Part shown: positions 1-64,000 of the stretch, one piece after another
How the letters are laid out: each line of letters starts with the position of its first letter
Position numbering within the stretch: the stretch's first letter is position 1
From: Anaerolineales bacterium
Lineage (GTDB): Bacteria; Chloroflexota; Anaerolineae; Anaerolineales; UBA11579
Assembly (NCBI GenBank): GCA_026129255.1
Contig: JAHCIJ010000001.1
Span: forward strand, 186,001-250,000
Length of the DNA: 64,000 bases
Reading direction: 5' to 3'
Notes under the pieces: model-generated
Told to the model about the DNA's origin: nothing
The model's input: only the letters and a program-made list of their open reading frames with translations
Databases searched by the model: none
Translations under genes and position numbers: made by a program

Positions 1-1366
1 ACTGGCAACCCGGATCGAGATCAGGCAGCCAGGGGCGGTCGGGGTGCTCGATCGAATTCGTAAACTCATGCGCTGGCATATACGGCCGGTACAGAATTAA
101 CCAGCAGGCCTCCCGGCAGCCCGGCTCTGCGGCCTGGGGCTGCATCCCATAGTAAAACAACGGAGCAAGGTCAGGAGTGAGCAGCTTGGGCTCATCCTGT
201 TCTTTCAGGTAAGCCACCAGGCTCCGCCAGTCTTCTTTTATATAGTGTGTCTGCGTGTGCACGCTGGAGCCGATCCACAAGCCCAGCGGCAGCGAAAACA
301 CGAACAGCCACACGGCCAGTTGGCGAGAGGTATTGGGAGCCAGCCTGGCTTTGACCCATTGCCATAAGAAACCTGCGCCCCCGGCAACGATGAACAGTAA
401 GAAGGGCAACAGAACAATAAAGTAACGATCCATGTACAGCGGTTTGCGCAGCGAGACGACTATCATCACTAACGTGGGCGCCATCACGGCCAGCACAAAC
501 ACTGCCAGCAGCTCCCTGCGTTGTTTGGCAAACACCAAGGCGGCCAGGGTAAATGTGGCCAGCACCGTGCCCATAGCTAAAGATTGCCAACTGGTTTGGC
601 CGCCAAAGCCACTGAGCAGATTCCACAGCGTGAGCAATGGGTCCTTCAAACTAGGCAGATCGATCCAGCCGTTGCCGAGCATCGGCTCCTCGAGTGCATA
701 GAACCAGGCCACCCGCAACAGCAGCGGCACGATCGCCACCACAGTAAGTATTGTCCAGCCGCGGAAGAAGGCGGGCTCGCTGCGCAGTTGCCGGGCAGCA
801 GAGAGCACCAGCAAGGCGGCCACGAAAAAGAAATAGTAGTGGCTCAGCAAACCAGCGACTAGCACCAAGCCAGCCGCCAGCCAGTGCCAGGTGCGCCGCT
901 GGCGGCGCATGTGCAGGTGCAACGCCAGCAACAGCGCGGCCAGGCTGCTGGTGACCCCGTAGGTCTTGGCGTCCTGGGCGAAGAACACCAGCATCGGGTG
1001 CACGGCCCAGGCCCAGGCGGCCACCCAGCCGCCGGGCCGCCCGCCCGCTTCACGGCCGATCTTCCACGCAGCCGGTACCGCCAGCACCCCGAAAGCAGCT
1101 GAGACGAAGCGCAGCCAAAACTCGCTGGCCCCGAAGATATCGATCACTGGTTTGATGAGCAGGTATGAAGTAGGCAGGTTGGGGCTATTGCGCAGCATCT
1201 CCGGCACTGTGTCCCAGGGGACAATTACCCGCAGCCAGGTCATACTTTCGTCGTGCCACAGACTCTGCTCCCCCAGAGCGTAGAAGCGCAGCCCAGCCGC
1301 CAGGAGCACCAGCAACCCGAGTGCGACCCAGGTTGGCACGCGTCTGGGTTGGCTGGCGCCTGGCAT
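1..1366 (-). CDS. Membrane glycosyltransferase, GT39/PMT-like (3' end cut by window edge)
   Basis: The frame reads from an ATG at 1366 leftwards off the window edge, giving about 455 residues with no stop. It begins with a hydrophobic segment (about residues 12-30) and then carries EQSLWHDE at residues 33-40, the acidic loop-1 motif typical of GT-C enzymes of the PMT/ArnT type that use polyprenyl-phosphate sugars. Many hydrophobic segments follow, ending in a soluble C-terminal part around a segment reading KEDWRSLVAYL. The start lies one base beyond the stop of the upstream gene at 1368, so the two are probably translationally coupled. The likely role is transfer of a sugar to a lipid or protein on the outer face of the membrane; the substrate is unknown. 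The family assignment is good, the precise function is not. Confidence 0.8.
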   Translation of the reverse strand, partial: MPGASQPRRVPTWVALGLLVLLAAGLRFYALGEQSLWHDESMTWLRVIVPWDTVPEMLRNSPNLPTSYLLIKPVIDIFGASEFWLRFVSAAFGVLAVPAAWKIGREAGGRPGGWVAAWAWAVHPMLVFFAQDAKTYGVTSSLAALLLALHLHMRRQRRTWHWLAAGLVLVAGLLSHYYFFFVAALLVLSAARQLRSEPAFFRGWTILTVVAIVPLLLRVAWFYALEEPMLGNGWIDLPSLKDPLLTLWNLLSGFGGQTSWQSLAMGTVLATFTLAALVFAKQRRELLAVFVLAVMAPTLVMIVVSLRKPLYMDRYFIVLLPFLLFIVAGGAGFLWQWVKARLAPNTSRQLAVWLFVFSLPLGLWIGSSVHTQTHYIKEDWRSLVAYLKEQDEPKLLTPDLAPLFYYGMQPQAAEPGCREACWLILYRPYMPAHEFTNSIEHPDRPWLPDLDPGCQ

Positions 1367-1367
1367 G

Positions 1368-2222
1368 CTAGGCGCCCACCAGGGCGCGGTAGATCACCGC
1401 GGCCCACCAGCTCACGAACACCAGCACAGCTTGCCAATCCTTGAGGAAGGACAGGCCAGCCAACCACGGCCCCGCCAGGCTGGAAATCGCCGCATAGGGA
1501 AACAGGAACGGCGATGCCGAAAAGAAAAAGCGCGTGTCTTTGCGCTCCAGCCCCATGGCAAGCAGCGCGATCCCCAACGGCACTTGAAACGGCCACAGGC
1601 CCAGCCATAGATTGTGGGTCATGAACTGGAACGGCCGGGGCTGCGCCAGCAGTTCCAGCGGCCAAGGGCCAAACAGCAGCAAGCTGGCCAGCACCACCAC
1701 GCTGAACAGGATCGCGGCGTGCAACCACTGGCGGCGCGGTACGCCCAGCGCCAGACCCAGGGCGACCTGCGGCTTGGTGAGCGCCACCAGCGGCCACCAC
1801 TGGGCGGGCAGCAACGCGCCCGCTAGAATGAGTACATCAACCTGTCCGTGGATCAGGGTATAGATCACGGGCGGCGAGAGCAGGAAAAGTACCAGCTTCA
1901 ACTTTCCACTGGCGTAGCGGTGGATCAACCCTGTGGCGGCCAGCAGCGTAAGCCCAGCCAGCACGCCCCAGCCCCAGCGCAAGGGCAAATAGCTCAGTGG
2001 GATGAATAGCGCCGCCAGCCAGGGTGGATTGGAGTAATAGTCCCGCGTTTCCATTACCGGCGAGCCGTAAAGCGCGATTCCGGTCGCTATTCGCTGGGCT
2101 GCGCCCTGATACATCCCCCAGTCATCGCCCCCGGGCATTGGAAGCAAGGCAAAGACCGCCCCGAAGACCAGACAGATCAGCAGCACGGGCGCGATCGAGC
2201 GCAGGAATTGTGAGCGTTGCAT
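1368..2222 (-). CDS. GT87-like multi-pass membrane glycosyltransferase
   Basis: A 284-residue, very hydrophobic protein with about eight membrane segments. Near residue 60 it has DYYSNPPW and then a short loop before the next helices, which resembles the GT87/DUF2029 mannosyltransferase group; ALTKPQ near the middle is also seen in that group. It is shorter than most GT87 enzymes (about 400 residues), so it may be a reduced version. It is the first gene of a two-gene unit with the PMT-like gene at 1-1366. A TATAAT on the minus strand lies only 8 bases before the ATG and there is no Shine-Dalgarno sequence, so the transcript may be leaderless. The substrate cannot be read from the sequence. 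Confidence 0.7.
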   Translation of the reverse strand: MQRSQFLRSIAPVLLICLVFGAVFALLPMPGGDDWGMYQGAAQRIATGIALYGSPVMETRDYYSNPPWLAALFIPLSYLPLRWGWGVLAGLTLLAATGLIHRYASGKLKLVLFLLSPPVIYTLIHGQVDVLILAGALLPAQWWPLVALTKPQVALGLALGVPRRQWLHAAILFSVVVLASLLLFGPWPLELLAQPRPFQFMTHNLWLGLWPFQVPLGIALLAMGLERKDTRFFFSASPFLFPYAAISSLAGPWLAGLSFLKDWQAVLVFVSWWAAVIYRALVGA

Positions 2223-2230
2223 GCGTAGCG

Positions 2231-2236
2231 ATTATA
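2231..2236 (-). promoter_or_regulatory. Minus-strand -10 box (TATAAT), possible leaderless promoter
   Basis: A perfect TATAAT on the minus strand ends 8 bases before the ATG at 2222. That puts the expected transcription start on or next to the start codon. No good -35 box was found. Confidence 0.5.
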
Positions 2237-2273
2237 AGGCTGGTACTATCTCACAGCCATCGGCGGAGGAGAC

Positions 2274-2708
2274 ATGCCCGATCTTATTCGTTCACGTTTG
2301 ACCCAAACTCTGGGGCTTACCAATGCACTGGCCGCGCAGCTCACCAGCGAGCAGCTCAAGCGCCACAACGGCGCCGCGCCGTCCAATAGCATCGGCGCGC
2401 AGTTTTGGTGCGTGGTCGGTGCCCGCGAGAGCTATGCACGCGCCTTCGAGGCTGGCGCGTGGCAGGGCTTTGCGTGCAGCCTCAAGGAGCCTGAAGTGCC
2501 CGCCAGCCTGCAAGCCGCTCTGGCCGCGTCGCAAGCGGCGGTACTCGCCGCCCTGGATGCCGCCAGCCAACCGTGGGACGAAGCCCGCCAGCACACCCTC
2601 TACGACCTGCTGGAGCACGAGGCCCAGCATCAGGGCCAGCTTATCCGCTACTTTTACGCCAATAGCATCCCCTTCCCGCCAGATTTCGCCAAGCGCTACG
2701 CGCTCTAA
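2274..2708 (+). CDS. DinB-family protein
   Basis: A 144-residue four-helix-bundle protein of the DinB/YfiT type. The C-terminal helix carries EHEAQHQGQLIRY (about residues 118-130), which supplies the family's H-x3-H metal-binding pair. The first metal-binding His expected in the second helix is not obvious (the region reads SIGAQFWCVVGAR), so metal binding may be altered. Members include metal-dependent thiol transferases and hydrolases, but most have no known substrate. A GGAGGAG ribosome-binding site precedes the ATG. The gene is convergent with the methionine aminopeptidase gene, and a REP-like palindromic repeat lies between them. Confidence 0.75.
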   Translation: MPDLIRSRLTQTLGLTNALAAQLTSEQLKRHNGAAPSNSIGAQFWCVVGARESYARAFEAGAWQGFACSLKEPEVPASLQAALAASQAAVLAALDAASQPWDEARQHTLYDLLEHEAQHQGQLIRYFYANSIPFPPDFAKRYAL

Positions 2709-2713
2709 TTGTT

Positions 2714-2775
2714 GTCATTGCGAGGAATGCCAAACAGGGCATGTTCACGCCCTGTTTGGCTGACGAAGCAATCTC
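2714..2775. repeat. REP-like palindromic repeat (GTCATTGCGAGG ... CGAAGCAATCT)
   Basis: The unit opens with GTCATTGCGAGGA and closes with GACGAAGCAATCTC. Between them is a perfect 12-base inverted repeat, GCCAAACAGGGC and its complement, with an 8-base loop. It sits between convergent genes and could also serve as a terminator. Related units occur at 39638-39732, 55918-55990 and 56428-56469. Confidence 0.8.
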
Positions 2776-2805
2776 CGATCTGTTTGCAGGGGACCTGAGT
2801 TTTTC

Positions 2806-3549
2806 TCAACTAGTCACAATAATCGGCTTGCCCTTGGTGATCACGATGGTGTGCTCAAACTGGGCGGCGATGGCACGGTCGCGTGTGCGCAGAGACCAGC
2901 CGTCGCGCTCTTCGGCAATGCGACCAGACCCCGGCGTAAGGAAGGGCTCGAGCGCCAGCACCAACCCTTCGTCCAGGTGGCGCTCATCGCGCGGGTTGTA
3001 CACGTTCACCACATCGCTCGGGTACTCGTGCAGCTTGCGGCCGATGCCGTGGCTGGCCAGCTCCACGATCGTGTTGTAACCGCGCCGGTTGGCTTCGCTC
3101 TGCATCGTGCGGCCCAGATCGCTGATCAAGTTACCCGCCTTGGCGACGCTCAGTGTCTTTTTCAAGGTTGCCTGGGTGGCGTCGAGCAGAGCGCTGACCT
3201 CTTTACTGGCTTTGCCAATGCAGAGCGAAGCGCCTGTGTCGGCAAAGAAGCCGCCCTTTTCTGCGGAAACGTCAATATGGATCAGGTCGCCCGCCGCCAG
3301 CACATGCTCGCCGGGGATGCCGTGGGCGATCACCGGCGACACGCTGATGCAGGTAGCCCCGGGGAACTGGTACATGGCCTGTGGGGCTGACTGCGCCCCC
3401 TGGCTCTCCAGGTACTTGCGGCCTAACTCGTCCAGCTCTTGCGTGGTCATGCCAGGCGTGGCGGCGGCCATCATCTTGCGCAGGGTGGCGGCGCAGATCG
3501 TGCCGATGGCGCGCAGGCCTTGCAATTCTGTATCGTTCTCTACGATCAT
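2806..3549 (-). CDS. map: Methionine aminopeptidase, type I
   Basis: A 247-residue pita-bread-fold metallopeptidase that removes the initiator methionine from new proteins. All expected catalytic and metal ligands are present: His76 (AHGIP), Asp93 and Asp104 (IDVSAEKGGFFADTG), His167 (SHGIGRKLHEYP), Glu201 (ALEPF) and Glu232 (QFEHT). The length fits a type Ia enzyme without an N-terminal extension. It is not in the common ribosomal-protein / adk / map cluster but stands alone, divergent from the DUF35 gene. A minus-strand TATAAT ends 9 bases before the ATG and there is no Shine-Dalgarno sequence, so the mRNA may be leaderless. Confidence 0.93.
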   Translation of the reverse strand: MIVENDTELQGLRAIGTICAATLRKMMAAATPGMTTQELDELGRKYLESQGAQSAPQAMYQFPGATCISVSPVIAHGIPGEHVLAAGDLIHIDVSAEKGGFFADTGASLCIGKASKEVSALLDATQATLKKTLSVAKAGNLISDLGRTMQSEANRRGYNTIVELASHGIGRKLHEYPSDVVNVYNPRDERHLDEGLVLALEPFLTPGSGRIAEERDGWSLRTRDRAIAAQFEHTIVITKGKPIIVTS

Positions 3550-3558
3550 AGCTGCCCG

Positions 3559-3564
3559 ATTATA
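3559..3564 (-). promoter_or_regulatory. Minus-strand -10 box (TATAAT) for map
   Basis: A perfect TATAAT lies 9 bases upstream of the map ATG. The -35 position falls inside the palindrome at 3579-3608 and has no clear consensus. Confidence 0.45.
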
Positions 3565-3578
3565 GGGGATTAGGTGCC

Positions 3579-3608
3579 GGCTGGCACGCTTGTAAAAGCG
3601 TGCCAGCC
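3579..3608. repeat. Perfect 12-base inverted repeat in a divergent intergenic region
   Basis: GGCTGGCACGCT at 3579-3590 is exactly complementary to 3597-3608, with a 6-base loop. There is no T-run. It overlaps the expected -35 region of map, so it could be an operator or a repeat unit rather than a terminator. Confidence 0.6.
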
Positions 3609-3677
3609 AGCAACAGCAACCTGATAGGTTCTGAGAGTCTTGCGCGGCTACATTAAGCTCAACAGGAGAACAAAAAG

Positions 3678-4079
3678 ATGGATATCCCGCGCCATTGGAG
3701 ACTTAAGAAACAACGCTACTCGCTCACTGGTGAGGTCTGCACGCATTGCGATGCCAAGCTGTTCCCGCCGCGTGACATTTGCCCGGAGTGCGGCGAGGAA
3801 GCCAAGACCCTGTTCCAGTTCAGCGGCAAGGGCGAAGTCTACTCCTACACCACCGTCTACGACGCCCCTGAGGGCTACGCCGAGCAGGCGCCCTACACCT
3901 TGGCGATGGTCAAGCTGGAGGAAGGCCCCCTGGTCACCGCCCAGCTCACCGACCTCGGCGAGCAGCAGCCCGCTATCGGCATGCCGGTGGAGATGGTCAC
4001 TCGCCTGCTGCGCTCCGCTACCGATGAGCGCGGCATGCTGATCTACGGCTACAAGTTCCGCCCGGCTGTGGCCAGCTAG
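3678..4079 (+). CDS. Zn-ribbon/OB-fold protein (DUF35 family)
   Basis: A 133-residue protein with an N-terminal rubredoxin-like zinc ribbon (CTHC then CPECG, about residues 20-40) followed by an OB-fold. This is the DUF35 arrangement, known as the acyl-CoA-binding partner of thiolase and HMG-CoA synthase complexes. The start at 3678 is preceded by AACAGGAG. DUF35 genes normally sit beside a thiolase gene; none is present here. Instead it heads a plus-strand run with a VOC protein, PaiB and a kinase. A role in acyl-CoA binding is inferred from the family only. Confidence 0.8.
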   Translation: MDIPRHWRLKKQRYSLTGEVCTHCDAKLFPPRDICPECGEEAKTLFQFSGKGEVYSYTTVYDAPEGYAEQAPYTLAMVKLEEGPLVTAQLTDLGEQQPAIGMPVEMVTRLLRSATDERGMLIYGYKFRPAVAS

Positions 4080-4093
4080 CCCCATTCACCTAC

Positions 4094-4465
4094 ATGGCTT
4101 CAACCGTCCGCGTTGGCTCGATCGTGTTGCGCGTGGATGATCTGGCGCGTATGGAAGCCTTCTGGAGTGCTGCGTTGGACTATGCGCCCCGTGAAGGCTC
4201 GCGTAGCCATGATTTCATCGTACTCCACCCTCGCAATGGTTCTGGCCCCAACATTTCGCTAGACCAGCATCCCTCTGTCTATAATCTGCCGCCACGCATC
4301 CACTTGGATTTGTACACTGGAGATCAGGCTGCCGAGGTCGCTCGCCTGAAAGCACTGGGCGCAACCGAGGTGCATTGGAATAAACGACCAGCGGATGCCG
4401 ATTACATCATCATGCAGGATCCAGAAGGCAACCGCTTCTGCGTAGTGGATACTAGCCAGCGATAG
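4094..4465 (+). CDS. VOC-family (glyoxalase/bleomycin-resistance-like) protein
   Basis: A 123-residue single VOC unit with two beta-alpha-beta-beta-beta modules: VGSIVLRVDDLARMEAFWSAAL at the start and the closing QDPEGNRFCVV module. It lacks the usual first-strand His, so metal binding is uncertain. This sub-group is mostly uncharacterised (glyoxalase-like domain). It follows the DUF35 gene by 14 bases without a clear ribosome-binding site and is probably co-transcribed with it. Confidence 0.75.
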   Translation: MASTVRVGSIVLRVDDLARMEAFWSAALDYAPREGSRSHDFIVLHPRNGSGPNISLDQHPSVYNLPPRIHLDLYTGDQAAEVARLKALGATEVHWNKRPADADYIIMQDPEGNRFCVVDTSQR

Positions 4466-4506
4466 ACCAGCGTTGTAGTCAGTTAAAATCCTGCCTGGCC
4501 CTCACT

Positions 4507-5124
4507 ATGTATATTCCCCGACTGTACCGCCAGGAAGACCGCACCGAGATCCTGGCCTTTCTGCACCAGAACAGCTTCCCCGTACTGGTTTCGTATGACG
4601 GCGAGAGGCCGGTGGCAACCCACCTGCCGGTGGAGGTCGTCGAAGGGCCGGGCGAACAGATCACCCTCTTTGGCCATATGGCACGTGCCAACAAGCAGTG
4701 GCAAACCTTCGGTGACAATGAGGTGCTGCTCATCTTTCAAGGGGCGCATACCTACATCTCACCGCGTTGGTACAACCACGTTAATGTGCCCACATGGAAT
4801 TACATGGTCGTGCAGGTCTACGGCCGCGTGCGCCCTCTGGAAGGGCAGGCGCTGTACGACTTGCTCAACCGTCTGGTAGCGCGCTACGAAGCCGCTGCGG
4901 AATACAGCCTGGAGGAGTTGCCGCAGGAGTATGTGCAGAGTCACATACAGGCCGTCTACGGCTTCGCGGTTGAAGTCACGCGCATCGACGCGGCCTACAA
5001 GCTCAGCCAGAACCGCGATGACGAAGACCATGCCAGCATTGTTCGAGAATTGGAACAGCGCAAAGACCAAGATTCGCAGCGGGTAGCCGCTGCCATGCGC
5101 CGCCAGCGCAAACCCAGTGAATAG
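4507..5124 (+). CDS. PaiB-like FMN-binding regulator
   Basis: A 205-residue protein that begins MYIPRLYRQEDRTEILAFL, the typical N-terminus of the PaiB/FMN-binding negative transcriptional regulator family. HTYISPRWY and VPTWNY (about residues 78-98) are further family hallmarks. The fold is a split-barrel flavin-binding domain. In Bacillus PaiB affects protease and sporulation genes, but most homologues have no proven DNA-binding role. It stops 6 bases before the next gene, which argues for an operon. TAAAAT at 4484-4489 could give it its own promoter, but this is weak. Confidence 0.85.
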   Translation: MYIPRLYRQEDRTEILAFLHQNSFPVLVSYDGERPVATHLPVEVVEGPGEQITLFGHMARANKQWQTFGDNEVLLIFQGAHTYISPRWYNHVNVPTWNYMVVQVYGRVRPLEGQALYDLLNRLVARYEAAAEYSLEELPQEYVQSHIQAVYGFAVEVTRIDAAYKLSQNRDDEDHASIVRELEQRKDQDSQRVAAAMRRQRKPSE

Positions 5125-5130
5125 GTATCC

Positions 5131-6135
5131 ATGGAACAATTCATCAAAGACCGCTTCAACGATGCCATTTTGCACGAGGCTGCCCAGCGCTACGGCGTTG
5201 CCGGGGCAGCGGTCACGATGCTGGATAGCTTCGAGAGCTTTATCTTCGAGTTCAGCCGCGAGGGTACAGACTACATCTTGCGCATCGGCCACAGCCACCG
5301 CCGCAACCAGACCCTGATCGAGGGCGAGACCGAGTGGATCAATTACCTGGTGGCGGGCGGCGTCTCGGCTACGCAGGCCATCTATTCGTTGAATAACAAG
5401 CTGGTGGAACCGATTGCTGACGGCCACGGCGGCCAGTTCCTGGCGGTGGCCTTCGTCAAGGCCGCCGGCGGCCCGCCGCGCGGCCGCTGGACGCCGGAGC
5501 TGTACGAGACCTACGGCGAGACCATCGGCCGCATGCACACGCTCACCAAGGCTTATACCGGGCCACATAAGCGCCCCGAGTGGGATGACCCGGTGTTCGA
5601 GTTCGTGAACAGCTTTCTGCCGGAGGGTGAGAGTGCCATCAAGCAGGCCTATCGGCAGGTGTGTGACTATGTGCGCACGCTACCCAAGGACAGCCAGTCC
5701 TATGGCCTGACCCATCAGGATGCGCATGGCAGCAATCTGTTCGTGGATGATGCCGGGCGCATTACCCTGTTCGACTTCGATGATTGCGGCTACAACTGGC
5801 TGGTGAACGACATTGCCATGGTGCTGTTCTACATGGCCAGCACACAGGAAGACAAGGCTGCCTTCACCGCCGAGTTCATGCCGCACTTCCTGCGCGGCTA
5901 TACGCGTGTCTGCACGCTGCAGCCCCAGTGGCTGCTAGAGATCCCGCACTTCATGAAGATCCGTGAGATCGAGCTGTATGCTGTGATCCACCGCGATTTT
6001 GATGTTGATAATATCGATGATGGCTGGATCGCCAACTTCATGCGCGGTCGCAAAGAGCGCATTGAGACCGGCCAGCCGTATATTGAGCTTGACTTCAGCA
6101 CTCTGGAGCCGTTGCTCAACTCTCCAACTGTCTGA
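5131..6135 (+). CDS. Aminoglycoside phosphotransferase-family kinase (homoserine/choline kinase-like)
   Basis: A 334-residue protein with the APH kinase fold. The catalytic loop reads THQDAHGSNLFVDD and is followed by the metal-binding LFDFDDCGYNW (about residues 195-222). The N-terminal lobe has an IL-R-x-G strand. This sub-group is close to phosphotransferases of small alcohols or amino acids, such as homoserine or choline, rather than to antibiotic-resistance enzymes; the substrate cannot be told from the sequence. The gene starts 6 bases after PaiB and its 3' end overlaps the convergent sigma-factor gene by 20 bases. Confidence 0.8.
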   Translation: MEQFIKDRFNDAILHEAAQRYGVAGAAVTMLDSFESFIFEFSREGTDYILRIGHSHRRNQTLIEGETEWINYLVAGGVSATQAIYSLNNKLVEPIADGHGGQFLAVAFVKAAGGPPRGRWTPELYETYGETIGRMHTLTKAYTGPHKRPEWDDPVFEFVNSFLPEGESAIKQAYRQVCDYVRTLPKDSQSYGLTHQDAHGSNLFVDDAGRITLFDFDDCGYNWLVNDIAMVLFYMASTQEDKAAFTAEFMPHFLRGYTRVCTLQPQWLLEIPHFMKIREIELYAVIHRDFDVDNIDDGWIANFMRGRKERIETGQPYIELDFSTLEPLLNSPTV

Positions 6136-7366
6136 GCCGTTCCCGCAGGAACACGCGCTGCGGCTCTTGCTCTGTTAGCGCCAAGGCGCGTTGGTAGGCG
6201 GCTTGTGCTGCTTCACGCTCGCCCATGCGGCGCAGCAGGTCTGCCCTGGCGGCGTGCGCAAGCGCATATGCATGCAGCGCCTCCCCGGCCAATAGCCCAT
6301 CGACCAGTATCAAGCCCGCGGCCGGCCCGTCTCGCATGGCCACCGCCACGGCGCGGTTAAGCTCCACGACCGGGCTGGGCTGCACCTGCAGCAGAGCATC
6401 GTATAGCGCCACAATCTGGGCCCAGTCTGTTTGGGCGTAGGTGGCTGCCTTGGCGTGCTGCGCAGCAATCGCGGCCTGCAGCGCGTATGAGCCCGCTGGC
6501 TGCGCTGCCAGAGCGCGTCGGGCGTACTCCAAGCCCTCGCCTATCCACTGCGCGTCCCACTGGCTGCGGTTCTGCTCTTCCAGCAAGATGGGCTGGCCGT
6601 CAGGTTGGCTGCGCGCCGCCCGCCGCGAGTCTTGCAGCAACATCAGCGCCAGCAACCCGTGTACCTCCGGCTCTGGCAGCAGCTCGGCCAACAGCCGCCC
6701 CAGTCGTATGGCCTCGCCAGACAGGTCTGGGCGTGTGGCTGCCTCACCAGAGGAAGCAAAGTAGCCTTCATTGAAAATCAGGTAAACAACATTCAGCACC
6801 GCGTGCAGGCGGCTCGGCAGGTCCGCGCGGGCCGGTTCTTCGTATGGGATGCCAGCCGTACGTATTTTGGCTTTGGCGCGCACAATGCGTTGGGCCAGGG
6901 TGGGGGCTGGTAGTAGGAAGCCGCTAGCGATCGCTTCTGTCGTCAAGCCGCACACGGTGCGCAGCGTCAATGCCACCTGTGCTTCCAGGGACAGGGCCGG
7001 GTGGCAGCATGTGAACATCAGACGCAGGCGGTCATCCGGAATGTCAGCATCCTCTGCCCACGCTTCGCTGGGCATTGGTGTGCTGCTCAACTCGTGGGCC
7101 AGGCTGCCCAGCGCCGTATCGTGGCGGGCGCGCCGACGCAGAGCGTCGACGGCCTTGTTGCGTCCCACGCTCACCAGCCAAGCGCGCGGGTTGGCTGGGA
7201 TTCCCTGGTTGGGCCACTGCGCCAGCGCCGTGGCAAAGGCGTCTTGCAACGCCTCTTCGGCAAGGTCAAAATCGCCCAGCAGGCGCACCAGCGTGGCCAG
7301 CACGCGGCGGGATTCGTGTTCGTACACCGCCTGCACGGCAGCCTGGATCGGACTGGGGATGTTCAC
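6116..7366 (-). CDS. ECF sigma factor, ECF42-type, with C-terminal helical extension
   Basis: A 416-residue sigma factor, about twice the length of a normal ECF sigma. Region 2 (about residues 15-80) includes DFDLAEEALQDAFATAL and PRAWLVSVGRNKAVD. Region 4 (about 125-185) includes LRTVCGLTTEAIASGF and QRIVRAKAKIR. A long helical C-terminal part follows (GYLIFNEGYFASSG-like segment, then TPR-like repeats up to the end), which matches the SnoaL-lacking, TPR-tailed ECF42 group associated with DGPF proteins. It overlaps the upstream DGPF gene by 4 bases and so is translationally coupled. No anti-sigma factor gene is nearby; in this group the C-terminal extension is thought to control activity. 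Confidence 0.9.
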   Translation of the reverse strand: MNIPSPIQAAVQAVYEHESRRVLATLVRLLGDFDLAEEALQDAFATALAQWPNQGIPANPRAWLVSVGRNKAVDALRRRARHDTALGSLAHELSSTPMPSEAWAEDADIPDDRLRLMFTCCHPALSLEAQVALTLRTVCGLTTEAIASGFLLPAPTLAQRIVRAKAKIRTAGIPYEEPARADLPSRLHAVLNVVYLIFNEGYFASSGEAATRPDLSGEAIRLGRLLAELLPEPEVHGLLALMLLQDSRRAARSQPDGQPILLEEQNRSQWDAQWIGEGLEYARRALAAQPAGSYALQAAIAAQHAKAATYAQTDWAQIVALYDALLQVQPSPVVELNRAVAVAMRDGPAAGLILVDGLLAGEALHAYALAHAARADLLRRMGEREAAQAAYQRALALTEQEPQRVFLRERLRQLES

Positions 7367-7713
7367 TCCAAATGACGCACAGGGCGCACTTCGATTTTGC
7401 CGGTTCGGGCAGAAGGAATTTTGGAAGCCAACTCGATCGCCTTTTGCATGTCGGCTGCTTCTATCAGGAAGATCCCAGTCAACTCTTTGGTCTCAATGAA
7501 TGGGCCATCGGTGACCAGAGTTTTGCCTTCGCGTACTTTCACGCTTACAGCGTGCTCGCCCGGCTCCAACGCGTTTGATGCAATATAGTGCCCGTGGCGG
7601 TCCAACTCCTTGTCATAGGCAAGGTGCTCGTCAATCATTGCATTTTGCCCAGCTTGGGTGGTGGGGCTAAGGTCATTATCCTCGTGGAAGATCATGCACA
7701 AATATTGCATCAA
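7363..7713 (-). CDS. YCII-related DGPF-domain protein (second copy)
   Basis: A 116-residue ferredoxin-like alpha/beta protein. It has the DGPF signature in TDGPFIETKELTGIFLIEA (about residues 67-85), the mark of the YCII/DGPF family, and begins MQYLCMIFHEDN. These proteins are consistently encoded beside ECF42-type sigma factors; their biochemical role is not established. The start is preceded by AAGGAGC. It overlaps the sigma-factor start by 4 bases and is a paralogue of the gene at 8252-8599. Confidence 0.88.
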   Translation of the reverse strand: MMQYLCMIFHEDNDLSPTTQAGQNAMIDEHLAYDKELDRHGHYIASNALEPGEHAVSVKVREGKTLVTDGPFIETKELTGIFLIEAADMQKAIELASKIPSARTGKIEVRPVRHLE

Positions 7714-7762
7714 AGCTCCTTATGCTTCAAGCTTCTACAGAAATGACACTCGCCGCACAAAC

Positions 7763-8251
7763 TCATAGTTGCTCCACCAGTCGTAAGTCCAAGGTCACGC
7801 GTGGCTGCAAGGTGGTCTGCGCAGGTGTGGGAGTATGCTCCCACACCTGCGCGCGCAGGTACAGGCGACCCTGGGCGCTGGCCACCGAAGCGCGTGCATG
7901 CCCATCTTCCAGATAATACGCCCCGTCAATTTTGAGCACCTGAATCGGCGCCGCCAGCGCAGCCTGCCCGCTCAGGCACAGCACAACCCAGCGGTGCCGC
8001 AGACTGGGCTGCAGTGGGCGCAGTTGCCCATCATAGGCGCCGGCGCGCCGCGGGTGCGGGCGCAACGCACTCATAGGCATGTCTTGCGTGCCCAGGTAGC
8101 GCCGCATGCTTGCCGCTGGCAGAGTTGCCTGCGCGGCGGTGGGCTGCAGGCAGCGCGCCAGCCGCGCCCATAGCAGTTGGCGGGTAAAGGTTTGCTCGGC
8201 GGCCCAGCGCGGGCTGGTGCGCGGCGCAAACACATCCAGATGCCGCTCCAT
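7763..8251 (-). CDS. ParB-like domain protein of the sigma-factor operon
   Basis: A 162-residue protein without an obvious full-length family. The segment IQVLKIDGAYYLEDGHARAS (about residues 102-121) resembles the ParB/sulfiredoxin-fold motif, in which a strand is followed by xxDGxHRxxxA. The N-terminal 70 residues are helical and basic. It begins directly after the stop of the first DGPF gene and is flanked by DGPF genes on both sides. A nucleic-acid-related or CTP-binding role is possible but is inference. Near its 3' end (7820-7851) the coding sequence contains a perfect 14-base palindrome. Confidence 0.6.
   Translation of the reverse strand: MERHLDVFAPRTSPRWAAEQTFTRQLLWARLARCLQPTAAQATLPAASMRRYLGTQDMPMSALRPHPRRAGAYDGQLRPLQPSLRHRWVVLCLSGQAALAAPIQVLKIDGAYYLEDGHARASVASAQGRLYLRAQVWEHTPTPAQTTLQPRVTLDLRLVEQL
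7820..7851. repeat. Perfect 14-base inverted repeat inside a coding region
   Basis: CGCAGGTGTGGGAG at 7820-7833 is exactly repeated in inverse orientation at 7838-7851, with a 4-base loop. It lies in the 3' part of the ParB-like gene, about 110 bases before the next gene of the operon. Confidence 0.75.
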
Positions 8252-8599
8252 CTAAAACTCCATGATGGGGCGCACTTCTACGCTACCGTAGCGCGCCAGC
8301 GGGATGCCTGCCGCGATCTGGAGAGCGGCATTCAAGTCCTTGGCATTGATGAGAATAAAACCGCCCAAAACCTCCTTGGTTTCTGCAAACGGGCCGTCTG
8401 TGATGATGGGCTCGCCGTTGCGCACCCGCACCGTCGTAGCCGTCTCGGTGGGATGTAGCGCGTCCGCTGCCAGGAACACGCCCTGGGCTTGCAGCGTCTC
8501 GTCATACGCCAGCGATTCCACTTGTAGCGCGTCGATCTCTGGCTGCGGCATGCTGTCCCAGATTTTTGGCTCAAAATAGACCAGGCATAAGTACTTCAT
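8252..8599 (-). CDS. YCII-related DGPF-domain protein (first gene of operon)
   Basis: A 115-residue DGPF protein with TDGPFAETKEVLGGFILINA (about residues 69-88) and the N-terminus MKYLCLVYFEPK. It is homologous to the product of 7363-7713. It is the first gene of the four-gene minus-strand operon DGPF / ParB-like / DGPF / ECF sigma. AAAGGAG precedes the ATG. A candidate ECF42-type promoter (TGTCGA, 17 bases, CGAC) lies 35-61 bases upstream, which suggests that the sigma factor drives its own operon. Confidence 0.88.
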   Translation of the reverse strand: MKYLCLVYFEPKIWDSMPQPEIDALQVESLAYDETLQAQGVFLAADALHPTETATTVRVRNGEPIITDGPFAETKEVLGGFILINAKDLNAALQIAAGIPLARYGSVEVRPIMEF

Positions 8600-8633
8600 T
8601 GCAATCTCCTTTGATGGTTGGTTTCATACACTA

Positions 8634-8660
8634 GTCGTTTTGCCAAAGCCAAAATCGACA
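8634..8660 (-). promoter_or_regulatory. Candidate ECF42-type promoter, TGTCGA-N17-CGAC
   Basis: On the minus strand TGTCGA (8660-8655) is followed after exactly 17 bases by CGAC (8637-8634), 34 bases before the first DGPF start codon. As I recall it, the ECF42 group recognises TGTCGA at -35 and a CGA-type -10, so this would be an autoregulatory promoter. The match is by eye. Confidence 0.6.
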
Positions 8661-8808
8661 CAAATTACACCCAGGCGGAAAACTGACCTCAATCGGCAGT
8701 TAACAGTTCCTTTCTGCAAGTACAACCTCACAATAACCCACATGCCTAGATTTGCAGAGGCCCGTGGCGCATACTGCTGCTTATCTTAAGCTTCAGAAGG
8801 AGCAGTAC

Positions 8809-9852
8809 ATGTTCAAACGCAGTACCGTAATTTCCCTACTCTTTATCCTGGCGTTGTTGGCCGCTGCCTGTGGTGCCCCGGCGCCAGCCACGACCGTGCC
8901 CGCTGAGGCCGAGGCGCCCGCGGCCACCGAGGCACCTGCTGCCGAGAGCGCCTTCCCGGTCACCATCGCGCACAAATATGGCAGCACCACCATCGACTCC
9001 GCACCGCAGCGTATTGTGCTGGTGGGGCTCAATGAGCAGGACTCCCTGTTGGCGCTCGGTGTCGTGCCGGTGGCCACCAGCGAGTGGTACGGCGCACGCC
9101 CCGGCGCCATCTTTGAGTGGGCACAGGACGAGTATGCCGCCATCGCTGGCGCCGAGCTGCCCGTAGTGCTCGATTCAGTGCAGATCAACTTTGAGCAGAT
9201 CGCCAGCTTGGAACCAGATGTCATCATTGGCCTGTACTCTGGCCTTACTGCCGAGGAATATGCCACCCTTTCGCAGATCGCACCCACTGTAGCGCAACCT
9301 GCCGAGTACATTGACTGGGGCATCCCCTGGCAGGAGGTCACGCGCACCATTGGCAAGATCCTCGGCAAATCCGCAGAGGCGGAAGCCCTGATCAGCGGTG
9401 TGGAAGCTGATTTTGCCGCGGTGCGCGCTCAGTATCCGCAATTCCAGCAGGCTGAAGGTGTGGTGGCCACGGCTTACGGGCACCCGACCAGTTTTTATGC
9501 CTTCACCTCGCAGGATATCCGCGGCCGCATCATTGCCGATCTCGGCTTTCAAAACCCGCCCATCATCGATGAGCTGGCCGGCGACGAGTACGGCGCATCG
9601 ATCAGCTATGAGCGCTTTGACATCATTGATGTCGATCTGGTGATCTGGGTGGATGCCATGCCAGAGGATCTGCGCAGCAATCCGCTGTTCACTGCCCTCA
9701 ATGTGGTCAAAGACAACCGTGTTTACTACATTGACAACACCGATTCCCTGTACGATGCGCTTAACTTTGCCACCGTGCTCAGCTTGCCCTATGCCATCGA
9801 ACGGATGAACCCTGTTCTGGAAGGCCTGAGCCAGACCTTGCAAGGCAACTAA
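8809..9852 (+). CDS. Iron/siderophore-type ABC substrate-binding lipoprotein
   Basis: A 347-residue class III periplasmic-binding protein (FecB/BtuF type). The N-terminus is a lipoprotein signal with lipobox LAAAC, cysteine near residue 20. An Ala/Pro/Glu-rich linker follows, then RIVLVGLNEQDSLLALGVVP and ASLEPDVIIGL, two hallmarks of the family. The start at 8809 is chosen because it gives a proper signal peptide and is preceded by AGAAGGAG; an upstream in-frame codon at 8752 would add an implausible extension. No permease or ATPase gene is adjacent, so it is an orphan binding protein. A terminator follows at 9872. Confidence 0.88.
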   Translation: MFKRSTVISLLFILALLAAACGAPAPATTVPAEAEAPAATEAPAAESAFPVTIAHKYGSTTIDSAPQRIVLVGLNEQDSLLALGVVPVATSEWYGARPGAIFEWAQDEYAAIAGAELPVVLDSVQINFEQIASLEPDVIIGLYSGLTAEEYATLSQIAPTVAQPAEYIDWGIPWQEVTRTIGKILGKSAEAEALISGVEADFAAVRAQYPQFQQAEGVVATAYGHPTSFYAFTSQDIRGRIIADLGFQNPPIIDELAGDEYGASISYERFDIIDVDLVIWVDAMPEDLRSNPLFTALNVVKDNRVYYIDNTDSLYDALNFATVLSLPYAIERMNPVLEGLSQTLQGN

Positions 9853-9871
9853 GCCTCTTTGTGATCTAAAC

Positions 9872-9905
9872 AACAGCCCGCAGCGTCGCTGCGGGCTGTT
9901 TTTGT
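9872..9905 (+). terminator. Rho-independent terminator
   Basis: AACAGCCCGCAGC and its complement form a strong GC stem with a minimal loop, followed by a T-rich run, 20 bases after the binding-protein stop. Confidence 0.9.
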
Positions 9906-9936
9906 TTGTACTGCGCACATTGCTGGCCTGCTGCGC

Positions 9937-9965
9937 TTGACGCTCAATTTTGCGTATGCTAGTAT
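9937..9965 (+). promoter_or_regulatory. Sigma70-type promoter with extended -10
   Basis: TTGACG (9937-9942), a 17-base spacer and TAGTAT (9960-9965) preceded by TGC, an extended -10 motif. It lies 32 bases upstream of the LysM lipoprotein start. Confidence 0.75.
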
Positions 9966-9997
9966 CCGAATCGACCGGAATGGATGTTCTTAAAACT

Positions 9998-10630
9998 ATG
10001 AAAATCACACGTTCACTTGTGTTCCTGCTTGCAGCCTTGGTGTTGGCAGCCTGCACACGCTCTGCCTCTGCGGACCCCGTTGGCGTACCCACCGAGGACC
10101 CGCTGATCTCTATCTTCAACACCATGGCCACCCAAACCGCCCTGGCGGCACAAGACAAGACCGGTGTGCTGCAACCTACACTGGACCTTAACGCCACTCC
10201 ATTGTTCGGCAGCACGGCCACGCTGGAGCCGAGCGCCACGCCAGAGTCCACGGCGACTTCCACGCCAGCTCCCATCACGCAACTGGCCGTGCCCGCCAGC
10301 TACACCCTGCACGAAGGCGAGTGGCCCTACTGCCTGGCGCGCCGCTTTGACATTGACCCCGACGCACTGCTGGCTGCCAATGGCTTGAATGCCAGCAACG
10401 CCAACACCCTGAGCGTCGGCACTACGCTGACCATCCCCAGCGGAGTGGGCAGCTTCGGCGGCAATCGTTCGCTGCGGGCACACCCGGCCAGCTATGTGGC
10501 GTCTGGTGTGGATACCTTCTACAGCATCGCCTGCACTTTTGGGGATGTATGGCCCGAGCACATTGCAGAAGCCAACGGGATGACCCTTGACCAGGCCATT
10601 GCCGGTGGCACGCAACTGCACGTTCCCTAA
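9998..10630 (+). CDS. LysM-domain lipoprotein
   Basis: A 210-residue protein starting MKITRSLVFLLAALVLAAC, a lipoprotein signal with lipobox LAAC. A Thr/Pro/Ser-rich linker leads to a LysM domain (YTLHEGEWPYCLARRF ... LTIPSG, about residues 100-150). A second, weaker LysM-like unit follows (DTFYSIACTFGDV to the C-terminus). LysM domains bind peptidoglycan, so the protein probably sits at the cell wall. The start at 9998 is chosen for the signal peptide and fits the promoter at 9937-9965; the frame is open upstream to 9950. A related lipoprotein with LysM and M23 domains lies at 12800. Confidence 0.82.
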   Translation: MKITRSLVFLLAALVLAACTRSASADPVGVPTEDPLISIFNTMATQTALAAQDKTGVLQPTLDLNATPLFGSTATLEPSATPESTATSTPAPITQLAVPASYTLHEGEWPYCLARRFDIDPDALLAANGLNASNANTLSVGTTLTIPSGVGSFGGNRSLRAHPASYVASGVDTFYSIACTFGDVWPEHIAEANGMTLDQAIAGGTQLHVP

Positions 10631-10673
10631 AGGCTGCATGGGTTCAACGAGAAATTTGACAAAGCTGTCTGGC

Positions 10674-10702
10674 TTGCAGTTTCCCCACCTCATCATGATA
10701 GT
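10674..10702 (+). promoter_or_regulatory. Possible sigma70 promoter for the NUDIX gene
   Basis: TTGCAG and GATAGT with a 17-base spacer, 68 bases upstream of the NUDIX start. Both boxes deviate from consensus. TATACG at 10755 is an alternative close to the start codon. Confidence 0.3.
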
Positions 10703-10770
10703 TACGTCTGGGCGCCCTATGGGATCGCGCGCTCCACAGCAACGCGTGGCTGACTATACGATCGTCAACT

Positions 10771-11304
10771 ATGGCTACCTTTAAAACCATCAGCAGCGAG
10801 CTCGCCTACCGCGGCCAGAAGTTTGCCGTGCGCCGAGACATCCTCGAGACCAGCGATGGCCGCGAGGCCATCTACGACACCGTGGTGCACATCGGCGCCG
10901 TGTCGCTAGTGCCCATAGACGCTGACGGCAAGATCCTGCTGGTGCGCCAATACCGCCACTCCACCGGCAAGCAGCTGCTCGAGTTGCCGGCTGGCACGCT
11001 GGAGCCGGGCGAAGCCGTTGAGCTCACCGCGCAGCGCGAGTTGCGCGAAGAGGTCGGCATGGCGGCCGGTACGCTCACCCTGCTGGCTGAGTTCTATCTT
11101 GCCCCGGGCTATTCCACTGAGCGCATGTGGATCTACTTGGCGCAGGACCTGCGCCCGGATGCACTGCCGCCTGATCAGGATGAAGATCTGGAACTGGTGC
11201 GCATGAGTTTGGACGAGTGCCTGGCGGCCATCGGTAGCGGCGAGATCGAAGACGCCAAAACCATGCTGGGCTTGTTCATGGCGCGGCAAGCGTTGGTTGC
11301 TTAG
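10771..11304 (+). CDS. NUDIX hydrolase, ADP-ribose pyrophosphatase-like
   Basis: A 177-residue protein with a complete Nudix box, GTLEPGEAVELTAQRELREE and then VG (about residues 73-94). The N-terminal strand pattern and FYLAPGYSTERMWIYLAQDL are typical of ADP-ribose or nucleoside-diphosphate-sugar pyrophosphatases, which clear reactive ADP-ribose in the cytoplasm. The length is normal for the group. It precedes rho, but rho has its own strong promoter starting 19 bases after this stop. Confidence 0.88.
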   Translation: MATFKTISSELAYRGQKFAVRRDILETSDGREAIYDTVVHIGAVSLVPIDADGKILLVRQYRHSTGKQLLELPAGTLEPGEAVELTAQRELREEVGMAAGTLTLLAEFYLAPGYSTERMWIYLAQDLRPDALPPDQDEDLELVRMSLDECLAAIGSGEIEDAKTMLGLFMARQALVA

Positions 11305-11322
11305 CGCTTAGCGATTTGCTGC

Positions 11323-11351
11323 TTGATACCTGCTGGGAAAGCCGTTATAAT
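11323..11351 (+). promoter_or_regulatory. Strong sigma70 promoter of rho
   Basis: TTGATA (11323-11328), an exact 17-base spacer and a perfect TATAAT (11346-11351). The predicted transcription start near 11358 gives a 5' leader of about 145 bases before rho. The leader is long enough for autogenous control, as known for rho in other bacteria, but I recognise no specific element in it. Confidence 0.85.
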
Positions 11352-11502
11352 GTAGTGCAACTTTTCCCCAGAACACTTTTTGTTTACAACTTTCATAGTC
11401 CACTCGATTTGCAAACTCACCTAGTCCTGTACTGCCCGGGGCGTTTGGCAGCTACCCGTACGCGTTTATCCTTTCCTTCGTTCATTTCAGAGAAACCCAC
11501 CC

Positions 11503-12780
11503 ATGAATATTTTAGAACTTGAAACCACTTCGCTCAACGACTTGCGTAAGCAAGCCAAAGATCTTGGCGTAGAGCGCGCCGCTCGCCTCAAGCGCGAGGA
11601 TCTTGTCATCACCATCGCCCAGGTGATGGCCAGCAAGCAGGGCCGCGAGGTGCGCGGCGGCATCCTGGAGATCATGAACGAAGGCGTTGGCTTCCTGCGC
11701 TCCGAGCATTATCAAGGCGGCCCAGGTGACGTATATGTCTCCCAGACGCAGATCCGCCGCTATGGCTTGCGCAACGGTGACCTCATCATCGGCGAAGCCC
11801 GCCCGCCACGCGAATCTGAAAAGCACTTCGGCCTGGTGAAAGTGGAGTCCGTCAATGGCATGGACCCCGAGAAGGCCAAGACCCGCCCCCGTTTTGAAAA
11901 CCTGACCCCCATCTTCCCTGACAGCCGTTTTGACCTCGAGACCGACAAGCGCGGCCACGCCATGCGCATGATCAACCTGGTGGCCCCGGTGGGCCGCGGC
12001 CAACGCGGCCTCATCGTCTCCCCGCCCAAATCCGGCAAGACCACCATCCTCAAAGAGATGGCCAACTCCATCTCCACCAATTACAAAGACGTGCACCTCG
12101 TCGTGGCCCTTATCGGTGAGCGCCCCGAAGAAGTCACCGATATGGACCGCTCGGTGGACGCCGAAGTGATCTCCTCCACCTTCGATGAGCCGGTCACTTC
12201 GCATGTGCGCGCCGCCGAAATGGTGCTGGAGCGCTCCAAGCGCCTGGTCGAGATCGGCCGTGACGTGGTGATCTTGATGGACTCCATCACGCGCCTGGCG
12301 CGTGCTTACAACCTGGTGGTCACGCCCTCCGGCCGCACGCTCTCCGGTGGTATCGACCCGTCGGCGCTGTACCCGCCCAAGCGTTTCTTCGGCGCGGCTC
12401 GCAACATCGAGGAAGGCGGCTCGCTGACCATCATCGCCACCTGCCTGGTGGATACCGGCTCCCGTATGGACGACGTCGTGTACGAAGAGTTCAAAGGTAC
12501 CGGCAACATGGAGCTGCACCTCTCGCGCAAGATGCAGGAGCGCCGCATCTTCCCCGCCATCGATATCGAGCGTTCCTCCACCCGCCGCGAGGAACTGCTG
12601 CTCGGGCCGGACATCACCCAGCGTGTCTGGCTGATGCGCCGCATGTACAGCACCATGATCGCCGAGCCGCCCCACGGCGCAGGGATGGACACCACCAACG
12701 CCATGGAAGCCATGCTGCAGCGCATGGGCAAGACCGACAGCAACCAGGAATTCCTGGAAACGCTCATCGATCAGGACTAG
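11503..12780 (+). CDS. rho: Transcription termination factor Rho
   Basis: A 425-residue hexameric RNA-dependent ATPase that ends transcription at Rho-dependent sites. The Rho_N helical domain is at residues 1-45, followed by the cold-shock-like RNA-binding domain (RGGILEIMNEGVGFLR ... DVYVSQTQIRRYGLRNGD). The ATPase core has Walker A SPPKSGKTT (about residues 170-178), Walker B VVILMDSITRLARAYN and the R-loop region VDTGSRMDD. Length and order match the standard enzyme without the large insertion of some Actinobacteria. It is monocistronic or co-transcribed with the LysM/M23 lipoprotein that follows 19 bases later. Confidence 0.97.
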   Translation: MNILELETTSLNDLRKQAKDLGVERAARLKREDLVITIAQVMASKQGREVRGGILEIMNEGVGFLRSEHYQGGPGDVYVSQTQIRRYGLRNGDLIIGEARPPRESEKHFGLVKVESVNGMDPEKAKTRPRFENLTPIFPDSRFDLETDKRGHAMRMINLVAPVGRGQRGLIVSPPKSGKTTILKEMANSISTNYKDVHLVVALIGERPEEVTDMDRSVDAEVISSTFDEPVTSHVRAAEMVLERSKRLVEIGRDVVILMDSITRLARAYNLVVTPSGRTLSGGIDPSALYPPKRFFGAARNIEEGGSLTIIATCLVDTGSRMDDVVYEEFKGTGNMELHLSRKMQERRIFPAIDIERSSTRREELLLGPDITQRVWLMRRMYSTMIAEPPHGAGMDTTNAMEAMLQRMGKTDSNQEFLETLIDQD

Positions 12781-12799
12781 TCCTTTTCTGCTTCCCGCT

Positions 12800-13780
12800 A
12801 TGAACGCATACATTCAGCAGGCTCGGCGCATCCTTTGCTCGAGCCTGCTGCTGTTTCTGCTGGCCGCCTGTGCCAGCCCGGCGCCCACGCCGCAGCCCAC
12901 CGCCACCGTGCAGCCCAGCGCCACCCCGCGGGCCGAGACGCCCACACCGCAGGCCACCAGCACGCCGCAGCCGCGCAGCGAGGTGGAGACGTATACCGTG
13001 CAACCCGGCGACACCCTGAGTAGCATAGCTGCCGCCTATACCCTGCAAGCCGAGACGGTGCTGTGGGCTAACTACGACGCGCTAGCCGATATTTCTGATT
13101 TTCTGTTCGAGGGCATGCAACTCACCATCCTGCCGGTAGACGGTGTGTATCACCAGGTGGGTGGGGGCGATTCGGTCAATAACATCGCCGCCTTCTTCGC
13201 CACCGACCCCCAAGGCATCATCGACTGGCCCGGCAACAACATCGATGCCAGCAACGCGGTGATCCAACCCGGCCAATGGCTGGTGGTGCCTGGTGGCCAG
13301 CGCAGCCTGCGCCGCCGCAGCCTGCCTGACCTACCGCGTACGGCGATGGCGGTGGACTTCCTCGAGTTCGGGGCTGGCGCCTGCCCGCGCAATGTACAAG
13401 ACGGCCCGGTGGGCGATGGCGTGTATGCCTGGCCGGTGGCGGCTGGCAGCATCGCTGGCGATGGCTACTCCAGCGTGCACCCCGCGGCTGACCTGGCGGC
13501 ACAGCCCGGTGAAACCGTGCTGGCCGCCGATGACGGCGTGGTCACCTTCTCTGGCTGGTCACATTTTGGCTATGGCTACGCGGTGATGCTCGATCATGGC
13601 AATGGTCAGTTCAGCCTGTACGCTGGCCTGGCCGAGACGCTGGCTTTGTGTGGCGCGCCCGTGCAGCAAGGGCAGGCCATCGCCACGGCGGGCCACACCG
13701 GCCACCCGGCAGGCGTGTTCGTGCATTTTGAGATTCGCCAGGGTGGCGCAGCGGTAGACCCGCTAGAGCTGTTGCCGTGA
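12800..13780 (+). CDS. LysM/M23-like lipoprotein with degenerate catalytic site
   Basis: A 326-residue protein: lipoprotein signal with lipobox LAAC (Cys about residue 24), a Thr/Pro-rich linker, a LysM domain (YTVQPGDTLSSIAAAYTL), a second LysM-like unit (HQVGGGDSVNNIAAFF) and a C-terminal M23/LytM domain. The zinc pair H-x3-D is kept (HPAAD). The two catalytic His residues seem lost: the YAHL position reads YAGL, and the HLHFE motif reads FVHFE. It is therefore probably a non-enzymatic peptidoglycan-binding protein, like the activator-type LytM proteins EnvC and NlpD. It follows rho closely; a shared transcript is possible. Confidence 0.85.
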   Translation: MNAYIQQARRILCSSLLLFLLAACASPAPTPQPTATVQPSATPRAETPTPQATSTPQPRSEVETYTVQPGDTLSSIAAAYTLQAETVLWANYDALADISDFLFEGMQLTILPVDGVYHQVGGGDSVNNIAAFFATDPQGIIDWPGNNIDASNAVIQPGQWLVVPGGQRSLRRRSLPDLPRTAMAVDFLEFGAGACPRNVQDGPVGDGVYAWPVAAGSIAGDGYSSVHPAADLAAQPGETVLAADDGVVTFSGWSHFGYGYAVMLDHGNGQFSLYAGLAETLALCGAPVQQGQAIATAGHTGHPAGVFVHFEIRQGGAAVDPLELLP

Positions 13781-13790
13781 TTAGTGAAGA

Positions 13791-13835
13791 GTGATTGGTG
13801 AGCAGGTGTCTTTTGCAGTCCTGCTCACTAATCAC
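13791..13835. terminator. AT-rich hairpin between convergent genes
   Basis: GTGATTGGTGAGCAGG (13791-13806) pairs with 13820-13835 at 15 of 16 positions plus one G-T pair. It sits between the convergent M23-like and DinB genes and probably ends both transcripts. The words match the hairpin at 47005-47088. Confidence 0.65.
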
Positions 13836-13838
13836 GGT

Positions 13839-14330
13839 TTACTGATTACTGACTTTGATCGGCATATCGTTGGCAAAGAAGAAATAATCCTGGGCAAACG
13901 TCGGCGCGCCCAGCGAGTGCAACCCGTTCAGCATCTGGGCGCGGTGGTCAGTCCCGTGGTTGAGCACATGGAACAGGATCTGCCACACTTTGAGCCCGGG
14001 CATAAAGTCTTCGCCCAGGGCGCTATCCTTTAGATCTGCCAGGTATTCACGCATGCCTGTCTCCACGGCGTCCCATTTGGCGCGCACACTGGCCGCGTCT
14101 GGGTACTGCTGCGGGTCAGCAAAATCAGGCAGCTCCAGGCCGCGCAACCCGCTGAACCAGCGCTCATCAATGTTCTGCAGATGCACGCACTGGTTACGGA
14201 TCGAACCGATCGAGTAGTCGATCTCCTGCAAAAATTGGTCAGGGGTGAGAGTCATAATGCAGTGTTGCCAAAGTTCACGGTTGCGGGTGAAATGGTATTC
14301 ATACAGATGACGAAAGGTATTGGCGTCCAT
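13839..14330 (-). CDS. DinB-family protein
   Basis: A 163-residue DinB-type four-helix bundle. The complete His triad is visible: His in QCVHLQNIDERW (about residue 49) and H-x3-H in LNHGTDHRAQML (about residues 129-133). Family members bind a divalent metal and several act as thiol transferases, but the substrate here is unknown. The start at 14330 (MDANTFRHLYEYHFTRNREL) is chosen because GGGAG-type sequence lies upstream and homologues begin here; the frame is open further upstream but overlaps the divergent SIMPL gene. Confidence 0.82.
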   Translation of the reverse strand: MDANTFRHLYEYHFTRNRELWQHCIMTLTPDQFLQEIDYSIGSIRNQCVHLQNIDERWFSGLRGLELPDFADPQQYPDAASVRAKWDAVETGMREYLADLKDSALGEDFMPGLKVWQILFHVLNHGTDHRAQMLNGLHSLGAPTFAQDYFFFANDMPIKVSNQ

Positions 14331-14448
14331 GGCAAGCTCCCTGGCAATTGTAGTGTTTTGCTCCTCAGCCCGGGAACCTTTTGGGCGTCGATTCGTTAAT
14401 GCTGTGAGCGGACAAACTGCCCGCGAATAGACAAAGGATTGGTGAATT

Positions 14449-15177
14449 ATGGTTAAGAAGAGTATTTTGTTTGTCGCTTTAGCTGGTTTGCTGCTGGCGG
14501 CTTGCGGCACAGCCGCCCCGGCGGCCGCCCCCGTGGCTGGCCAGCCCACCACCGGCCTGACCGTCTCCGGTCGTGGCGAGGTCCGCCTGGTGCCCAACAT
14601 CGCCTCGGTCACCATCGGCGTGCGCACTTCGGGCACCAATGTGTCTGAGGCTGTGGCCGCCAATGCGGCCCAGGTGGCCGATGTCATGGAGGCCCTCTCC
14701 AGCTTGGGCATCGCTACCGAGGATATGCAGACCTCCAACTTCAATGTGTACGCCAACCAGAGCTACGATCCGATGACTGGCCTGCCCAGTGAGATCATCA
14801 GCTACTCAGTGGAGAACACCGTCACTGTGATCGCACGCGACCTCTCCAAGTTGGGGCAGCTGTTGGACCGTGCCGTTTCGGCCGGCGCCAACTCCATCTG
14901 GGGCGTGAGCTTTGACGTGGACGATAAGTCTGCCGGGCAGGCGCAGGCGCGCGACCTGGCGGTGCAGAACGCCATTGAGCAGGCGCAGGCCCTGGCCGCT
15001 GTGGCTGGCGTAGAGCTGGGCGAGATCATCTCGATCACCTACGCCCCCACCGGCTACTACTACGGCCCGATGTACGGCATGGGCGGCGGCGGTGCGGCTG
15101 CTGAAGCCAGCACCAGCATCTTGCCCGGCCAGATCACTGTTGGCGCAGACGTCACTGTCACCTTCGCCATCAAGTAA
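14449..15177 (+). CDS. SIMPL-domain (DUF541) lipoprotein
   Basis: A 242-residue secreted lipoprotein with lipobox LLAAC (Cys about residue 19). The mature part begins LTVSGRGEVRLVPNIASVTIGV, the SIMPL hallmark, and ends in the usual YEVTVTF-like strand (VGADVTVTFAIK). SIMPL proteins are BAM/BP26-like oligomers with an envelope or stress role that is poorly defined. The length is normal. A strong terminator follows 21 bases after the stop. It is divergent from the DinB gene. Confidence 0.87.
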   Translation: MVKKSILFVALAGLLLAACGTAAPAAAPVAGQPTTGLTVSGRGEVRLVPNIASVTIGVRTSGTNVSEAVAANAAQVADVMEALSSLGIATEDMQTSNFNVYANQSYDPMTGLPSEIISYSVENTVTVIARDLSKLGQLLDRAVSAGANSIWGVSFDVDDKSAGQAQARDLAVQNAIEQAQALAAVAGVELGEIISITYAPTGYYYGPMYGMGGGGAAAEASTSILPGQITVGADVTVTFAIK

Positions 15178-15189
15178 GCTGCGCAGAAC

Positions 15190-15223
15190 AAAAAAAAAGC
15201 CCCGCAATTGCGGGGCTTTTTTT
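15190..15223 (+). terminator. Rho-independent terminator (possibly bidirectional)
   Basis: GCCCCGCA and TGCGGGGC form the stem, with an A-run on the left and a T-run on the right. Confidence 0.9.
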
Positions 15224-15311
15224 GTTTCTCAATGCAAGCAACTTTTGTTGCATTATTTCTATATTTGGCAATAATATTTGTCAATCGATTGACCTTATAC
15301 TCACATCCCAT

Positions 15312-16400
15312 ATGCGAGAGTTAGCACAATTATGTCTGCAACTCGGCTTCACCGCCTTTGGCGGCCCGGCCGCGCATATCGCCATGCTGCGCGATGAAGT
15401 CGTGACACGCCGCGCTTGGCTCACCGAGCAGCACTTCCTCGATCTTCTTGGGGCCACCAATCTCATCCCCGGCCCCAACTCCACTGAAATGGTCTTGCAT
15501 GTCGGCTATTTGCGCCGCGGCTGGCCCGGGCTGCTGGTAGCGGGCCTGTGTTTTATCAGCCCGGCTGCGCTGGCGGTGCTGGCGCTGGCCTGGCTGTATA
15601 CCGCTTATGGCAGCCTGCCGCAGGCTGCCTGGCTGCTGTATGGCGTCAAGCCGGTGGTGATCGTGCTGATCTTGCAGGCACTTTGGCTGCTAGGACGAAC
15701 GGCGGCCCGCAGCCTGTGGCTGGCGCTGGTGGGCGCGGGCGTGTTTGCCCTCTATTTACTGGGCTTCAATGAGATTGCGCTATTGTTCGGCGCGGCGCTG
15801 CTGGTCATGCTGGCCACGCAGATGCGCGTCTCGGCGCTGGCTGCCTGGGTCGTGCCCGCCGGGCTGCTGGGCGATGCGCCCTTCTCGCTGGCCGCGCTGT
15901 TTGGCCTGTTCTTCAAGATCGGCGCGTTGCTCTATGGCAGCGGCTACGTGTTGTTCGCCTTCATGCAGGCTGAGCTGGTGACGCGGCTGGGTTGGCTTAC
16001 CCAACAGCAACTCATCGACGCCATCGCCGTGGGGCAGCTCACCCCCGGGCCGCTGTTCACCGCGGCCACCTTTGTCGGCTACCTGCTGGGCGGCCTACCC
16101 GGCAGCCTGCTGGCGACGGCCGCCATCTTCCTGCCCTCGTTCGTGCTGGTGGGGCTTACGGCGCGCTGGCTGCCGCGCCTGCGCCAGTCGCCCTGGGCGG
16201 CGGCGTTCCTGGACGGGGTGAACATCGCCTCCGTCGGCCTCATGGCGGCGGTCGCCTGGCAGCTGGGCGCAACCGCGCTCATAGACCTGCCCACGATTGG
16301 CATAGCGCTGTTTACGGCTGTATTGTTGTATTACCGAGTGAATTCCGCCTGGCTGGTGCTGGGTGGGGCGCTGGCAGGATTAGTGGTCTTGCTGCTGTAA
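15312..16400 (+). CDS. chrA: Chromate transporter-family protein (ChrA)
   Basis: A 362-residue membrane protein made of two CHR domains, each with about six hydrophobic segments. The signature of the first is GFTAFGGPAAHIAML with NLIPGPNSTEM; the second repeats it as GALLYGSGYVLFAFM and GQLTPGPLFTAATFVGYLLGG. ChrA exports chromate by antiport, but many homologues may carry other anions. The start at 15312 is chosen because it gives the usual N-terminus (MRELAQLCLQLGFTAFGG); the frame is open upstream to 15222, over the terminator of the previous gene. No ChrB regulator is nearby. Confidence 0.87.
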   Translation: MRELAQLCLQLGFTAFGGPAAHIAMLRDEVVTRRAWLTEQHFLDLLGATNLIPGPNSTEMVLHVGYLRRGWPGLLVAGLCFISPAALAVLALAWLYTAYGSLPQAAWLLYGVKPVVIVLILQALWLLGRTAARSLWLALVGAGVFALYLLGFNEIALLFGAALLVMLATQMRVSALAAWVVPAGLLGDAPFSLAALFGLFFKIGALLYGSGYVLFAFMQAELVTRLGWLTQQQLIDAIAVGQLTPGPLFTAATFVGYLLGGLPGSLLATAAIFLPSFVLVGLTARWLPRLRQSPWAAAFLDGVNIASVGLMAAVAWQLGATALIDLPTIGIALFTAVLLYYRVNSAWLVLGGALAGLVVLLL

Positions 16401-16404
16401 CAAT

Positions 16405-16485
16405 TACCACTTACTACTTCTCAAATCTCAAATCTCCAGTCCCCCAATTACTAATCCCTAATCCCTGATCTCCAGTCCTTCCAAT
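16405..16485. repeat. Low-complexity direct repeats downstream of chrA and rimO
   Basis: Short direct repeats (TCAAATC twice, AATCCCT twice, ATCTCCAGTC twice) fill the gap between the convergent genes and run into the last codons of rimO. It has the same T/C-rich style as other intergenic hairpin words in the window. Confidence 0.5.
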
Positions 16486-17852
16486 GTGATCACATTGCGG
16501 CTGGTCTCCACCACACCGCTCAGGTCGTAGGGCATGGCACCGGTGATACGCACCGGGATGATCTCGCCCACTGGAGCGCCGCCTTCCACGAACACCAGGC
16601 CGTCGATCTCGGGTGCATCGCGGTAGCTGCGGCCCACGGCGATCGGCTCGTCGCTGCCCTCTACTTCGCCAGTGCCTTCGATCAGTACGTCGATCGTCTG
16701 GCCAACCAGCGCCTGGTTGTTCTCCAGCGAAATACGCTGTTGCAGCTCCATCAGGCGCCCCTTGCGCTCTTCTTTGACCTCTTCGGGGACGGGGTCCCCC
16801 AGCGGCTCGCTGCTGGTGCCTGGCTCAAATGAGAAGGTGAACACGCCCACGCGGTCGAAGCGGATCTCTTCGATGAAGTCCATCAAGGTTTGGAACTCTT
16901 CCTCGGTCTCGCCGGGGTAACCCACAATGAAGGTCGAGCGCAGCGCCAGGCCGGGCAGGTTGCTGCGCATCTTGGCCAGCGTGCGGTGCACCCAGTCCAT
17001 ATTGGCCGGGCGGCGCATGCGTTTGAGCGTGGCCGGGTGGGCGTGCTGCAAAGGCATATCCAAATAGGGGATGAGTTGCTTGTGCGCCGCCATCGTTTCG
17101 ATCTGGCGGTCGGTCACCGAGCCGGGGAAGTTGTAGAGGATGCGGATCCAGTCCACCTGCGGCGCCTCGTGCACCAGCGCTTCCAACAGGGTGGCCAGGC
17201 CGTCCTTGACGCCCAGCTCATGCCCCCAATCGGTAATGTCCTGGGCGATGAGGTTGATCTCACGCACGCCGGCGGCCTGCAAGGCCCGCGCCTCCGCCAG
17301 GATGCTGTGCATCGGGCGGCTGACCAGCGTGCCCTTGATGAGCGGGATGGCGCAAAATGCGCACGGGCGGCGGCAGCCATCCGCAATTTTCAGATAAGCG
17401 CTATAGCCTTGCTTGGAGATGCGCAGGACATCGTGCTCGTCTGTGCCGACGGTGATGGCTTCGTCCGGCAGGTGGTACAGCGGCTCGGGGCTGGTGCGAC
17501 GGCGCAGCTTGTCGATCAGTTGCAGCACATCCATCCAGCGGCGGGTGCCCAGCAGGGCGTCCACACCCGGCACGCGCTCGATCACCTCGGCGCCGTAGCG
17601 CTGGCTCAGGCAACCGGCGGCGATCAGCCATTGGTCGCTACGCTTGTTGGCGGCCAGGTCGCTCAGCGCCTGGTACGACTCTTCTTTGGCGGGGCCAATG
17701 AAGCCGCAAGTATTGACGATCAGCACTTCGGCGCTGTCTGCGACCAGGCTGGGGGCATAGCCTTCGCGCTGCAAGAGCTGCGCCATGGATTCAGAATCGA
17801 CGGTGTTCTTGGCGCAACCCAAAGACACCAGATGAAAACGTTTGTTTGTCAT
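16458..17852 (-). CDS. rimO: Ribosomal protein S12 methylthiotransferase RimO
   Basis: A 464-residue radical-SAM enzyme that adds a methylthio group to an Asp of ribosomal protein S12. Domain order: N-terminal UPF0004 with SLGCAKNTVDSE and two further cysteines (NTCGF, AAGCL), radical-SAM core with the iron-sulfur motif CRRPCAFC, and a C-terminal TRAM domain (VLIEGTGE...). The KNTVDSE variant and the GCAKN motif point to RimO rather than MiaB. It is the last gene of a minus-strand series after the RodZ-like gene. A minus-strand TACAAT 8 bases before the ATG and no Shine-Dalgarno sequence suggest its own leaderless transcript. Confidence 0.94.
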   Translation of the reverse strand: MTNKRFHLVSLGCAKNTVDSESMAQLLQREGYAPSLVADSAEVLIVNTCGFIGPAKEESYQALSDLAANKRSDQWLIAAGCLSQRYGAEVIERVPGVDALLGTRRWMDVLQLIDKLRRRTSPEPLYHLPDEAITVGTDEHDVLRISKQGYSAYLKIADGCRRPCAFCAIPLIKGTLVSRPMHSILAEARALQAAGVREINLIAQDITDWGHELGVKDGLATLLEALVHEAPQVDWIRILYNFPGSVTDRQIETMAAHKQLIPYLDMPLQHAHPATLKRMRRPANMDWVHRTLAKMRSNLPGLALRSTFIVGYPGETEEEFQTLMDFIEEIRFDRVGVFTFSFEPGTSSEPLGDPVPEEVKEERKGRLMELQQRISLENNQALVGQTIDVLIEGTGEVEGSDEPIAVGRSYRDAPEIDGLVFVEGGAPVGEIIPVRITGAMPYDLSGVVETSRNVITLEGLEIRD

Positions 17853-17860
17853 GCGCAGTG

Positions 17861-17866
17861 ATTGTA
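17861..17866 (-). promoter_or_regulatory. Minus-strand -10 box (TACAAT) next to the rimO start
   Basis: TACAAT on the minus strand ends 8 bases before the rimO ATG, with no Shine-Dalgarno sequence in between. This predicts a leaderless mRNA. Confidence 0.4.
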
Positions 17867-17881
17867 ACGCTTAGGCTGCGC

Positions 17882-19195
17882 CTAGGGCTGCGGCGTGCCG
17901 GTGGGCGTCACGCTGGGTGTGGCTTCAGCCGTGGCAGTGAGCAGCGCCGGGTCGATGGTGGGCGTGGGTGAAGGCGTGGCAGTGGCCGCTCCCTGGGCGT
18001 TGAACACCACGTTGGAGACTTCGCCAAACAGCCCAACGATGCCGAGGTCCTGGTCATTGAGGAAGGCGCGCAGCCCGGCGCCGTTGCCGGTGAGCAGCAC
18101 GATCTGCCCGTTGGCGCCATACGAATAATTCTGGCCGGGGTTGGTGCGGCCGTCGAACTGCACCTGGCCATCCACCGTGACGCGCATCCACACGCGTTGC
18201 AGCGAGAGCAGGCGCAGGTTGATGTTGCCGCTGCTGGCCTGTACCGTAGCATCGCCGAGGAAGCCCGGCGTGCTGGTGGGGGTGGGGCTGCCGAGCAAGT
18301 TTATCGACTCGCCGCCAGCCGCACCGTTTTCGGCTCCCGGTGTGGCGCTCGGCTCTAGCAGACTCCCCAGCGGCGGAGCGGTGGGCTCGATATTTTGCGT
18401 GGCGCGTGTTTCCAGCACGCGCCCGATGCTGAAGGCGATGAAGCCGAGCAGCAATATGCCCATCAGCGCGCCGAAGGCCACATCCCGCGTGAGCAGCGGT
18501 TGCGCCCATTCCGGCAGGCGGAATTTGAGCGGGGGCAGTTTGGGCCGTTTGATCTTGGGTTTGGCTACCGGTTTTGCGGCGGCGCGCTCTTGGAAGCGCA
18601 CTTGCAGTGCTTCGGCATATTGCAGCAGCAGGGCGTCGCTCTCCAAGCCGAGGAAATCAGCGTAGTTGCTCAACATACCGCGCGCCTGGGTTGGTGAGGG
18701 GAAGCTGTCAAAGTCACCCTTTTCCAGGCGGGCCAGGTAGTGCTCGGGGATGTGTGTGTTCTGCTCCACCTCTTGCAAGGTCAGCTCGATCTGCTGGCGG
18801 CGGGCGACCAACTGGGCGCCGATAGCGGCGAACTCTGTGCTGGGCGCGGGATTTGCGGGCTTGGGTGGGGGCGGCGGGGCAAAGGAGGCCTCGTCTGTCG
18901 GAGCGCTGGCGGCGGCATCCGCGCTGGGGGTCGCCTCGCTGTCAGGCGCCGCTTGCTCAACAGCGGGCTGGCGCAGCAACGCGAACAGGTCCTCAGCATC
19001 CAGATCCAGGTACCCGGCATAGGCGCGCAGGAAGCCGCGCACCTGGGCCGCGGAGGGCAGGGCGCCAAAGTTGCCTTCTTCCAACGCCTGCAAATAATGC
19101 TTGCGGATGTGAGTGGCTTCGGCGGCTCTTTCGAGCGTAATGCCGCGCTGTTCGCGTTGTTGGCTAAGGGCGCGGCCGACAGTTTGAGGGGTCAT
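17882..19195 (-). CDS. RodZ-like membrane protein with two tandem HTH domains
   Basis: A 437-residue protein with two copies of the RodZ-type HTH_25 domain. The first (about residues 5-75) has ITLERAAEATHIRKHYLQAL; the second (about 130-200) has LTLQEVEQNTHIPEHYLARL. A basic segment (KPKIKRPKLPPLKFRLPEW) precedes one transmembrane helix near residue 245. The outside part has a Thr/Pro-rich linker, a DUF4115 beta domain (LLSLQRVWMRVTVDGQVQF) and another Thr/Pro-rich tail. RodZ links MreB to the cell-wall machinery. The duplicated HTH is unusual. The gene lies between L9 and rimO, with a terminator separating it from L9. Confidence 0.85.
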   Translation of the reverse strand: MTPQTVGRALSQQREQRGITLERAAEATHIRKHYLQALEEGNFGALPSAAQVRGFLRAYAGYLDLDAEDLFALLRQPAVEQAAPDSEATPSADAAASAPTDEASFAPPPPPKPANPAPSTEFAAIGAQLVARRQQIELTLQEVEQNTHIPEHYLARLEKGDFDSFPSPTQARGMLSNYADFLGLESDALLLQYAEALQVRFQERAAAKPVAKPKIKRPKLPPLKFRLPEWAQPLLTRDVAFGALMGILLLGFIAFSIGRVLETRATQNIEPTAPPLGSLLEPSATPGAENGAAGGESINLLGSPTPTSTPGFLGDATVQASSGNINLRLLSLQRVWMRVTVDGQVQFDGRTNPGQNYSYGANGQIVLLTGNGAGLRAFLNDQDLGIVGLFGEVSNVVFNAQGAATATPSPTPTIDPALLTATAEATPSVTPTGTPQP

Positions 19196-19200
19196 GGGTT

Positions 19201-19238
19201 AAACAAATCAGCCTGCCTATTGTATCGGCAGGCTGATT
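19201..19238 (-). terminator. Rho-independent terminator after rplI
   Basis: On the minus strand a perfect 12-base stem (AATCAGCCTGCC and complement) with a 9-base loop is followed by TTTGTTT, 21 bases beyond the rplI stop. Confidence 0.85.
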
Positions 19239-19259
19239 AATTACGCATTTGCGTTTTGT

Positions 19260-19892
19260 TTACTCAGCAGCGGGCTCATCGGCAGCGGCTTCGTCTGCAG
19301 CCACTTCGGCTACAGCTTCAGCGGCGGCCTCGGCTACCTCTTCCACCACTTCGGCCTCAACCACTTCAGGCTCGATGGCCTTGGGCTGGCTGGAGTCGCT
19401 TGCGGCGGCCAGTTCAGTAGCGTCCACCATGTAGTTCTCGGGGCTCTCGCCTTCGCGGTAGACCACTGCGTCCACTTCCGGGATCACATCCAGGGTCAGG
19501 CGCACGGCTACCTTATGCATGCCCAGCAGGCGCAGCGGCTGCACGTGGATCTGGCGGCGGTCCAGCTGGGTGCCCAGCTTCTCGCTCAACTGCTCGGCGA
19601 TCACCTGGGTGGTGATGGAGCCATACAGCTTGCCAGTTTCGCCGGCGCGGGCGGGGAAGAGCAGTTGCACGCCCTTCATCTTTTCGGCCAGTGCCTGGGC
19701 TTCGGTGTTGAGCGCGCTGCGTTCCTTATCGGCGTTGGCGGCGATCTTCTCGGCCATCTTGATGGCGTTGGCCGTGGCCGGGATGGCCAGCCCTTGCGGG
19801 ATCAAGTAGTTGCGGCCGAAACCGTTGGCTACCTTCTTGATCTGCCCGGCGCGGCCGAGCTTGTATACATCTTGTAACAGTAATACCTGCAT
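19260..19892 (-). CDS. rplI: Ribosomal protein L9 with acidic C-terminal extension
   Basis: A 210-residue L9. The N-terminal domain reads MQVLLLQDVYKLGRAGQIKK and GFGRNYLIPQGLA, the family signature, followed by the long helix and the C-terminal domain up to about residue 150 (VRLTLDVIPEVDAVV). Ordinary L9 ends there; here about 55 extra residues rich in Ala, Glu and Val follow. The start at 19892 matches homologues and has AAGGA at proper spacing. L9 binds 23S rRNA at the base of the L1 stalk. The usual neighbours rpsF, ssb and rpsR are absent. Confidence 0.94.
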   Translation of the reverse strand: MQVLLLQDVYKLGRAGQIKKVANGFGRNYLIPQGLAIPATANAIKMAEKIAANADKERSALNTEAQALAEKMKGVQLLFPARAGETGKLYGSITTQVIAEQLSEKLGTQLDRRQIHVQPLRLLGMHKVAVRLTLDVIPEVDAVVYREGESPENYMVDATELAAASDSSQPKAIEPEVVEAEVVEEVAEAAAEAVAEVAADEAAADEPAAE

Positions 19893-19979
19893 GCTACACA
19901 TCCTTATGAGTTTGCAAAATTTTGCCCGGCAAGGTTACCGGGCAGGCAAGATTGTACCAGACGTATTGCGGGGCTGTGG

Positions 19980-21140
19980 TTAGGGCTGCGGCGTAGCAGT
20001 GGCGAGCAGGTTCTGCAAGATCCAGCCGGTCAGATCACGCCCTTGCAGGCGCACATGCAGCCACAGTTGCCCCCCGGCTTCCTGCGGCGGCTCCGGCAGC
20101 AGCTCCACCACCTGGCCATTGAGGATGGTGGTGATGGCGATACCGGCCGGTTCCTCGCGTATGAAAGCGCCGCTGCCGTCTGCGTTGATCACCGCCAGCA
20201 TCGGCGTGGCGGTGGGGCTGGGGGTCTGCGATGGCGTGCGCGTTGGTGTGCGCGAAGCGGTGGCGGTGGGCTCAGGCGTGGGCGTGATGGACGGAGTGAG
20301 CGTAGCCGTGGGGCTGGGGGTCACGCTGGGGGTCAGCGTGGGCAGGCCGATGCGCGCCCCGAAGGCCGCGCCCGCACCGCTGAAGCCGATGAACAGCAGC
20401 ACACCTGCCAACAGCACGGCCGCGCTGAACGAGTAGCCATACCAGCGCGGCGGGCGGAAGCCGCTCACCGCCAAGGCCGCCGCGCCGCACAGCGTAGCTA
20501 CGGCCAGGTGAATGGCGAACACCACCAGCCCGTGCGGCCACAGGTGTAGCTGCCCGCTGCCCAGACCGAACCCGGCCACGGCCAGCGGCACATACAGGCC
20601 ATAGCTCAGCAGCAGGCTGGCCGCCTGCGGGCTCTGCTCGCGGATCAGCAGCGCTGAGAGCAGCGCCCCGGCGATGCCCATACTGAGCAGCCCAGGCCAG
20701 CTGAGCAGCGCGTGCAAGCCAGCCGTGCCTTGCAGTTGAGGCTCGGCGGTGTTGAAGACGCCTGCCGCCAAGCCGGTGAGAAAAACAAAGCCGCCCGCCA
20801 GCAGGAGCGCGCCCAGGTTGCGTGCAAAGTGCTTGCTGGAGCCCAAGGCCGTGCCGAGGGCGACGCCCACGGCAGGCGACATGAGCGGAGCCAGCAGCGC
20901 GCCGACCACTAAAAGGAAGGGGGAGTTGAAGAGCAAGCCCAGGCTGATAACAACCCCGGCCAACAGCGAATACAAAAAGAAATCAAAACTGGGTGTGGTC
21001 TTGCGCGCCATTGCCTCCAGGGCCAGGCTGCGCTCGTCTACGCCCAACGGGCCAAACAAACTGCGACGCGCATGGCGGCGGCGGGCTGCCGGCAACTGCG
21101 GATCGTCTTCGGGCTGAGTTTGGTTGGGCGGCAGGGTCAT
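19980..21140 (-). CDS. DUF389 membrane protein with C-terminal SH3-like domain
   Basis: A 386-residue protein. The membrane part (about residues 50-280) has the DUF389 signature SLLAGVVISLGLLFNSPF with LLVVGALLAPLMSPAVGVALG. A Thr/Pro-rich linker of about 45 residues leads to a C-terminal beta domain (VINADGSGAFIREEPAG ... LQGRDLTGWILQNLL) typical of bacterial SH3 domains. DUF389 proteins have no proven function. The start at 21140 is chosen because the TATAAT at 21174-21169 would place transcription about 20 bases upstream; the frame is open to 21194. It is divergent from the Bmp-like gene, with a shared -10 region. Confidence 0.8.
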   Translation of the reverse strand: MTLPPNQTQPEDDPQLPAARRRHARRSLFGPLGVDERSLALEAMARKTTPSFDFFLYSLLAGVVISLGLLFNSPFLLVVGALLAPLMSPAVGVALGTALGSSKHFARNLGALLLAGGFVFLTGLAAGVFNTAEPQLQGTAGLHALLSWPGLLSMGIAGALLSALLIREQSPQAASLLLSYGLYVPLAVAGFGLGSGQLHLWPHGLVVFAIHLAVATLCGAAALAVSGFRPPRWYGYSFSAAVLLAGVLLFIGFSGAGAAFGARIGLPTLTPSVTPSPTATLTPSITPTPEPTATASRTPTRTPSQTPSPTATPMLAVINADGSGAFIREEPAGIAITTILNGQVVELLPEPPQEAGGQLWLHVRLQGRDLTGWILQNLLATATPQP

Positions 21141-21167
21141 GGTTTTGTCAGAAATGGGTGTGGCGGT

Positions 21168-21174
21168 TATTATA
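21168..21174. promoter_or_regulatory. Symmetric shared -10 element for divergent promoters
   Basis: TATTAT reads on the plus strand (21168-21173) and TATAAT on the minus strand (21174-21169), so both -10 boxes occupy the same bases. Plus-strand transcription would start near the GTG at 21180 and minus-strand transcription about 23 bases before the DUF389 start. Clear -35 boxes are missing on both sides. Confidence 0.5.
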
Positions 21175-21179
21175 CAGGA

Positions 21180-22136
21180 GTGAAAATCGCGCATTTTTTG
21201 CTGGCTCTATTGTTGAGCGCGTGCTCATTTGGAGCGGCGCAACCCACTCCGACCGTTGAAATCCCCACGCCCGTACCCGCCAGCGCCACACCGTTGCCGG
21301 GCATCGTGCTGCTGGTTTCGCCGGATGGCGACCCGCAAACCGGCGAAGCCGCCGCGGCGGCCAGCGGGTATGCGGCCGCCAACGGCTTGCAGTTCGAGCA
21401 GCGCAACACGCTGACCGCGGGCGAGCTGCCGCCCATGCTGCAGGTGCTGGTGCTGCTCTCCGCGGACCCGGGCGTGCAGGAGCTGGCTGCGGCCGCTCCG
21501 CAGGTGCGTATTGTCACGGTGGGCTTTGCGCCCGCCGAACCTCTGCCCAATGTGACTTCACTCTCGGTCAGTGCCGCGGCGGGCAGCCAAGATGCCGCCT
21601 TTATCGCCGGGTACATGGCGGCGATGACCGCCAACGATTGGCGCACCGGCATCCTCTACAGCCCGGCCAGTGCCGACCTGGTGGAGCCGTACCGCTCCGG
21701 GGCCAGTTATTTCTGTGGGGCATGCGTGCCGCTCGGCCCGCCCAACAGCCGCTACCCGATCGCCGCCCAGGCGGCATCGCCCGGCGATTGGCAGGCGGCG
21801 GTAGACCAACTGATGATCGAGTTTGTGCGCGTGGTCTACCTCACCCCGGAGATGGAAGCCAGTGGGGCGGCGCAATATTTGGCAGGCTATGGCCTGGTGC
21901 TGATCGGCAGCACTGCGCCTTCGGCGGATGTAGCCCAGCAGTGGCTCGCCTCGGTGAGCGCCCAGGCGGGCGAGAGCCTGCAAAGCCAGCTGCAGCAAGC
22001 GCTGGCGGGGCAGGCGCCCAGCGCCGCCTCTGGCGTGGTGGTGGAGCACACCCACCCCAGCTTGTTCAGCCAGGCGCGCCTGGAGAATGTGCAGCTGGTA
22101 ATCCAGGACCTGCTGAGCGGCCTACTGGTTCCTTAA
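21180..22136 (+). CDS. Bmp-like (PBP1-fold) lipoprotein, divergent paralogue
   Basis: A 318-residue protein with a GTG start and a short lipoprotein signal, lipobox LLSAC (Cys about residue 14), then a Thr/Pro-rich linker. The mature part resembles a degenerate type I periplasmic-binding domain: GIVLLVSPDGDPQTGEA, and SQDAAFIAGYMAAM (about residues 138-151), which matches the DQAAFLAGYHAA segment of the BmpA protein encoded 170 bases downstream. Ligand-binding residues are not recognisable. It may be an accessory or regulatory binding protein of the nucleoside importer. GGAG overlaps the GTG and so cannot act as Shine-Dalgarno sequence; a leaderless start is likely. Confidence 0.65.
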   Translation: MKIAHFLLALLLSACSFGAAQPTPTVEIPTPVPASATPLPGIVLLVSPDGDPQTGEAAAAASGYAAANGLQFEQRNTLTAGELPPMLQVLVLLSADPGVQELAAAAPQVRIVTVGFAPAEPLPNVTSLSVSAAAGSQDAAFIAGYMAAMTANDWRTGILYSPASADLVEPYRSGASYFCGACVPLGPPNSRYPIAAQAASPGDWQAAVDQLMIEFVRVVYLTPEMEASGAAQYLAGYGLVLIGSTAPSADVAQQWLASVSAQAGESLQSQLQQALAGQAPSAASGVVVEHTHPSLFSQARLENVQLVIQDLLSGLLVP

Positions 22137-22257
22137 TTAATATGAAACCACTGCGGCGCAAACAGCCGCCGCATATCTTAAAAAAGAAGAAAGTTCTTCA
22201 GCCCCCACAGGTTCCATGGTAGACTGCAACAACCCCTAACTTTGAGATGCTGCCGGG

Positions 22258-22284
22258 GCTCCAGACGCCCCTTGGGCGTCTCGT
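22258..22284 (+). other. Leader hairpin upstream of bmpA-like gene
   Basis: AGACGCCC and GGGCGTCT form an 8-base perfect stem with a 2-base loop, about 30 bases upstream of the start codon. There is no T-run, and the purine-riboswitch consensus is not seen in the region 22137-22310. Confidence 0.4.
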
Positions 22285-22310
22285 TCGTTCTTCCAGGAGG
22301 AAGAGAGAAT

Positions 22311-23303
22311 ATGAATAAGAAGGTTTCACTTTTTAGCTTGCTATTGGTAGCTGCGGTTGTGTTGGCTGCCTGTGGCGGCGGCGCTGGTCGAAGCGATTTC
22401 CTCGCTTGTCAGGTAACTGACACCGGCGGCATTGACGACGCCTCCTTCAACCAGACCGCTTGGGCTGGTGTGGAGCGCGCCGTGGCTGAGCTCGGTATTG
22501 AAGGCTCCTTCGTTGAGTCCAACGAACAGGCCGACTACGAGCCCAACATCAATGCCATGATCGAGCAGGGTTGTGATTTGATCATCACCGTGGGCTTCCT
22601 GATGGGCGATGCGACGGCTGCTGCCGCCGCGGCCAACCCGGACCAGGCCTTCGGCATCATCGATGTCGACTACCTGGACTTCCCCAACCTGACCGGTCAC
22701 GCCTTTGCCACTGACCAGGCCGCTTTCCTGGCTGGCTACCACGCTGCAGCCACCACTCAGACCGGTGTCGTGGGCACTTTCGGTGGAATCAACATTCCCC
22801 CGGTCACTGTGTTCATGGACGGCTTCTGGTATGGCGTGCAGTACTACAACCAGCAGAACGGCACGAACGTGCAGGTGCTCGGTTGGGACCCCGCCGCGCA
22901 GGATGGTCTCTTCACTGGCAACTTCGACTCCCTGGATGACGGCCGTGCCTTCGCCGAAAGCCTGATGGATGAAGGCGCCGACATCATCATGCCGGTGGCT
23001 GGCCCCGTAGGCCTCGGCTCCGCTGCAGCCATTCAGGAGCGCGGCAACGCCTGGTTGATCGGTGTTGACAGCGACTGGACCAAGACTGCTCCGGAGTACG
23101 CTGGCATCATCCTCAACTCTGTGCTGAAGAACATGGACGCTACCGTGTTCGAGCAGATCGAGGCCGCGCTGGCTGGTAACACGGGTGGCGGCTTGGTTGT
23201 CGGCACCCTGGAGAACGGCGGCGTAGGTGTAGCCACCACCTTCTCCGAGGCGCAGGCTCTGGCCGACGGCATCATCGCCGGCAACATTCAGACCGCTCCG
23301 TAA
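22311..23303 (+). CDS. BMP-family nucleoside ABC transporter substrate-binding lipoprotein
   Basis: A 330-residue binding protein with lipobox LAAC (Cys about residue 22). The mature protein begins with CQVTDTGGIDDASFNQTAW, the family signature (VTDxGGIxDxSFNQ), followed by SNEQADYEPNINAMIEQGCD and DQAAFLAGYHAA. BMP proteins capture nucleosides outside the cell. The start at 22311 has AGGAGG upstream; the frame is open to 22242. It is followed by a terminator at 23331, so the ATPase and permease genes downstream probably have lower or separate expression. This is the common pattern for binding proteins. Confidence 0.93.
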   Translation: MNKKVSLFSLLLVAAVVLAACGGGAGRSDFLACQVTDTGGIDDASFNQTAWAGVERAVAELGIEGSFVESNEQADYEPNINAMIEQGCDLIITVGFLMGDATAAAAAANPDQAFGIIDVDYLDFPNLTGHAFATDQAAFLAGYHAAATTQTGVVGTFGGINIPPVTVFMDGFWYGVQYYNQQNGTNVQVLGWDPAAQDGLFTGNFDSLDDGRAFAESLMDEGADIIMPVAGPVGLGSAAAIQERGNAWLIGVDSDWTKTAPEYAGIILNSVLKNMDATVFEQIEAALAGNTGGGLVVGTLENGGVGVATTFSEAQALADGIIAGNIQTAP

Positions 23304-23330
23304 GCTTTACGCTGTTTGAAGAAAAAAAAA

Positions 23331-23361
23331 AGAGCCGGGCAACTGCCCGGCTCTTTTTTTT
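23331..23361 (+). terminator. Rho-independent terminator
   Basis: AGAGCCGGGCA and its complement with a 2-base loop, preceded by a run of A and followed by a run of T. It separates the binding-protein gene from the ATPase gene. Confidence 0.9.
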
Positions 23362-23449
23362 ATCTCGTGATGATTTCGCGCTCAAAAGATCTGTTGGGTT
23401 GCTCATGGTAGAATGCCGTAGACTGTCATGACCACCGTTGAGGTAGCCG

Positions 23450-25090
23450 ATGCCCCCAGTCCTTGAATTACGCAACATTACGAAACGCTTCCCCGGTGTG
23501 TTGGCCAATGATCACATTGATCTGACACTGAACCGTGGGGAGATCCACGCACTGCTTGGTGAGAACGGTGCGGGCAAAACCACCCTCATGAACATCCTGT
23601 ATGGCCTTTATCAACCTGATGAAGGCGAAATTTTTATCAACGGACAAAAAGCCGAGATTCATTCCCCTACAGATGCCATCAACCTCGGTGTGGGCATGGT
23701 GCACCAGCACTTCATGCTGATCCCGGTGTTCACTGTTACCGAGAATGTGATGTTGGGCTCGGAGAGCCTGCAGCTCGGGGGCGTGCTAGACCGCAAAGCG
23801 GCTGCCGAGCGCATCCGCGAGATCTCTGAAGCCTATGGCCTGGCAGTGAACCCAGACGACCACATCCGTGATCTGCCGGTGGGCGGGCAGCAGCGCGTCG
23901 AGATCATCAAGCTGCTCTACCGCGAGGCGGACATCCTCATTCTGGATGAGCCTACCGCTGTGCTCACTCCGCAAGAGGCCGATGAGCTTTTCAGGATCAT
24001 GCACTCACTCACCGAGCGTGGCAAATCGATCATTTTTATCACTCACAAATTGCGTGAAGTGCTGGATATTGCCGACCGCATCACCGTCATCCGCCGCGGC
24101 AAGGTCGTGGGTTCCACAACGCCCAAGCAGGCCAACCAAAGCAAGCTGGCCGCCATGATGGTGGGGCGTGAGGTGGACCTGAGCGTGCACAAGCGCGCCG
24201 CCAAGCTCGGCGCAGCCGTGCTGCAGGTGCAGGATCTGAAGGTGGCTGATGACCGCGGCCAGCTTGCCGTGGACGGGGTGTCCTTTGCCGTGCAGGCCGG
24301 CGAAGTGCTGGGCATCGCCGGTGTTCAAGGCAATGGCCAGACCGAGCTGGTGGAAGCGCTCACCGGTCTGCGCTCGACGCATGCTGGCAGTATTCGCCTG
24401 CTGGACGAAGACATTACCCGCGCCGACCCGCGCCGCATCACGGAGCTGGGCAGCGCTCACATTCCCGAAGACCGCCAGCGCGATGGCCTGGTGCTCAACT
24501 TCCCGGTAGCGGATAACCTGGTGCTCAATACCTACTATCAGGCGCCTTTCTCTAAAGGTGCTGTGTTGCAGCAAAACACGATCTCAGAAGTCGCCCGCGA
24601 GCGGGTGAGTAAGTTTGATATTCGCACGCCGGGCGTGGAGACGCATGCCAGCTCGCTCTCTGGCGGTAACCAGCAAAAAGTCATCGTGGCGCGCGAGCTT
24701 TCTCGCCCGGTCAAGCTGGTGGTGGCGTCACAGCCCACGCGTGGGCTGGACGTCGGCTCGATCGAGTACATCCATGGCCGTTTGATCGAGAGCCGCGACA
24801 GTGGCGTGGGGGTGCTGCTGGTCTCCTCTGAGTTGGATGAGATCATGCAGCTCTCTGACCGTATCGCCGTGATCTACCGTGGCAAGATCGTAGATGTGCT
24901 GCCAGCCAAGGGCGCCAGCAAGGAAAAAATAGGCTTGTTGATGGCAGGCGTGGTTCAGAAGGGCGCAAAAGCCTCTCCCAAAGTAGCCGCCAAGAAAAAA
25001 GCTGTCACCAAGAAAACGGCTAAGAAGGTGGCCAAGAAGAAGGCTGCTACTAAGACGACCAGACCCACCAAGCGTCGCAAGGACTCCTGA
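23450..25090 (+). CDS. BMP-type nucleoside ABC transporter ATPase with Lys/Ala-rich tail
   Basis: A 546-residue double-ABC ATPase of the sugar/nucleoside type. The first domain has Walker A GENGAGKTT (about residues 40-48), GGQQRVEI and LDEPTAVLTP; the second has the usual degenerate Walker A GVQGNGQTEL, then LSGGNQQKVIVARELSR and SQPTRGLDVG. Up to about residue 500 it is normal. The last ~35 residues are an extension of Lys, Ala and Thr repeats (AAKKKAVTKKTAKKVAKKKA), like the histone-like protein at 36689. It energises the two permeases that follow at 3- and 1-base spacing, so an operon is clear. Confidence 0.93.
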   Translation: MPPVLELRNITKRFPGVLANDHIDLTLNRGEIHALLGENGAGKTTLMNILYGLYQPDEGEIFINGQKAEIHSPTDAINLGVGMVHQHFMLIPVFTVTENVMLGSESLQLGGVLDRKAAAERIREISEAYGLAVNPDDHIRDLPVGGQQRVEIIKLLYREADILILDEPTAVLTPQEADELFRIMHSLTERGKSIIFITHKLREVLDIADRITVIRRGKVVGSTTPKQANQSKLAAMMVGREVDLSVHKRAAKLGAAVLQVQDLKVADDRGQLAVDGVSFAVQAGEVLGIAGVQGNGQTELVEALTGLRSTHAGSIRLLDEDITRADPRRITELGSAHIPEDRQRDGLVLNFPVADNLVLNTYYQAPFSKGAVLQQNTISEVARERVSKFDIRTPGVETHASSLSGGNQQKVIVARELSRPVKLVVASQPTRGLDVGSIEYIHGRLIESRDSGVGVLLVSSELDEIMQLSDRIAVIYRGKIVDVLPAKGASKEKIGLLMAGVVQKGAKASPKVAAKKKAVTKKTAKKVAKKKAATKTTRPTKRRKDS

Positions 25091-25092
25091 GC

Positions 25093-26346
25093 ATGGCCAA
25101 TCAAGATAACGAATCCAAAGCCCCCGCGCAGAAAAAGAGCGCCTTCGGCATTTTTCTTCAGGAGCTCGGCCGCGGTTCAGTGCTTGTGCCCATCCTGGCC
25201 ATCATCACCGGCTTGTTCCTGGGCGGCCTGATCGTCGCCGTCACCACGGAGGCTGTTTACACCACCTGGTCTAGCTCTCCACTGGAAGCCATCAGCAGGG
25301 GCGTGGATGCCGCCTTGCGCTCCTACAGCGCTTTGTTCAATGGCTCCATCGGCAACCCGGAGCGCATTGCGGATGCTTTGGCCAGCGGGGAGGGGGCCGC
25401 GCTGCGGCGTGCCTTCAATCCCTTCCTCGAGAGCCTTACGAAATCGGTACCCTACATCTTTGCTGGCCTGGCGGTAGCCCTCGGCTTCCGCGCCGGCTTG
25501 TTCAACATCGGCGCCGAGGGTCAGCTTTTCATGGGCGCCATCTGCTCGGTCTATGTGGGTTTTGCCCTCACGGGCCTGCCTGCCTTCATCCATTTGCCCC
25601 TGGCGCTGGGGGCCGGAGCGCTGGGCGGTGCGCTATGGGGCTTCATCCCCGGCTTACTTAAAGCCAAGACCGGCGGGCATGAGGTCATCAATACCATCAT
25701 GATGAACTACATCGCCTTCCGGTTGAGCGAGTACCTGCTGCGCGGGCCGTTGCAGCGCCCCGATACTACCAACCCCATCAGCCCTTTTATCGAGACCACG
25801 GCGCAGTTGCCGCGTTTCTTCGATAGCCCCATTCGCTTTCATCTCGGCTTCTTTGTGGCGTTGGCCGCCGCCTACGGTGTGTACTGGCTGCTGTTCAAGA
25901 CCCGCCTGGGTTTTGAGTTGCGCACGGTGGGCGCCAACCCGTCTGCGGCTCGCTATGCGGGCATGAACATTGTGCTGGTCACCGTGCTGGCCATGAGCCT
26001 CTCCGGGGCGCTGGCTGGCCTGGCAGGGGCCAACGAAGTCCTCGGCGTCAACTACACGCTGGCCCCCGCCTTCTCCTCCGGCTATGGCTTTGACAGCATT
26101 GCCCTGGCGCTGATCGGCAAGAGCCATCCGGTGGGCGTGGTGCTGGCGGCGCTGCTGTTCGGTTTCCTGCGCAATGGCGCTTTGCAGATGCAGATCGCGG
26201 CCAATGTCCCGGTGGACATCATTTCGGTGATGCAAGCCCTCATCCTGGCCTTCATCGCCGCCCCGGCGATTATCCGAACCATCTACCGCCTGCGTGCGCC
26301 TGCGCAGCAGGATGACGAGCTGCGTGTGCGCGGCTGGGGAGGTTAG
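25093..26346 (+). CDS. BMP-type nucleoside ABC transporter permease 1
   Basis: A 417-residue membrane protein of the BPD_transp_2 family, with about 9-10 hydrophobic segments. Signatures are AGLAVALGFRAGLFNIGAEG (about residues 120-139) and GGHEVINTIMMNYIA (about residues 195-209), plus ELRTVGANPSAARYAGMNI in the loop that contacts the ATPase. It begins 2 bases after the ATPase stop and its own stop is 1 base before the second permease. Together with that permease it should form the membrane pore of a nucleoside importer. Confidence 0.93.
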   Translation: MANQDNESKAPAQKKSAFGIFLQELGRGSVLVPILAIITGLFLGGLIVAVTTEAVYTTWSSSPLEAISRGVDAALRSYSALFNGSIGNPERIADALASGEGAALRRAFNPFLESLTKSVPYIFAGLAVALGFRAGLFNIGAEGQLFMGAICSVYVGFALTGLPAFIHLPLALGAGALGGALWGFIPGLLKAKTGGHEVINTIMMNYIAFRLSEYLLRGPLQRPDTTNPISPFIETTAQLPRFFDSPIRFHLGFFVALAAAYGVYWLLFKTRLGFELRTVGANPSAARYAGMNIVLVTVLAMSLSGALAGLAGANEVLGVNYTLAPAFSSGYGFDSIALALIGKSHPVGVVLAALLFGFLRNGALQMQIAANVPVDIISVMQALILAFIAAPAIIRTIYRLRAPAQQDDELRVRGWGG

Positions 26347-26347
26347 T

Positions 26348-27622
26348 ATGAGCACCCAAGCTTCCACCATTCAATCTGTGGCTCCCCAAGGAACCGCCAC
26401 CCGGCGCATTGTTATGGGCCTGGTGTTTTTGGGTTTGGCCGCCGCCATCTGGTTCTTGTTCGCCAATACGACCCAGGCTGACCTGGTGACCACCTTCACG
26501 CTCAACCCAGGTGGCAGCCAATTCAACTTCCCCAACCTTGGTTTCACTACTTTGCCTGTGCTGCATGCGCTGGCCTCGGCCTGCGCGCTGATCGGCGCGT
26601 TCCAGCTGGCGCGCGGTTTTGGGCGCAGCACCAACGCTGTGCTGGGTTTGGTGGCGGCGCTGTTCATCTTCGCTTTCCTCTCCTGGGTGGCGTCGGGCAC
26701 TTCGCTCAACCTGGCTGGCTTGCTGCGCGCCACGCTGATCCGCGCCGTGCCGATCACGCTGGGGGCGCTCTCCGGCATCCTGTGTGAGCGCGCTGGGGTG
26801 GTCAACATCGCCATCGAGGGCATGATGCTCACCAGCGCCATGGTGGCGGCCATTTTTGGCAGCCTGTATGGCTTGTGGGTCGGCCTGTTGGCCGGAGTGC
26901 TGGCGGGCGGCTTGCTGGCGGTGGTGCATGCCATCCTCTCCATCAAGTACAAGACGGACCAGATCGTCTCTGGCACCGTGATCAACATCTTTTCGATCGG
27001 CATTACGTCTTTCATCTCAGCCAAGTTTCTGGCCAGTTACCGCTACTTGAATAACCCCGGCATTTTCTCGGACATTCAGATCCCCGGCCTGGTGGATATT
27101 CCCTTCCTCGGCCCGATCCTCTTTTCGCACAACATCTTCTTCTTCGGCATGGTGGTCTTCCTGGTGCTGCTGCACTTCGGCCTGTTCTTCACACGCTGGG
27201 GGCTGCGCCTGCGCTCGGTGGGTGAGCACCCCAAAGCAGCCGACACCCTGGGTATCAACGTCTTCCGCACGCGCTACATGGCCGTGATCCTGGGCGGCAT
27301 GATGGCCGGCTTCGGCGGCGCCTACTTCACCCTTGGGTCCGTGGGCCGCTTCGACGAAGTGATGACCGCCGGCCGCGGTTTCATCGGCCTGGCCGCCATG
27401 ATCTTCGGCAACTGGAATCCTTTTGGCGCTTTTGGCGCCGGCCTGCTGTTTGGCTTCGCCGACATGCTTGCCGCCCGCCTGGCCATCCTGGGTGTGCGCG
27501 TCCCCTCGGAATTTCTGCTGATGGCGCCTTACGTCGCTACGATGATCGTTTTGGCGGGCGTGGTGGGCCGCGGCCAAATGCCCGCCGCCGATGGCCAACC
27601 CTACGAGAAGGAAGGCCATTAA
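26348..27622 (+). CDS. BMP-type nucleoside ABC transporter permease 2
   Basis: A 424-residue membrane protein, the second BPD_transp_2 permease. It is longer than usual at the N-terminus (about 130 residues with several extra hydrophobic segments) before the conserved LGALSGILCERAGVVNIAIE and the EGMMLTSAM segment. RLRSVGEHPKAADTLGINV is the ATPase-contact loop. The ATG at 26348 lies directly after the stop of permease 1 (TAGTATG), implying coupling; an open frame upstream is not needed. The last gene of the importer operon; a hairpin at 27675 follows. Confidence 0.92.
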   Translation: MSTQASTIQSVAPQGTATRRIVMGLVFLGLAAAIWFLFANTTQADLVTTFTLNPGGSQFNFPNLGFTTLPVLHALASACALIGAFQLARGFGRSTNAVLGLVAALFIFAFLSWVASGTSLNLAGLLRATLIRAVPITLGALSGILCERAGVVNIAIEGMMLTSAMVAAIFGSLYGLWVGLLAGVLAGGLLAVVHAILSIKYKTDQIVSGTVINIFSIGITSFISAKFLASYRYLNNPGIFSDIQIPGLVDIPFLGPILFSHNIFFFGMVVFLVLLHFGLFFTRWGLRLRSVGEHPKAADTLGINVFRTRYMAVILGGMMAGFGGAYFTLGSVGRFDEVMTAGRGFIGLAAMIFGNWNPFGAFGAGLLFGFADMLAARLAILGVRVPSEFLLMAPYVATMIVLAGVVGRGQMPAADGQPYEKEGH

Positions 27623-27674
27623 ATACTGGCCTAGCGAGCGACCATCTGAGACAAACTTACTGTGCCTATAGACC

Positions 27675-27712
27675 ACCATGTGACCAAGTGACTAGTCTCT
27701 TGGTCACATGGT
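27675..27712. terminator. AT-rich hairpin after the bmp operon
   Basis: ACCATGTGACCAAG (27675-27688) pairs perfectly with 27699-27712 across a 10-base loop. It has no T-run. Words such as GACCAAGTGACTA recur in other intergenic hairpins of the window. Confidence 0.55.
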
Positions 27713-27731
27713 CGGTTAGTCGGAGTATCCA

Positions 27732-28109
27732 ATGAAAACACTCTTGCGCATTGAAGAAGCCGCTTTGTTCGCCTTGGCTGTATTTGCCTATGCTGGCACG
27801 GGCGAACCTTGGTGGCTGTTTGCCGTCTTGCTGTTTGCACCAGACCTCTCGGCGATCGGCTATCTGGCCGGGCCGCGCGTCGGCGCCTTCTTCTATAACC
27901 TGTTTCACCACCGTGCGCTGGCGGTGCTGCTGTTTGCGCTCAGCGTACCGATGGACTCCCCTGTTCTGCGTATCGCCGGCATCATTCTCTTCGCCCATGC
28001 CAGCCTGGACCGTGTGCTGGGCTACGGCCTCAAGTACCCTGACTCCTTCCAAAACACACACCTTGGCCGGATCGGGCGCGGTGCCGATGGCCGCAGGGAG
28101 CAGCCATAA
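27732..28109 (+). CDS. DUF4260 membrane protein
   Basis: A 125-residue protein with three or four hydrophobic segments. It begins MKTLLRIEEAALFALAVFAY and contains LFAPDLSAIGYLAGPRVGAF and HASLDRVLGYGLKY, the conserved pattern of DUF4260 (YvlD-like small membrane proteins). The function is unknown. GGAG precedes the ATG. Its stop codon TAA overlaps the presumed ATA start of the ABC-F gene by three bases in an ATAA arrangement, so the two are probably coupled. Confidence 0.85.
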   Translation: MKTLLRIEEAALFALAVFAYAGTGEPWWLFAVLLFAPDLSAIGYLAGPRVGAFFYNLFHHRALAVLLFALSVPMDSPVLRIAGIILFAHASLDRVLGYGLKYPDSFQNTHLGRIGRGADGRREQP

Positions 28110-29755
28110 TCGGTTTCAGCCTGGACCAGGTTACGGTTTCGTACAACGCCCAACCCGTTATCCAGAACCTCTCCTGGGAGATCCATAAAGATCGCTGCGT
28201 AGGCCTGATTGGTATCAACGGCAGCGGCAAGAGCACCTTGCTGCGCCTGATCGCCGGTGAGCTCACCACCGAGACCGGCTATGCCAATATGCGCGGTAAG
28301 CTCACCATCGGCTACTTGCCGCAGGAGCCGCGCTTCGACCCAGAGCACACACTGCTACAAGAAGCGCTCACGGCGCACACGCGCCTGTTCGAGCTGGAGC
28401 GCTCGCTGGCAGTGGTGGAGGAGCAGCTGGGCCAGCCAGATGTCTACAGCGATGAGAAGCGCCTCAGCCGCAAGCTAGAGGAGCATGCCGCGCTGCTGGA
28501 AGAGCACACTCGCATCGGCGGCCCCGGCTACGAGGGCCAGGTGCGCTCCACACTGCTCAGTCTCGGTTTCGCCGAGCATGAGCTGGAGCTGCCGGTCAGC
28601 AACCTCAGCGGCGGGCAGAAGAAGCTGCTCGGCCTCACCAAGCTGCTGGTCACCCGGCCAGACATTTTGCTGCTCGACGAGCCGGACAACCATTTGGATA
28701 TGGACGGCAAGGAATTTCTTGAGCAATACATCCGCAACTACAACGGTGGTGTAGTGCTGATCTCACATGACCGCTTCATGCTGGATGTGGTGGCAGACGA
28801 GATCGCCGAGCTGCGGGATGGCCAGATCACTGTCTACGAGGGCAACTACTCGGAGTACGTGGCGTTCAAAGAAGCCAAGTTGCTGGAGCAGCAGCGCCAA
28901 TTCAAAGTGCAGCAGAACGAGATCAGCCGCCTGGAGCAATCCGCCAAGCGTATGCTGATCTGGGGCCGTTCACACGAGAACGAGAAGCTCATCCGCCGCG
29001 CCAAATCGATGATGAAGCGCATCGAGAAGATGGAGAAGGTGGAGAAGCCCAAAGCCGACCCGCGCTCGATGAATTTACAGCTCAAAGGCTGGCGCGGCAG
29101 CAACAAGGTGCTGGAGCTCACCGGCATCGCCAAGGGCTTTGAGGGCGCCGCTGGCTGGAGCCAGGTGCTGCAAGGGCTGGACCTCACCCTGTGGCACGGC
29201 GAGCGCGTGGGCCTGGTGGGGCCGAATGGCGCCGGCAAGTCGGTGCTCTTCCGCTTGCTGCTTGGGCGCGAGCAGCCCGAAGCGGGCGAGATCAAAATTG
29301 GCCCCAGCATCCAGACCGGCTACTATGCCCAGGAGCATGAGACGCTGGACCACTCGATGAGCCTGATCGAAACCGTGCGCCGCGCCGCCAACCTGTCTGA
29401 GGCCAATGCGGTCAAATTGCTCGACAAGTTTGTCTACGAATACCGGCGCATGAACAACCCGGTGAGCACGCTCTCCGGCGGCGAGCGCAGCCGCTTGCAG
29501 CTTATTCTCATCATGCTCAGCGGCGCCAATTTCCTGCTGCTGGATGAGCCCACCAATAATCTGGATATCCGCTCGGCGGAAGTGCTGGAAGATTCGCTGA
29601 CCGAGTTTGGGGGCAGCGTGCTGGCCATCTCGCATGACCGCTATTTCCTCGACCGGGTGGCAACTCGCATCGTCGAGCTTGAAGACGGCAAACTGGTGGA
29701 ATACCCTGGCGGTTATTCTGACTATCAGGCGGCCAAAGCCAAGCTGGAACTTTAG
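28106..29755 (+). CDS. ABC-F family ATPase, apparent AUA start codon
   Basis: A 549-residue soluble protein with two ABC domains joined by a charged linker (about residues 245-330). Walker A motifs are GINGSGKST (about residue 39) and GPNGAGKS; signatures are LSGGQKKLL and LSGGERSRL; Walker B sites end in LLLDEPDNHLD and LLLDEPTNNLD. ABC-F proteins act on the ribosome. The frame is open back to a stop at 28040, yet no ATG, GTG or TTG exists before the first Walker A; the next TTG (28238) would remove it. ATA at 28106 follows AGGGAG by 5 bases and forms ATAA with the DUF4260 stop. An ancestral or miscalled ATGA is likely. Confidence 0.85.
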   Translation: MIGFSLDQVTVSYNAQPVIQNLSWEIHKDRCVGLIGINGSGKSTLLRLIAGELTTETGYANMRGKLTIGYLPQEPRFDPEHTLLQEALTAHTRLFELERSLAVVEEQLGQPDVYSDEKRLSRKLEEHAALLEEHTRIGGPGYEGQVRSTLLSLGFAEHELELPVSNLSGGQKKLLGLTKLLVTRPDILLLDEPDNHLDMDGKEFLEQYIRNYNGGVVLISHDRFMLDVVADEIAELRDGQITVYEGNYSEYVAFKEAKLLEQQRQFKVQQNEISRLEQSAKRMLIWGRSHENEKLIRRAKSMMKRIEKMEKVEKPKADPRSMNLQLKGWRGSNKVLELTGIAKGFEGAAGWSQVLQGLDLTLWHGERVGLVGPNGAGKSVLFRLLLGREQPEAGEIKIGPSIQTGYYAQEHETLDHSMSLIETVRRAANLSEANAVKLLDKFVYEYRRMNNPVSTLSGGERSRLQLILIMLSGANFLLLDEPTNNLDIRSAEVLEDSLTEFGGSVLAISHDRYFLDRVATRIVELEDGKLVEYPGGYSDYQAAKAKLEL

Positions 29756-29788
29756 TCAGCCCTCATTGCAGTCCAGGTGAGCCAAATT

Positions 29789-29870
29789 TCCACAGATGCA
29801 CACAGATGTTACAAAGATGAAACAGATAAATCTGTTTATCAGCAGTTAAGCATCTGTGTTTATCTGTGGA
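29789..29870. repeat. Intergenic inverted repeat (CACAGATG family)
   Basis: Outer arms of 20 bases (29789-29808 and 29851-29870, 18 of 20 matching) contain CCACAGAT and CACAGATG. Inside lies a smaller palindrome, AAACAGAT and its complement. The right arm supplies the last codons and stop of murJ. Confidence 0.75.
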
Positions 29871-31429
29871 TTCTCCCTCTTGTCTGTACTGCTCGCCAAC
29901 TGCGCAAAGACCTTCAAATCAGGCCACAGCACCGCCATCGCCAACAGCATACCCAGCAGCATGCCGCCCAGCGCAGCCACCGCGCCTGGCAGCGGCGCCC
30001 ACTGCATCACCGCGTACAGCGCGCCGGCGGCCAGCAGGCTGCCGGTGGCCGTGCGCAGCAGGGTGCTGCGCACATCGCCTAGGCCCGGGTAGCGCCGCGC
30101 CAGCAGCCACAGCAGCACGATCGCCTCCAGGGTAAAGGCGATCGTGCCTGCCAGGGCAATGCCGCCTGCGCCCATGCGCCCGGTGAGCACAATCGCCAGG
30201 CCCACGAACAGCGCCGAGTTGATGCCCGCTGCCCACATCGGCGTGCGTGCCTCCTGCTGCGCGTAGAACGAGCGTGAGCCAATTTCCAGCAGGGCGTGAC
30301 CGGTCAGGCCAGCCAGGTACAGCTGCGTGATCCACACGATGAGGTCCACCTCGCTGGCTGAGTACACCGGGAAGGCGCGCTCCAACAGTGGGCGCAGACC
30401 CATGCCCAGCAGGATGGCGGCGGGGATGGTGAGCGCCAGGATGGTGCGCACCGCGCCGTTGACTGTGGCGCGGAAGCCAGCATTGTCGCCACGCGCGAAC
30501 AACTCAGATACGCTGGGCAGCAGGGCGATGGCCAGTGCGCTGCCGATGAGCGTCTCGGGCACCTGCATAATGAACCAACCGAGGTTGAGCGCGGTGATCG
30601 AGCCTTCGGCCAGGCCGGAGGCCAGGTTGTCGCGCGCCAAAAAGTAGATATGGATAAAGAACATGGTCAGCACACGTGGCGCCATCAGCACCAGCACCTT
30701 GTGCACGCCTTCGCTGCGCAGACCCAGCACCGGCTGCCAGCGGAAGCCATAGCGCAGCAGGCCAGGCACCTGGATGGCCAGGTGCAGCGCCGCGCCCAGG
30801 ATCACGCCCCATACCAGGCCGTGGATGCCCATGTTGAAATGGGGAAAGTCAAAGCCACCAATGTTGAATGGGCTGCTGGGCGCCAACACCACCGCGCCAA
30901 AGATCTGACCGATGTTGTACAGCCCCGGCGCCAGCGCCGGCAGCAGGAAGTGCTTGTTGGCCTGCAGCCCGGCCATGGCCAGGCCGCTGATCGAGAAAAT
31001 GATGATGGCGATCAGGTCCAGGCGCATCAGCTCCACGGCCAGCGCCTTTTGCTCTGCCGGGAAGCCGGGGGCGATCAGGGTCTCGATGAGCCAGGGAGCC
31101 AGGATGGCGATCACCACCGAGAGCGCCGCCGTCACCAGGAAGGCCAGGTTGAGGATGCGTACGAACAGCTCCCAGGCGGCCGGGCGCCCGCTCTTCTCCA
31201 TGTACTCAGACAGCACCGGGATCAGGGCCACACCCAGCGCCCCGCCGCTGATCAGCGCCGAGAGCAGGTCTGGGATGTTGTTGGCGGCGTTGAACACATC
31301 CAGCTCATAGGACAGGCCGAACTGGTTGTTGATGATGAGCTGGCGCACAAAGGCCAGCACCTTGTCCAACCCGAAGAATGCCGCGATCAACAGGGTGGAG
31401 CGGGCAAAATGGCTAAGTTTTATCTTCAT
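29846..31429 (-). CDS. murJ: Lipid II flippase MurJ (MviN)
   Basis: A 527-residue membrane protein of the MATE-like MOP superfamily with about 14 hydrophobic segments. Signatures: FGLDKVLAFVRQLIINNQFG with the Arg of the first helix, FNAANNIPDLLSALISGGAL and ALIPVLSEYME in the N-terminal half. It moves lipid II across the membrane for peptidoglycan synthesis. The start at 31429 (MKIKLSHFARSTLL) agrees with homologues better than the upstream codon at 31456. The last ~10 residues (ENPQINTDA) are encoded by an intergenic repeat and are probably a late addition. Divergent from the ABC exporter. Confidence 0.92.
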   Translation of the reverse strand: MKIKLSHFARSTLLIAAFFGLDKVLAFVRQLIINNQFGLSYELDVFNAANNIPDLLSALISGGALGVALIPVLSEYMEKSGRPAAWELFVRILNLAFLVTAALSVVIAILAPWLIETLIAPGFPAEQKALAVELMRLDLIAIIIFSISGLAMAGLQANKHFLLPALAPGLYNIGQIFGAVVLAPSSPFNIGGFDFPHFNMGIHGLVWGVILGAALHLAIQVPGLLRYGFRWQPVLGLRSEGVHKVLVLMAPRVLTMFFIHIYFLARDNLASGLAEGSITALNLGWFIMQVPETLIGSALAIALLPSVSELFARGDNAGFRATVNGAVRTILALTIPAAILLGMGLRPLLERAFPVYSASEVDLIVWITQLYLAGLTGHALLEIGSRSFYAQQEARTPMWAAGINSALFVGLAIVLTGRMGAGGIALAGTIAFTLEAIVLLWLLARRYPGLGDVRSTLLRTATGSLLAAGALYAVMQWAPLPGAVAALGGMLLGMLLAMAVLWPDLKVFAQLASSTDKRENPQINTDA

Positions 31430-31653
31430 ATGGGCTCGAAAAAATTGTATCCGCAAGCCGGGTTTGACGAAACCCCACGTTTGGTATACACTCTCAGCGT
31501 TGGTTTTGCCCCGTCTGCCTAACGGTCAGGCGGCTTCTGGCTGCGGCTCGCCCCTATACCTATCCCATAATCGATAGTCTTTTTTCGTACATCCACACAG
31601 GATGTGTATTTTAGAGTCTCGCGCCGAGGCGCACTGCATCAGGAGTATTACGC

Positions 31654-33474
31654 GTGGTACAAGGATATACAGACCCAATTGACCTCAAGCAGGTCGTCAG
31701 TCAAAAGCGCTTCAAAGGCCTGGTGGGCCTGTTGCAGGGCAATTACGGCGCCTATGCGGCGGCCGCATTCAGCCTGACCGTCTCAGCGCTGTGCCGCTCT
31801 GCTGTGTATTTGCTGCTGGCCTACTTTGTGGATGATGTGCTCGGCCAGCCCAACTTCCAGACCCAGGTACCTCTGGTGGCGCTTGGCTTCCTCGGCCTGG
31901 CCGTGGTGCAGGGCCTCTTCACCTACGCCAGTGGCACGCTCTCCGGCCGCACCGGTGAGCGCGTGGCGCGCCGCCTGCGCAACTACCTGTATGACCAGTT
32001 GCAGCGCCTGAGCTTCGGCTTCCATGACCGCACCAAGACCGGTGAGCTCATCCAAAAGGTCACCTCGGATGTGGACGCGGTGCGCCGCTTCATCGCCCAG
32101 GAGTCCATCGAGTTCGGGCGCATCATCAGCCTGTTCCTGGTGAACTTCGGCCTGCTGCTCTATATCAATACGCGTCTGGCCTGGCTCTCGGTCATCTGTG
32201 TGCCCATCACGGTGGGCATGTCGATCTTCTTCTTTGGCCGCATCTCCAAGGCCTACGAGAACTTCCAGAATCAGGACGGTGTGCTCTCGGCTGTGCTGCA
32301 GGAAAACCTGAGCGGTGTGCGTGTGGTGAAAGCTTTTGCCCGCCAACGCTACGAGATCGATAAGTTCGAGAAAGAAAACTGGAGCAAGTACCTGCTGGGC
32401 CGCAAGCTGCTCATCTGGCACTCCATTTTCTGGCCGGTGTCTGACATCATCACCGGCGCGCAGATGCTGTACGGCTTCTACCTCGGCGCACAAATGACGG
32501 TTGCTGGCATCCTGACCCTGGGTGACTACATCGCCTATGTCAGTGTGCTGGTCTGGCTGCTGTGGCCGATCCGCAACCTGGGCCGTGTCATCGTGCAGAT
32601 GAGCCAGGGCCTGGTCTCGTTTGACCGCGTGTCCAGCATCATCAAAGAAGAGCGCGAACCGCTGGACGATGGCGACTACCAGCCTGAGGACAAGCCGCGT
32701 GGCGAGATCGTCTTTGAGAATGTGAGCTTTGAATATGAGTCGGGGCAGCCGGTGCTGAACAACATCAGCTTCCGCGCCGAACCGGGCCAGGTGATCGCGC
32801 TGCTGGGCTCCACTGGCTCGGGTAAATCCAGCCTGGTGAGCCTGCTGCCGCGTTTTTACGACTACACCAGTGGCCGCATCCTGTTGGATGGCGTGGAGCT
32901 CAAGCGCTACTCACGCCGCCACCTGCGTGAGAACATCGGCATCGTGCTGCAAGAGCCCTTTCTGTTCTCGCGCAGCATCCGGGAGAACATCCGCTACAGC
33001 GTAGCCGATAGCATCCCAGACAGCGATATCGAGCAGGCCGCCCGCGCCGCCGCCGTGCATGACGTCATCAACACCTTCCCCAAGCAGTACGAGACGATGG
33101 TGGGTGAGCGCGGTGTCACGCTCTCCGGCGGCCAGAAGCAGCGCATCACGCTGGCACGTACCCTGCTCAAGAACCCGGCCATCCTGATTTTGGATGACGC
33201 CACCTCTTCGGTGGATACCGAAACCGAGGCCGAGATCCGCGCCGCGCTCAAGCGGCTGATGGAAAACCGCACCACTTTCCTCATCGCGCATCGCATCCAG
33301 AGCGTGATGCTGGCCGATCTCATCCTGGTCTTTGACCAGGGCAAGATCGTGCAGCAGGGCAAGCACGAAGAATTGCTGGCGCAGGACGGCATTTACCGCA
33401 AGGTCTTCGACATTCAAACGATGATCGAAGAAGAAGTGCAGCGGGAAGTGGCCTCTGCGACAGGTCAGGACTAA
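31654..33474 (+). CDS. ABC exporter half-transporter, subunit with non-canonical Walker B
   Basis: A 606-residue fused membrane/ATPase protein (six TM segments at about 35-320, then ATPase). Walker A is GSTGSGKSS, the Q-loop LQEPFLFS, the signature LSGGQKQR and the switch His lies in IAHRIQ. Walker B ends LDDATSS, so the catalytic Glu is replaced by Asp. Paired with the next gene's degenerate signature, this is the asymmetric pattern of heterodimeric exporters such as TM287/288. The GTG start is preceded by AGGAG. The substrate (lipid or drug) is unknown. The second subunit gene starts 2 bases after this stop. Confidence 0.92.
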   Translation: MVQGYTDPIDLKQVVSQKRFKGLVGLLQGNYGAYAAAAFSLTVSALCRSAVYLLLAYFVDDVLGQPNFQTQVPLVALGFLGLAVVQGLFTYASGTLSGRTGERVARRLRNYLYDQLQRLSFGFHDRTKTGELIQKVTSDVDAVRRFIAQESIEFGRIISLFLVNFGLLLYINTRLAWLSVICVPITVGMSIFFFGRISKAYENFQNQDGVLSAVLQENLSGVRVVKAFARQRYEIDKFEKENWSKYLLGRKLLIWHSIFWPVSDIITGAQMLYGFYLGAQMTVAGILTLGDYIAYVSVLVWLLWPIRNLGRVIVQMSQGLVSFDRVSSIIKEEREPLDDGDYQPEDKPRGEIVFENVSFEYESGQPVLNNISFRAEPGQVIALLGSTGSGKSSLVSLLPRFYDYTSGRILLDGVELKRYSRRHLRENIGIVLQEPFLFSRSIRENIRYSVADSIPDSDIEQAARAAAVHDVINTFPKQYETMVGERGVTLSGGQKQRITLARTLLKNPAILILDDATSSVDTETEAEIRAALKRLMENRTTFLIAHRIQSVMLADLILVFDQGKIVQQGKHEELLAQDGIYRKVFDIQTMIEEEVQREVASATGQD

Positions 33475-33476
33475 CT

Positions 33477-35309
33477 ATGGAAGATTACACAGAGTTTCAA
33501 GAAGAAGAATTTTCTACCAAGTTCAACGGTAGCACCATCCTGCGCATCCTCAGCCAGTTGAAGCCGCACTGGCCCTGGGTGCTGGGCTTTCTGATCGCCA
33601 TCACCCTGGTCTCTGGCCTGGACTCGTACTTCACCTACCTCAATAAGCGCATTATTGATGAAGGTGTGGCGCAGCGAGACATGGGCGTGGTGTTTGAGCT
33701 GATCAAGCCGTATGCTGCGCTGTTGCTGGTGCAGGCGATAGCCGTGTTTGCCTTCATCTGGCTCACCGGCGTACTGGGCGAGCGCGTGCGCTACGACCTG
33801 CGCAAGAAGATGTTCGAGCACCTGCAGAACCTCTCGCTGTCGTACTACAACCGCACCCCAGTGGGCTGGATCATCTCACGCGTCACCTCGGATTCAGACC
33901 GAGTGGCTGAGCTTGTCACCTGGGGCATGTTGGATACCACCTGGGGCATTATGAACATCATCACGGCGACCTACTTCATGATGATCATCAACTGGCAGCT
34001 GGCGCTGATCGTGTTCGCCTGTATCCCCGTGCTGGTGGTGGTGGCCTCGTGGTTTCAGAAGCGCATCATCAAGGAGTACCGCGAGGTGCGCAAGATCAAC
34101 TCGCGCATCACCGGCGCCTACAACGAGAACATCACCGGTGTGCGCGTGGTCAAATCGCTGGGCCGCGAGGGCGCTAATCTGCGCGAGTTCAGCGGCACGA
34201 CGGGCGAGATGTACAAGGCCGGCTTCCGCGCCGCCTGGCTCTCGGCGCTGTTCCTGCCCGTGGTGCAGGTCATTACCGCCATCTCGCTGGGCAGCATCAT
34301 CTGGTATGGCGGTATCCAAACCGAGTTCGGCGGCATGACCCTAGGCGGTATCCAGGCCTTCATCGCTTACATGACCTTCATGCTCTTCCCGATCCAGGAA
34401 ATGGCGCGCGTCTATGCAGAATTGCAGCAGGCCGTGGCCTCGGCGGAGCGCATCTTCTCGATGATCGACGCCCAGCCCACCGTGGTGGACCTGCCGGGCG
34501 CGCAAGACCCGGGTAGCCTGCGCGGCGACATTGTCTTTGACAATGTGCGCTTCGCCTATGACGATGCCCCCGACGATGCGGTGCTGAGTGACTTCAATCT
34601 GCACGTCAAGCAGGGTGAGAACATCGCCCTGGTCGGGCCGACCGGTGGCGGCAAGAGCACCATCGTCAATCTGATCTGCCGCTTCTACGAGCCCTCGCAG
34701 GGCCGCGTGCTGATCGGCGGGCGTGATTACACCGAATTCAGCCTGCACGGCATCCAGTCGCGCATCGGCATCGTGCTGCAAACGCCGCATCTCTTCTCGG
34801 GCACCATTCGCGAGAACATCCGCTACGGGCGCCTGGAGGCCAGCGATGCCGAGGTGGAAGCCGCTGCCAAGCTGGCCGGCGCGCACCACTTCATCATGGA
34901 GCTGGACGGCGGCTACAACGGCCAGGTGGGCGAGGGCGGTACGCTGCTTTCGGTAGGGCAGAAGCAGCTCATCAGCCTGGCGCGCGCCGTGCTGGCCGAT
35001 CCCGAGATATTTGTGATGGATGAGGCCACCAGCTCGGTGGATACGCTCACCGAAGCGCTGATCCAGCAGGGCATGGAAACAATGATGAAGGACCGCACCA
35101 GCTTCATCATCGCTCACCGCCTTTCGACGATCAAACGCGCCGACCGTATCCTGGTCATCGAAGGCGGCACGATCGCTGAGATGGGCAGCCACAGTGAGCT
35201 AATGCGCCAGAAGGGCCACTACTACAACTTGTACACCCAGCAGTTCCGCGAAGAGTTGACCGACAAGCAGGATCCGTTCCTGACGGGGCGGCCAGCCACC
35301 GCAAGCTAA
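33477..35309 (+). CDS. ABC exporter half-transporter, subunit with degenerate signature motif
   Basis: A 610-residue fused membrane/ATPase protein. TM domain at about residues 35-330; Walker A GPTGGGKST; Q-loop LQTPHLFS; Walker B FVMDEATSS with the catalytic Glu; switch His in IAHRLS. The ABC signature reads LSVGQKQ instead of LSGGQ. With its partner's LDDATSS this makes one active and one inactive ATP site. It starts 2 bases after the partner gene and is followed by a strong terminator, which defines a two-gene operon. Confidence 0.92.
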   Translation: MEDYTEFQEEEFSTKFNGSTILRILSQLKPHWPWVLGFLIAITLVSGLDSYFTYLNKRIIDEGVAQRDMGVVFELIKPYAALLLVQAIAVFAFIWLTGVLGERVRYDLRKKMFEHLQNLSLSYYNRTPVGWIISRVTSDSDRVAELVTWGMLDTTWGIMNIITATYFMMIINWQLALIVFACIPVLVVVASWFQKRIIKEYREVRKINSRITGAYNENITGVRVVKSLGREGANLREFSGTTGEMYKAGFRAAWLSALFLPVVQVITAISLGSIIWYGGIQTEFGGMTLGGIQAFIAYMTFMLFPIQEMARVYAELQQAVASAERIFSMIDAQPTVVDLPGAQDPGSLRGDIVFDNVRFAYDDAPDDAVLSDFNLHVKQGENIALVGPTGGGKSTIVNLICRFYEPSQGRVLIGGRDYTEFSLHGIQSRIGIVLQTPHLFSGTIRENIRYGRLEASDAEVEAAAKLAGAHHFIMELDGGYNGQVGEGGTLLSVGQKQLISLARAVLADPEIFVMDEATSSVDTLTEALIQQGMETMMKDRTSFIIAHRLSTIKRADRILVIEGGTIAEMGSHSELMRQKGHYYNLYTQQFREELTDKQDPFLTGRPATAS

Positions 35310-35318
35310 ACATGTGAA

Positions 35319-35355
35319 GAAAGAGCCAGTGCTTGCACTGGCTCTTTCTTTTTTT
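35319..35355 (+). terminator. Rho-independent terminator after the ABC exporter
   Basis: GAAAGAGCCAGTGC and its complement form a perfect 14-base stem with a 2-base loop, followed by a run of seven T. Confidence 0.93.
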
Positions 35356-35470
35356 AAAGGGATTGCGCTAACTCACATAACACTAAGCCTCGGAGCCAGG
35401 TTTAATCTTTTAGCAAGGCATAATATCGAGGTTTCTTTCATCCTTCATCTTTCAGTATTCATCTTCCCAC

Positions 35471-36481
35471 ATGGACCCCTACGAGAACTACGAACCGCCG
35501 CTGCGTCCTGAGCCCGAAGAGCCGCGGCGCCCTACGCCTCCCGAGGCTCCGCAAGCGCCGCCCGCGGCTCCCCGCCCGCTGCCAGCTGCGCCCATCACCT
35601 CGCGTGACCTCGCTGGGCGCACTACTTTGGAGGCCACGCGTGCCTCGCGGCCGGTGCGGGGCACGGGCCGCGGTTGCCTGCCTGTACGCGCACTGCTGCT
35701 CATCATTGTGGCGCTGGCCGCCTATCTGCTCACCCCGCTGCCCAACAATCTGCTCATCATGGGCATTGACCGCACGCCCGACGGCACCGATATTGGCCGC
35801 AGCGATACGCTGATTCTTGTCAGCGCCCGGCCCTTGTCTGGCCGCATTGAAATGCTCTCGATCCCGCGTGATCTGTGGCTGCCCATCCCCGGCTATGGCG
35901 AGAACCGCATCAATGCCGCCCACGCCTTCGGCGAAGGTGCGGGCGCGGGTGGTGGGCCGCGGCTGGCGCTCGAAACGCTGCGCAGCAATTTTGGCGTCAA
36001 TGTCAATCACTATCTGCGCATTCGCCTGGCCGGTTTCCCGGCTGTGGTGGATGCGCTCGGTGGCGTCACCATCACGTTGGATGCGCCTGCTGCAGGCTAC
36101 CCCGCAGGCTCACACCACTTGAATGGCACGCAAGCGCTCGCCTTCGTGCGCGATCGTAGTGGAGATGATTTCTTTCGCATGGCGCACGGCCAACTCTTTA
36201 TCGTCTCGGTTGGCAAAAAGATGCTCAATCCCTTGGAATGGCTGCGCATTCCGAGTGCATTGATCGCGTTGGATCAAGCCGTGGATACGAATCTACCGGT
36301 GTGGTTGTGGCCGCGCTTCGCATTTGTTTTTCTGCGCGCAATTGTCTTTGATGGTTTGCATGCAGTCACACTGCCGCGTGAAGCGGTTATCCCCTGGGTT
36401 ACTAGTGGCGGTGCACAAGTGTTGTTACCCAACTGGAATTTAATTCTGCCTATCATCAAAGAGATGTTCGCAGTCTTCTAA
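35471..36481 (+). CDS. LytR-CpsA-Psr (LCP) family protein
   Basis: A 336-residue protein: a cytoplasmic Pro/Arg-rich N-terminus of about 70 residues, one transmembrane helix (about 76-92) and an LCP domain. LCP hallmarks are LLIMGIDR, GRSDTLILV, LSIPRDLWLPIPGYGENRINAA (Arg residues for the pyrophosphate), and ALAFVRDRSGDDFFRMAHGQ. These proteins transfer lipid-linked polymers to peptidoglycan or proteins. The part after about residue 230 is shorter than usual. No Shine-Dalgarno sequence is seen; CATAAT at 35418 could be a -10 box. Confidence 0.88.
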   Translation: MDPYENYEPPLRPEPEEPRRPTPPEAPQAPPAAPRPLPAAPITSRDLAGRTTLEATRASRPVRGTGRGCLPVRALLLIIVALAAYLLTPLPNNLLIMGIDRTPDGTDIGRSDTLILVSARPLSGRIEMLSIPRDLWLPIPGYGENRINAAHAFGEGAGAGGGPRLALETLRSNFGVNVNHYLRIRLAGFPAVVDALGGVTITLDAPAAGYPAGSHHLNGTQALAFVRDRSGDDFFRMAHGQLFIVSVGKKMLNPLEWLRIPSALIALDQAVDTNLPVWLWPRFAFVFLRAIVFDGLHAVTLPREAVIPWVTSGGAQVLLPNWNLILPIIKEMFAVF

Positions 36482-36688
36482 TTTTTTTCTGCACGCGCGA
36501 AATTAATTACGCAAGCGTCAAGATTTTTTGTAGAAAGCTCACTTTTTTACATTTTTTATACATACAAAACATTTTTCGTACATTTTTATACGCAGTTTTG
36601 CACACGTTTTACACATGCACAGTCATATACTTTTTGTATCACGCTAACTGTTTTCAGTTAGTGCACTCGTGGAAGGAGAACCACAAAA
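36482..36688 (+). promoter_or_regulatory. T-tract-rich upstream region of the histone-like gene
   Basis: The 207 bases are much more AT-rich than the surroundings. T- or A-tracts of 4-7 bases begin near 36543, 36552, 36566, 36572, 36583, 36596, 36607 and 36631, roughly one helical turn apart, which predicts intrinsic curvature. TATACT at 36626-36631 could be the -10 box. A GGAAGGAG ribosome-binding site precedes the ATG. Confidence 0.5.
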
Positions 36689-36874
36689 ATGGCTGTTGCA
36701 AAGAAGAAAGCTGCTGCAAAGAAGAAGGTTGCTAAGAAGGCCGTCAAGAAGACTGCCAAGAAGGTGACCAAGAAGGCTGTGAAGAAGACCGTGAAGAAGG
36801 CCGTCAAGAAGACCGCCAAGAAGGCCGTCAAGAAGACCGCCAAGAAGGCTGCTAAGAAGACCGCCAAGCGCTAG
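36689..36874 (+). CDS. Small Lys/Ala-rich histone H1-like protein
   Basis: A 61-residue protein made almost wholly of Lys, Ala, Val and Thr. Imperfect repeats of the type KKAVKKTA or KKTAKKAV run from residue 5 to the end. Such composition is that of bacterial H1-like DNA-binding proteins (Hc1, AlgP tail, HU tails), so it is expected to bind DNA and condense or shape the nucleoid. There is no other domain. It has its own AT-rich promoter region and a terminator, so it is monocistronic and probably abundant. The same kind of sequence is found as a tail on the ABC ATPase at 23450-25090. Confidence 0.85.
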   Translation: MAVAKKKAAAKKKVAKKAVKKTAKKVTKKAVKKTVKKAVKKTAKKAVKKTAKKAAKKTAKR

Positions 36875-36891
36875 GTTTTCAAAACAGTCAC

Positions 36892-36926
36892 AAAGAAGCG
36901 GCGCACATGCGCCGCTTCTTTGTTTT
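36892..36926 (+). terminator. Rho-independent terminator
   Basis: AAAGAAGCGGCGC and its complement with a 4-base loop, followed by TGTTTT. Confidence 0.9.
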
Positions 36927-36936
36927 AACTTTGCGT

Positions 36937-36942
36937 CATAAT
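36937..36942 (+). promoter_or_regulatory. -10 box (CATAAT) next to the adenosine deaminase start
   Basis: CATAAT ends 6 bases before the ATG at 36949 and no Shine-Dalgarno sequence is present. A leaderless transcript is predicted. Confidence 0.45.
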
Positions 36943-36948
36943 TGAGCT

Positions 36949-37956
36949 ATGTCCAACGCGCATCCCAACCTGCCACTCATCGATCTGCATCGCCACTTGG
37001 ATGGCAGCGTACGTTTGCAAACCATCCTGGAGCTTGGCCGCCAGCACAATTTGCCCTTGCCCGCATGGGACCTTGAGGGCTTGCGGCCGCATGTGCAAGT
37101 GGCCGAGATCCAGCCAGACATTATGGAGTTCATCGCTCGCTTCAAGTGGATGGTGGGCGTAATGGTGGACTATGCCGCGGTGGAGCGTATCGCCTACGAG
37201 AACCTGCTGGACGCACAGACTGAGGGCATTGACTATATTGAGCTGCGCTTCAGCCCGGCCTTCATGGCCAGCGCTCACGCGCTCGACCCGGCGGAGGTGT
37301 GCGCCGCCGTGGCCGCTGGCGTGCAGCGCGGCATGGCCGAAACCGGGGTCAGAGCCAACCTCATCGGCATCATCAGCCGTCACTTTGGCGTCGAGCAGGG
37401 CATGGCCGAGCTCAAGGCCCTGCTGGCCCATAAGCAGCATTTTGTGGCCTTGGACCTGGCTGGCGACGAGGGCCGCTTCCCCGGCAGCCTGTTTGTGGAG
37501 CATTTCCACCTGGCGCGTGAGGCTGGCTGGCATATTACCGTGCATGCTGGCGAGGCCGCTGGCGCCGAGAGCATCTGGCAGGCCGTGCGTGACCTCGGCG
37601 CCACGCGCATCGGCCACGGCGTGCGCGCCATGGATGACCCGGCCCTGGTCGAATACCTGGTGGAGCACCGCATCGGTGTAGAGGCCAACCTCACCAGCAA
37701 CGTACAGACCAGCACCGTGCCCAGCTACGCCGCCCATCCGCTCAAAGCCCAGCTGGAGGCCGGTGTGCTGGGGACGATCAACTCAGACGACCCTGGCATC
37801 AGCGCCATTACCCTGCCGTACGAATACGATGTGGCCGCACCTCAGGCCGGGCTCAGCCTGGAGCAGATCCACCAGGCCCAGCGCAACGCGCTGGAGCTGG
37901 CCTTCCTGCCAGCTGCCGAAAAAGCCGAGTTGTTGCAGATCAAGGAGGCTCAATAA
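36949..37956 (+). CDS. add: Adenosine deaminase
   Basis: A 335-residue zinc-dependent TIM-barrel enzyme that converts adenosine to inosine. The zinc motif is LHRHLDGS (about residues 13-20); other active-site elements are HAGEAAG (about residues 200-206), GHGVRAMDD and NSDDPGIS (about residues 280-287). The length fits bacterial adenosine deaminase. It suits the nucleoside importer encoded at 22311-27622: imported adenosine would be salvaged through it, although the two are not in one operon. Its stop overlaps the next start (TAATG). Confidence 0.92.
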   Translation: MSNAHPNLPLIDLHRHLDGSVRLQTILELGRQHNLPLPAWDLEGLRPHVQVAEIQPDIMEFIARFKWMVGVMVDYAAVERIAYENLLDAQTEGIDYIELRFSPAFMASAHALDPAEVCAAVAAGVQRGMAETGVRANLIGIISRHFGVEQGMAELKALLAHKQHFVALDLAGDEGRFPGSLFVEHFHLAREAGWHITVHAGEAAGAESIWQAVRDLGATRIGHGVRAMDDPALVEYLVEHRIGVEANLTSNVQTSTVPSYAAHPLKAQLEAGVLGTINSDDPGISAITLPYEYDVAAPQAGLSLEQIHQAQRNALELAFLPAAEKAELLQIKEAQ

Positions 37957-38888
37957 TGAACGTGCTCATCACTGGCGGCAGCGGGCTGATCGGCCGCCGC
38001 CTCGCCGCCAGCCTGGTGGCCGAAGGGCATATGGTCACGATCCTCAGCCGCGACCCACAGCGCGTCACCGGTCTCCCGGCTGGTGTGCGGGCCGTGGCGT
38101 GGGATGGCCGCAGCGCGGCGGGCTGGCAGCCAGAGGCCGATGCTGCCGATGCGATCGTCAACCTGGCCGGGGCCAGCATCAAGGGCGAGGGTTTCCTGCC
38201 CAGCCGCTGGACCCCCAAACGCAAGCAACTTATTCTGGACAGCCGCGTGCAGGCCGGCCAGGCGGTGATGGAAGCCCTGCGCGCCGCGCCGCCCAAACCG
38301 CGCACCTTGCTGCAAGCCTCCGCCGTGGGCTACTACGGCCCGCGCGGCGCTGAGCCCGTGGCCGAGGATGCGGCCGCCGGGTCGGACTTCCTGGCGGGCG
38401 TGTGCCAGCAATGGGAAGCCAGTACCCAGGAGGCGGAGAGCCTCAGCGTGCGCCGCGTCGTGCTACGCACCGGCTTGCCGCTCACCTTAGAGGGTGGGGC
38501 GTTCCCGCTGTTGGTCTTGCCCTTTCGTCTGTTCGCTGGCGGCTGGTTTGGCAACGGCCGCCAATACTATCCATGGATCCATATCGAAGACTATTTGGCG
38601 GCGTTGCGCTTCCTGCTTACCACTGAGCACACCAAGGGCGCGTTCAACATCACCGCGCCGTATCCGCTGCCCAACCGCGAGTTTGCCGCCACCCTGGGCC
38701 GCGTGTTGCGCCGCCCCAGCTGGCTGCCCGCGCCGCGCTTCGCACTGGAGCTCGCCCTCGGTGAAGTCTCCACTGTAGTGCTGGACGGGCAGCGCGCGGT
38801 GCCTATGCGTCTGCTGCAGTCTGGTTTCAACTTCACATTTCCAGAGCTCGGGCCAGCCCTGCAAGACTTGCTGCAGGCGCGCGGCTGA
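37956..38888 (+). CDS. TIGR01777-family NAD-dependent epimerase/dehydratase-like protein
   Basis: A 310-residue extended SDR. The N-terminal dinucleotide motif is GGSGLIGRRLAASL; ASAVGYYG (about residue 128) holds the family's active-site region; and a DUF1731 domain forms the C-terminus (SWLPAPRFALELALGEVS). The gene for this family is often called yfcH. The substrate is unknown. Its ATG overlaps the adenosine deaminase stop by one base. Confidence 0.9.
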   Translation: MNVLITGGSGLIGRRLAASLVAEGHMVTILSRDPQRVTGLPAGVRAVAWDGRSAAGWQPEADAADAIVNLAGASIKGEGFLPSRWTPKRKQLILDSRVQAGQAVMEALRAAPPKPRTLLQASAVGYYGPRGAEPVAEDAAAGSDFLAGVCQQWEASTQEAESLSVRRVVLRTGLPLTLEGGAFPLLVLPFRLFAGGWFGNGRQYYPWIHIEDYLAALRFLLTTEHTKGAFNITAPYPLPNREFAATLGRVLRRPSWLPAPRFALELALGEVSTVVLDGQRAVPMRLLQSGFNFTFPELGPALQDLLQARG

Positions 38889-39027
38889 GCTTAGCTGGTG
38901 CGTACACGCGCACTAGTCAGACGAATTTTTGATACCAGTTGAACATTGGGTTCGCCCAATAACCTAGATTATTGCTCAGTGCGCTCCTACACTTGTGCCG
39001 ATCCAATTCACATTTGACAGGAGCAGC

Positions 39028-39543
39028 ATGGCTACGATTGGTTTGTTTTTTGGTTCCTCCACCGGCAACACCGAGACCGCCGCAGAGCGCATTCAGCAAC
39101 TCTTGCAGGCGGCAGGTCACGAGGTGAACCTCCTCAACGTCTATTCTGAGTCCATTAAGAACATGGAGCAGTACGAGTACCTCGTGCTCGGTATCCCTAC
39201 CTGGGACATCGGTGAAATTCAGGAAGACTGGAAGAACGTGTGGGACGAGCTGGACACGCTGGAGCTGGCAGGCAAGAAGGTTGCCGTCTTCGGCCAGGGT
39301 GACCAGCGCGGCTACCCCGCCACCTTCCAGGATTGCATCGGCCTGCTGGGGCGCAAGGTGCGCGAGCGCGGCGCCACTCTGGTCGGTTTCATGTCCACCG
39401 AAGGCTTTGAGTTCGACGAGTCGCTAGGCCTGGAGGATGGCAAGTTCATGGGCCTCTCTCTGGATGACGACAATCAGCGCGATCTGACCGAGGGTCGCAT
39501 TGTGGCTTGGGTACCGCAGGTCATCGCCGAATTCGGCCTCTAG
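39028..39543 (+). CDS. Flavodoxin, long-chain type
   Basis: A 171-residue FMN protein. The phosphate loop GSSTGNTETAAE is at residues 8-19; the two aromatic loops are around GIPTWDIGEIQEDW (about residues 56-69) and FGQGDQRGYPATF (about residues 89-101). The insertion typical of long-chain flavodoxins (about residues 118-140) is present. It carries electrons at low potential in the cytoplasm, often in place of ferredoxin. The start at 39028 follows ACAGGAG; the frame is open upstream to 38995. Monocistronic, with a terminator. Confidence 0.93.
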   Translation: MATIGLFFGSSTGNTETAAERIQQLLQAAGHEVNLLNVYSESIKNMEQYEYLVLGIPTWDIGEIQEDWKNVWDELDTLELAGKKVAVFGQGDQRGYPATFQDCIGLLGRKVRERGATLVGFMSTEGFEFDESLGLEDGKFMGLSLDDDNQRDLTEGRIVAWVPQVIAEFGL

Positions 39544-39568
39544 GTCACACACTTCCTGCCTAGTACAC

Positions 39569-39603
39569 AAAGGGCGAGTCATAGACTCGCCCTTTATTTT
39601 TTT
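39569..39603 (+). terminator. Rho-independent terminator after the flavodoxin gene
   Basis: AAAGGGCGAGTC and its complement with a short loop, followed by a long T-run. Confidence 0.9.
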
Positions 39604-39637
39604 CACGTTAGGCCGGCCCCACTTTCTTGCCATGCAG

Positions 39638-39732
39638 TCATCCCGAACGAGCCGCATAGCGGCGAGGAGGGATCCTTTAGGGCACAAGAAGTCTTCTTGT
39701 CATCCCGAACCGCAGCGCGGACGAAGCAATCT
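39638..39732. repeat. Two adjacent GTCATCCCGAAC repeat units
   Basis: The first unit runs GTCATCCCGAACGAGC to GAGGGATCCTTTAGG, the second GTCATCCCGAACCGC to GACGAAGCAATCT. They belong to the same REP-like group as 2714-2775. Confidence 0.75.
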
Positions 39733-39754
39733 GCAAGATTGACCTTGAAGCCAC

Positions 39755-39784
39755 AAAAACGCCAGCATATGCTGGCGTTTTTTA
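39755..39784. terminator. Bidirectional terminator
   Basis: AACGCCAGCAT and its complement meet without a loop in a perfect palindrome flanked by A and T runs. It lies just past the stop of the YugP-like gene. Confidence 0.8.
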
Positions 39785-39806
39785 TCTTGCAATTCACACA
39801 GGCTAG

Positions 39807-40496
39807 CTACCTGCGCCGCCCCATACCCAACACCAGCGAGGCATAGTACAGCAACTGCATCACCGCGGTGAACAGGGCGGCCACATAGGTGAGGGCGGCC
39901 GCATTGAGCACCTTGCTCACCCCGGATTGCTCCTCTTGGCCAATGATGATGCCGGTATCGGCCAGCAAGCGGCGAGCACGCGCCGAAGCGTCCAGCTCGA
40001 CGGGCAGCGTTGCCAGCGCAAACACGGCGCCACCGGCGAACACGATCACGCCCAGCCAGGCTAGCTCAGTGAAGTTGAGCGCAAACCCTGCCATCAGCAG
40101 GATCCAGCCCAGCCAGGAGCCAATGTTCACCATCGGCACCAGGGCGGCGCGCAGACGCAGCGGGCCGTAGTCTTCCTTATCTTGCATAGCGTGGCCCAAT
40201 TCGTGGGCGGCGATCGCCAGCGCCGCCACCGAGGTGCTCTGCGCCACGCCCTGCGAGAGGCGCAGCGCCTTGCTGCGCGGGTCGTAGTGGTCGCTCATGC
40301 GGCCGGCCACCTGTTCGATGCTTACATTCAGCCCGCCGCGCTGGGCCAGCTTTTGGGCTGCCTGGGCGCCGGTCAACCCGCTGCGGCCGGGGACCCGGCT
40401 CCAGCGCGAGTAGGTAGAGTTCACATACCACTGGGCCAGCATCATGATCAGGAATGCAGGCACCATGAAGATCAGATAACTTGAATTCAGGTACAT
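39807..40496 (-). CDS. YugP-like neutral zinc metallopeptidase (membrane)
   Basis: A 229-residue protein with an N-terminal TM helix, the zinc motif AAHELGHAMQD (HExxH type, about residues 110-120) and three C-terminal TM segments. It fits Zn-dependent membrane peptidases of the YugP/DUF-Zn_peptidase_2 family, whose physiological target is unknown. QNAQ-like features are replaced by the conserved SGLTGAQAAQKLAQRGGLNVSIE segment near the N-terminus. It is the last gene of a minus-strand series that begins with the GT4 gene. Confidence 0.9.
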   Translation of the reverse strand: MYLNSSYLIFMVPAFLIMMLAQWYVNSTYSRWSRVPGRSGLTGAQAAQKLAQRGGLNVSIEQVAGRMSDHYDPRSKALRLSQGVAQSTSVAALAIAAHELGHAMQDKEDYGPLRLRAALVPMVNIGSWLGWILLMAGFALNFTELAWLGVIVFAGGAVFALATLPVELDASARARRLLADTGIIIGQEEQSGVSKVLNAAALTYVAALFTAVMQLLYYASLVLGMGRRR

Positions 40497-40528
40497 TCAG
40501 TCCTCCGTCGTCGCCAACTAGCCAACCG

Positions 40529-42007
40529 CTAATTGCCGCCCAGCAGGCGAATGGCTTCATCCAACTGCGGGTCACGGCCGGCGTCTACATCGTCCTGGGT
40601 CAGGGGCACCACATAGTCTGGCTCCAGGCCAACGCCATGGATCTGGCGTCCCTCGGGCGTCAACCAGCGTGCGATCGTGACGCGCAGTGCGCCCTGGCTG
40701 TTTGACAGCATGCGCGAGATCTGCACAGAGCCCTTGCCATAACTGGTCTCGCCCACCAACGGGGCACGGCCATAATCCTGCAGCGCCCCAGCCAGAATCT
40801 CTGAGGCCGAGGCGGAGCCGGGGTTGACCAGCACCACCATCGGTATGTCTGTGGCCACACCGCCGGGTTCTACTTCATAGGTATAGCGTGAGCCGTCGTT
40901 ATAGTCTTCCAGCAGCACCACGCCGTCCTTCAGGAATTCAGACGTGATCTCGACTGCAGTGTCCAGGTAGCCACCACCGTTGTTGCGCAGGTCGAGGATC
41001 AGGCCGCGCGGGTTCTGCGCCATCAGGCTCTGCAGGGCCGCGTGCATATCCTCGCTGGTGTCGGCGCCGAAGGTGAATAGCTGTATATAGGCAATGTTGC
41101 CCGCCAGCATTTCGCTTTCCACGCTCGGCACCACAATGCGGCTGCGGATGATGGTGACGTCAAACGGCTCCTCGCCCTCGCGGCTGATCGTGAGCACCAC
41201 CGGGGTGCCTGCGGGGCCGAGGATGCGGTTGACGGCCATATCGCTGCCGATCGCCAGCATGTCTTCGCCGTCAATCGCCAGCACCTGGTCGCCCGCTCGC
41301 AGGCCGGCGGCCTCCGCCGGGGAGCCTTGCATCGGGGCGATGATGACAACATAGTCGCCGCCCGTGTCCACCCAGGCGCCGATGCCTTCGTAGTTGCCCT
41401 GCAACTCCAGGTCGGCCTGGCGCAGCTGCACGGGGTCCATAAAGCTGGTGTGCTGGTCGCCCATGGCGCCTACCGCGCCATGGATCGAATCACGCATCAG
41501 CCGCTCATAGCTGGTATCCAGGTCAGCGCTGCCGTACTGGATCGTACGCCAGGCTTCCCAGTAGGGCAGCATGGCGTCGTACAGGTCCTCGGGCGTGCCC
41601 GCTTCGTCGGCCAGTGCCGCCGCACTGGGCGCATTGCTGGCGGCGGTCAGCTCGGCCGGGTCGATCTCCAGCCTTTCCAGGCTGGCCATGAGCCCATCCA
41701 GCGCCCCTTGGGCGAACACGCCATCATCCACCGGCTGGTCGTAGAAATCATGATGTAGGATGTCGTTGACTTCCCACATCGGGTCAAACAAGCGCTCCAG
41801 GTCGACCGTATTGCCTACCGGGGTCAAGACTTCGGGTTGTGGCGTAGGAGTGTCGATCAGGTCAATAAGGGTCGTTGGGTCATTGAAGAAAGTGGTGATC
41901 TGCTCGCGCATAGCCCAGCCAAACAACGCAATGGTCGAGACGCAGGCGCACAGCGCGACCAGAATCAACGCCACAAGGATGGCGACAAGGGGTTTATTTG
42001 ATTTCAT
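40529..42007 (-). CDS. S41-family C-terminal processing peptidase
   Basis: A 492-residue protease with an N-terminal TM anchor (about residues 8-30) and a short Thr/Pro linker. A PDZ domain (about 200-270) contains IIAPMQGSPAEAAGLRAGDQ. The protease domain has RGLILDLRNNGGG, the catalytic Ser in NPGSASASEILAGAL (about residue 395) and the catalytic Lys in SYGKGSVQ. Acting outside the membrane, it cleaves protein C-termini. It starts 77 bases after the small membrane protein. Confidence 0.93.
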   Translation of the reverse strand: MKSNKPLVAILVALILVALCACVSTIALFGWAMREQITTFFNDPTTLIDLIDTPTPQPEVLTPVGNTVDLERLFDPMWEVNDILHHDFYDQPVDDGVFAQGALDGLMASLERLEIDPAELTAASNAPSAAALADEAGTPEDLYDAMLPYWEAWRTIQYGSADLDTSYERLMRDSIHGAVGAMGDQHTSFMDPVQLRQADLELQGNYEGIGAWVDTGGDYVVIIAPMQGSPAEAAGLRAGDQVLAIDGEDMLAIGSDMAVNRILGPAGTPVVLTISREGEEPFDVTIIRSRIVVPSVESEMLAGNIAYIQLFTFGADTSEDMHAALQSLMAQNPRGLILDLRNNGGGYLDTAVEITSEFLKDGVVLLEDYNDGSRYTYEVEPGGVATDIPMVVLVNPGSASASEILAGALQDYGRAPLVGETSYGKGSVQISRMLSNSQGALRVTIARWLTPEGRQIHGVGLEPDYVVPLTQDDVDAGRDPQLDEAIRLLGGN

Positions 42008-42084
42008 CGCAAGTTCCGTTCTGGTGGGTGATAAGTTTCAATTTTGGTAAGCGTATCATGGGCGGATTAGAGCGGTATAAACAT

Positions 42085-42300
42085 TTACTCCTGTTTGCGT
42101 AGCTCCTCCACCTTCTTGGCAAGCTCTTCCATCTTTTCGTCTTCAGATTTCCAGGGGTTCTTGGCGTCTGTAACGATCTTCTTGGCGATCTCGATCTGGC
42201 CGATCATGGCCTTGCGCCGCGCCCCGGCATAGATGACCCCCAGCAGGCCAATCGCAAGAAACAGTGTCAGGCAGATAACCAGGATTGCGCGCTCACCCAT
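42085..42300 (-). CDS. Small single-pass membrane protein
   Basis: A 71-residue protein: one TM helix (about residues 4-25) then a basic and finally a highly charged coiled-coil-like tail (EDEKMEELAKKVEELRKQE). I do not recognise a family. The ATG at 42300 lies inside the last codons of the HAD phosphatase gene (8-base overlap), so it is translationally coupled. Its position next to the S41 protease gene may point to an envelope role, but that is a guess. Confidence 0.6.
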   Translation of the reverse strand: MGERAILVICLTLFLAIGLLGVIYAGARRKAMIGQIEIAKKIVTDAKNPWKSEDEKMEELAKKVEELRKQE

Positions 42301-42943
42301 GCGCAAATTCTACCAGCGCGGGCATGGCCTCCGTGAGCCGCTCTACCTGCGCCAGGCTGACATCCGCCACAGCCGTGCCGTCCTCTGGCTCGCCGATCAG
42401 CGCCGTGAGGGCGCCCAGCCGCTTGGCCGGAGCCAGGTTGGCGGGCATATCGTCCACGAACAGTGTCTCGCCTGGGGCGGTCTGGCTGCGTTCGAAGGCC
42501 AGTTGGTAGGCAAACAGGTCCGGCTTGCTGCGGAATTCCATCTTGCGCACATCAATGATCTCAGCAAAGTGGCGCTCCACACCCAGCGCCCGCAGCACCC
42601 GCTCGGCGTGAAAACTGGCCGAGTTGGTGAAGATGTACTTGGTCTGCGGCAGCTGGCTGAGCATGGCATCCAGCGCAGGGTTCGGGGCGATCAGTGTTTC
42701 GATCGGCAGCTCGTGCGTATAACGCAGATAGGCTTCCGCATCAATGGCATGGTGGTGCTGCAGCCCGCGCAGCGAGGTGCCATAGGTTTTCAAATAGTGC
42801 TCGCGTACCGTCGGCACATCGGCTTCGGGGATGCCAACCACTTCATGCATGTATTGGGCAATGCGCCCACGCAGCGCCTGCCACACCCCGCTGTCCTTGG
42901 GATACAGCGTGTCGTCGAGGTCAAAGAAGATCGTCTTGATCAT
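42293..42943 (-). CDS. HAD-superfamily phosphatase, pyrimidine 5'-nucleotidase-like
   Basis: A 216-residue HAD hydrolase. Motif I is FFDLDDTLYPKDSGVW (nucleophile Asp about residue 8, DDTLY typical of pyrimidine 5'-nucleotidases); motif II is FTNS (about residue 107); motif III/IV is FVDDMPANL with an upstream Lys (SKPD). The cap is the small alpha-helical type. It probably dephosphorylates UMP or CMP-like nucleotides. It is downstream of the GT4 gene by 14 bases. Confidence 0.88.
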   Translation of the reverse strand: MIKTIFFDLDDTLYPKDSGVWQALRGRIAQYMHEVVGIPEADVPTVREHYLKTYGTSLRGLQHHHAIDAEAYLRYTHELPIETLIAPNPALDAMLSQLPQTKYIFTNSASFHAERVLRALGVERHFAEIIDVRKMEFRSKPDLFAYQLAFERSQTAPGETLFVDDMPANLAPAKRLGALTALIGEPEDGTAVADVSLAQVERLTEAMPALVEFAHG

Positions 42944-42957
42944 GCCGCCCGTAACCG

Positions 42958-44139
42958 TTATCTACCGCGCTTCTTGCTGGCAGTGCCTGGCAGATGGAAC
43001 TCCACCATATCGCTCGGCTCACGGCGCGGCATCTTGAGGGCACGCTCGTACTGTGCAAAAAGGGTATCGAATGAATTCTGCCAGCTTTGTGACTGGGCTT
43101 TCTTGAAGCCTGCCTTGCTCATTTGTTTGAGCAGCTTCGGGTCACCTACCAACTTCTGAACCGCCTTAAACAGCCTCTCCGGGCTCTCTGAGGGGTATTG
43201 CAAGCCCGTCTTGCCGTGCTCCACCAGGTCCACTACGCCGCCGGAGTTGGGTGCGATCACTGGCAGGCCCGAGGCCATCGCCTCGACCACTACGTTGCCG
43301 TAGGTCTCCTCGGCGCCGGTGAACACGAATAGGTCGCCCGAGGCATAGGCCTGGGCCAAATTCTCGCCCTTGAGGTAGCCAGTGAATACGGTGGGCGTAT
43401 TCTTGAAGATGCGCTCCAGCCGTTTGCGGTCCGGCCCATCGCCTACGATGGCTAGCCGCAGGCCGGGAATATCCCGCGCGATCGGCAGCAACAACTCCAC
43501 ACGCTTCTCGCGCGAGAGGCGGCTGACAAACAGCGCCAGCACCTTGCCTTGCTCACCACCGGTCAGCTTTTTGCGCCACTTGTCTGTGCGCTTCTTGGGC
43601 GAGAAGCGCTCCAAGTCTACACCGCCGGGCCACACCTTCAGGTGCTTGAAACCCTTGGATACCAGCTGCTTACGCGTAAAGTTTGAAGGCACCAGGTTGA
43701 TGTCTGCCCGGTTGTGGATGAAACGATAGAAGGTGAACACCGGCTCAGATACCACGCCCATCTTCCAGCGCCGCGCAAAGCCGGATACATCCGTCTGGTA
43801 CGAGGCTACTACTGGGATGGAATGCTTGAGTGCTACACGCAGCCCGGCGATGCCCAGCGAGGTCGGGTTCACCAGGTGAATGAGGTCTGGCTTGAACGCC
43901 AGCACCTTCTTCTCCACGCGGGCGATAGGCGTAGCAATGCGCAGCTCAGGGTAGAAAGGCGTCTTCATGCTGCGGTGGCGCGACACGGGCGTGGCGGCAT
44001 AGTGCTCGATGGAGCCACTGGGGGCGAAGAGCTGGCTCTCGTGCCCCTCTTCCTTTAAGTAATCGAAAAGATGCGTGAGGGTGATAACAATGCCGTCAAT
44101 CTTGGGCAAAAAGGTCTCAGTAAAGTAGGCAATTCGCAT
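42958..44139 (-). CDS. GT4-family glycosyltransferase
   Basis: A 393-residue GT-B enzyme beginning MRIAYFTETFLPKIDGIVIT, the typical N-terminus of alpha-mannosyltransferases such as PimB-like and MgtA-like enzymes. The donor-binding region includes VSRLSREKRVELLLP and, further on, FTGAEETYGNVVVEAMASGLPVIA (about residues 275-298), the EX7E motif. It probably transfers a mannose or glucose to a lipid acceptor. A GTG at 44154 is an alternative start; 44139 is preferred because homologues begin with this strand. It is preceded by a hairpin at 44159-44180. Confidence 0.88.
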   Translation of the reverse strand: MRIAYFTETFLPKIDGIVITLTHLFDYLKEEGHESQLFAPSGSIEHYAATPVSRHRSMKTPFYPELRIATPIARVEKKVLAFKPDLIHLVNPTSLGIAGLRVALKHSIPVVASYQTDVSGFARRWKMGVVSEPVFTFYRFIHNRADINLVPSNFTRKQLVSKGFKHLKVWPGGVDLERFSPKKRTDKWRKKLTGGEQGKVLALFVSRLSREKRVELLLPIARDIPGLRLAIVGDGPDRKRLERIFKNTPTVFTGYLKGENLAQAYASGDLFVFTGAEETYGNVVVEAMASGLPVIAPNSGGVVDLVEHGKTGLQYPSESPERLFKAVQKLVGDPKLLKQMSKAGFKKAQSQSWQNSFDTLFAQYERALKMPRREPSDMVEFHLPGTASKKRGR

Positions 44140-44158
44140 ACGCTCAGCGCTCACAAGG

Positions 44159-44180
44159 GATGCCGCCCTGAGGCGGCATC
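44159..44180. other. GC-rich hairpin between CDF and GT4 genes
   Basis: GATGCCGCC and its complement form a perfect 9-base stem with a 4-base loop. Without a T-run it is not a convincing terminator. Confidence 0.4.
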
Positions 44181-44236
44181 TGAATGGTTCCCCTAAGGGT
44201 GGGTGACCTAATTCTACTCGGTTGGCCCAGCTGCCC

Positions 44237-45151
44237 CTAGTGAGCGTGTGCGTGCAATTCTTCGATCATGCAGTCGTTCGGCCCGTATTCGATCTCGATG
44301 GTGGTGTGCGCCAGGCCGCGGTTCTTGAGCAGCTCGCGGATCTGGCTGCGCAGCGCCATCACCGCCGTGCGCTCTGTGTGCTCGGCCACCGTCACGTGCA
44401 GGGTAAGCACATGGCTCTCGCCCTCCAGCGACCAAGCGTGCAAGTGGTGGGTCGAGAGCACACCAGGCAGGGCCGCCACCTGGGCCTGAATTTCGTCCAG
44501 GTTGACCTGCTCCGGCACAGCCTGCAGGAATAATTTGATCGTCTTGCCCATGTTGCGCAGCACATTGTAGAGAATGTACAGCGAGATCAGCACCGACAGG
44601 ATCGGATCCAGGATCGGAGCGTCCACCAGCATCATCACCAGGCTGGCGATCAGCACCGCCGCCCAGCCCAGCACATCTTCGATCAGGTGCCAGGCGATCA
44701 CCCGGGCGTTCATGGACTCTTCGTTCTTCAGCCGCAGCGCGGCCAGGCCGTTGATGACGATGCCAAAAACGGCCATCAGCGCCATACCGGGCGCGTGGGC
44801 CTGTTGCGGGTTGAGCAGGCGCGGGATCGCCTCAGACAAGATGTACAGGCTGCCCACCACCAGGATGATGGTGTTGAGCAACGCGCTCAGCAGCGAGAAG
44901 CGCCGGTAGCCATAGGTGTATTGAGTATCCTCACCCTTTTGGGAATACTTTTCCAGATACCAACCCATACCCAGCGACATGGCGTCGCCAAAATCGTGCA
45001 GTGCATCGGTAAGGATGGCCAGGCTGTTGGTCAGCAGCCCGCCCACGATCTCGATGGCGGCAAAGCCCAGGTTGAGCAGGAAGGCGGTGCGGATGTTTTG
45101 CCCAGAGCCATGATGATGATGGCTCTGGTCGTGCGCGTGCTGATGCGTCAC
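44237..45151 (-). CDS. Cation diffusion facilitator (CDF) metal efflux transporter
   Basis: A 304-residue membrane protein with a His-rich N-terminus (HQHAHDQSHHHHG) and six TM segments. The transport-site residues are seen as H-x3-D in TM2 (DALHDFGDAM) and H-x3-D in TM5 (AWHLIEDVLG). A cytoplasmic C-terminal domain (about 210-304) ends in another His cluster (LHAHAH). It exports zinc, manganese or a related divalent metal. Its start overlaps the stop of the DtxR/MntR-type regulator gene by 4 bases, so metal-controlled expression is likely. Confidence 0.92.
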   Translation of the reverse strand: MTHQHAHDQSHHHHGSGQNIRTAFLLNLGFAAIEIVGGLLTNSLAILTDALHDFGDAMSLGMGWYLEKYSQKGEDTQYTYGYRRFSLLSALLNTIILVVGSLYILSEAIPRLLNPQQAHAPGMALMAVFGIVINGLAALRLKNEESMNARVIAWHLIEDVLGWAAVLIASLVMMLVDAPILDPILSVLISLYILYNVLRNMGKTIKLFLQAVPEQVNLDEIQAQVAALPGVLSTHHLHAWSLEGESHVLTLHVTVAEHTERTAVMALRSQIRELLKNRGLAHTTIEIEYGPNDCMIEELHAHAH

Positions 45152-45843
45152 AGGGTCTCCACATACACCTGGCCGGTGATGCGTGGACCAAGCACAATTT
45201 CATCTTTGCGGCCGCGCAGCTTGACGCGCAGGTTACCGTCAAACTCTGAGTACTGCGTCACGCTTAGCTCGGCATTGGGCACTACACCAAGCTCGCTGAG
45301 GTGCAGCAGCAGGTCGGCCGCGGTGTCACGCACGCGCGTCACGCGTGCCCGCTGCCCCGGGCGCAGGGCGCTGAGGGGCACCTCGGTGCTCTCCGGCAGG
45401 CTCAGGTCTACGCGTGGGATCGGGTCACCGTGCGGGTCGTGGTGCGGGTCGCCCAGCGCCTCTGCGATGCGCTGCTCGAACTGCTCGCTGATCACATGCT
45501 CCAAGCGGTCAGCTTCGTCATGCACTTCATGCCACTCGTAGCCCAGGATCTGGTGCAGAAACAACTCCAGCAGGCGGTGGTGGCGGATGGTCTCCAGCGC
45601 CACACGCTCGCCTTGCTCGGTCAGCAGCACGCCGCGGTGCTTCTGGTACTCCACCAGGGCCGGCTGGGTATTGGCCAGTTTTTGCAGCATGCCTGTCACC
45701 GAGGCTGGGGCCACATTCAGGTACTCGGCCAGCGCGTTGGTTGATGCGCGCCCCTCGCCACGCGTCAACTCATACACGGCTTTTAGATAATCCTCAATGG
45801 ATTGTGACAGCGGCTCTTTGGCATTTGCCGCAGGTTTGGGCAT
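45148..45843 (-). CDS. DtxR/MntR-family metal-dependent regulator
   Basis: A 231-residue repressor. The winged-helix domain (about residues 10-75) contains SIEDYLKAVYELT and ALAEYLNVAPASVTGMLQKL. The metal/dimerisation domain (about 76-150) has HRLLELFLHQILGYEWHEVHDEADRLEHV, with the usual His, Glu, Cys/Asp ligands, and a C-terminal FeoA/SH3-like domain follows (about 155-230). It overlaps the CDF gene by 4 bases. A minus-strand TATACA 8 bases before the ATG and a palindrome TTGACAGTGTCAA in the divergent promoter suggest leaderless expression and autoregulation. Confidence 0.92.
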   Translation of the reverse strand: MPKPAANAKEPLSQSIEDYLKAVYELTRGEGRASTNALAEYLNVAPASVTGMLQKLANTQPALVEYQKHRGVLLTEQGERVALETIRHHRLLELFLHQILGYEWHEVHDEADRLEHVISEQFEQRIAEALGDPHHDPHGDPIPRVDLSLPESTEVPLSALRPGQRARVTRVRDTAADLLLHLSELGVVPNAELSVTQYSEFDGNLRVKLRGRKDEIVLGPRITGQVYVETL

Positions 45844-45851
45844 AACGGAAG

Positions 45852-45896
45852 TGTATACGTCGTAGTTGACAGTGTCAATGTAATTTGCTTTATACT
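45852..45896. promoter_or_regulatory. Divergent promoter with palindromic operator candidate
   Basis: TTGACAGTGTCAA (45866-45878) is a perfect 13-base palindrome. Its left half is a -35 box for the plus strand (TATACT at 45891-45896, spacer 19), its right half a -35 box for the minus strand (TATACA at 45857-45852, spacer 15). A repressor bound here would shut both promoters. Confidence 0.6.
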
Positions 45897-45899
45897 GCG

Positions 45900-46556
45900 A
45901 TGAGTGAACTGAAAATGAACAACATTATCGTTTGTCCCTGGTGTGGCACCAACTATGTCACCTTTCAATCCAACTGCAGTAACTGCGGCGGGACGATGCC
46001 CGCGCCGCGCAAGGCGCCCGCTGCCGAGGCTGAGCCCGCGCAGCGTGGCGCCCGCCAGCTGAACTGGCCGCCTTCGCCGCCGCGCACCATCGCTCCCAAC
46101 TACGTGTGGAAGCTGCTCGGGCAGGATGGCTGGGTTATCTCGATGACGGTCTTCGTGCTGCTGGGCTTCATCTTCACCGTTGTGGGCGCTGGGCTGATCC
46201 TTGGCATCATTACTGCTTTTGTTGGCTTCCCCTTTGTGGGCATGGGCTTGCTCTTCCTAGGTGGCGGCCTCGCTGTCATGTACTGGCGCTACCAGGAGGC
46301 GGTGCAAACCGCTGAGGTGCTCAAGTCTGGCCAGGCCAAAGAAGGCGAGATCACCGGCCTGGAGCCGAACTATAACGTGCGCATCAATGGCCGCATGCCC
46401 TGGACGGTGCGCTACCAGTTCACGCTGGATGGCAAGCTATATACCGGCAGCTCCAGCACGCTCAATAATCCGCAGTTCACGCATCCTGTTGGCCCGGCCG
46501 TGATCCTCTACCTGCCAGACAACCCCGATCACAGCCAGGTGTATCCCCACCCCTAG
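45900..46556 (+). CDS. Zinc-ribbon membrane protein with DUF3592-like domain
   Basis: A 218-residue protein. An N-terminal zinc ribbon (CPWCGTNY then CSNCGG, about residues 12-35) is followed by an Ala/Pro-rich linker, two TM segments (about 80-125) and a soluble beta domain (VRINGRMPWTVRYQFTLDGKLYTGSS) similar to DUF3592. The function is unknown. The ATG at 45915 (MNNIIVCPWCG) is an alternative start and would be preferred if transcription begins about 7 bases after TATACT. It is divergent from the metal regulator and may belong to its regulon. Confidence 0.7.
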   Translation: MSELKMNNIIVCPWCGTNYVTFQSNCSNCGGTMPAPRKAPAAEAEPAQRGARQLNWPPSPPRTIAPNYVWKLLGQDGWVISMTVFVLLGFIFTVVGAGLILGIITAFVGFPFVGMGLLFLGGGLAVMYWRYQEAVQTAEVLKSGQAKEGEITGLEPNYNVRINGRMPWTVRYQFTLDGKLYTGSSSTLNNPQFTHPVGPAVILYLPDNPDHSQVYPHP

Positions 46557-46671
46557 TGCTCCAGAGTGCCTAGGCAAAAGTACTTAGCGCCCATAACACC
46601 CTATTTATGTTTCATGTTAACATCTGCATCTGGTACACAGCAGTCCCAAGTTAGAGGGGGCAGCCCCGTTC

Positions 46672-46718
46672 GATTTGGACCCTGTAGTCCGAAATTTGTA
46701 AGAAAGGAGTTCCAAATC
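46672..46718 (+). promoter_or_regulatory. Possible thermosensing hairpin before the first cold-shock gene
   Basis: GATTTGGA (46672-46679) pairs perfectly with TCCAAATC (46711-46718), placing AAGGAG (46704-46709) in the loop next to the stem. A competing hairpin, GGAC (46677-46680) with GTCC (46687-46690), would break this stem. A temperature-dependent switch is possible. Confidence 0.4.
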
Positions 46719-46722
46719 CAAA

Positions 46723-46935
46723 ATGGCTGATCGAGAACAAGGAACCGTTAAGTGGTTCAATGGGTCAAAGGGCTTTGGCTTCATCACCCGTGAAAACGGC
46801 GCCGATGATGTCTTCGTCCACTTCAGCGCCATTCGTGGCGATGGCTTCCGCAACTTGGAAGAGGGCCAAAAGGTGGAGTTCACCGTGGTCCAGGGCGATA
46901 AGGGCCTCCAGGCTCAAGACGTTATCGCTCTGTAA
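46723..46935 (+). CDS. Cold-shock protein, CspA family (copy 1)
   Basis: A 70-residue single cold-shock domain. RNP1 is KGFGFI (residues 16-21) and RNP2 is VFVHFSAI (about residues 31-38); [15 protein letters not shown] is the family signature. It binds single-stranded RNA or DNA as a chaperone. A strong AAGGAG lies 14 bases upstream of the ATG. A terminator follows 20 bases after the stop. It is 80 percent or more identical by eye to the copy at 50014, and both leaders share GTAAGAAAGGAGTT. Confidence 0.96.
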
Positions 46936-46955
46936 AACCAGAACGCAATAACGAG

Positions 46956-46990
46956 ATCCGGCTGAGAGTTGCTCTCAGCCGGATTTTTTT
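46956..46990 (+). terminator. Rho-independent terminator
   Basis: ATCCGGCTGAGAG and its complement with a 3-base loop, followed by seven T. Confidence 0.93.
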
Positions 46991-47004
46991 GTAAAGAGAG
47001 TGAG

Positions 47005-47088
47005 CAGTGATTAGTGAACAGGCGACTGTCTTCTGCTCGCATACGACAACCCTCTCCCTGATCACTCAGTACTGTTCACTAATCACTG
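47005..47088. repeat. Perfect 17-base inverted repeat with 50-base spacer
   Basis: CAGTGATTAGTGAACAG (47005-47021) is exactly inverted at 47072-47088. It lies between the first cold-shock gene and the convergent lipoprotein gene and shares words with the hairpin at 13791-13835. Confidence 0.75.
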
Positions 47089-47092
47089 TCCC

Positions 47093-47860
47093 CTACGGCC
47101 ACGGCACATCCACAAAGGGTGTGTAACCATGCTTCTCGGCTGCTGCTACCCGGGCGTAGCCCGGCATGCCGCAACTGCCATCATCAATGATCTGTGCCGA
47201 TGTGCCCCACGAGCCGACTGCGGTGAAGACATACTCGCCGCCCTGGCACACCCAGGCCTCCACCACGTAGGGCGTCTGCTCTGAGTCGTCGCCGGCATTG
47301 AGCTGGATGCCGTGCCAGCTCACCGTCACCGTGTTGCCGCTGCGCACCGCGTTCACTCCGCTCAGCCCGCGTATATAGATGTAGGACCAGGCCAGCACAG
47401 TATGCGGGTCACGCGGCGGCAGGGAGTTGCGGTCGCCGGTGAATTGCAAATAATCTTCGCCGCCGTTGACCCAGCAGCGGTTGTTGCCGCCGATGGCTTG
47501 CACCAGCACCCAGTTGCTGTGCTCCATGCGCCCCACGACTTCGATATTGACCCCGCCGGGGAAGGTGAACTTGTATAGATAGTCGGCCCCAGGCCCAAAG
47601 CGGCAGGCCAGCCGCCCGTCTACGATCACCTTGGCGCGCAAGGAGTCCACATAGGTGGGCGTTACCGTGGGCGTATCGGTGGCCGTGGGGACGGGAGTCG
47701 GTGTTTCGGTTGGGGTAGGGGTGGCGCTCGGCAGCGGGGTGTGCGATGGCGTCACCGTGGCGGGCAGTGGCAGCGGCGTCTCTGTAGGCGCCGGGGCGAT
47801 GGTGTTGCATGCGGTGAGCAGCAAGGCAAGGGTAGCGAGGGCAGCCGCGCGGTGTTTCAT
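47093..47860 (-). CDS. Lipoprotein with Thr/Pro linker and SH3-like domain (paralogue 1)
   Basis: A 255-residue lipoprotein with lipobox LLTAC (Cys about residue 18), a ~50-residue Thr/Pro-rich linker and a beta-rich outer region. RLACRFGPGADYLYKFTF begins an SH3b-like domain; the C-terminus ends EKHGYTPFVDVPWP. The gene at 48864-49649 encodes a paralogue with the same ending pattern (DKHGYTGWVGVPWP) and the same CRFGPG start of the domain. Function unknown; probably a cell-surface protein. The start at 47860 is chosen because it gives a proper signal peptide. Confidence 0.8.
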   Translation of the reverse strand: MKHRAAALATLALLLTACNTIAPAPTETPLPLPATVTPSHTPLPSATPTPTETPTPVPTATDTPTVTPTYVDSLRAKVIVDGRLACRFGPGADYLYKFTFPGGVNIEVVGRMEHSNWVLVQAIGGNNRCWVNGGEDYLQFTGDRNSLPPRDPHTVLAWSYIYIRGLSGVNAVRSGNTVTVSWHGIQLNAGDDSEQTPYVVEAWVCQGGEYVFTAVGSWGTSAQIIDDGSCGMPGYARVAAAEKHGYTPFVDVPWP

Positions 47861-47912
47861 AGTGTTTGCATTATACTTTCCTAGACATTGCCCATTGTTT
47901 GGAGGCGCGTGC

Positions 47913-48737
47913 ATGAAGGAACCCGGTTTTTTCAATAATTACGACAGCAGCGTGGTCATCGGCATCCTGATGGCGATCGGCCTGGTGGTCACGTTGATCA
48001 CGGCTGGCCCCGGGGAAGCCACACGCAGCTTCCTGGCTGAAGCCATTATCCTCGCCGCTACGTTCGCCGTGGCGCGCCAGTATCTCCCCTGGAAAGATGC
48101 CCCCAAAGAGCGCCTCAAAGGCCCGCGCCGTGAGCTGATCCTGGGTTTGGTGGGCTACGGCCTGCTGGTCTTCGGCGCCGCCGAGAGCTTCCGCGGCAAC
48201 ATCAGCTGGCCGTGGCTGCTGGGCGCCATGCTGCTGCCCGTCATCGCCATGGTCTCTGCTGGCTACGGTACGCGCGCCTGGGGCCTGCGTATGCCCAAGC
48301 CTGCCGAGATCGGCGTGCTGGCCGTGGTGATCCTGCTGGTTTATGTCCTCAGCCGTGGGCTGGGTGCCATCCTGCCGCCGCGTGAGCTGGGCGGGGCGGC
48401 GGGCGAGAACGCCATCGCCAATGCGCTGGCGTTCATCGGCAACAACGCCGTCGTGCTGGTGGCGGCGGCCGCCCTGGTCGAAATTTTCTTCCGCGTCTAT
48501 TTGCAGCCGCGCCTGGCCGCCTACTTGCCGGGCCGCTGGGCTGTCGTCGTGCAGTCCGTCTTGTACAGCGCTTCGTTCCTGCCGCTGTACGTGAACCGCT
48601 ACCCGATCACCTACGCCGCGGCACTGGTGCTGGTGCTGACCAACGGTGTGCTGGGTGGCTACTTCTGGCGCAAAACCGGCAATCTGTGGCTGCTCATTCT
48701 GCTGCACTTGTTTGCGTTTGGAAGGTACGGGTTGTAG
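47913..48737 (+). CDS. CPBP-like membrane protein with degenerate motifs
   Basis: A 274-residue protein with about eight hydrophobic segments. The C-terminal half follows the CPBP (Abi, CaaX-protease-like) pattern, but motif 1 (EExxxR) reads VEIFFR with only one Glu, and the motif-2 His is not seen (FLPLYVN); a His remains near the end (LLHLFAFG). It may thus be a non-catalytic homologue. GGAGG precedes the ATG. It lies between the two paralogous lipoprotein genes and is divergent from the first, within 52 bases. Confidence 0.7.
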   Translation: MKEPGFFNNYDSSVVIGILMAIGLVVTLITAGPGEATRSFLAEAIILAATFAVARQYLPWKDAPKERLKGPRRELILGLVGYGLLVFGAAESFRGNISWPWLLGAMLLPVIAMVSAGYGTRAWGLRMPKPAEIGVLAVVILLVYVLSRGLGAILPPRELGGAAGENAIANALAFIGNNAVVLVAAAALVEIFFRVYLQPRLAAYLPGRWAVVVQSVLYSASFLPLYVNRYPITYAAALVLVLTNGVLGGYFWRKTGNLWLLILLHLFAFGRYGL

Positions 48738-48758
48738 CTCTAGTCCCTAATCTATTAA

Positions 48759-48838
48759 TCAAAAAGTCGCTTGGTCTATTGGTCAAACTGGTCGGCAAAA
48801 GCTGGCCAATCGACTAAGGGACTAAGCGACTTTTTTTT
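48759..48838. terminator. Long AT-rich hairpin with T-run
   Basis: AAAAAGTCGCTTGGTC pairs with GACTAAGCGACTTTTT at 15 of 16 positions plus a G-T pair, and a long T-run follows on the plus strand. It lies between the convergent CPBP-like and lipoprotein genes. Confidence 0.8.
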
Positions 48839-48863
48839 TTATGTATGTTGTGCTGCTAACGAT

Positions 48864-49649
48864 CTATGGCCAGGGCACTCCGACCCAGCCAGTGTAGCCG
48901 TGCTTGTCTGAACCGAAGGCGCGTGCCCGCGAGGCGTTGCTACAGTTGCCCTTCTCGTCCTGGATCTCGATCGAGGTGTTGTTGGTGCCATAGGCACGGA
49001 AGACGAACTCGCCGTTCTGGCACACCCATGCTTCGATCAAATATTTGTTTTGCAGCGAATCATCGCCTGGCAGGTAGGTGAACGGCTCCCAATACACCGT
49101 CACAATATTGCCCTGGCGGGTGGCGCGCACGCCTTTGAGCGGCTCGTAGGGCTGGGTGGTGTAGGGCAGCACCAGGTGGGGGTTATCGATGGGGTAGACC
49201 AGGCTGCGGTCCACGCCCAGCGTGATGAGCTCCTGGCTGACCCAGCATTTGCGCGCCGGGCGGTACTCCACCAGGTTGACGTACCACCAGTTCTCGTTGA
49301 GCGCCATGTGGCCGAGCACTTCGACCGTATTGCCCTCATACAGCGTTGTCGCCAGCAGGTAGCCGCCGCCCGGCCCGAAGCGGCAACTGGCCATCTCCAC
49401 ATTCACGGTACCCCAGGTAAAGCAGGGCGTCGGCGGCGGGGTTTGGCTGGCGGTGGGGGTGATGCTGGGCGTCAGCGTGATCGTGGCCGTGGGTGTGTGG
49501 CTGGCGGTGGCGGTTGCCGTGGCGCTAGCCGTCAGGGTCGGCGTATCCGTGGCCGTAGCCGTGGCGGTTGGCTCCGGCGCCAGGGCGCTGCAGCCAGCCA
49601 GCAGGAGGGCGAAGACGGCAATGAATAGTAGGGCGGGGGAACCACGCAT
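48864..49649 (-). CDS. Lipoprotein with Thr/Pro linker and SH3-like domain (paralogue 2)
   Basis: A 261-residue lipoprotein with lipobox LLAGC (Cys about residue 20) and a long linker of Thr, Ala and Pro (about residues 27-75). MASCRFGPGGGYLLATTLYEG starts an SH3b-like domain and a second beta domain ends in DKHGYTGWVGVPWP. It is clearly homologous to the protein of 47093-47860 over the outer region, but the linkers differ. Cysteines in both (AWVCQNG/AWVCQGG and the NC near the end) are conserved and may form a disulfide. Function unknown. Confidence 0.8.
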   Translation of the reverse strand: MRGSPALLFIAVFALLLAGCSALAPEPTATATATDTPTLTASATATATASHTPTATITLTPSITPTASQTPPPTPCFTWGTVNVEMASCRFGPGGGYLLATTLYEGNTVEVLGHMALNENWWYVNLVEYRPARKCWVSQELITLGVDRSLVYPIDNPHLVLPYTTQPYEPLKGVRATRQGNIVTVYWEPFTYLPGDDSLQNKYLIEAWVCQNGEFVFRAYGTNNTSIEIQDEKGNCSNASRARAFGSDKHGYTGWVGVPWP

Positions 49650-49671
49650 GGACTGATTATAGCCCTGTGAG

Positions 49672-49796
49672 CGCTCAGCAGTCAGCCTTCAGCTTTTGGC
49701 AATTAGCTTTAGCAAAGATTGCAATCGCCGGTTTTGGGTTTGCTTTTCGCTGTTAGCTGACCGCTGATAGCTGATAGCTAACAGCTGATTTTTCTT
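49672..49796. repeat. Low-complexity inverted-repeat tract (AGCTGATAGCTGA type)
   Basis: The tract contains TCAGCAGTCAGC and, further right, its near complement GCTGACCGCTGA (11 of 12), then AGCTGATAGCTGATAGCTAA. It fills most of the space between the lipoprotein gene start and the cold-shock leader and holds no gene. Confidence 0.6.
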
Positions 49797-50013
49797 ATAC
49801 CCATCTAACATATATTCATGGTATATTTTCGCTTGTAGGTTAGCAGTGGTTTTTCAAGGTTGCCCCCCACACGGTCTTCACAACAGTACCCTTGATTGTG
49901 GAAAGTTCTTGGCGTTGCCGAGTTCTATTCCCGCGTCGCCAGCAGTTTTGCTGCTTGCTGCGCAAGCTCCTCTGTATGACTTAACTCTGTAAGAAAGGAG
50001 TTAATAGAACGCA
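49797..50013 (+). promoter_or_regulatory. Promoter region and long 5' leader of the second cold-shock gene
   Basis: About 215 bases without an open frame. TATATT at 49822-49827 could be a -10 box, which would leave a leader of roughly 180 bases; such long leaders are normal for cspA-type mRNAs. I could not fix the promoter with confidence. Confidence 0.35.
49981..50004 (+). promoter_or_regulatory. Shine-Dalgarno-sequestering hairpin before the second cold-shock gene
   Basis: TTAACTC (49981-49987) pairs perfectly with GAGTTAA (49998-50004); the GAG of the ribosome-binding site AAGGAG is in the right arm. A short AU-rich stem of this kind could melt or refold with temperature. Confidence 0.45.
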
Positions 50014-50226
50014 ATGGCAGAACGCATTCAAGGCACCGTCAAGTGGTTCAATGGCACCAAGGGTTTTGGTTTCATCACCCGCGACAACGGCCCGGACGTC
50101 TTCGTCCACTTCAGCGCCATCAGCGGCGATGGCTTCCGTAATTTGGAAGAGGGTCAGAAGGTGGAATTCACCGTCACCCAGGGCCAGAAAGGCCCCCAAG
50201 CTCAAGATGTCACCGTCGTAGGTTAA
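50014..50226 (+). CDS. Cold-shock protein, CspA family (copy 2)
   Basis: A 70-residue cold-shock domain with [15 protein letters not shown] and [14 protein letters not shown]. It is almost the same as copy 1 (46723-46935); differences are concentrated near the ends. It binds RNA as a chaperone. A long leader precedes it and a strong terminator follows. Confidence 0.96.
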
Positions 50227-50254
50227 TTTAGTTAGCCTATAACGCTGTAAAAAC

Positions 50255-50290
50255 AAAAACACCGCCCGGCGTAAGCCGGGCGGTGTTTTT
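50255..50290 (+). terminator. Rho-independent terminator
   Basis: AAAAACACCGCCCGGC and its complement form a perfect 16-base stem with a 4-base loop, followed by TGTTTT-type sequence. Confidence 0.93.
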
Positions 50291-50356
50291 GTTTTAGCTA
50301 TTCTATTGGCGCCTATTTCAAATGTCTCTAGAGGTGATTAGAGAGTCTGCTCGAGT

Positions 50357-51958
50357 TCACTCTCCAAAATCAGGGACATGGCGGAAAACTCGATCTACTT
50401 TTAGAAAATACGTAGGAATTGAAGGCCCTTGTGGCTGATGTTTTCTTTCCTCTAAATCGACAAATAGTATTAGATAAATTACAGCCGCTCGTGTAATTTT
50501 CATAACTTGCACAGTTTCTTGAAAAAAAGAAGAATGTAGGAGCTTTGGAATGTTAGCTCCCTCATTTTGTCGAATGCTCTCCGTGTGCAAGGAAAGAAAG
50601 CGATGGGTAAGAACATTGCGACGTTTATAAACAAAGTCAAATTCTCCATTCTCCTTTAAATCCAATGCTAAATCTAGTAGGCCATGAAGTAGCAAGTTGC
50701 TTTTTGCGGCCAACTCGGGTCTAAGTTGTTGAGGGTCTTCTCTGCTTGACCAAATGTTTCTAAAATTGACTTTATTGTGCGGCACTGAGGTTACTTCACA
50801 GTAATCATGGACGAACGCTGCTATCTTATCCAGAGTATCAACAGCTAACCTAAATGCTACCTTTAGCATCTGTGCATAAGAACTATGAACTGAATAATCT
50901 AGTGGATAGTAATAATCTACCTCTTTGTCAATTGCTTCCGTATATTTGGACCTGTAGGTTGACTGGACTAAAAGATAGCGCGAGAAAACGTAGTCCTGTT
51001 TGATCTGATTCAGAAAGGTTGCATATTTATTAAATTTAGTCCTGTCTCCTAGTTTTGCCCACATGTATGTTATGAACATTGGATCGCCTAAAACCTGCTT
51101 TCCATCTACTCCTACAAATGATGTTGGACTCAGATAGAGCTTGTTTTTTAAACAAAAATCTCGTAAGTATTTCTCAAACTTACTCTGAGACTTTGTGTTT
51201 CGCACTTTTTCCGGGCCAACATTTTCCGAGTGAAGTACGAAAAAGTTATCAATCTCCCTAAGATGTTTCCTTATAAATTCCTCGAGCAGGGGATATGGTT
51301 TTGTCGAAAGAGCTAGTTTGTGAAGTCGTTCTGCTTCAAGCATGAAAAGATGAGTGTGACCAATTGCGGGGAAAGCTAGGTTCTGTAAAACTTGAGCCTT
51401 ATTGCTCAGCGCCTCGGTTTTTCTTGGGTCAAGCCTTAGCGCGCTATCGAATGCCTCAAGACTCTCGATTGGTCTTCCTATCGCATCTAGAGTATTGCCG
51501 TAGTTTGTATAAAGGTCCGGAAGATTTCGCCTTTCATATTCATTAATTCTTTTTGTTTTTGAAATTGAAATTGCCCGCCTGTATAGCTCTTTTTCGCGGA
51601 TGTGCTCGCTTGAAATCTTTCCAGCCTTGAACGATTCCTGACGGATAAATTTATTTAAGGCTGAATAACCATTTGCAAGATTGTAATGATGCATAACACT
51701 AAATTCATCAGTTTCCTGATGAGAGACATATTCCTCTAGATAGCTTATTCCTCGTTGGACGAAACTAATCTGATTTGTCCAAGACCCAAAATCAATCATG
51801 ACGCCGCCGAGATTTCCTCTGTGATGAATCATCTCTGGAGTTAGTTGAGCAAGGGAAAACTCCTGCTCTGCCGCATCAATTAATTGCTTAACAAGCGGGA
51901 GATTGTTTTGAGTAAGTGCTTGGTTTGCCTGAAGAACAATAGAAGCTATTTTCTGCAT
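50357..51958 (-). CDS. TPR protein with C-terminal HEPN domain (LA2681-like), AT-rich
   Basis: A 533-residue protein. The N-terminal half (about residues 1-240) is helical with TPR-like units, the clearest being DLYTNYGNTLDAIGRPIESL and EAFDSALRLDPRKTEALSNK. The C-terminal part (about 355-500) is all helical and carries RNVLTH (residues 447-452), the R-x4-H motif of HEPN ribonucleases. TPR plus HEPN in this order fits the LA2681-like HEPN family. The gene is far lower in GC than its neighbours and has AT-rich codons, which suggests horizontal transfer. A strong AGGAGGG lies 5 bases before the ATG. No MNT-type antitoxin or other defence gene is adjacent. A role in phage defence or RNA cleavage is inferred. 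Confidence 0.65.
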   Translation of the reverse strand: MQKIASIVLQANQALTQNNLPLVKQLIDAAEQEFSLAQLTPEMIHHRGNLGGVMIDFGSWTNQISFVQRGISYLEEYVSHQETDEFSVMHHYNLANGYSALNKFIRQESFKAGKISSEHIREKELYRRAISISKTKRINEYERRNLPDLYTNYGNTLDAIGRPIESLEAFDSALRLDPRKTEALSNKAQVLQNLAFPAIGHTHLFMLEAERLHKLALSTKPYPLLEEFIRKHLREIDNFFVLHSENVGPEKVRNTKSQSKFEKYLRDFCLKNKLYLSPTSFVGVDGKQVLGDPMFITYMWAKLGDRTKFNKYATFLNQIKQDYVFSRYLLVQSTYRSKYTEAIDKEVDYYYPLDYSVHSSYAQMLKVAFRLAVDTLDKIAAFVHDYCEVTSVPHNKVNFRNIWSSREDPQQLRPELAAKSNLLLHGLLDLALDLKENGEFDFVYKRRNVLTHRFLSLHTESIRQNEGANIPKLLHSSFFQETVQVMKITRAAVIYLILFVDLEERKHQPQGPSIPTYFLKVDRVFRHVPDFGE

Positions 51959-52033
51959 CTTACCCTCCTAGTGTATTTTAAATCGTATATTCCAGAGTAG
52001 GTGGATGTAGGCATAAATCTTCACTCCGTCGGG

Positions 52034-52065
52034 GCCAAGCACGCCGCATGCCCACTGCTAGCGAG
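52034..52065 (+). repeat. Diverged second copy of a T-box stem I segment
   Basis: The 32 bases match 52146-52177 (within stem I of the ileS T-box) at 25 of 32 positions and share CTGCTAGCGA. At one pair of positions C/G here corresponds to T/A there, which would keep base pairing. This copy lies upstream of the presumed promoter. Confidence 0.55.
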
Positions 52066-52136
52066 TTGTGCCTTGCTGGCACAAAGCTTACGCAGATCCT
52101 GCGCCTTCCGCTCAAACTCTATGGCATAATTCCCAC

Positions 52137-52405
52137 ATCCTCAGAGCCGAGTACGCCTCGTACCCGCTGCTAGCGAACCCGAGACAGTGCAAGCCGGGCC
52201 AGCGCACGTGGCCGAACATCCCTCTGTTGTACGCAAACCCAACGTCGCCCGCTCGCTGGCGGCCAGTAGGGGCGCCGGGCTCGTATCCCGTTACCAAGAC
52301 GACTAAGTTGCCTGCGGCTAAGTGAGCGCAGGAACATGGGTGGTACCGCGGGCTAGCGCTCGTCCCATGTGTTGCCAAGCAACACATGGGACGAGCGCTT
52401 TTTTG
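52137..52405 (+). promoter_or_regulatory. T-box (tRNA-Ile-sensing) attenuator of ileS
   Basis: The T-box core TGGTACCGCGG is exact at 52341-52351. It is followed by a perfect 20-base-pair terminator stem (52355-52374 with 52380-52399) and a T-run. Stem I is closed by CAGAG (52142-52146) and CTCTG (52222-52226), and ATC, an Ile codon, stands just before the closing strand at 52218-52220, where the specifier is expected. Uncharged tRNA-Ile would favour the antiterminator and switch on ileS. CATAAT at 52125-52130 is the likely -10 box. The 92 bases from the terminator to the ATG hold no gene. Confidence 0.9.
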
Positions 52406-52496
52406 TTTGCTTACGCAGTGGGTTGACCAATCAACCTACTGACAAAATGACAGTGATTAACGGACTAATCGATTAGCAGATTTATCAAGGAGCATT

Positions 52497-55400
52497 ATGT
52501 TCAAAGAAGTACCCAACAAAGTAGATTTCATCGCTCAGGAGCACGAGATGCTGGCCTTCTGGCAGGCCGACCGCTCGCTGGCCAAGTTGCGCGCTCTGCG
52601 CGCCGGCGCCAAGCCCTGGTCCTTCATTGACGGCCCCATCACCGCCAACAACCCCATGGGCGTCCACCACGGTTGGGGCCGCACCTACAAAGACCTCTAC
52701 AACCGCTACTACGCTATGCAGGGCCGCCAGTTGCGCTACCAGCAGGGCTTTGACTGCCAGGGCCTGTGGGTCGAGGTCGAGGTCGAGAAGGAGCTCAAGT
52801 TCGCCAGCAAGCGCGACATCGAAGCCTATGGGCTCGACCAGTTCGTGCTGCGCTGCAAGGAACGCGTCCTGCGCTTCGCCGCCGTGCAGACCGAGCAGTC
52901 CATCCGCCTCGGCTACTGGATGGAGTGGGACGACCCCGCTCAGCTGCGCTGGCTGGCTGACCAGCTCGCCGCTGACCCGCAAGCCGAAATTGCCTACGCC
53001 GGCCCCGCCGGCGGCGCCGCCGGCACTGTCGAGCAGGTCGTCGGCCACCTCGGCCTGCCTGAGCTCGGCGGCAGCTACTTTACTTTCAGCGATGAGAACA
53101 ACTACATGATCTGGGCCTTCCTCAAGAAGTGCTGGGAGAAGGGCTGGCTCTACCGCGGCGCAGACTCCATGCCCTGGTGCCCACGCTGCGCCACCGGCAT
53201 CAGCCAGCACGAGATCGAGAGCGATGGCTACAAAGAGGTTACGCACAAGTCGATCACCTTGCGCATGCCGCTGCGCGGCCGCAGCAACGAGTACCTGCTG
53301 GCCTGGACCACGACTCCCTGGACCCTCACCAGCAACGTGGCCGCCGCCGTCGGTCCGGAGCTTGACTATGTGAAGGTACGCCAAGGCGAAGATGTCTACT
53401 ATCTCTCCAAGGGCACGCTCGCCATGCTCAAGGGCGAGCACGAAGTCCTGGCCGAGCTCAAGGGGCGTGACATGGAAGGCTGGGCCTACGATGGCCCCTT
53501 CGATGACCTGCCCGCCGCCAACGAGCCCGGCGGCCACCTCGAGCTGCGTGACTTGGTGAAGGGCGTCACCCAGTCCGCCAGGGAGGCCCACCGCGTCATC
53601 CTCTGGGATGAGGTAGGTGAGGCCGAAGGCACCGGCATCGTGCACATCGCCCCCGGCGCCGGCGCCGAGGACTACCAGCTTGGCCTGCAAAACAAGCTCC
53701 CCATCATCGTCCCCATCGACGACGAAGCACGTATTGTGGATGGCTTCGGTAAATTTGTCGGAGCCACCACCGCTGAAATTCCTGATTTGATTGCGGATGA
53801 CCTTCAGCAAAAAGGCCTTCTGTACAAATACGAGCCATATACTCACCGCTATCCCACCTGCTGGCGCTGCAAGACCGAGCTGGTCTGGCGCGTGGTAGAC
53901 GAGTGGTTCATCAGCATGGGCCAGTCCTACGACAAGCCCCGCGAGGAACTCACCGCCGACGAGAAGGCCAACAGCCTGCGCTACCAGATCATGGATGTGG
54001 TCGACCAGATCCGCTGGGTGCCGGAGTTCGGCCATGCCCGTGAGATGGACTGGCTGCGCAACATGCACGACTGGATGATTAGCAAGAAGCGCTACTGGGG
54101 CCTGGCCCTGCCCATCTGGGTCTGCGACACCTGCAAGCAGCACACCGTCGTCGGCAGCGAAGACGAGCTGGCCGAGCGCGCCGTCGCTGGTTACGAAACC
54201 TTCGCCGGCCACACGCCGCACCGCCCGTACATCGATGCCGTCAAGGTCAAGTGCGAGCACTGCGCCGAGGGCCACATGACCCGCATCCCGGATGTCGGCA
54301 ACCCCTGGCTCGACGCCGGCATCGTCAGCATGAGCACCTTGCGCTACCGCAGCGAGCCTGAGTACTGGCAGCAGTGGTTCCCGGCTGACTGGATCAGTGA
54401 GAGCTTCCCCGGCCAATTCCGCAACTGGTTCTACAGCATGCTCGCCATGGGCACCGTCATGGCCGAGACCGCGCCGTTCAAGAATCTCTTCAGTTACAGC
54501 ACGCTGCTCGACGAGCACGGCGAGTCCATGCACAAGAGCAAGGGTAACTCCATCGAGTTCAACCAGGCCGCCGATAAGATGGGCGTGGATGTGATGCGCT
54601 GGATGTATTGCGCGCAGAAGCCGGAGAACAACCTGCTCTTCGGCTACAACAAGGCCGACGATGTGCGCCGCCGCTTCCTAATCCCGCTGTGGAACATCTA
54701 CAGCTTCTTTGTCACCTACGCCCGCCTGGATGGCTGGACGCCCAGCTTCGCCACCTTCGACCCCAACAATCCTGAGGGCGCCACGCCGCAGTCCGACAAT
54801 CCGCTGGACAAATGGATCCTGGCTCGACTAAATCAAACTGTTGACCAAGCGACCAACCGACTAAACAACTGGGACGCTTTCGGCGTCACCCTGGCTGTCG
54901 AGTCCCTCATCGACGATATGTCCAACTGGTACGTGCGCCGCAGCCGCCGCCGCTTCTGGCGCAGTGAGCAAGACGGCGACAAGCAGGCCGCCTACACCAC
55001 GCTGTGGCATGTGTTGGTCAAGCTCATCCGCACCATCGCGCCCATGACGCCCTTCGTGGTCGAGGAGATGTACCAGAACCTGGTCGCCGCCCACAACGAT
55101 GCCGCCTACTCCAGCGTCCACATGACCCTGTATCCGCAGGCCGACACCGCCGCCATCGACGAGACTCTCATCAATGAGATGGGCCTCGCCCGCCAGGTGG
55201 CCAGCCTCGGCCTCAGCGCCCGCGGCGCGGCCAATTTGAAAGTGCGCCAGCCGCTGGCTAAGGCCCTGGTTCACGCCTCTGGCGGGACCAAGCAACTAGC
55301 TGACTATCTGACCGATATCATCAAGGACGAGCTGAACATCAAAGAACTCTCCTTCGTTGAACAAGCCGGGCAGCTGGTCACCTACAGCCTGCAGCCCAAC

Positions 55401-55910
55401 AACGCCAAGCTCGGCCCGCGCTTCGGCGCCGATTTCCCCAAGCTGCGCGGCGCGCTCAACGCGCTCGACGCAGCCGTCGTCGCCGCCCGCGTGGCGGCCG
55501 GCGAGCCCGTTCAGCTCACGCTGGACGGCAACGATGTTGAGCTGGCCGCCGACGAGGTGCTGGTCAACAGCCAGCCCGCCGAAGGCCTGGCCGTCGCCGC
55601 CGAGAAAGGCGTCACCGTCGGCCTCGACACCGCTCTCACGCCGGAGCTGCGCGCCGAAGGTACCGCCCGCGAGCTAGTGCGCCGCATCCAGGACATGCGC
55701 AAGAAGGCTGACTTCAATATCGAAGACCGCATCCGCACCTACTACACCGCCGAAGGCGACCTGGCTGCCGTGCTGGCCGACTGGGCCGAGACCATCAAGT
55801 CAGAGACGCTCAGCCTGGAGCTGACTGCTGGCCCCGCACCGGCCGGAGCCTACACCGAGGAGCACAAAGTGGACGGCGCTGCGGTAACCTTGGCCGTAGT
55901 GAAAGCTTGA
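52497..55910 (+). CDS. ileS: Isoleucyl-tRNA synthetase
   Basis: A 1137-residue class I synthetase. The HIGH motif is PMGVHHGWG (about residues 50-58) and KMSKS is MHKSKGN (about residue 680). FDCQGLWVEVEVEKEL and the large CP1 editing domain (about 200-400, with TTPWTLTSNVAAAV) are as in the long IleRS type shared by Actinobacteria and Chloroflexota. The C-terminal anticodon-binding region begins near residue 760. AAGGAG precedes the ATG. The T-box upstream senses tRNA-Ile. A short AT-rich patch at about 54826-54875 differs in base use from the rest of the gene. Confidence 0.96.
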   Translation: MFKEVPNKVDFIAQEHEMLAFWQADRSLAKLRALRAGAKPWSFIDGPITANNPMGVHHGWGRTYKDLYNRYYAMQGRQLRYQQGFDCQGLWVEVEVEKELKFASKRDIEAYGLDQFVLRCKERVLRFAAVQTEQSIRLGYWMEWDDPAQLRWLADQLAADPQAEIAYAGPAGGAAGTVEQVVGHLGLPELGGSYFTFSDENNYMIWAFLKKCWEKGWLYRGADSMPWCPRCATGISQHEIESDGYKEVTHKSITLRMPLRGRSNEYLLAWTTTPWTLTSNVAAAVGPELDYVKVRQGEDVYYLSKGTLAMLKGEHEVLAELKGRDMEGWAYDGPFDDLPAANEPGGHLELRDLVKGVTQSAREAHRVILWDEVGEAEGTGIVHIAPGAGAEDYQLGLQNKLPIIVPIDDEARIVDGFGKFVGATTAEIPDLIADDLQQKGLLYKYEPYTHRYPTCWRCKTELVWRVVDEWFISMGQSYDKPREELTADEKANSLRYQIMDVVDQIRWVPEFGHAREMDWLRNMHDWMISKKRYWGLALPIWVCDTCKQHTVVGSEDELAERAVAGYETFAGHTPHRPYIDAVKVKCEHCAEGHMTRIPDVGNPWLDAGIVSMSTLRYRSEPEYWQQWFPADWISESFPGQFRNWFYSMLAMGTVMAETAPFKNLFSYSTLLDEHGESMHKSKGNSIEFNQAADKMGVDVMRWMYCAQKPENNLLFGYNKADDVRRRFLIPLWNIYSFFVTYARLDGWTPSFATFDPNNPEGATPQSDNPLDKWILARLNQTVDQATNRLNNWDAFGVTLAVESLIDDMSNWYVRRSRRRFWRSEQDGDKQAAYTTLWHVLVKLIRTIAPMTPFVVEEMYQNLVAAHNDAAYSSVHMTLYPQADTAAIDETLINEMGLARQVASLGLSARGAANLKVRQPLAKALVHASGGTKQLADYLTDIIKDELNIKELSFVEQAGQLVTYSLQPNNAKLGPRFGADFPKLRGALNALDAAVVAARVAAGEPVQLTLDGNDVELAADEVLVNSQPAEGLAVAAEKGVTVGLDTALTPELRAEGTARELVRRIQDMRKKADFNIEDRIRTYYTAEGDLAAVLADWAETIKSETLSLELTAGPAPAGAYTEEHKVDGAAVTLAVVKA

Positions 55911-55917
55911 CCAATTT

Positions 55918-55990
55918 GTCATTGCGAGGAGTATTCCAGTGCTTCAGCACTGGAAACGGACGAAGCAATCTGGATGCTGGAATACTCCTC
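55918..55990. repeat. REP-like repeat with nested palindromes
   Basis: GTCATTGCGAGGA to GACGAAGCAATCT frames the palindrome TTCCAGTGC with its complement. An outer pair, GAGGAGTATTCCAG (55926-55939) and its exact complement (55977-55990), encloses it. It lies just after the ileS stop and may end that transcript. Confidence 0.8.
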
Positions 55991-56051
55991 AACACGTCTT
56001 GTTTGTGTGCTATCTAGCCTTAGCCAAGTAAGATCAGCTTGTAAGGAAAAT

Positions 56052-56414
56052 ATGAAACTGAACCCACTCACACCCGAAGAGCAGCGCATCATCCTCCACA
56101 AAGGCACCGAGATGCCCTTCACCGGCGAGTATGACCGCCACTACGCCGCCGGTACCTACGTCTGCCGCCAGTGTGACGCGCCGTTGTACGGCTCCGAAAC
56201 CAAGTTTGACGCTCACTGCGGCTGGCCCGCCTTCGACGCCGAGATTCCCGGCGCCGTCGCCCGCCACCCAGACCCGGACGGCTACCGCGTCGAGATCACC
56301 TGCGCCAACTGCGGCGGCCACCTCGGCCACGTCTTCGAAGGTGAAGGCTTCACGCCCACCAACACGCGTCACTGCGTCAACTCGATCTCGATGAAGTTCA
56401 TCCCCGCAGAATAA
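56052..56414 (+). CDS. msrB: Peptide methionine-(R)-S-oxide reductase
   Basis: A 120-residue MsrB that repairs oxidised methionine in proteins. Zinc-binding CxxC pairs are CRQC and CANC (about residues 38-41 and 87-90). The catalytic Cys is in RHCVNSIS (about residue 110). The second, resolving Cys may be at HCGWPAF. The start at 56052 (MKLNPLTPEEQRIILHKGTE) has TAAGGAAA upstream and agrees with homologues; the frame is open upstream over the REP repeat. It stands alone between two REP-like repeats. Confidence 0.95.
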   Translation: MKLNPLTPEEQRIILHKGTEMPFTGEYDRHYAAGTYVCRQCDAPLYGSETKFDAHCGWPAFDAEIPGAVARHPDPDGYRVEITCANCGGHLGHVFEGEGFTPTNTRHCVNSISMKFIPAE

Positions 56415-56427
56415 TGACAGCCAAACC

Positions 56428-56469
56428 GTCATTGCAAGGCGCAGACTTGCCTGCACACGAAGCAATCTC
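56428..56469. repeat. Short REP-like repeat
   Basis: GTCATTGCAAGGC opens and CACGAAGCAATCTCC closes a 42-base unit with AGGCGCAGACTTGCCT between them. Same group as 2714-2775. Confidence 0.65.
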
Positions 56470-56498
56470 CAAGCTATCCTCCGTAGGCGCATAACTCG

Positions 56499-57302
56499 AT
56501 GACCACCCAACGCATCTTCACCAACGGCCGCCTGGTCTATTACCGCCAGGCGGCCACTGCGCAGCACTGGGACTCTGTCTGGAAGTCCCAGGACACTGAG
56601 CGCCTGTACGCCGAAGCCGCTAACGGTGAGCTCGATTACTACACAGATATCTTTCCGCGTCATCTGCCCAAAACCGGCAAGATCCTTGAGGCCGGCTGTG
56701 GCCTCGGCCAATTTGTTATTGCTCTGCGCCAGCGAGGCTATGAAGCCGAAGGCGTAGATTACGCCGAGGACACCATTCGTTTTCTCAATGAGCGCTTCCC
56801 AGACCATCCCTTCCGCGTGGCTGATGTCACCGCTATGAACGTGCCCGATGGCTACTACCATGGATACATCTCCCTCGGCGTCATGGAACACCTGCAAGAA
56901 GGGCCGCAGCAGTTCCTTAAAGAAACCTTTCGTATTTTGGCTCCTGACGGCGTAGCGTGTATTTCCGTACCCTATCTCAACTTCTTGCGCCGCCTCAAAG
57001 CTAGGTTGGGCATATACGGCCGCCCGGGGCAGGAAAACTTGCCTTTCTATCAATACGCGTATTCAGCGCAGGAGTTCTCGCGCATTTTGGAGCAGCACGG
57101 GTTTGAAGTTATCGCCCGCTACCAATACGGCGGCTATAAAGGCGTGAAAGACGAGCTACCCGGGCTCACCAGAATGTTTGAATGGCCACAGGGTTGGCGT
57201 CTACGTAAGTGGCTTATGAACTCCAAATGGATCAACGCACACAACGGCCATATGATGATGTATGTGGCTCGAAAACCAAACAAAAAAGAGGCGGCTTATT
57301 GA
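56499..57302 (+). CDS. SAM-dependent methyltransferase, class I
   Basis: A 267-residue protein with a Rossmann-type methyltransferase core. Motif I is ILEAGCGLGQFVIAL (about residues 66-80) and the acidic end of strand 2 is AEGVDYAED. SLGVMEHLQEGPQQFLKE marks motif post-II of Methyltransf_11/23 enzymes. The C-terminal part is a family-specific helical extension. Substrate unknown; enzymes of this type often act on small molecules or glycan-linked groups. Its last codons form the left arm of a terminator shared with the convergent helicase gene. Confidence 0.87.
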   Translation: MTTQRIFTNGRLVYYRQAATAQHWDSVWKSQDTERLYAEAANGELDYYTDIFPRHLPKTGKILEAGCGLGQFVIALRQRGYEAEGVDYAEDTIRFLNERFPDHPFRVADVTAMNVPDGYYHGYISLGVMEHLQEGPQQFLKETFRILAPDGVACISVPYLNFLRRLKARLGIYGRPGQENLPFYQYAYSAQEFSRILEQHGFEVIARYQYGGYKGVKDELPGLTRMFEWPQGWRLRKWLMNSKWINAHNGHMMMYVARKPNKKEAAY

Positions 57303-57314
57303 GCCGCCTCTTTT
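57284..57314. terminator. Bidirectional terminator overlapping a coding end
   Basis: AAAAGAGGCGGCT (57284-57296) and its exact complement (57302-57314) with a 5-base loop. The left arm encodes the C-terminus of the methyltransferase; the A and T runs serve both directions. Confidence 0.9.
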
Positions 57315-57315
57315 G

Positions 57316-58644
57316 TTAGCGGTAGCTTTCTAGCCGTTTGGCGTACGCACTATTCTGGCGGTCCTTGCGCGGCGAACGCGTTGGGCGCTGGGACGTAGCG
57401 CCCTTAGGCGCACTCTTCGGCGAATTGCCGTCGGAGGTGCGCTGCGGCCGGCGGGGGCCACCAGCACCCTTGACCGGACGACGGCTGTCCATGGTCTGCT
57501 CCGCCACCTTGGGAGGCGCGGCGTTGTAGTCAAAGCCATCTAGCTTGCGGCTTTCGATCTTCTTGCCCATCACGCGCTCCAGGGCGCGCAACATGTCACG
57601 GTCTTCGTTGGCCACCACCAGCGTAAAGGCTTCGCCGGTGCGCTCTGCGCGGCCGGTGCGGCCAATGCGGTGGATGTAGGCATCCGTGGTGTCTGGCATG
57701 TCATAGTTGATGACCAGCTTGATCTTTTCGATATCCAGGCCGCGGGCCGCAATGTCAGTGGCTACCATCACCTGGTAGCGCCCATCACGGAAGCCCTTCA
57801 GCGCCGCCTGGCGCTGGCTCTGACTGCGGTTGCCATGTAGCGCTGTGGCCATATAGCCTTCACGCTCCAATTGGCGTGTCACCTTCTGGGCGCGGTGCTT
57901 GGTGCGGGTGAAGACCAACACAGAGTTGGCCTCGGCGCGCTTCAGCAGTTCCAGCAGCATAGTGGTCTTGAGTGCACCGGGTACCGGGTACAAGGCATGC
58001 GAGACGGTGTGTGCCGGGGCGCTGATGCCGACGGCGACTCGTTTGGGGTTGTGCAGCATGCCGCTGGCCAGCTCGCTGACTTCCTTGGGGAAGGTGGCTG
58101 AAAACAGCATGCTCTGGCGTTTGGTGGGCAGCAGCTTGACGATGCGTTTTACATCTGGCAGGAAGCCCATGTCAAACATACGGTCGGCTTCATCCAGCAC
58201 CAGCACCTCGATCTTGTCGAGGCGCGCGGCGCGCTGATTGGCCAAGTCAAGCAGGCGGCCGGGGCAGGCCACAATGATTTCGGCACCGCGGCGCAGCGCT
58301 TCCACCTGTGGGCGGGCGCCCACGCCACCGTAAACGGTGACACAGCGCAAACCCGTGCCCGCCGAAAGCGTGACAATGGTCTCGCGGATTTGTTCGGCCA
58401 ACTCCCGGGTAGGAGTGACGATCAGTGCGCGCGATTGGTTGCGCGGCCCGCTCAACAGCTTGTTGAGAATGGGCAGCACAAAAGCGGCTGTCTTGCCGGT
58501 GCCCGTTTGTGCCGTGCCTACGATGTCGTGGCCTTCAAGTGCTACCGGGATGGCTTGCACCTGGATAGGCGTAGCCTGTTGGTACCCGGCGCGCTGAATG
58601 CCCTTCGATAGGCGTGAATCGAGGTTGAACTCAGTAAATTTCAC
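57316..58644 (-). CDS. DEAD-box RNA helicase, RhlE-like
   Basis: A 442-residue SF2 helicase. Q motif at the start (FTEFNLDSRLSKGIQRAGYQQATPIQ, split over residues 2-27), motif I AQTGTGKT, Ia PTRELAEQ, II LDEADRMFD, III FSATFP, V VATDIAARGLDIE, VI HRIGRTGRAER. The last ~75 residues are a basic, low-complexity tail rich in Arg, Pro and Ser, which probably binds RNA. RhlE-like helicases unwind structured RNA, often in ribosome assembly or cold adaptation, which suits the two cold-shock genes nearby. An AAGGAAT precedes the ATG. Confidence 0.94.
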   Translation of the reverse strand: MKFTEFNLDSRLSKGIQRAGYQQATPIQVQAIPVALEGHDIVGTAQTGTGKTAAFVLPILNKLLSGPRNQSRALIVTPTRELAEQIRETIVTLSAGTGLRCVTVYGGVGARPQVEALRRGAEIIVACPGRLLDLANQRAARLDKIEVLVLDEADRMFDMGFLPDVKRIVKLLPTKRQSMLFSATFPKEVSELASGMLHNPKRVAVGISAPAHTVSHALYPVPGALKTTMLLELLKRAEANSVLVFTRTKHRAQKVTRQLEREGYMATALHGNRSQSQRQAALKGFRDGRYQVMVATDIAARGLDIEKIKLVINYDMPDTTDAYIHRIGRTGRAERTGEAFTLVVANEDRDMLRALERVMGKKIESRKLDGFDYNAAPPKVAEQTMDSRRPVKGAGGPRRPQRTSDGNSPKSAPKGATSQRPTRSPRKDRQNSAYAKRLESYR

Positions 58645-58886
58645 AATATTCCTTTGTATTCAGGAGTCTACGGGGGTATACCGTCAGTATGACGGGCCGA
58701 AACTGAAGTTCAAACCAAAGCGTTCGGAGAACGCAGAACAGCAGCGACTGCTGAATAACGATAGTTGGATAAGACTGGCTGAGTATACAAGGAAAGATGT
58801 GAATGTCAAGCAAGCGAAGTATGAGAATTGTTTGAGTTGTGCTCAACGCAACTGGTGTATAGTTCGCCAACTTTAAAGGGACGACT
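58645..58886. other. Intergenic region between divergent helicase and mannosyltransferase genes
   Basis: No convincing gene is seen in these 242 bases. TATAGT at 58857-58862 could be a -10 box for the plus-strand gene, with TTGAGT 20 bases or TTGTGC 15 bases upstream, neither at good spacing. AAAGGGACGAC precedes the downstream ATG. Confidence 0.4.
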
Positions 58887-60176
58887 ATGCAAAAATTCTT
58901 TCAAGATCCCGCCCGCCGCACAGTGACCCTCATCTGGCTTGGCTGGGCCATCCTCCTGCTCGGCTATCAGGCTTACTTGCCAGCTCGTTTGGAGTTGACC
59001 CGGCCTGATTATGCAATTGAGTGGACTCCGCAGGAGACCCGGGCAGGCGCACAGGCGGATAAGCTCTATCTCAGCGAACCCTTTTTGAACACACACGTCT
59101 CATGGGACTCGGAGTTTTATCTTGGCATTGCACTGGAAGGCTATCACTCCGATAACATTCGCCGCGTCAACGGCACTTTTGATGATGCCGTGCTCGGCTT
59201 CTGGCCCTTCACCCCGCCCGCCGCGTCGCAGCCCGGTGATCGGCTTTCCATGAGCCAGGCCTTCTTCCCCATGTATCCGCTTGCCATCCGCGCCCTCAGC
59301 CTGCCATTGGGCGTGTTGGGGATGAACCCGATTGCCACCGCTACCTTGTCCGCGGTCGGCATCTCGCTGCTCGGCGCGCTGGCTGGCATGCTGGCCCTGT
59401 ATGAGCTTGCCAAAGATGAACTCGGCGAGGATGGCGGCTTGCGGGCAGCCTTCTATCTCGTGATCTTTCCCAGCGGTTTCTTTTTGGCGCAGGTCTACAC
59501 CGAGGGGCTATTCGTTGGCCTGGCGTTCTGGGCGCTGCTGTTGGCACGCCGCGGGCAGCTGGGGTGGGCGGCCATTTTGGCTGTGTTGGCCACGTATACC
59601 CGCGCGGTGGGCGTGCTTTTGGCGGTGCCTATGTTCTACGCCTGGTTTCGCAGCGGCGCCTGGAGCGAACTTGCCCAGCGCTTCTCATGGAGTGCGATCC
59701 GTGGCCTGCTGCTGGCAACTGTGCCGCTGCTGGCCTTCGGCCTGTGGCGCATTTCGTATTATGGACAAGCCTTCACTATCGTGGAGGATGTATGGTTCGG
59801 CCGCGGACTCTTGGCCTGGGATAAGACCTTCTACAACTGGGGCGTAGTGTTGGATATCCTGCGGGCTGGGGTTTCCCAATCTTCGGCCTACTACTCGCTG
59901 GAACTGGCAGGCATTTTGTTTGGCTTTGTGGCGTGCATCGTCGGCTTGCGCCGCCATCCAGATCTGGCGCTGTTTGGTTTGCTAGCTGTCTTCCTGTCCT
60001 TCACGAGCGGACAGGCCCAGGGGATGTATCGCTATGTGTTGGTGGCGCCCTCTGTGTTCTTGTTGCTGGCGCGTGCGGGCAAACATGCCGCCTTTGACCG
60101 CTCATGGAGCATGCTGAGCCTGTTGTTGATGAGCATCATGGCAGCGTTGTTCAGTTTTGATCTGTGGGCGGGATAG
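58887..60176 (+). CDS. PIG-V-like mannosyltransferase (membrane)
   Basis: A 429-residue membrane protein with about ten hydrophobic segments. After the first TM segment it has HVSWDSEFYLGIALEGY (about residues 70-86), the WD-x3-YL-x-IA-x-GY motif of the GT-C PIG-V family. FFPMYPLAIRAL and FLAQVYTEGLFVGLAFWALL are further conserved segments of the family. In eukaryotes PIG-V adds the second mannose of GPI anchors; bacterial members probably act on other lipid-linked glycans. It stands alone. The stop lies 2 bases before the end of the convergent Mrr-like gene. Confidence 0.85.
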   Translation: MQKFFQDPARRTVTLIWLGWAILLLGYQAYLPARLELTRPDYAIEWTPQETRAGAQADKLYLSEPFLNTHVSWDSEFYLGIALEGYHSDNIRRVNGTFDDAVLGFWPFTPPAASQPGDRLSMSQAFFPMYPLAIRALSLPLGVLGMNPIATATLSAVGISLLGALAGMLALYELAKDELGEDGGLRAAFYLVIFPSGFFLAQVYTEGLFVGLAFWALLLARRGQLGWAAILAVLATYTRAVGVLLAVPMFYAWFRSGAWSELAQRFSWSAIRGLLLATVPLLAFGLWRISYYGQAFTIVEDVWFGRGLLAWDKTFYNWGVVLDILRAGVSQSSAYYSLELAGILFGFVACIVGLRRHPDLALFGLLAVFLSFTSGQAQGMYRYVLVAPSVFLLLARAGKHAAFDRSWSMLSLLLMSIMAALFSFDLWAG

Positions 60177-60178
60177 CC

Positions 60179-60733
60179 CTAGCTAGCCTTTCTGATCTGT
60201 TCTGCTAGAACAGTGCGATCAATTAGCTTGCAATTGTTGGCTTCTGCCAGCTTCTGTGCACGCCAGCTGAACTTGCTGTTGGTGATCACTACCGCACGGT
60301 CACATTTGTGGAAGGCCATCCCGGCGACTGCTGCGCGTATGGCATCAACCCCTACAGGCTGCTTCCAGCGTTTCACTTGTATGGCATGCTTGCGGCCGCC
60401 GCGGCTGGCGATCAAATCGACCCCAAAATCATCATAGCCCCCAATGTGCTCAACACTATAGCCTTGTGACTTCAGCAAATGGGCAACGAAACGTTCGAAT
60501 TCTGTCCCACTCATTTCATCTACACCGTGGATGTCCAATGGGCGCGTGATCCTGAAGTATCGGAACAGACGCCAGCCGATGTAGATGAAGCCCAAAGCAA
60601 GAATGAGGATTGCAATCGACTTAAGCCAAGGCGTGTTACTAGCAAAGCCCAAAGCTACGATGAGCAGGCCATCCCATAGTAATTCTGAAAAAGCTGATTT
60701 GTTGCGGCGCCTGCTCCTAGAATTCCGAGCCAT
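60179..60733 (-). CDS. Membrane-anchored Mrr-like restriction endonuclease domain protein
   Basis: A 184-residue protein. Two hydrophobic segments (about residues 18-34 and 37-55) are followed by an Mrr_cat domain (about 75-180). The PD-(D/E)xK motif is GGYDDFGVDLIASRGG and then AIQVKRWKQ: the Asp of GVDLI and the Q-x-K of IQVKRW are the catalytic core. Mrr enzymes cut modified DNA. Here the nuclease domain is tied to the membrane and lacks the usual winged-helix recognition domain. It may attack incoming DNA or serve another DNA role. It is convergent with the mannosyltransferase gene. Confidence 0.82.
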   Translation of the reverse strand: MARNSRSRRRNKSAFSELLWDGLLIVALGFASNTPWLKSIAILILALGFIYIGWRLFRYFRITRPLDIHGVDEMSGTEFERFVAHLLKSQGYSVEHIGGYDDFGVDLIASRGGRKHAIQVKRWKQPVGVDAIRAAVAGMAFHKCDRAVVITNSKFSWRAQKLAEANNCKLIDRTVLAEQIRKAS

Positions 60734-60753
60734 TTATCCCCTCCATGGTGATT

Positions 60754-62112
60754 TTACAATTGCCAGCTCTCGCCCCAATTGGCGAGCAACGCCTGGTAAC
60801 CGGGGTCCTGATAGCGCGCCAGGCTGAACAGCGGCGCGTACTCCGGTAGCGGCCCGCCGGTGATGTGCCCGGCCAGTAGCTCGGCCAGCCCCGCCGCGGC
60901 CATGATGCCGTAGCCGGATGCCGCGCCGATGATGTATGCGCCGGGCACGCCCAGCGGCCCGGCCAGCGGGCGATTCTCCTGCGTCTTCGTGTAGTAACCG
61001 CCATCCACACTGGGGCGCGGCATGCGCTCTAGATAGCCACGCATGCCGGGCAAGATACGCCCCAGGCCGCGGATGGCGGTTTCGGCGTACAGCGGGTCTT
61101 CTGCGATCGGGAATGTAGGCGCTACCTTCTCGTTGTGCACATCCCACAGGATCAGGATGCTTTGCGCTGCCGCGTCGCCCTCAGGGCGCGTGTGAGCGCC
61201 GGAGGGCAGGCGGCCAAGCAGCCAGGCGGTCTCTGGGTCCTCGGCCAGCATGGCGCGCTCGTCTGCGCTCCAGGGCAGTTCTTGTTCATCGGCGCAGATC
61301 ACCAGCGGCGAATCCCGGCCCACCGCACCGAGATGATCATTGAAAGCTGCCTTAAGGTGCGGCTCGTTGTGGACTGGCACATCTACACCCAATAGCGCAC
61401 CTACAGAGCCAATATGCGGTCCCGCGGCGTTGACGAAAGTGGGTGTCTTGATGGCTGTGCCATCCGCTAGCGTTACGCCGCTCACCGCGCCACCCGCTGT
61501 CTCCACTGCCGACACGCGGCCAGTCACAAGTTCTACGCCAGCGGCGCGGGCTTGCTCCCACATCCACATGCCATAACTTTGTGCGCTCAACCAGCCGGCG
61601 CGGCGCACATGCAGCACGGCCGCCGTCTCCGGCGCCAGGTAGGGAAAGTGCTGCTGGATCAGCGCCGAGTCAGTGATCAGATCTGAGCCACCTGGCCCTT
61701 CGTAGCCCTCGGCATGGTGCGGCTGGTAGCTGGCGCTGCCAGCCGCGTGCTCGCGCAGCTCGCCTGCGCCGAGCTGCGCTGCCTCAGTGGCCGCGGCGCG
61801 CAAACCATCGATCTGTGCCGCGTCTGTGGTGACGTATAGATAGCCGCGGCGGTTGAGCTTGAACATATTGTTGCAGGCCGCGGCACGCTCCTCCATCAGC
61901 GCGATGCTACGGTTCATCAGTTGCACCATGGCATCGCCCGGGCCGGGCCACCAGTTACGGTAGCACTCGCTGGATTTATCAGAGGTCAGGGTGAGTGGCG
62001 GGTGCTCGTCAATTACAAGGATGTCTTTGAACCCTTGCTGAGCCAAGGCGTAGGCTGCGCTGATGCCGAGGATCCCGGCACCGCAGATGACAACAGATGA
62101 TGTGCTGCCCAT
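60754..62112 (-). CDS. FAD-dependent amino-acid oxidase/dehydrogenase-like protein (DAO family)
   Basis: A 452-residue flavoprotein of the DAO family. The FAD-binding motif is VVICGAGILGISAAYALA (about residues 8-25) with IDEHPP at the end of strand 2. GYYTKTQENRPLAGPLGVPG and then AYIIGAASGYGIMAAAGLAELL is the second FAD contact near the C-terminus. Family members oxidise D-amino acids, sarcosine, glycine or D-hydroxyproline. The gene is divergent from a LacI-type regulator, which probably controls it, and close to a DapA-family gene. Confidence 0.87.
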   Translation of the reverse strand: MGSTSSVVICGAGILGISAAYALAQQGFKDILVIDEHPPLTLTSDKSSECYRNWWPGPGDAMVQLMNRSIALMEERAAACNNMFKLNRRGYLYVTTDAAQIDGLRAAATEAAQLGAGELREHAAGSASYQPHHAEGYEGPGGSDLITDSALIQQHFPYLAPETAAVLHVRRAGWLSAQSYGMWMWEQARAAGVELVTGRVSAVETAGGAVSGVTLADGTAIKTPTFVNAAGPHIGSVGALLGVDVPVHNEPHLKAAFNDHLGAVGRDSPLVICADEQELPWSADERAMLAEDPETAWLLGRLPSGAHTRPEGDAAAQSILILWDVHNEKVAPTFPIAEDPLYAETAIRGLGRILPGMRGYLERMPRPSVDGGYYTKTQENRPLAGPLGVPGAYIIGAASGYGIMAAAGLAELLAGHITGGPLPEYAPLFSLARYQDPGYQALLANWGESWQL

Positions 62113-62194
62113 TTACCAATTCAACCACAGTTGAAGCAGCCTGCAGGATTACAATTGCCTAGAAAGGCAAAAAATAGTTTAGAAACGGGGAAAC

Positions 62195-63190
62195 ATGATC
62201 GGAATCGAAGAAATTGCCAAGCAAGCCGGTGTGTCTCGCTCTACAGTCTCTCGAGTGATCAACAATGACCCCAATGTAAGCGAGCGAACGCGCCAACGAG
62301 TACTTGAGGTTGTTTCTTCGAACAACTATGTACCGAACCGGGCTGCCCGCAAACTGGCGGGAGGGCGAACTGGCGTCATTGGTCTAGTGATCCCTATTGG
62401 AGTTTCCAGGCTGTTTGTAGAACCCTTCTTTCCCATCCTCGTCCAAAGCGTGACCGACCGCTGCAATCGCCTCAATCACTCAGTCATGCTTTGGCTCGGT
62501 GAGCCTGAGCGCGAACGGAGAAGCATTACCCAGATTCTTAGCAATGACCTTCTTGACGGAGTCATCGTATCGTCCTTTCAGGATCGTGACCCCATTGTGG
62601 CCGCATTGCACCAGTCACAGATCCCCTTCGTGCTGATCGGGCGGTACCCTGATAGCCTGCCGGTCAACTTTGTGGATATTGATAATGAAGAGTGCACCCG
62701 CCGCGCTGTCAACTATTTAATCCATACGGGTCACAAGCGTATCGCTACTATCACCGGTGTTGCCGGGACCTTGGTTAGCCGTGTACGTCTTCAGGCCTAT
62801 CGTGACACACTGGCTAGAGCGGGTTTTCAGGTGGATGAGAATCTCATTGCCGAAGGTGGCTTTATAGAGGAGGGAGGGTATGCGGCCATGCGCAAGCTTG
62901 CTGCCCACCAGCCGGATGCAGTATTTGCGGCCAACGATGCCATGGCTGTGGGCGCTATTCGCTGCTTGAGCGAACTGGGCCTGCGCGTGCCTGAGGATGT
63001 GGCTGTAGTCGGTTTTGACGATGCGCCTTTTGCCGCCAGCTACAAACCGGCGCTCACCACAGTTGCGCAGCCTATTGCAGAACTTGGGCGTCACGCTGTG
63101 AATATGCTCATGCAACTTATTCAAAGGCCACATACCCAACCAATAATGGAAGTGCTTCCCTCCGAGTTGGTGATTAGAGAATCAGCTTAA
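62195..63190 (+). CDS. LacI-family transcriptional regulator
   Basis: A 331-residue repressor. The HTH is at residues 2-25 (IGIEEIAKQAGVSRSTVSRV) with the hinge helix NYVPNRAARKLAGG (about 46-59). The rest is a periplasmic-binding-type ligand domain (GVIGLVIPI ... AVFAANDAMAVGAIRCL ... VAVVGFDDAPFAASYKPALT). The effector is unknown. It is divergent from the DAO gene by 82 bases and overlaps the convergent DapA-family gene by 9 bases, so it is likely the local regulator. Confidence 0.93.
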   Translation: MIGIEEIAKQAGVSRSTVSRVINNDPNVSERTRQRVLEVVSSNNYVPNRAARKLAGGRTGVIGLVIPIGVSRLFVEPFFPILVQSVTDRCNRLNHSVMLWLGEPERERRSITQILSNDLLDGVIVSSFQDRDPIVAALHQSQIPFVLIGRYPDSLPVNFVDIDNEECTRRAVNYLIHTGHKRIATITGVAGTLVSRVRLQAYRDTLARAGFQVDENLIAEGGFIEEGGYAAMRKLAAHQPDAVFAANDAMAVGAIRCLSELGLRVPEDVAVVGFDDAPFAASYKPALTTVAQPIAELGRHAVNMLMQLIQRPHTQPIMEVLPSELVIRESA

Positions 63191-64000
63191 TGCCGCTACT
63201 GCCTGCTCAGCTTCCTCTGGCGAGAAATCCTGCAGCGGGCTGCGCACCGGCCACAGCGGCAGGCCGTGCTGTGCATGCAGCATCGCCTTCAGGTACGCGG
63301 GCGCCGGAGGCATAGCATCCATAGCGGCGCGCGCCGCGTCCAGCGTGGCCTGGTGCGTGCTGCCATCTGTGTCCCACAGAAAACCCTCATACACGGCGCG
63401 CAATTCTGCGCAACGCAGATTGGCCAGCGCCGTAATGGCGCCTGCCGCGCCGGCTTGCATGCCGCTGGTCATTAGCTTGTCATTGCCAACCAGCACGGCA
63501 CAGCCCGGTAGGCCTTCGGCGTACATGGCTGCAGACGCCAGGTCGCCTGTGGAATCCTTGAGCCCGGCAAAGCGAGTGGGGTAGGTGGCGTGCAAGCGTT
63601 GCAGCAGACTGAGCGGCAGCGGCACGCCGCTCACGGCCGGGATGTGATAGCCGAGCAGCCAGCGGCCTTCAGGTACACTGCGCTCGATCACCTGGCTGTA
63701 CCAGTCAAACAGCCCATCTTCGCTGGCGTTGCGCACAAAAAAGGGCGGCAGCACAACCGTGGCCTCAAAACCCAGTTCGTAAACGGCCTGGTTGAGCGCG
63801 ATCGTTTCCGTTAGGCTGGGCGTGCCCGTGCCCGCCAGCAGGCGGAACTCTTCGGGGCGGGCGGCCGCGGCTGCTTTGAAGATATCGATGCGCTCGGCGG
63901 CGGAGAAGCTCGTGCCTTCGCCGGTGGTGCCCAGCAGCAAGGCGCCGTGGGCGCCGCGCTGCGCGAAGAAACCGAGCAAGCTTTGCCAGGCGGCCAGGTC
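63182..64000 (-). CDS. Dihydrodipicolinate synthase/N-acetylneuraminate lyase-family protein (5' end cut by window edge)
   Basis: The frame runs from beyond the right edge to a stop at 63182, leaving about 272 residues. Family motifs are GALLLGTTGEG (pyruvate-binding GTTGE), LLGYHIPAVSG (conserved Tyr) and FAGLKDSTGD with the Schiff-base Lys. The first ~30 residues are missing. With the nearby DAO-family gene, this could be a catabolic aldolase or deaminase rather than DapA itself, for instance in hydroxyproline or sugar-acid breakdown; this is inference. Confidence 0.88.
   Translation of the reverse strand, partial: DLAAWQSLLGFFAQRGAHGALLLGTTGEGTSFSAAERIDIFKAAAAARPEEFRLLAGTGTPSLTETIALNQAVYELGFEATVVLPPFFVRNASEDGLFDWYSQVIERSVPEGRWLLGYHIPAVSGVPLPLSLLQRLHATYPTRFAGLKDSTGDLASAAMYAEGLPGCAVLVGNDKLMTSGMQAGAAGAITALANLRCAELRAVYEGFLWDTDGSTHQATLDAARAAMDAMPPAPAYLKAMLHAQHGLPLWPVRSPLQDFSPEEAEQAVAALS

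Follow-up and report, generated by a model that had tools for sequence, protein, structure and literature searches.

A likely AUA start codon of the IF3-discriminated class in an EttA-like ABC-F gene of an Anaerolineales bacterium

The window analysed here is a stretch of 64,000 nucleotides from the genome of an Anaerolineales bacterium (Chloroflexota). Within it a DUF4260 gene is followed on the same strand by an ABC-F gene (Table 1). The two are joined by the sequence ATAA at 28106-28109, where the DUF4260 stop overlaps the proposed ABC-F start in an arrangement of the ATGA coupling type. ABC transporter genes for an ATPase and two permeases (23450-27622), which we take to be nucleoside-type, lie directly upstream of the DUF4260/ABC-F pair, and across most of the genus the nearer permease is the neighbour of this pair. 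Between this permease gene and DUF4260 is a perfect inverted repeat (27676-27711) with 13-bp arms, CCATGTGACCAAG and CTTGGTCACATGG. It is possibly a terminator or operator, and its arm is unique within a 464-kb sample of the genome. An imperfect inverted repeat (29790-29870; CCACAGATGCACACAGATG ... CATCTGTGTTTATCTGTGG) lies just past the ABC-F stop, and its right arm has one further copy in the same 464-kb sample.

Table 1. Features of the DUF4260/ABC-F locus, numbered from the first nucleotide of the window.
Feature	Position	Strand	Evidence
DUF4260 gene, 125 aa	27732-28109	+	Pfam PF14079, E 1.4e-45
Upstream in-frame stop (TGA) of the ABC-F frame	28040-28042	+	sequence
AGGGAG as Shine-Dalgarno sequence (-7.2 kcal/mol duplex energy), spaced 5 nt from ATA	28095-28100	+	
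ATA, most likely start codon of the ABC-F gene	28106-28108	+	ortholog conservation
ABC-F gene of 549 codons and a stop, encoding an EttA-like ATPase with two domains	28106-29755	+	
TAA stop of the DUF4260 gene, forming ATAA together with the ABC-F start	28107-28109	+	sequence
First Walker A motif, GINGSGKST, upstream of the first canonical start codon	28211-28237	+	
TTG, first ATG/GTG/TTG codon in the ABC-F frame	28238-28240	+	

The ABC-F product contains two stretches matching PF00005 (ABC_tran) and the linker ABC_tran_Xtn (PF12848; 80.4 bits vs a cut-off of 25.9). With 428.3 bits against a cut-off of 380, it also passed NF000355, the NCBIfam model of ribosomal protection-like ABC-F proteins. 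Its best solved-structure relatives by sequence were the EttA structures 4fin and 3j5s, and it resembles EttA in having two ATPase domains and the ABC-F linker. However, the product scored far below the EttA equivalog cut-offs, with 398 of 599 bits for NF008775 and 388.4 of 806.75 for TIGR03719. Searching the whole genome (estimated 92% complete) with the PF12848 profile returned one match, this gene, which is thus the only ABC-F that the model detects in the genome. Purifying selection acts on the gene: comparison with four relatives gave dN of 0.043-0.048 and dS of 0.65-0.88, a dN/dS of about 0.05-0.07. This ratio and the intact 549 codons leave next to no room for a pseudogene that has lost its start, even though a canonical start is lacking.

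According to the original prediction, the ABC-F frame has no standard start codon between its upstream stop and the first Walker A motif, and translation begins instead at an AUA codon that follows AGGGAG by 5 bases and overlaps the TAA stop of the preceding gene. The sequence bore out both the missing start and the described site. From the TGA to the Walker A motif the frame holds zero ATG, GTG or TTG codons. The first such codon, the TTG at 28238, adjoins the 3' end of the motif, and initiation there would thus delete the first ATPase site.

The start site was then compared across relatives. In a family sample of 24 genomes, a close ABC-F ortholog was present in 16 and its 5' end was readable in 15. 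Eleven of these 15 carry AUH (ATA, ATC or ATT in the DNA, hereafter ATH) at the start codon, with ATA in seven (G000, G001, G004, G006, G007, G008 and G011), ATC in one (G002) and ATT in three (G009, G010 and G014). The other four orthologs (G005, G012, G017 and G020) have ATG at the homologous codon, and GTG or TTG starts occur in none of the family's 15 readable loci. Outside the family the same codon was ATG at 90 of 92 loci, GTG at one and TTG at one. For this start table the 11 ATH loci were fixed beforehand, whilst at all others the start was set to the closest canonical codon up to 6 codons away. Locus L036 and the distant paralogs L028-L031 were excluded, and the N-terminus is missing in L025 (G022) and in L032 (a second G005 piece). 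Among the 96 canonical loci at least four contigs are doubly counted (L033/L168, L035/L218, L037/L206 and L106/L223), because named and unnamed copies of a contig, recognisable by their equal lengths, were both taken into the table. One of these contigs (L033/L168), counted as ATG, has ATT ATT in tandem four to five codons ahead of the ATG, following a stop, which may be a further AUH start or have arisen by chance. In ABC-F relatives elsewhere (70 loci, mostly Actinomycetota, about 30-40% identity), a canonical codon was absent before residue 24 in 0 of 70, a test weakened by chance upstream codons.

The surroundings of the codon also point to initiation at this position. In-frame stops lie 1 codon upstream of the ATH codon in G002 and G009, 3 in G014, 5 in G010 and 9 in G011, so no canonical start is available upstream in these five genomes. 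A chance GTG is found 12 codons upstream of the ATA in G001. Internal GTG codons occur in some loci, for example at 8 and 10 codons in G010, but starting there would cost the protein its first strand. In a sample of this GC-rich genome ATA accounts for only 2.7% of Ile codons, against 21.6% for ATT and 75.7% for ATC, and the mostly-ATA pattern is thus not what ordinary Ile codons show, although in six genomes the codon is under constraint from the overlapping TAA stop as well.

It is true that a single base, a G at 28108, would restore an ATG start in the common ATGA overlap with a TGA stop, as found in G005, but ATAAT also stands at the site in five other genomes of the genus (G001, G004, G006, G007 and G008), two of them single contigs, and further relatives have ATC or ATT, so that independent assemblies effectively exclude an assembly or sequencing error. 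The G-to-A change proposed for this base fares accordingly. As a recent mutation it does not hold, since AUH is common to 11 orthologs with protein identity down to 62%. As a possible history for the sub-clade it stands, although the tree leaves it unfixed because neighbouring branches carry ATT and ATC.

A fusion of DUF4260 and ABC-F, produced by frameshifting or stop-codon read-through, would also account for the missing start. In the window, 21 open codons precede the ATA in the ABC-F frame, and in G002 the DUF4260 gene shares this frame, separated by a single stop. Against this, frame and distance vary among relatives, five AUH loci have the nearby upstream stops listed above, and no DUF4260 match was found upstream of ABC-F in G010 and G011. 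We consider such a fusion very improbable.

Shine-Dalgarno strength was estimated as duplex energy against an assumed sequence of the 16S rRNA 3' end. All 11 ATH loci had strong values, from -6.5 to -9.6 kcal/mol (mean -8.1), compared with a mean of -3.2 kcal/mol in the 96 canonical loci (Mann-Whitney p = 2e-7, relatedness ignored). The four family ATG orthologs had energies of 1.3, 2.0, -2.2 and -1.1 kcal/mol. In the genome studied here, 49 of 391 gene models reach the -7.2 kcal/mol of the ABC-F gene, a count in which some starts are surely misassigned. In a tree of 29 ABC-F proteins, built without the first three residues, the 11 ATH rows together with G005 and G012 formed one clade (support 90/91), and a minimum of 3 changes between ATH and canonical was required. 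The simplest reading is one gain of ATH and two reversions, and both apparent reversions lack a strong Shine-Dalgarno sequence. Across the 3 independent contrasts the Shine-Dalgarno sequence changed with the codon in most random pairings, but with so few contrasts a sign test cannot reach significance (p = 0.25). A published trend likewise has non-AUG starts accompanied by stronger Shine-Dalgarno sequences, and the same source gives the switch to AUU as rare, at 1 of 61,358 ancestral AUG starts (PMC5622118).

The spacing from the Shine-Dalgarno sequence to the ATH codon is 5-9 nt. It bears on whether translation might start at the next codon instead, which is ATC at 28109 in the window. The second codon is Ile, again ATH, in all 11 AUH loci, and the spacing to it would be 8-12 nt. 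However, in relatives it is the first codon of the pair that is ATG (MI...), with the second Ile absent from G017 and G020, and 5-9 nt suits the first codon better. Initiation at ATC 28109 is thus unlikely, and as it would still be an AUH start it would alter little. The position-exact AUA, AUC or AUU of the relatives and the strong Shine-Dalgarno sequences that accompany it support the predicted AUA start. Most likely, the ABC-F gene does start at AUH and belongs with infC, Streptomyces sigR and staphylococcal ccpN in the IF3-discriminated class.

We also checked infC, the gene for IF3, in the same family. Of the 24 genomes, 22 yielded IF3, and the infC start was readable in 21, the start in the genome studied here being cut off by a contig end. 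All 21 readable starts are AUH (ATA in 11, ATC in 7 and ATT in 3), and the third base alternates between A, C and T but is never G (loci L133-L144 and L146-L154). Shine-Dalgarno energies ranged from -7.3 to -9.2 kcal/mol in the 20 measured loci. Eight of these 20 have a canonical codon in frame farther upstream, and the assignment of the start there is thus based on position and the Shine-Dalgarno sequence. infC stays AUH also in the four genomes whose ABC-F gene has AUG. The ABC-F start site thus resembles its infC counterpart in these organisms.

How rare such starts are within the genome was addressed with a codon-model scan of 464 kb, roughly a fifth of the genome, covering 391 gene models, 131 of which have GTG or TTG starts. 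Coding signal ahead of the first canonical start was detected in 2 of the 391, the ABC-F gene and one weak-signal frame, at a sensitivity for such genes of 60/391. As the scan is blind to most genes, a comparison of 229 genes with G004 and/or G010 was added. A first criterion flagged 70 of the 229 and was too strict, and a second, anchored on BLAST alignment starts, flagged 23, mostly for conserved upstream DNA. Under a third criterion 10 were left, whilst 185 had an aligned canonical start and 34 had canonical starts in each genome but in different columns, the latter not being proven canonical. With the flagged genes judged by eye, the ABC-F gene was the only clear AUH case among the 229. 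Gene 303 has a TTG or ATG just upstream, gene 326 has an ATG, and genes 96, 330 and 344 have an ATG somewhat further downstream. The frames of genes 104, 127, 289 and 347 look wrong or overlapping. On this sample, AUH starts are not in large-scale use in the lineage, although a few others may be hidden. Of 40 tRNA matches 30 were read, and these gave no sign of a special initiator tRNA: CAT is the anticodon of the Met tRNAs, and TAT was not seen.

The proposed mechanism draws on bacteria other than Chloroflexota, in which AUU, AUC and AUA are discriminated against by IF3 whilst AUG, GUG and UUG escape (PMC4611024). The ordinary initiator tRNA would start ABC-F translation at AUA 28106, and the third-position mismatch would place this start in the IF3-discriminated class. 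The strong Shine-Dalgarno sequence would offset part of the resulting loss, as at infC. ABC-F output would then be low, falling further when IF3 is plentiful and rising when IF3 is short or initiation fidelity is reduced. In the sub-clade with ATAA, the gene would also be placed for translational coupling to DUF4260. We give this explanation as a whole, an IF3-discriminated AUA start compensated by its Shine-Dalgarno sequence, a probability of roughly 0.8. The low efficiency of the start, its control by IF3 and any benefit to the cell are parts that we infer by analogy with known systems.

Of these systems, infC of the same family is like the ABC-F gene in its AUH start, strong Shine-Dalgarno sequence and conservation in the family. 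It differs in encoding IF3 itself, so that feedback is direct, whereas some family members lack AUH at the ABC-F gene. Streptomyces sigR also has a conserved non-canonical start and an extended ribosome-binding site, and its GTC start is repressed by IF3, with the third base changed (GTT) in 2 of 34 species (PMC5472188). By contrast with the ABC-F gene, its codons are GTC/GTT rather than AUH, it encodes a sigma factor and the repression by IF3 is experimental (PMC5472188). In staphylococci, ccpN (AUA) and cvfC1 (AUU) combine conserved AUH starts with extended Shine-Dalgarno sequences, and such starts give roughly 10-30% of AUG output (PMC13009471). These are other genes in another phylum, and their starts were shown by Ribo-Ret profiling and reporters (PMC13009471).

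The original prediction likened the ATAA overlap to the usual ATGA coupling. The likeness is present in the window but is not general. ATAA occurs in 6 of the 11 AUH genomes, namely the genus members with ATA, and not wherever an AUH start occurs; the AUG genome G005 has the overlap as ATGA. DUF4260 ends before the ABC-F start by 3 nt in G002, 14 nt in G009 and 22 nt in G014. As AUH genomes exist without the overlap or without DUF4260, coupling does not explain why the start is AUH, though it may help ABC-F translation in some genomes. In E. coli re-initiation, extra IF3 is described as less inhibitory when a Shine-Dalgarno sequence is present (PMC2268962).

A serious alternative, to which we give somewhat less than an even chance, is that AUH simply holds ABC-F output at a low, constant level, helped by re-initiation after DUF4260, and that IF3 is not used for regulation. 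The ATAA overlap in six genomes is consistent with this, and E. coli pcnB has been described as limited by its AUU start. However, AUH is kept without overlap or DUF4260 in G010, G011 and G014, and GTG or TTG, which could also give weak starts, are absent from the family's 15 readable loci although 131 of the 391 gene models of the genome begin with them. The IF3-discriminated explanation also has points against it. AUH is dispensable, as four family orthologs do without it, and the Shine-Dalgarno association is drawn from the 3 independent contrasts.

The action of ABC-F factors on ribosomes falls at initiation or later, which makes a link between the ABC-F gene and initiation fidelity plausible. 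EttA, for example, gates entry into elongation (PMC8782954). Speculatively, and we regard this as unlikely, the ABC-F gene could join IF3 in an IF3-gated set of translation-factor genes. A shortage of IF3 or a disturbance of initiation would then open both AUH starts at once and tie the capacity for ribosome rescue to initiation fidelity, and ABC-F might act back on initiation at its own near-cognate start.

We found no earlier report in the open-licence PubMed Central literature of an ABC-F gene whose start is non-canonical or non-AUG. Within that literature, the kind of start is known but the gene and the phylum are new. Conserved IF3-discriminated starts are on record for no more than a handful of bacterial genes, and the ABC-F case adds a translation factor, in a phylum without cases in the literature searched. 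Gene finders limited to ATG, GTG and TTG misplace such starts; as a search cue we suggest AUH codons at homologous start positions that coincide with unusually strong Shine-Dalgarno sequences. Within the family, sister genomes that differ in having AUG or AUH at this gene offer a ready natural comparison. By analogy with the known systems, ABC-F output in the AUH genomes is probably kept low and tied to IF3.

Follow-up and report, generated by a model that had tools for sequence, protein, structure and literature searches.

Position of its relatives in the PrrC slot of type I restriction operons suggests that an AT-rich TPR-HEPN gene may be a second-line anti-phage device

The stretch of DNA analysed here (the window, 64 kb) comes from a Chloroflexota genome of 2.38 Mb in seven contigs, whose relatives with named records are MAGs of that phylum. 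Between the terminator of a cold-shock protein gene (csp) and the T-box leader of ileS it contains a single gene, encoded on the reverse strand as 533 codons without an internal stop (Table 1). The GC content of this gene is 0.398 and its GC3 0.352, whereas the 48 ORFs of 150 aa or longer in the window average 0.615 (sd 0.046) in GC and 0.753 (sd 0.091) in GC3; it lies approximately 4.7 sd below the mean for GC and 4.4 sd below that for GC3, and has the lowest GC of the entire set. The inverted repeat downstream of csp is the terminator of that gene, and probably serves the TPR-HEPN gene as well, while the long ORF on the other side is one that we take, by recognition, to be ileS. A preliminary description of this DNA had pointed to an AT-rich island at 50300-52030 containing one gene of much lower GC than its surroundings, flanked by a cold-shock terminator and the ileS T-box and with no antitoxin or mobility gene adjacent. 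All of this is borne out: the neighbours are csp and ileS, the low-GC DNA stops at about 52025-52060, and sequence common with a congener restarts at 52063.

Table 1. Positions of the features discussed, in the window unless a locus is named
Feature	Position	Strand	Basis
Cold-shock protein gene (csp), 70 aa, left anchor of the hotspot	50014..50226	+	Sequence; kept beside the site in congeners
Perfect 21-bp inverted repeat, T/A runs on both sides	50250..50295	.	Sequence reading
Acquired AT-rich segment, csp terminator to ileS leader, interval GC 0.405	50297..52062 (boundaries accurate to about 40 bases)	.	GC profile and congener alignment
TPR-HEPN (LA2681 family) gene, 533 aa	50357..51958	-	ORF and PF18733 match; full-length homologues at 38-48% identity
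HEPN_LA2681 domain, residues 307-503	50450..51040	-	PF18733, E 1.5e-37, 129.4 bits (curated cut-off 27 bits)
R-x4-H motif RNVLTH, residues 447-452, predicted RNase active site	50603..50620	-	R447/H452 invariant
TPR-like superhelix, residues 1-245, presumed sensor/regulatory part	51224..51958	-	AlphaFold2 model and TPR profiles at 148-194
Ribosome-binding site AGGAGGG, Shine-Dalgarno-like, 4 nt before ATG	51963..51969	-	Direct sequence reading
ileS T-box leader, anchoring the hotspot on the right	52129..52370	+	RF00230, full model length, E 4.6e-11, 53.9 bits (below the curated gathering cut-off of 93)
ileS	52497..55910	+	ORF of 1137 aa; conserved in congeners
Congener csp-ileS intervals with AT-rich cargo	L023:3481-6807, L024:2814-5451, L027:3666-6550
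Operon at L048	hsdM 5163-6758, hsdS 6718-7986, X 7995-9605, hsdR 9598-12792
Operon at L049	hsdS 1679-3109, X 3115-4710, hsdR 4904-7987
Defence island at L033	L033:2611-11467

A search for direct repeats flanking the AT-rich segment found none; insertion by recombinational replacement between the csp and ileS flanks is possible. BLAST comparison of the 64 kb with a small set of references identified no relatives of restriction-modification genes. Elsewhere in the window, a second dip in GC (0.489 across 36001-37000) is mostly non-coding, and falls between a 336-aa ORF ending at 36481 and an adenosine-deaminase-like gene starting at 36949. A paralogous pair of lipoprotein-like genes (47093-47935 and 48864-49649, reverse strand) is 41% identical over 210 residues, with Thr/Pro-rich N-termini, the common C-terminal end HGYTxxVxVPWP and no informative Pfam match.

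The TPR-HEPN gene is missing from all ten congeners, in which the interval between csp and ileS is filled by other, mostly AT-rich cargo. One genome (G001) has genes of 777 aa and 301 aa there, in an interval with a GC of 0.455. Two others (G006 and G004) have a two-gene YaaC (PF14175) cassette with a GC of about 0.45; the first genes of these cassettes are 60% identical, and the second, of approximately 320 aa and without a Pfam match, 42% identical. A further two (G007 and G008) have a short interval of about 0.8 kb. This pattern of absence and alternative content identifies the csp-ileS interval as a cargo hotspot of the genus, at which DNA is acquired, and the YaaC pair and the pair of 777-aa and 301-aa genes may represent further candidate defence genes. 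Both the foreign base composition and the uneven occupancy of the site agree with the preliminary description, and not with a gene syntenic in all relatives.

The same patchiness is evident at greater distances. By protein search a homologue is present in three of 101 relatives, the genome under study included, and the family occurs in 5/400 genomes of the order, 9/396 of the class and 3/400 of the phylum. Scanning the genome contigs with the single protein as query produced no match, and scanning them with a three-row profile produced five loci. The homologous genes have a lower GC than their flanks at 23 of 24 loci, with a mean difference of 7.3 points, which implies that low GC is a habit of a mobile family rather than a peculiarity of the window copy. 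Scans of the IMG/VR viral contigs with A2, A3, L070 and L043 detected no relative, and hence give no evidence of TPR-HEPN genes being common in phages. A 12.9-kb faecal record labelled as a 'bacteriophage' (L046, MT836114.1), which carries a homologue, looks like an integrative mobilizable element.

The C-terminal part of the protein matches the LA2681-type HEPN profile over positions 5-204 of 204, and TPR profiles match at residues 148-194; no profile for an ATPase domain matched the protein, and neither the PADLOC models nor NCBIfam yielded a meaningful family match. Across 25 homologues from bacteria and archaea, which are 20-48% identical to the query, the only invariant residues are D292, R327, D377, R447 and H452. 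The chance of R447 and H452 both being among five invariant positions of 533 is about 1 in 14,000 (10/141,778). Position 454 is a phenylalanine in the window protein, and a tyrosine in nine of the 25 homologues. TPR and HEPN parts are encoded as split genes in Haloplanus. An LA2681-like HEPN family with a TPR fusion or TPR partner is tabulated by Anantharaman et al. 2013 (PMC3710099), and public plasmid records are already annotated 'LA2681 family HEPN domain-containing protein'; as the family and its TPR fusion have been described, this is not a new class of device. According to that source, HEPN domains with an Rx4-6H motif are metal-independent RNases by prediction, and for several of them this is established (PMC3710099).

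A full-length AlphaFold2 model, built with six sequences, has a pLDDT mostly above 80 for residues 1-245 and is weaker in its C-terminal part. The N-terminal superhelix aligns with TPR structures at VIA-align Z scores of 15-20, with Rap proteins among the matches; TPR superhelices bind peptides or proteins. Searching Foldseek with the full model was swamped by TPR proteins, and a sequence profile picked up no solved structure for the HEPN part, all 60 matches listed being TPR.

When modelled alone, the HEPN domain (residues 288-508) has a pLDDT of 75 and a pTM of 0.75. Of the ten matches that VIA-align ranks highest for it, nine are HEPN toxins from HEPN-MNT systems, although the Z scores of these ten (9.7-10.2, with 123-142 residues aligned) are modest, since values below 13 are weak for helical bundles. 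The second-ranked entry is described by locus tags only, as SO_3166-SO_3165, which is the Shewanella HepT-MntA pair. The best sixteen matches are mostly HEPN-MNT toxins or other proteins of HEPN fold (HI0074, YutE, the sacsin HEPN domain and AF_0298), the one clear non-HEPN stranger being p130Cas at rank 11; LsoA, Csm6, AbiV and RnlA are found lower in the list. A Foldseek search of the domain against PDB and BFVD gave no match at E 0.001, with HEPN entries (1jog, 7bxo and 7ae8) appearing only at E >1. Given these modest and non-significant scores, it is the combination of profile, motif and structure that carries the assignment of the fold. On this combined evidence, what had been read from the sequence alone, namely TPR-like repeats joined to a HEPN domain with RNVLTH as its R-x4-H motif, proves sound, as does the suggestion that the LA2681-like families should be searched for its relatives.

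Most of the closest relatives with a visible context belong to type I restriction operons or to defence islands of other kinds. At locus L048 (47% identity) the gene order is hsdM-hsdS-X-hsdR, where X is the TPR-HEPN gene; it begins 8 bases past hsdS, and its stop overlaps the start of hsdR. The order at L049 (41% identity) is hsdS-X-hsdR. At L033 (39% identity) a 386-aa gene and hsdR come after X, with genes for an APAZ-REase protein and a short Argonaute beyond them; the end of the contig cuts the upstream side of X, such that hsdR is the only hsd gene visible. L032 (48% identity) is outside any hsd operon, but has a C5 methylase approximately 3.4 kb away. In the tree the window protein groups with L032 and L048 (support 100/99), and these with L049 and L033 form a clade of five (support 99/96). 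Consequently, the notion of a one-gene device put forward in the preliminary description fits the window copy, but does not extend to most of its closest relatives.

The gene at L032 has a 558-aa neighbour (L032:9651-11327), located 3 bases upstream, that has no Pfam or PADLOC match and has RSTGVAH (R-x5-H) in its C-terminus. Relatives of this protein occur on plasmids of Pseudomonas, Rhodococcus and Streptomyces, where they are annotated as hypothetical, and none was found in the genome to which the window belongs. That it might be the same partner as the 386-aa protein of L033 was rejected, as BLASTP aligned the two with an E value of 0.038 at 20% identity.

Among the other homologues the neighbourhoods are more varied. 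HsdM adjoins the TPR-HEPN gene at L064 and other DNA methylases adjoin it at L063, L034 and L066; a type II restriction enzyme and methylase precede it on the L046 mobile element; ResIII helicases lie nearby at L036 and L040, the latter also having AbiEii and CBASS genes; qatABCD is directly adjacent at L073 and nearby at L076; a PADLOC candidate system is close at L042, and a phage portal gene at L070. By a raw count, a restriction or named defence component is present within about two genes at 13 of approximately 32 independent loci. At L068, L081, L082 and L041 no recognised defence genes were detected beside the homologue, and L082, L068 and the window represent solo copies in AT-rich surroundings. 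Such copies, along with the location of L032 outside an hsd operon, indicate that a restriction partner is not obligatory. At L069 (743-10729) HsdM, an AAA_13 protein, a recombinase-like gene and the TPR-HEPN gene occur within 10 kb; AAA_13 is the ATPase family including PrrC/RloC-type proteins.

The genome under study has just one HsdR and two places with an N6-methylase in its 2.38 Mb, a scarcity that makes chance adjacency to restriction genes, of the order observed in the relatives, very unlikely. This HsdR belongs to a complete type I operon, hsdM-hsdS-hsdR, on contig C2 (L071:2958-9001), with nothing in the slot between hsdS and hsdR. It has an N-terminal DUF4145 domain, which is listed as a HEPN-superfamily member in the classification of PMC3710099.

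The arrangement at L048 is that of PrrC, an anticodon nuclease that acts as a suicide RNase in E. coli, for which both the operon order hsdM-hsdS-prrC-hsdR and the mode of activation have been described (PMC3014915). Its occurrence with LA2681-type genes appears to be unreported: restriction operons are not mentioned for this family in the main text of PMC3710099, the table of which lists only the TPR fusion or partner. The literature searched contained no experiments on any LA2681-family member, nor the name LA2681 outside PMC3710099. The window protein resembles the tabulated family in its HEPN domain, Rx4H motif and TPR fusion, and it is the insertion of its relatives into type I operons that is different.

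The window gene is probably a horizontally acquired, single-gene abortive-infection effector, in which TPR repeats gate an LA2681-type HEPN RNase. The HEPN domain would be a metal-independent endoRNase acting through R447, H452 and probably D377, and would be silenced as long as the cell is healthy. The TPR superhelix may be a protein-binding sensor or regulatory part that detects a change induced by phage, on which the HEPN domain, probably as a dimer, would cut RNA on which translation depends, bringing growth of the infected cell to a halt. The role in defence is one that we infer from the neighbourhoods of the relatives. Since relatives in the clade of the window protein occupy the PrrC slot of hsd operons, a type I restriction enzyme that fails or is inhibited would be a plausible natural trigger in this clade. 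The window copy, with no hsd operon beside it, might act alone or answer to the separate type I system; the complete operon with an empty slot on contig C2 makes such action in trans possible.

One sharper form of this explanation, overlapping with it, is that the TPR-HEPN protein of this clade is a guard in the strict manner of PrrC, which binds HsdRMS and, once that enzyme is inhibited by an anti-restriction protein from a phage, is set free or activated; the window copy would have been left behind after loss of hsd, or would work in trans with the C2 operon. This is a tentative reading, to which the overlapping or near-touching genes at L048 and L049, the hsdR downstream of X at L033, the grouping of all three with the window copy in one supported clade and the empty slot elsewhere in the genome lend weight. 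Against it, the window copy and L032 are both unlinked to hsd, other family members either neighbour Qat, type II and further systems or stand by themselves, and genes in defence operons may merely hitch-hike. The RNase domain of PrrC is also classed as HEPN within the scheme of PMC3710099, yet PrrC of EcoprrI (prrABCD) combines an ABC-type NTPase at its N-terminus with an R-E-H triad, where the window protein has TPR repeats, Rx4H and no ATPase domain. RloC, another HEPN RNase, is mostly unlinked to restriction operons and has been proposed to interact with them in trans (PMC2610378), although it has a Rad50-like ATPase with a zinc hook in place of TPR repeats. The other sharper form, possible if somewhat doubtful, is a stand-alone sensor-effector whose TPR part would recognise a phage protein or small signal by direct binding and activate the RNase, the linkage to restriction being only the clustering of defence islands. 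The solo copies, the variety of defence neighbours, the binding properties of TPR superhelices and the Rap proteins among the structural matches are all consistent with this, but the tight coupling to hsdS and hsdR in the nearest relatives exceeds mere clustering.

A general stress RNase, or a HepT-like toxin of a toxin-antitoxin pair, is improbable. HepT toxins are the nearest in fold to the HEPN domain and have the same R-x4-H core motif; they are, however, small single-domain proteins about a quarter the size of this one, encoded adjacent to an MNT antitoxin. MNT antitoxins AMPylate the tyrosine of RX4HXY in HepT, whereas the window gene has no nucleotidyltransferase partner beside it, and this tyrosine is replaced by phenylalanine and is not conserved in the family. 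A patchy and mobile distribution, rather than a core one, also argues against this reading. It is similarly unlikely that the gene is in transit without a current function: its status as a single-copy orphan of strongly foreign composition would suit such an origin, but the intact reading frame, the good ribosome-binding site and the retention of every family-invariant residue would not.

The TPR-HEPN proteins of this Chloroflexota clade might, tentatively, constitute a second, ATPase-free class of restriction guards, occupying the PrrC slot, in which the TPR part would sense failure of HsdRMS and RNA would be cleaved; the window copy would then be a guard turned free-standing module at the csp-ileS hotspot. 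What appears to be new is the restriction-slot arrangement of the relatives, the family and the TPR fusion being known. Since its tabulation in 2013 the LA2681 HEPN family has been little more than a name, and its members in the PrrC slot give it a concrete and testable role, reducible to the question of whether a TPR-HEPN RNase becomes active once a type I restriction enzyme is inhibited. If this were true, more than one kind of switch would have evolved for the guarding of restriction enzymes.
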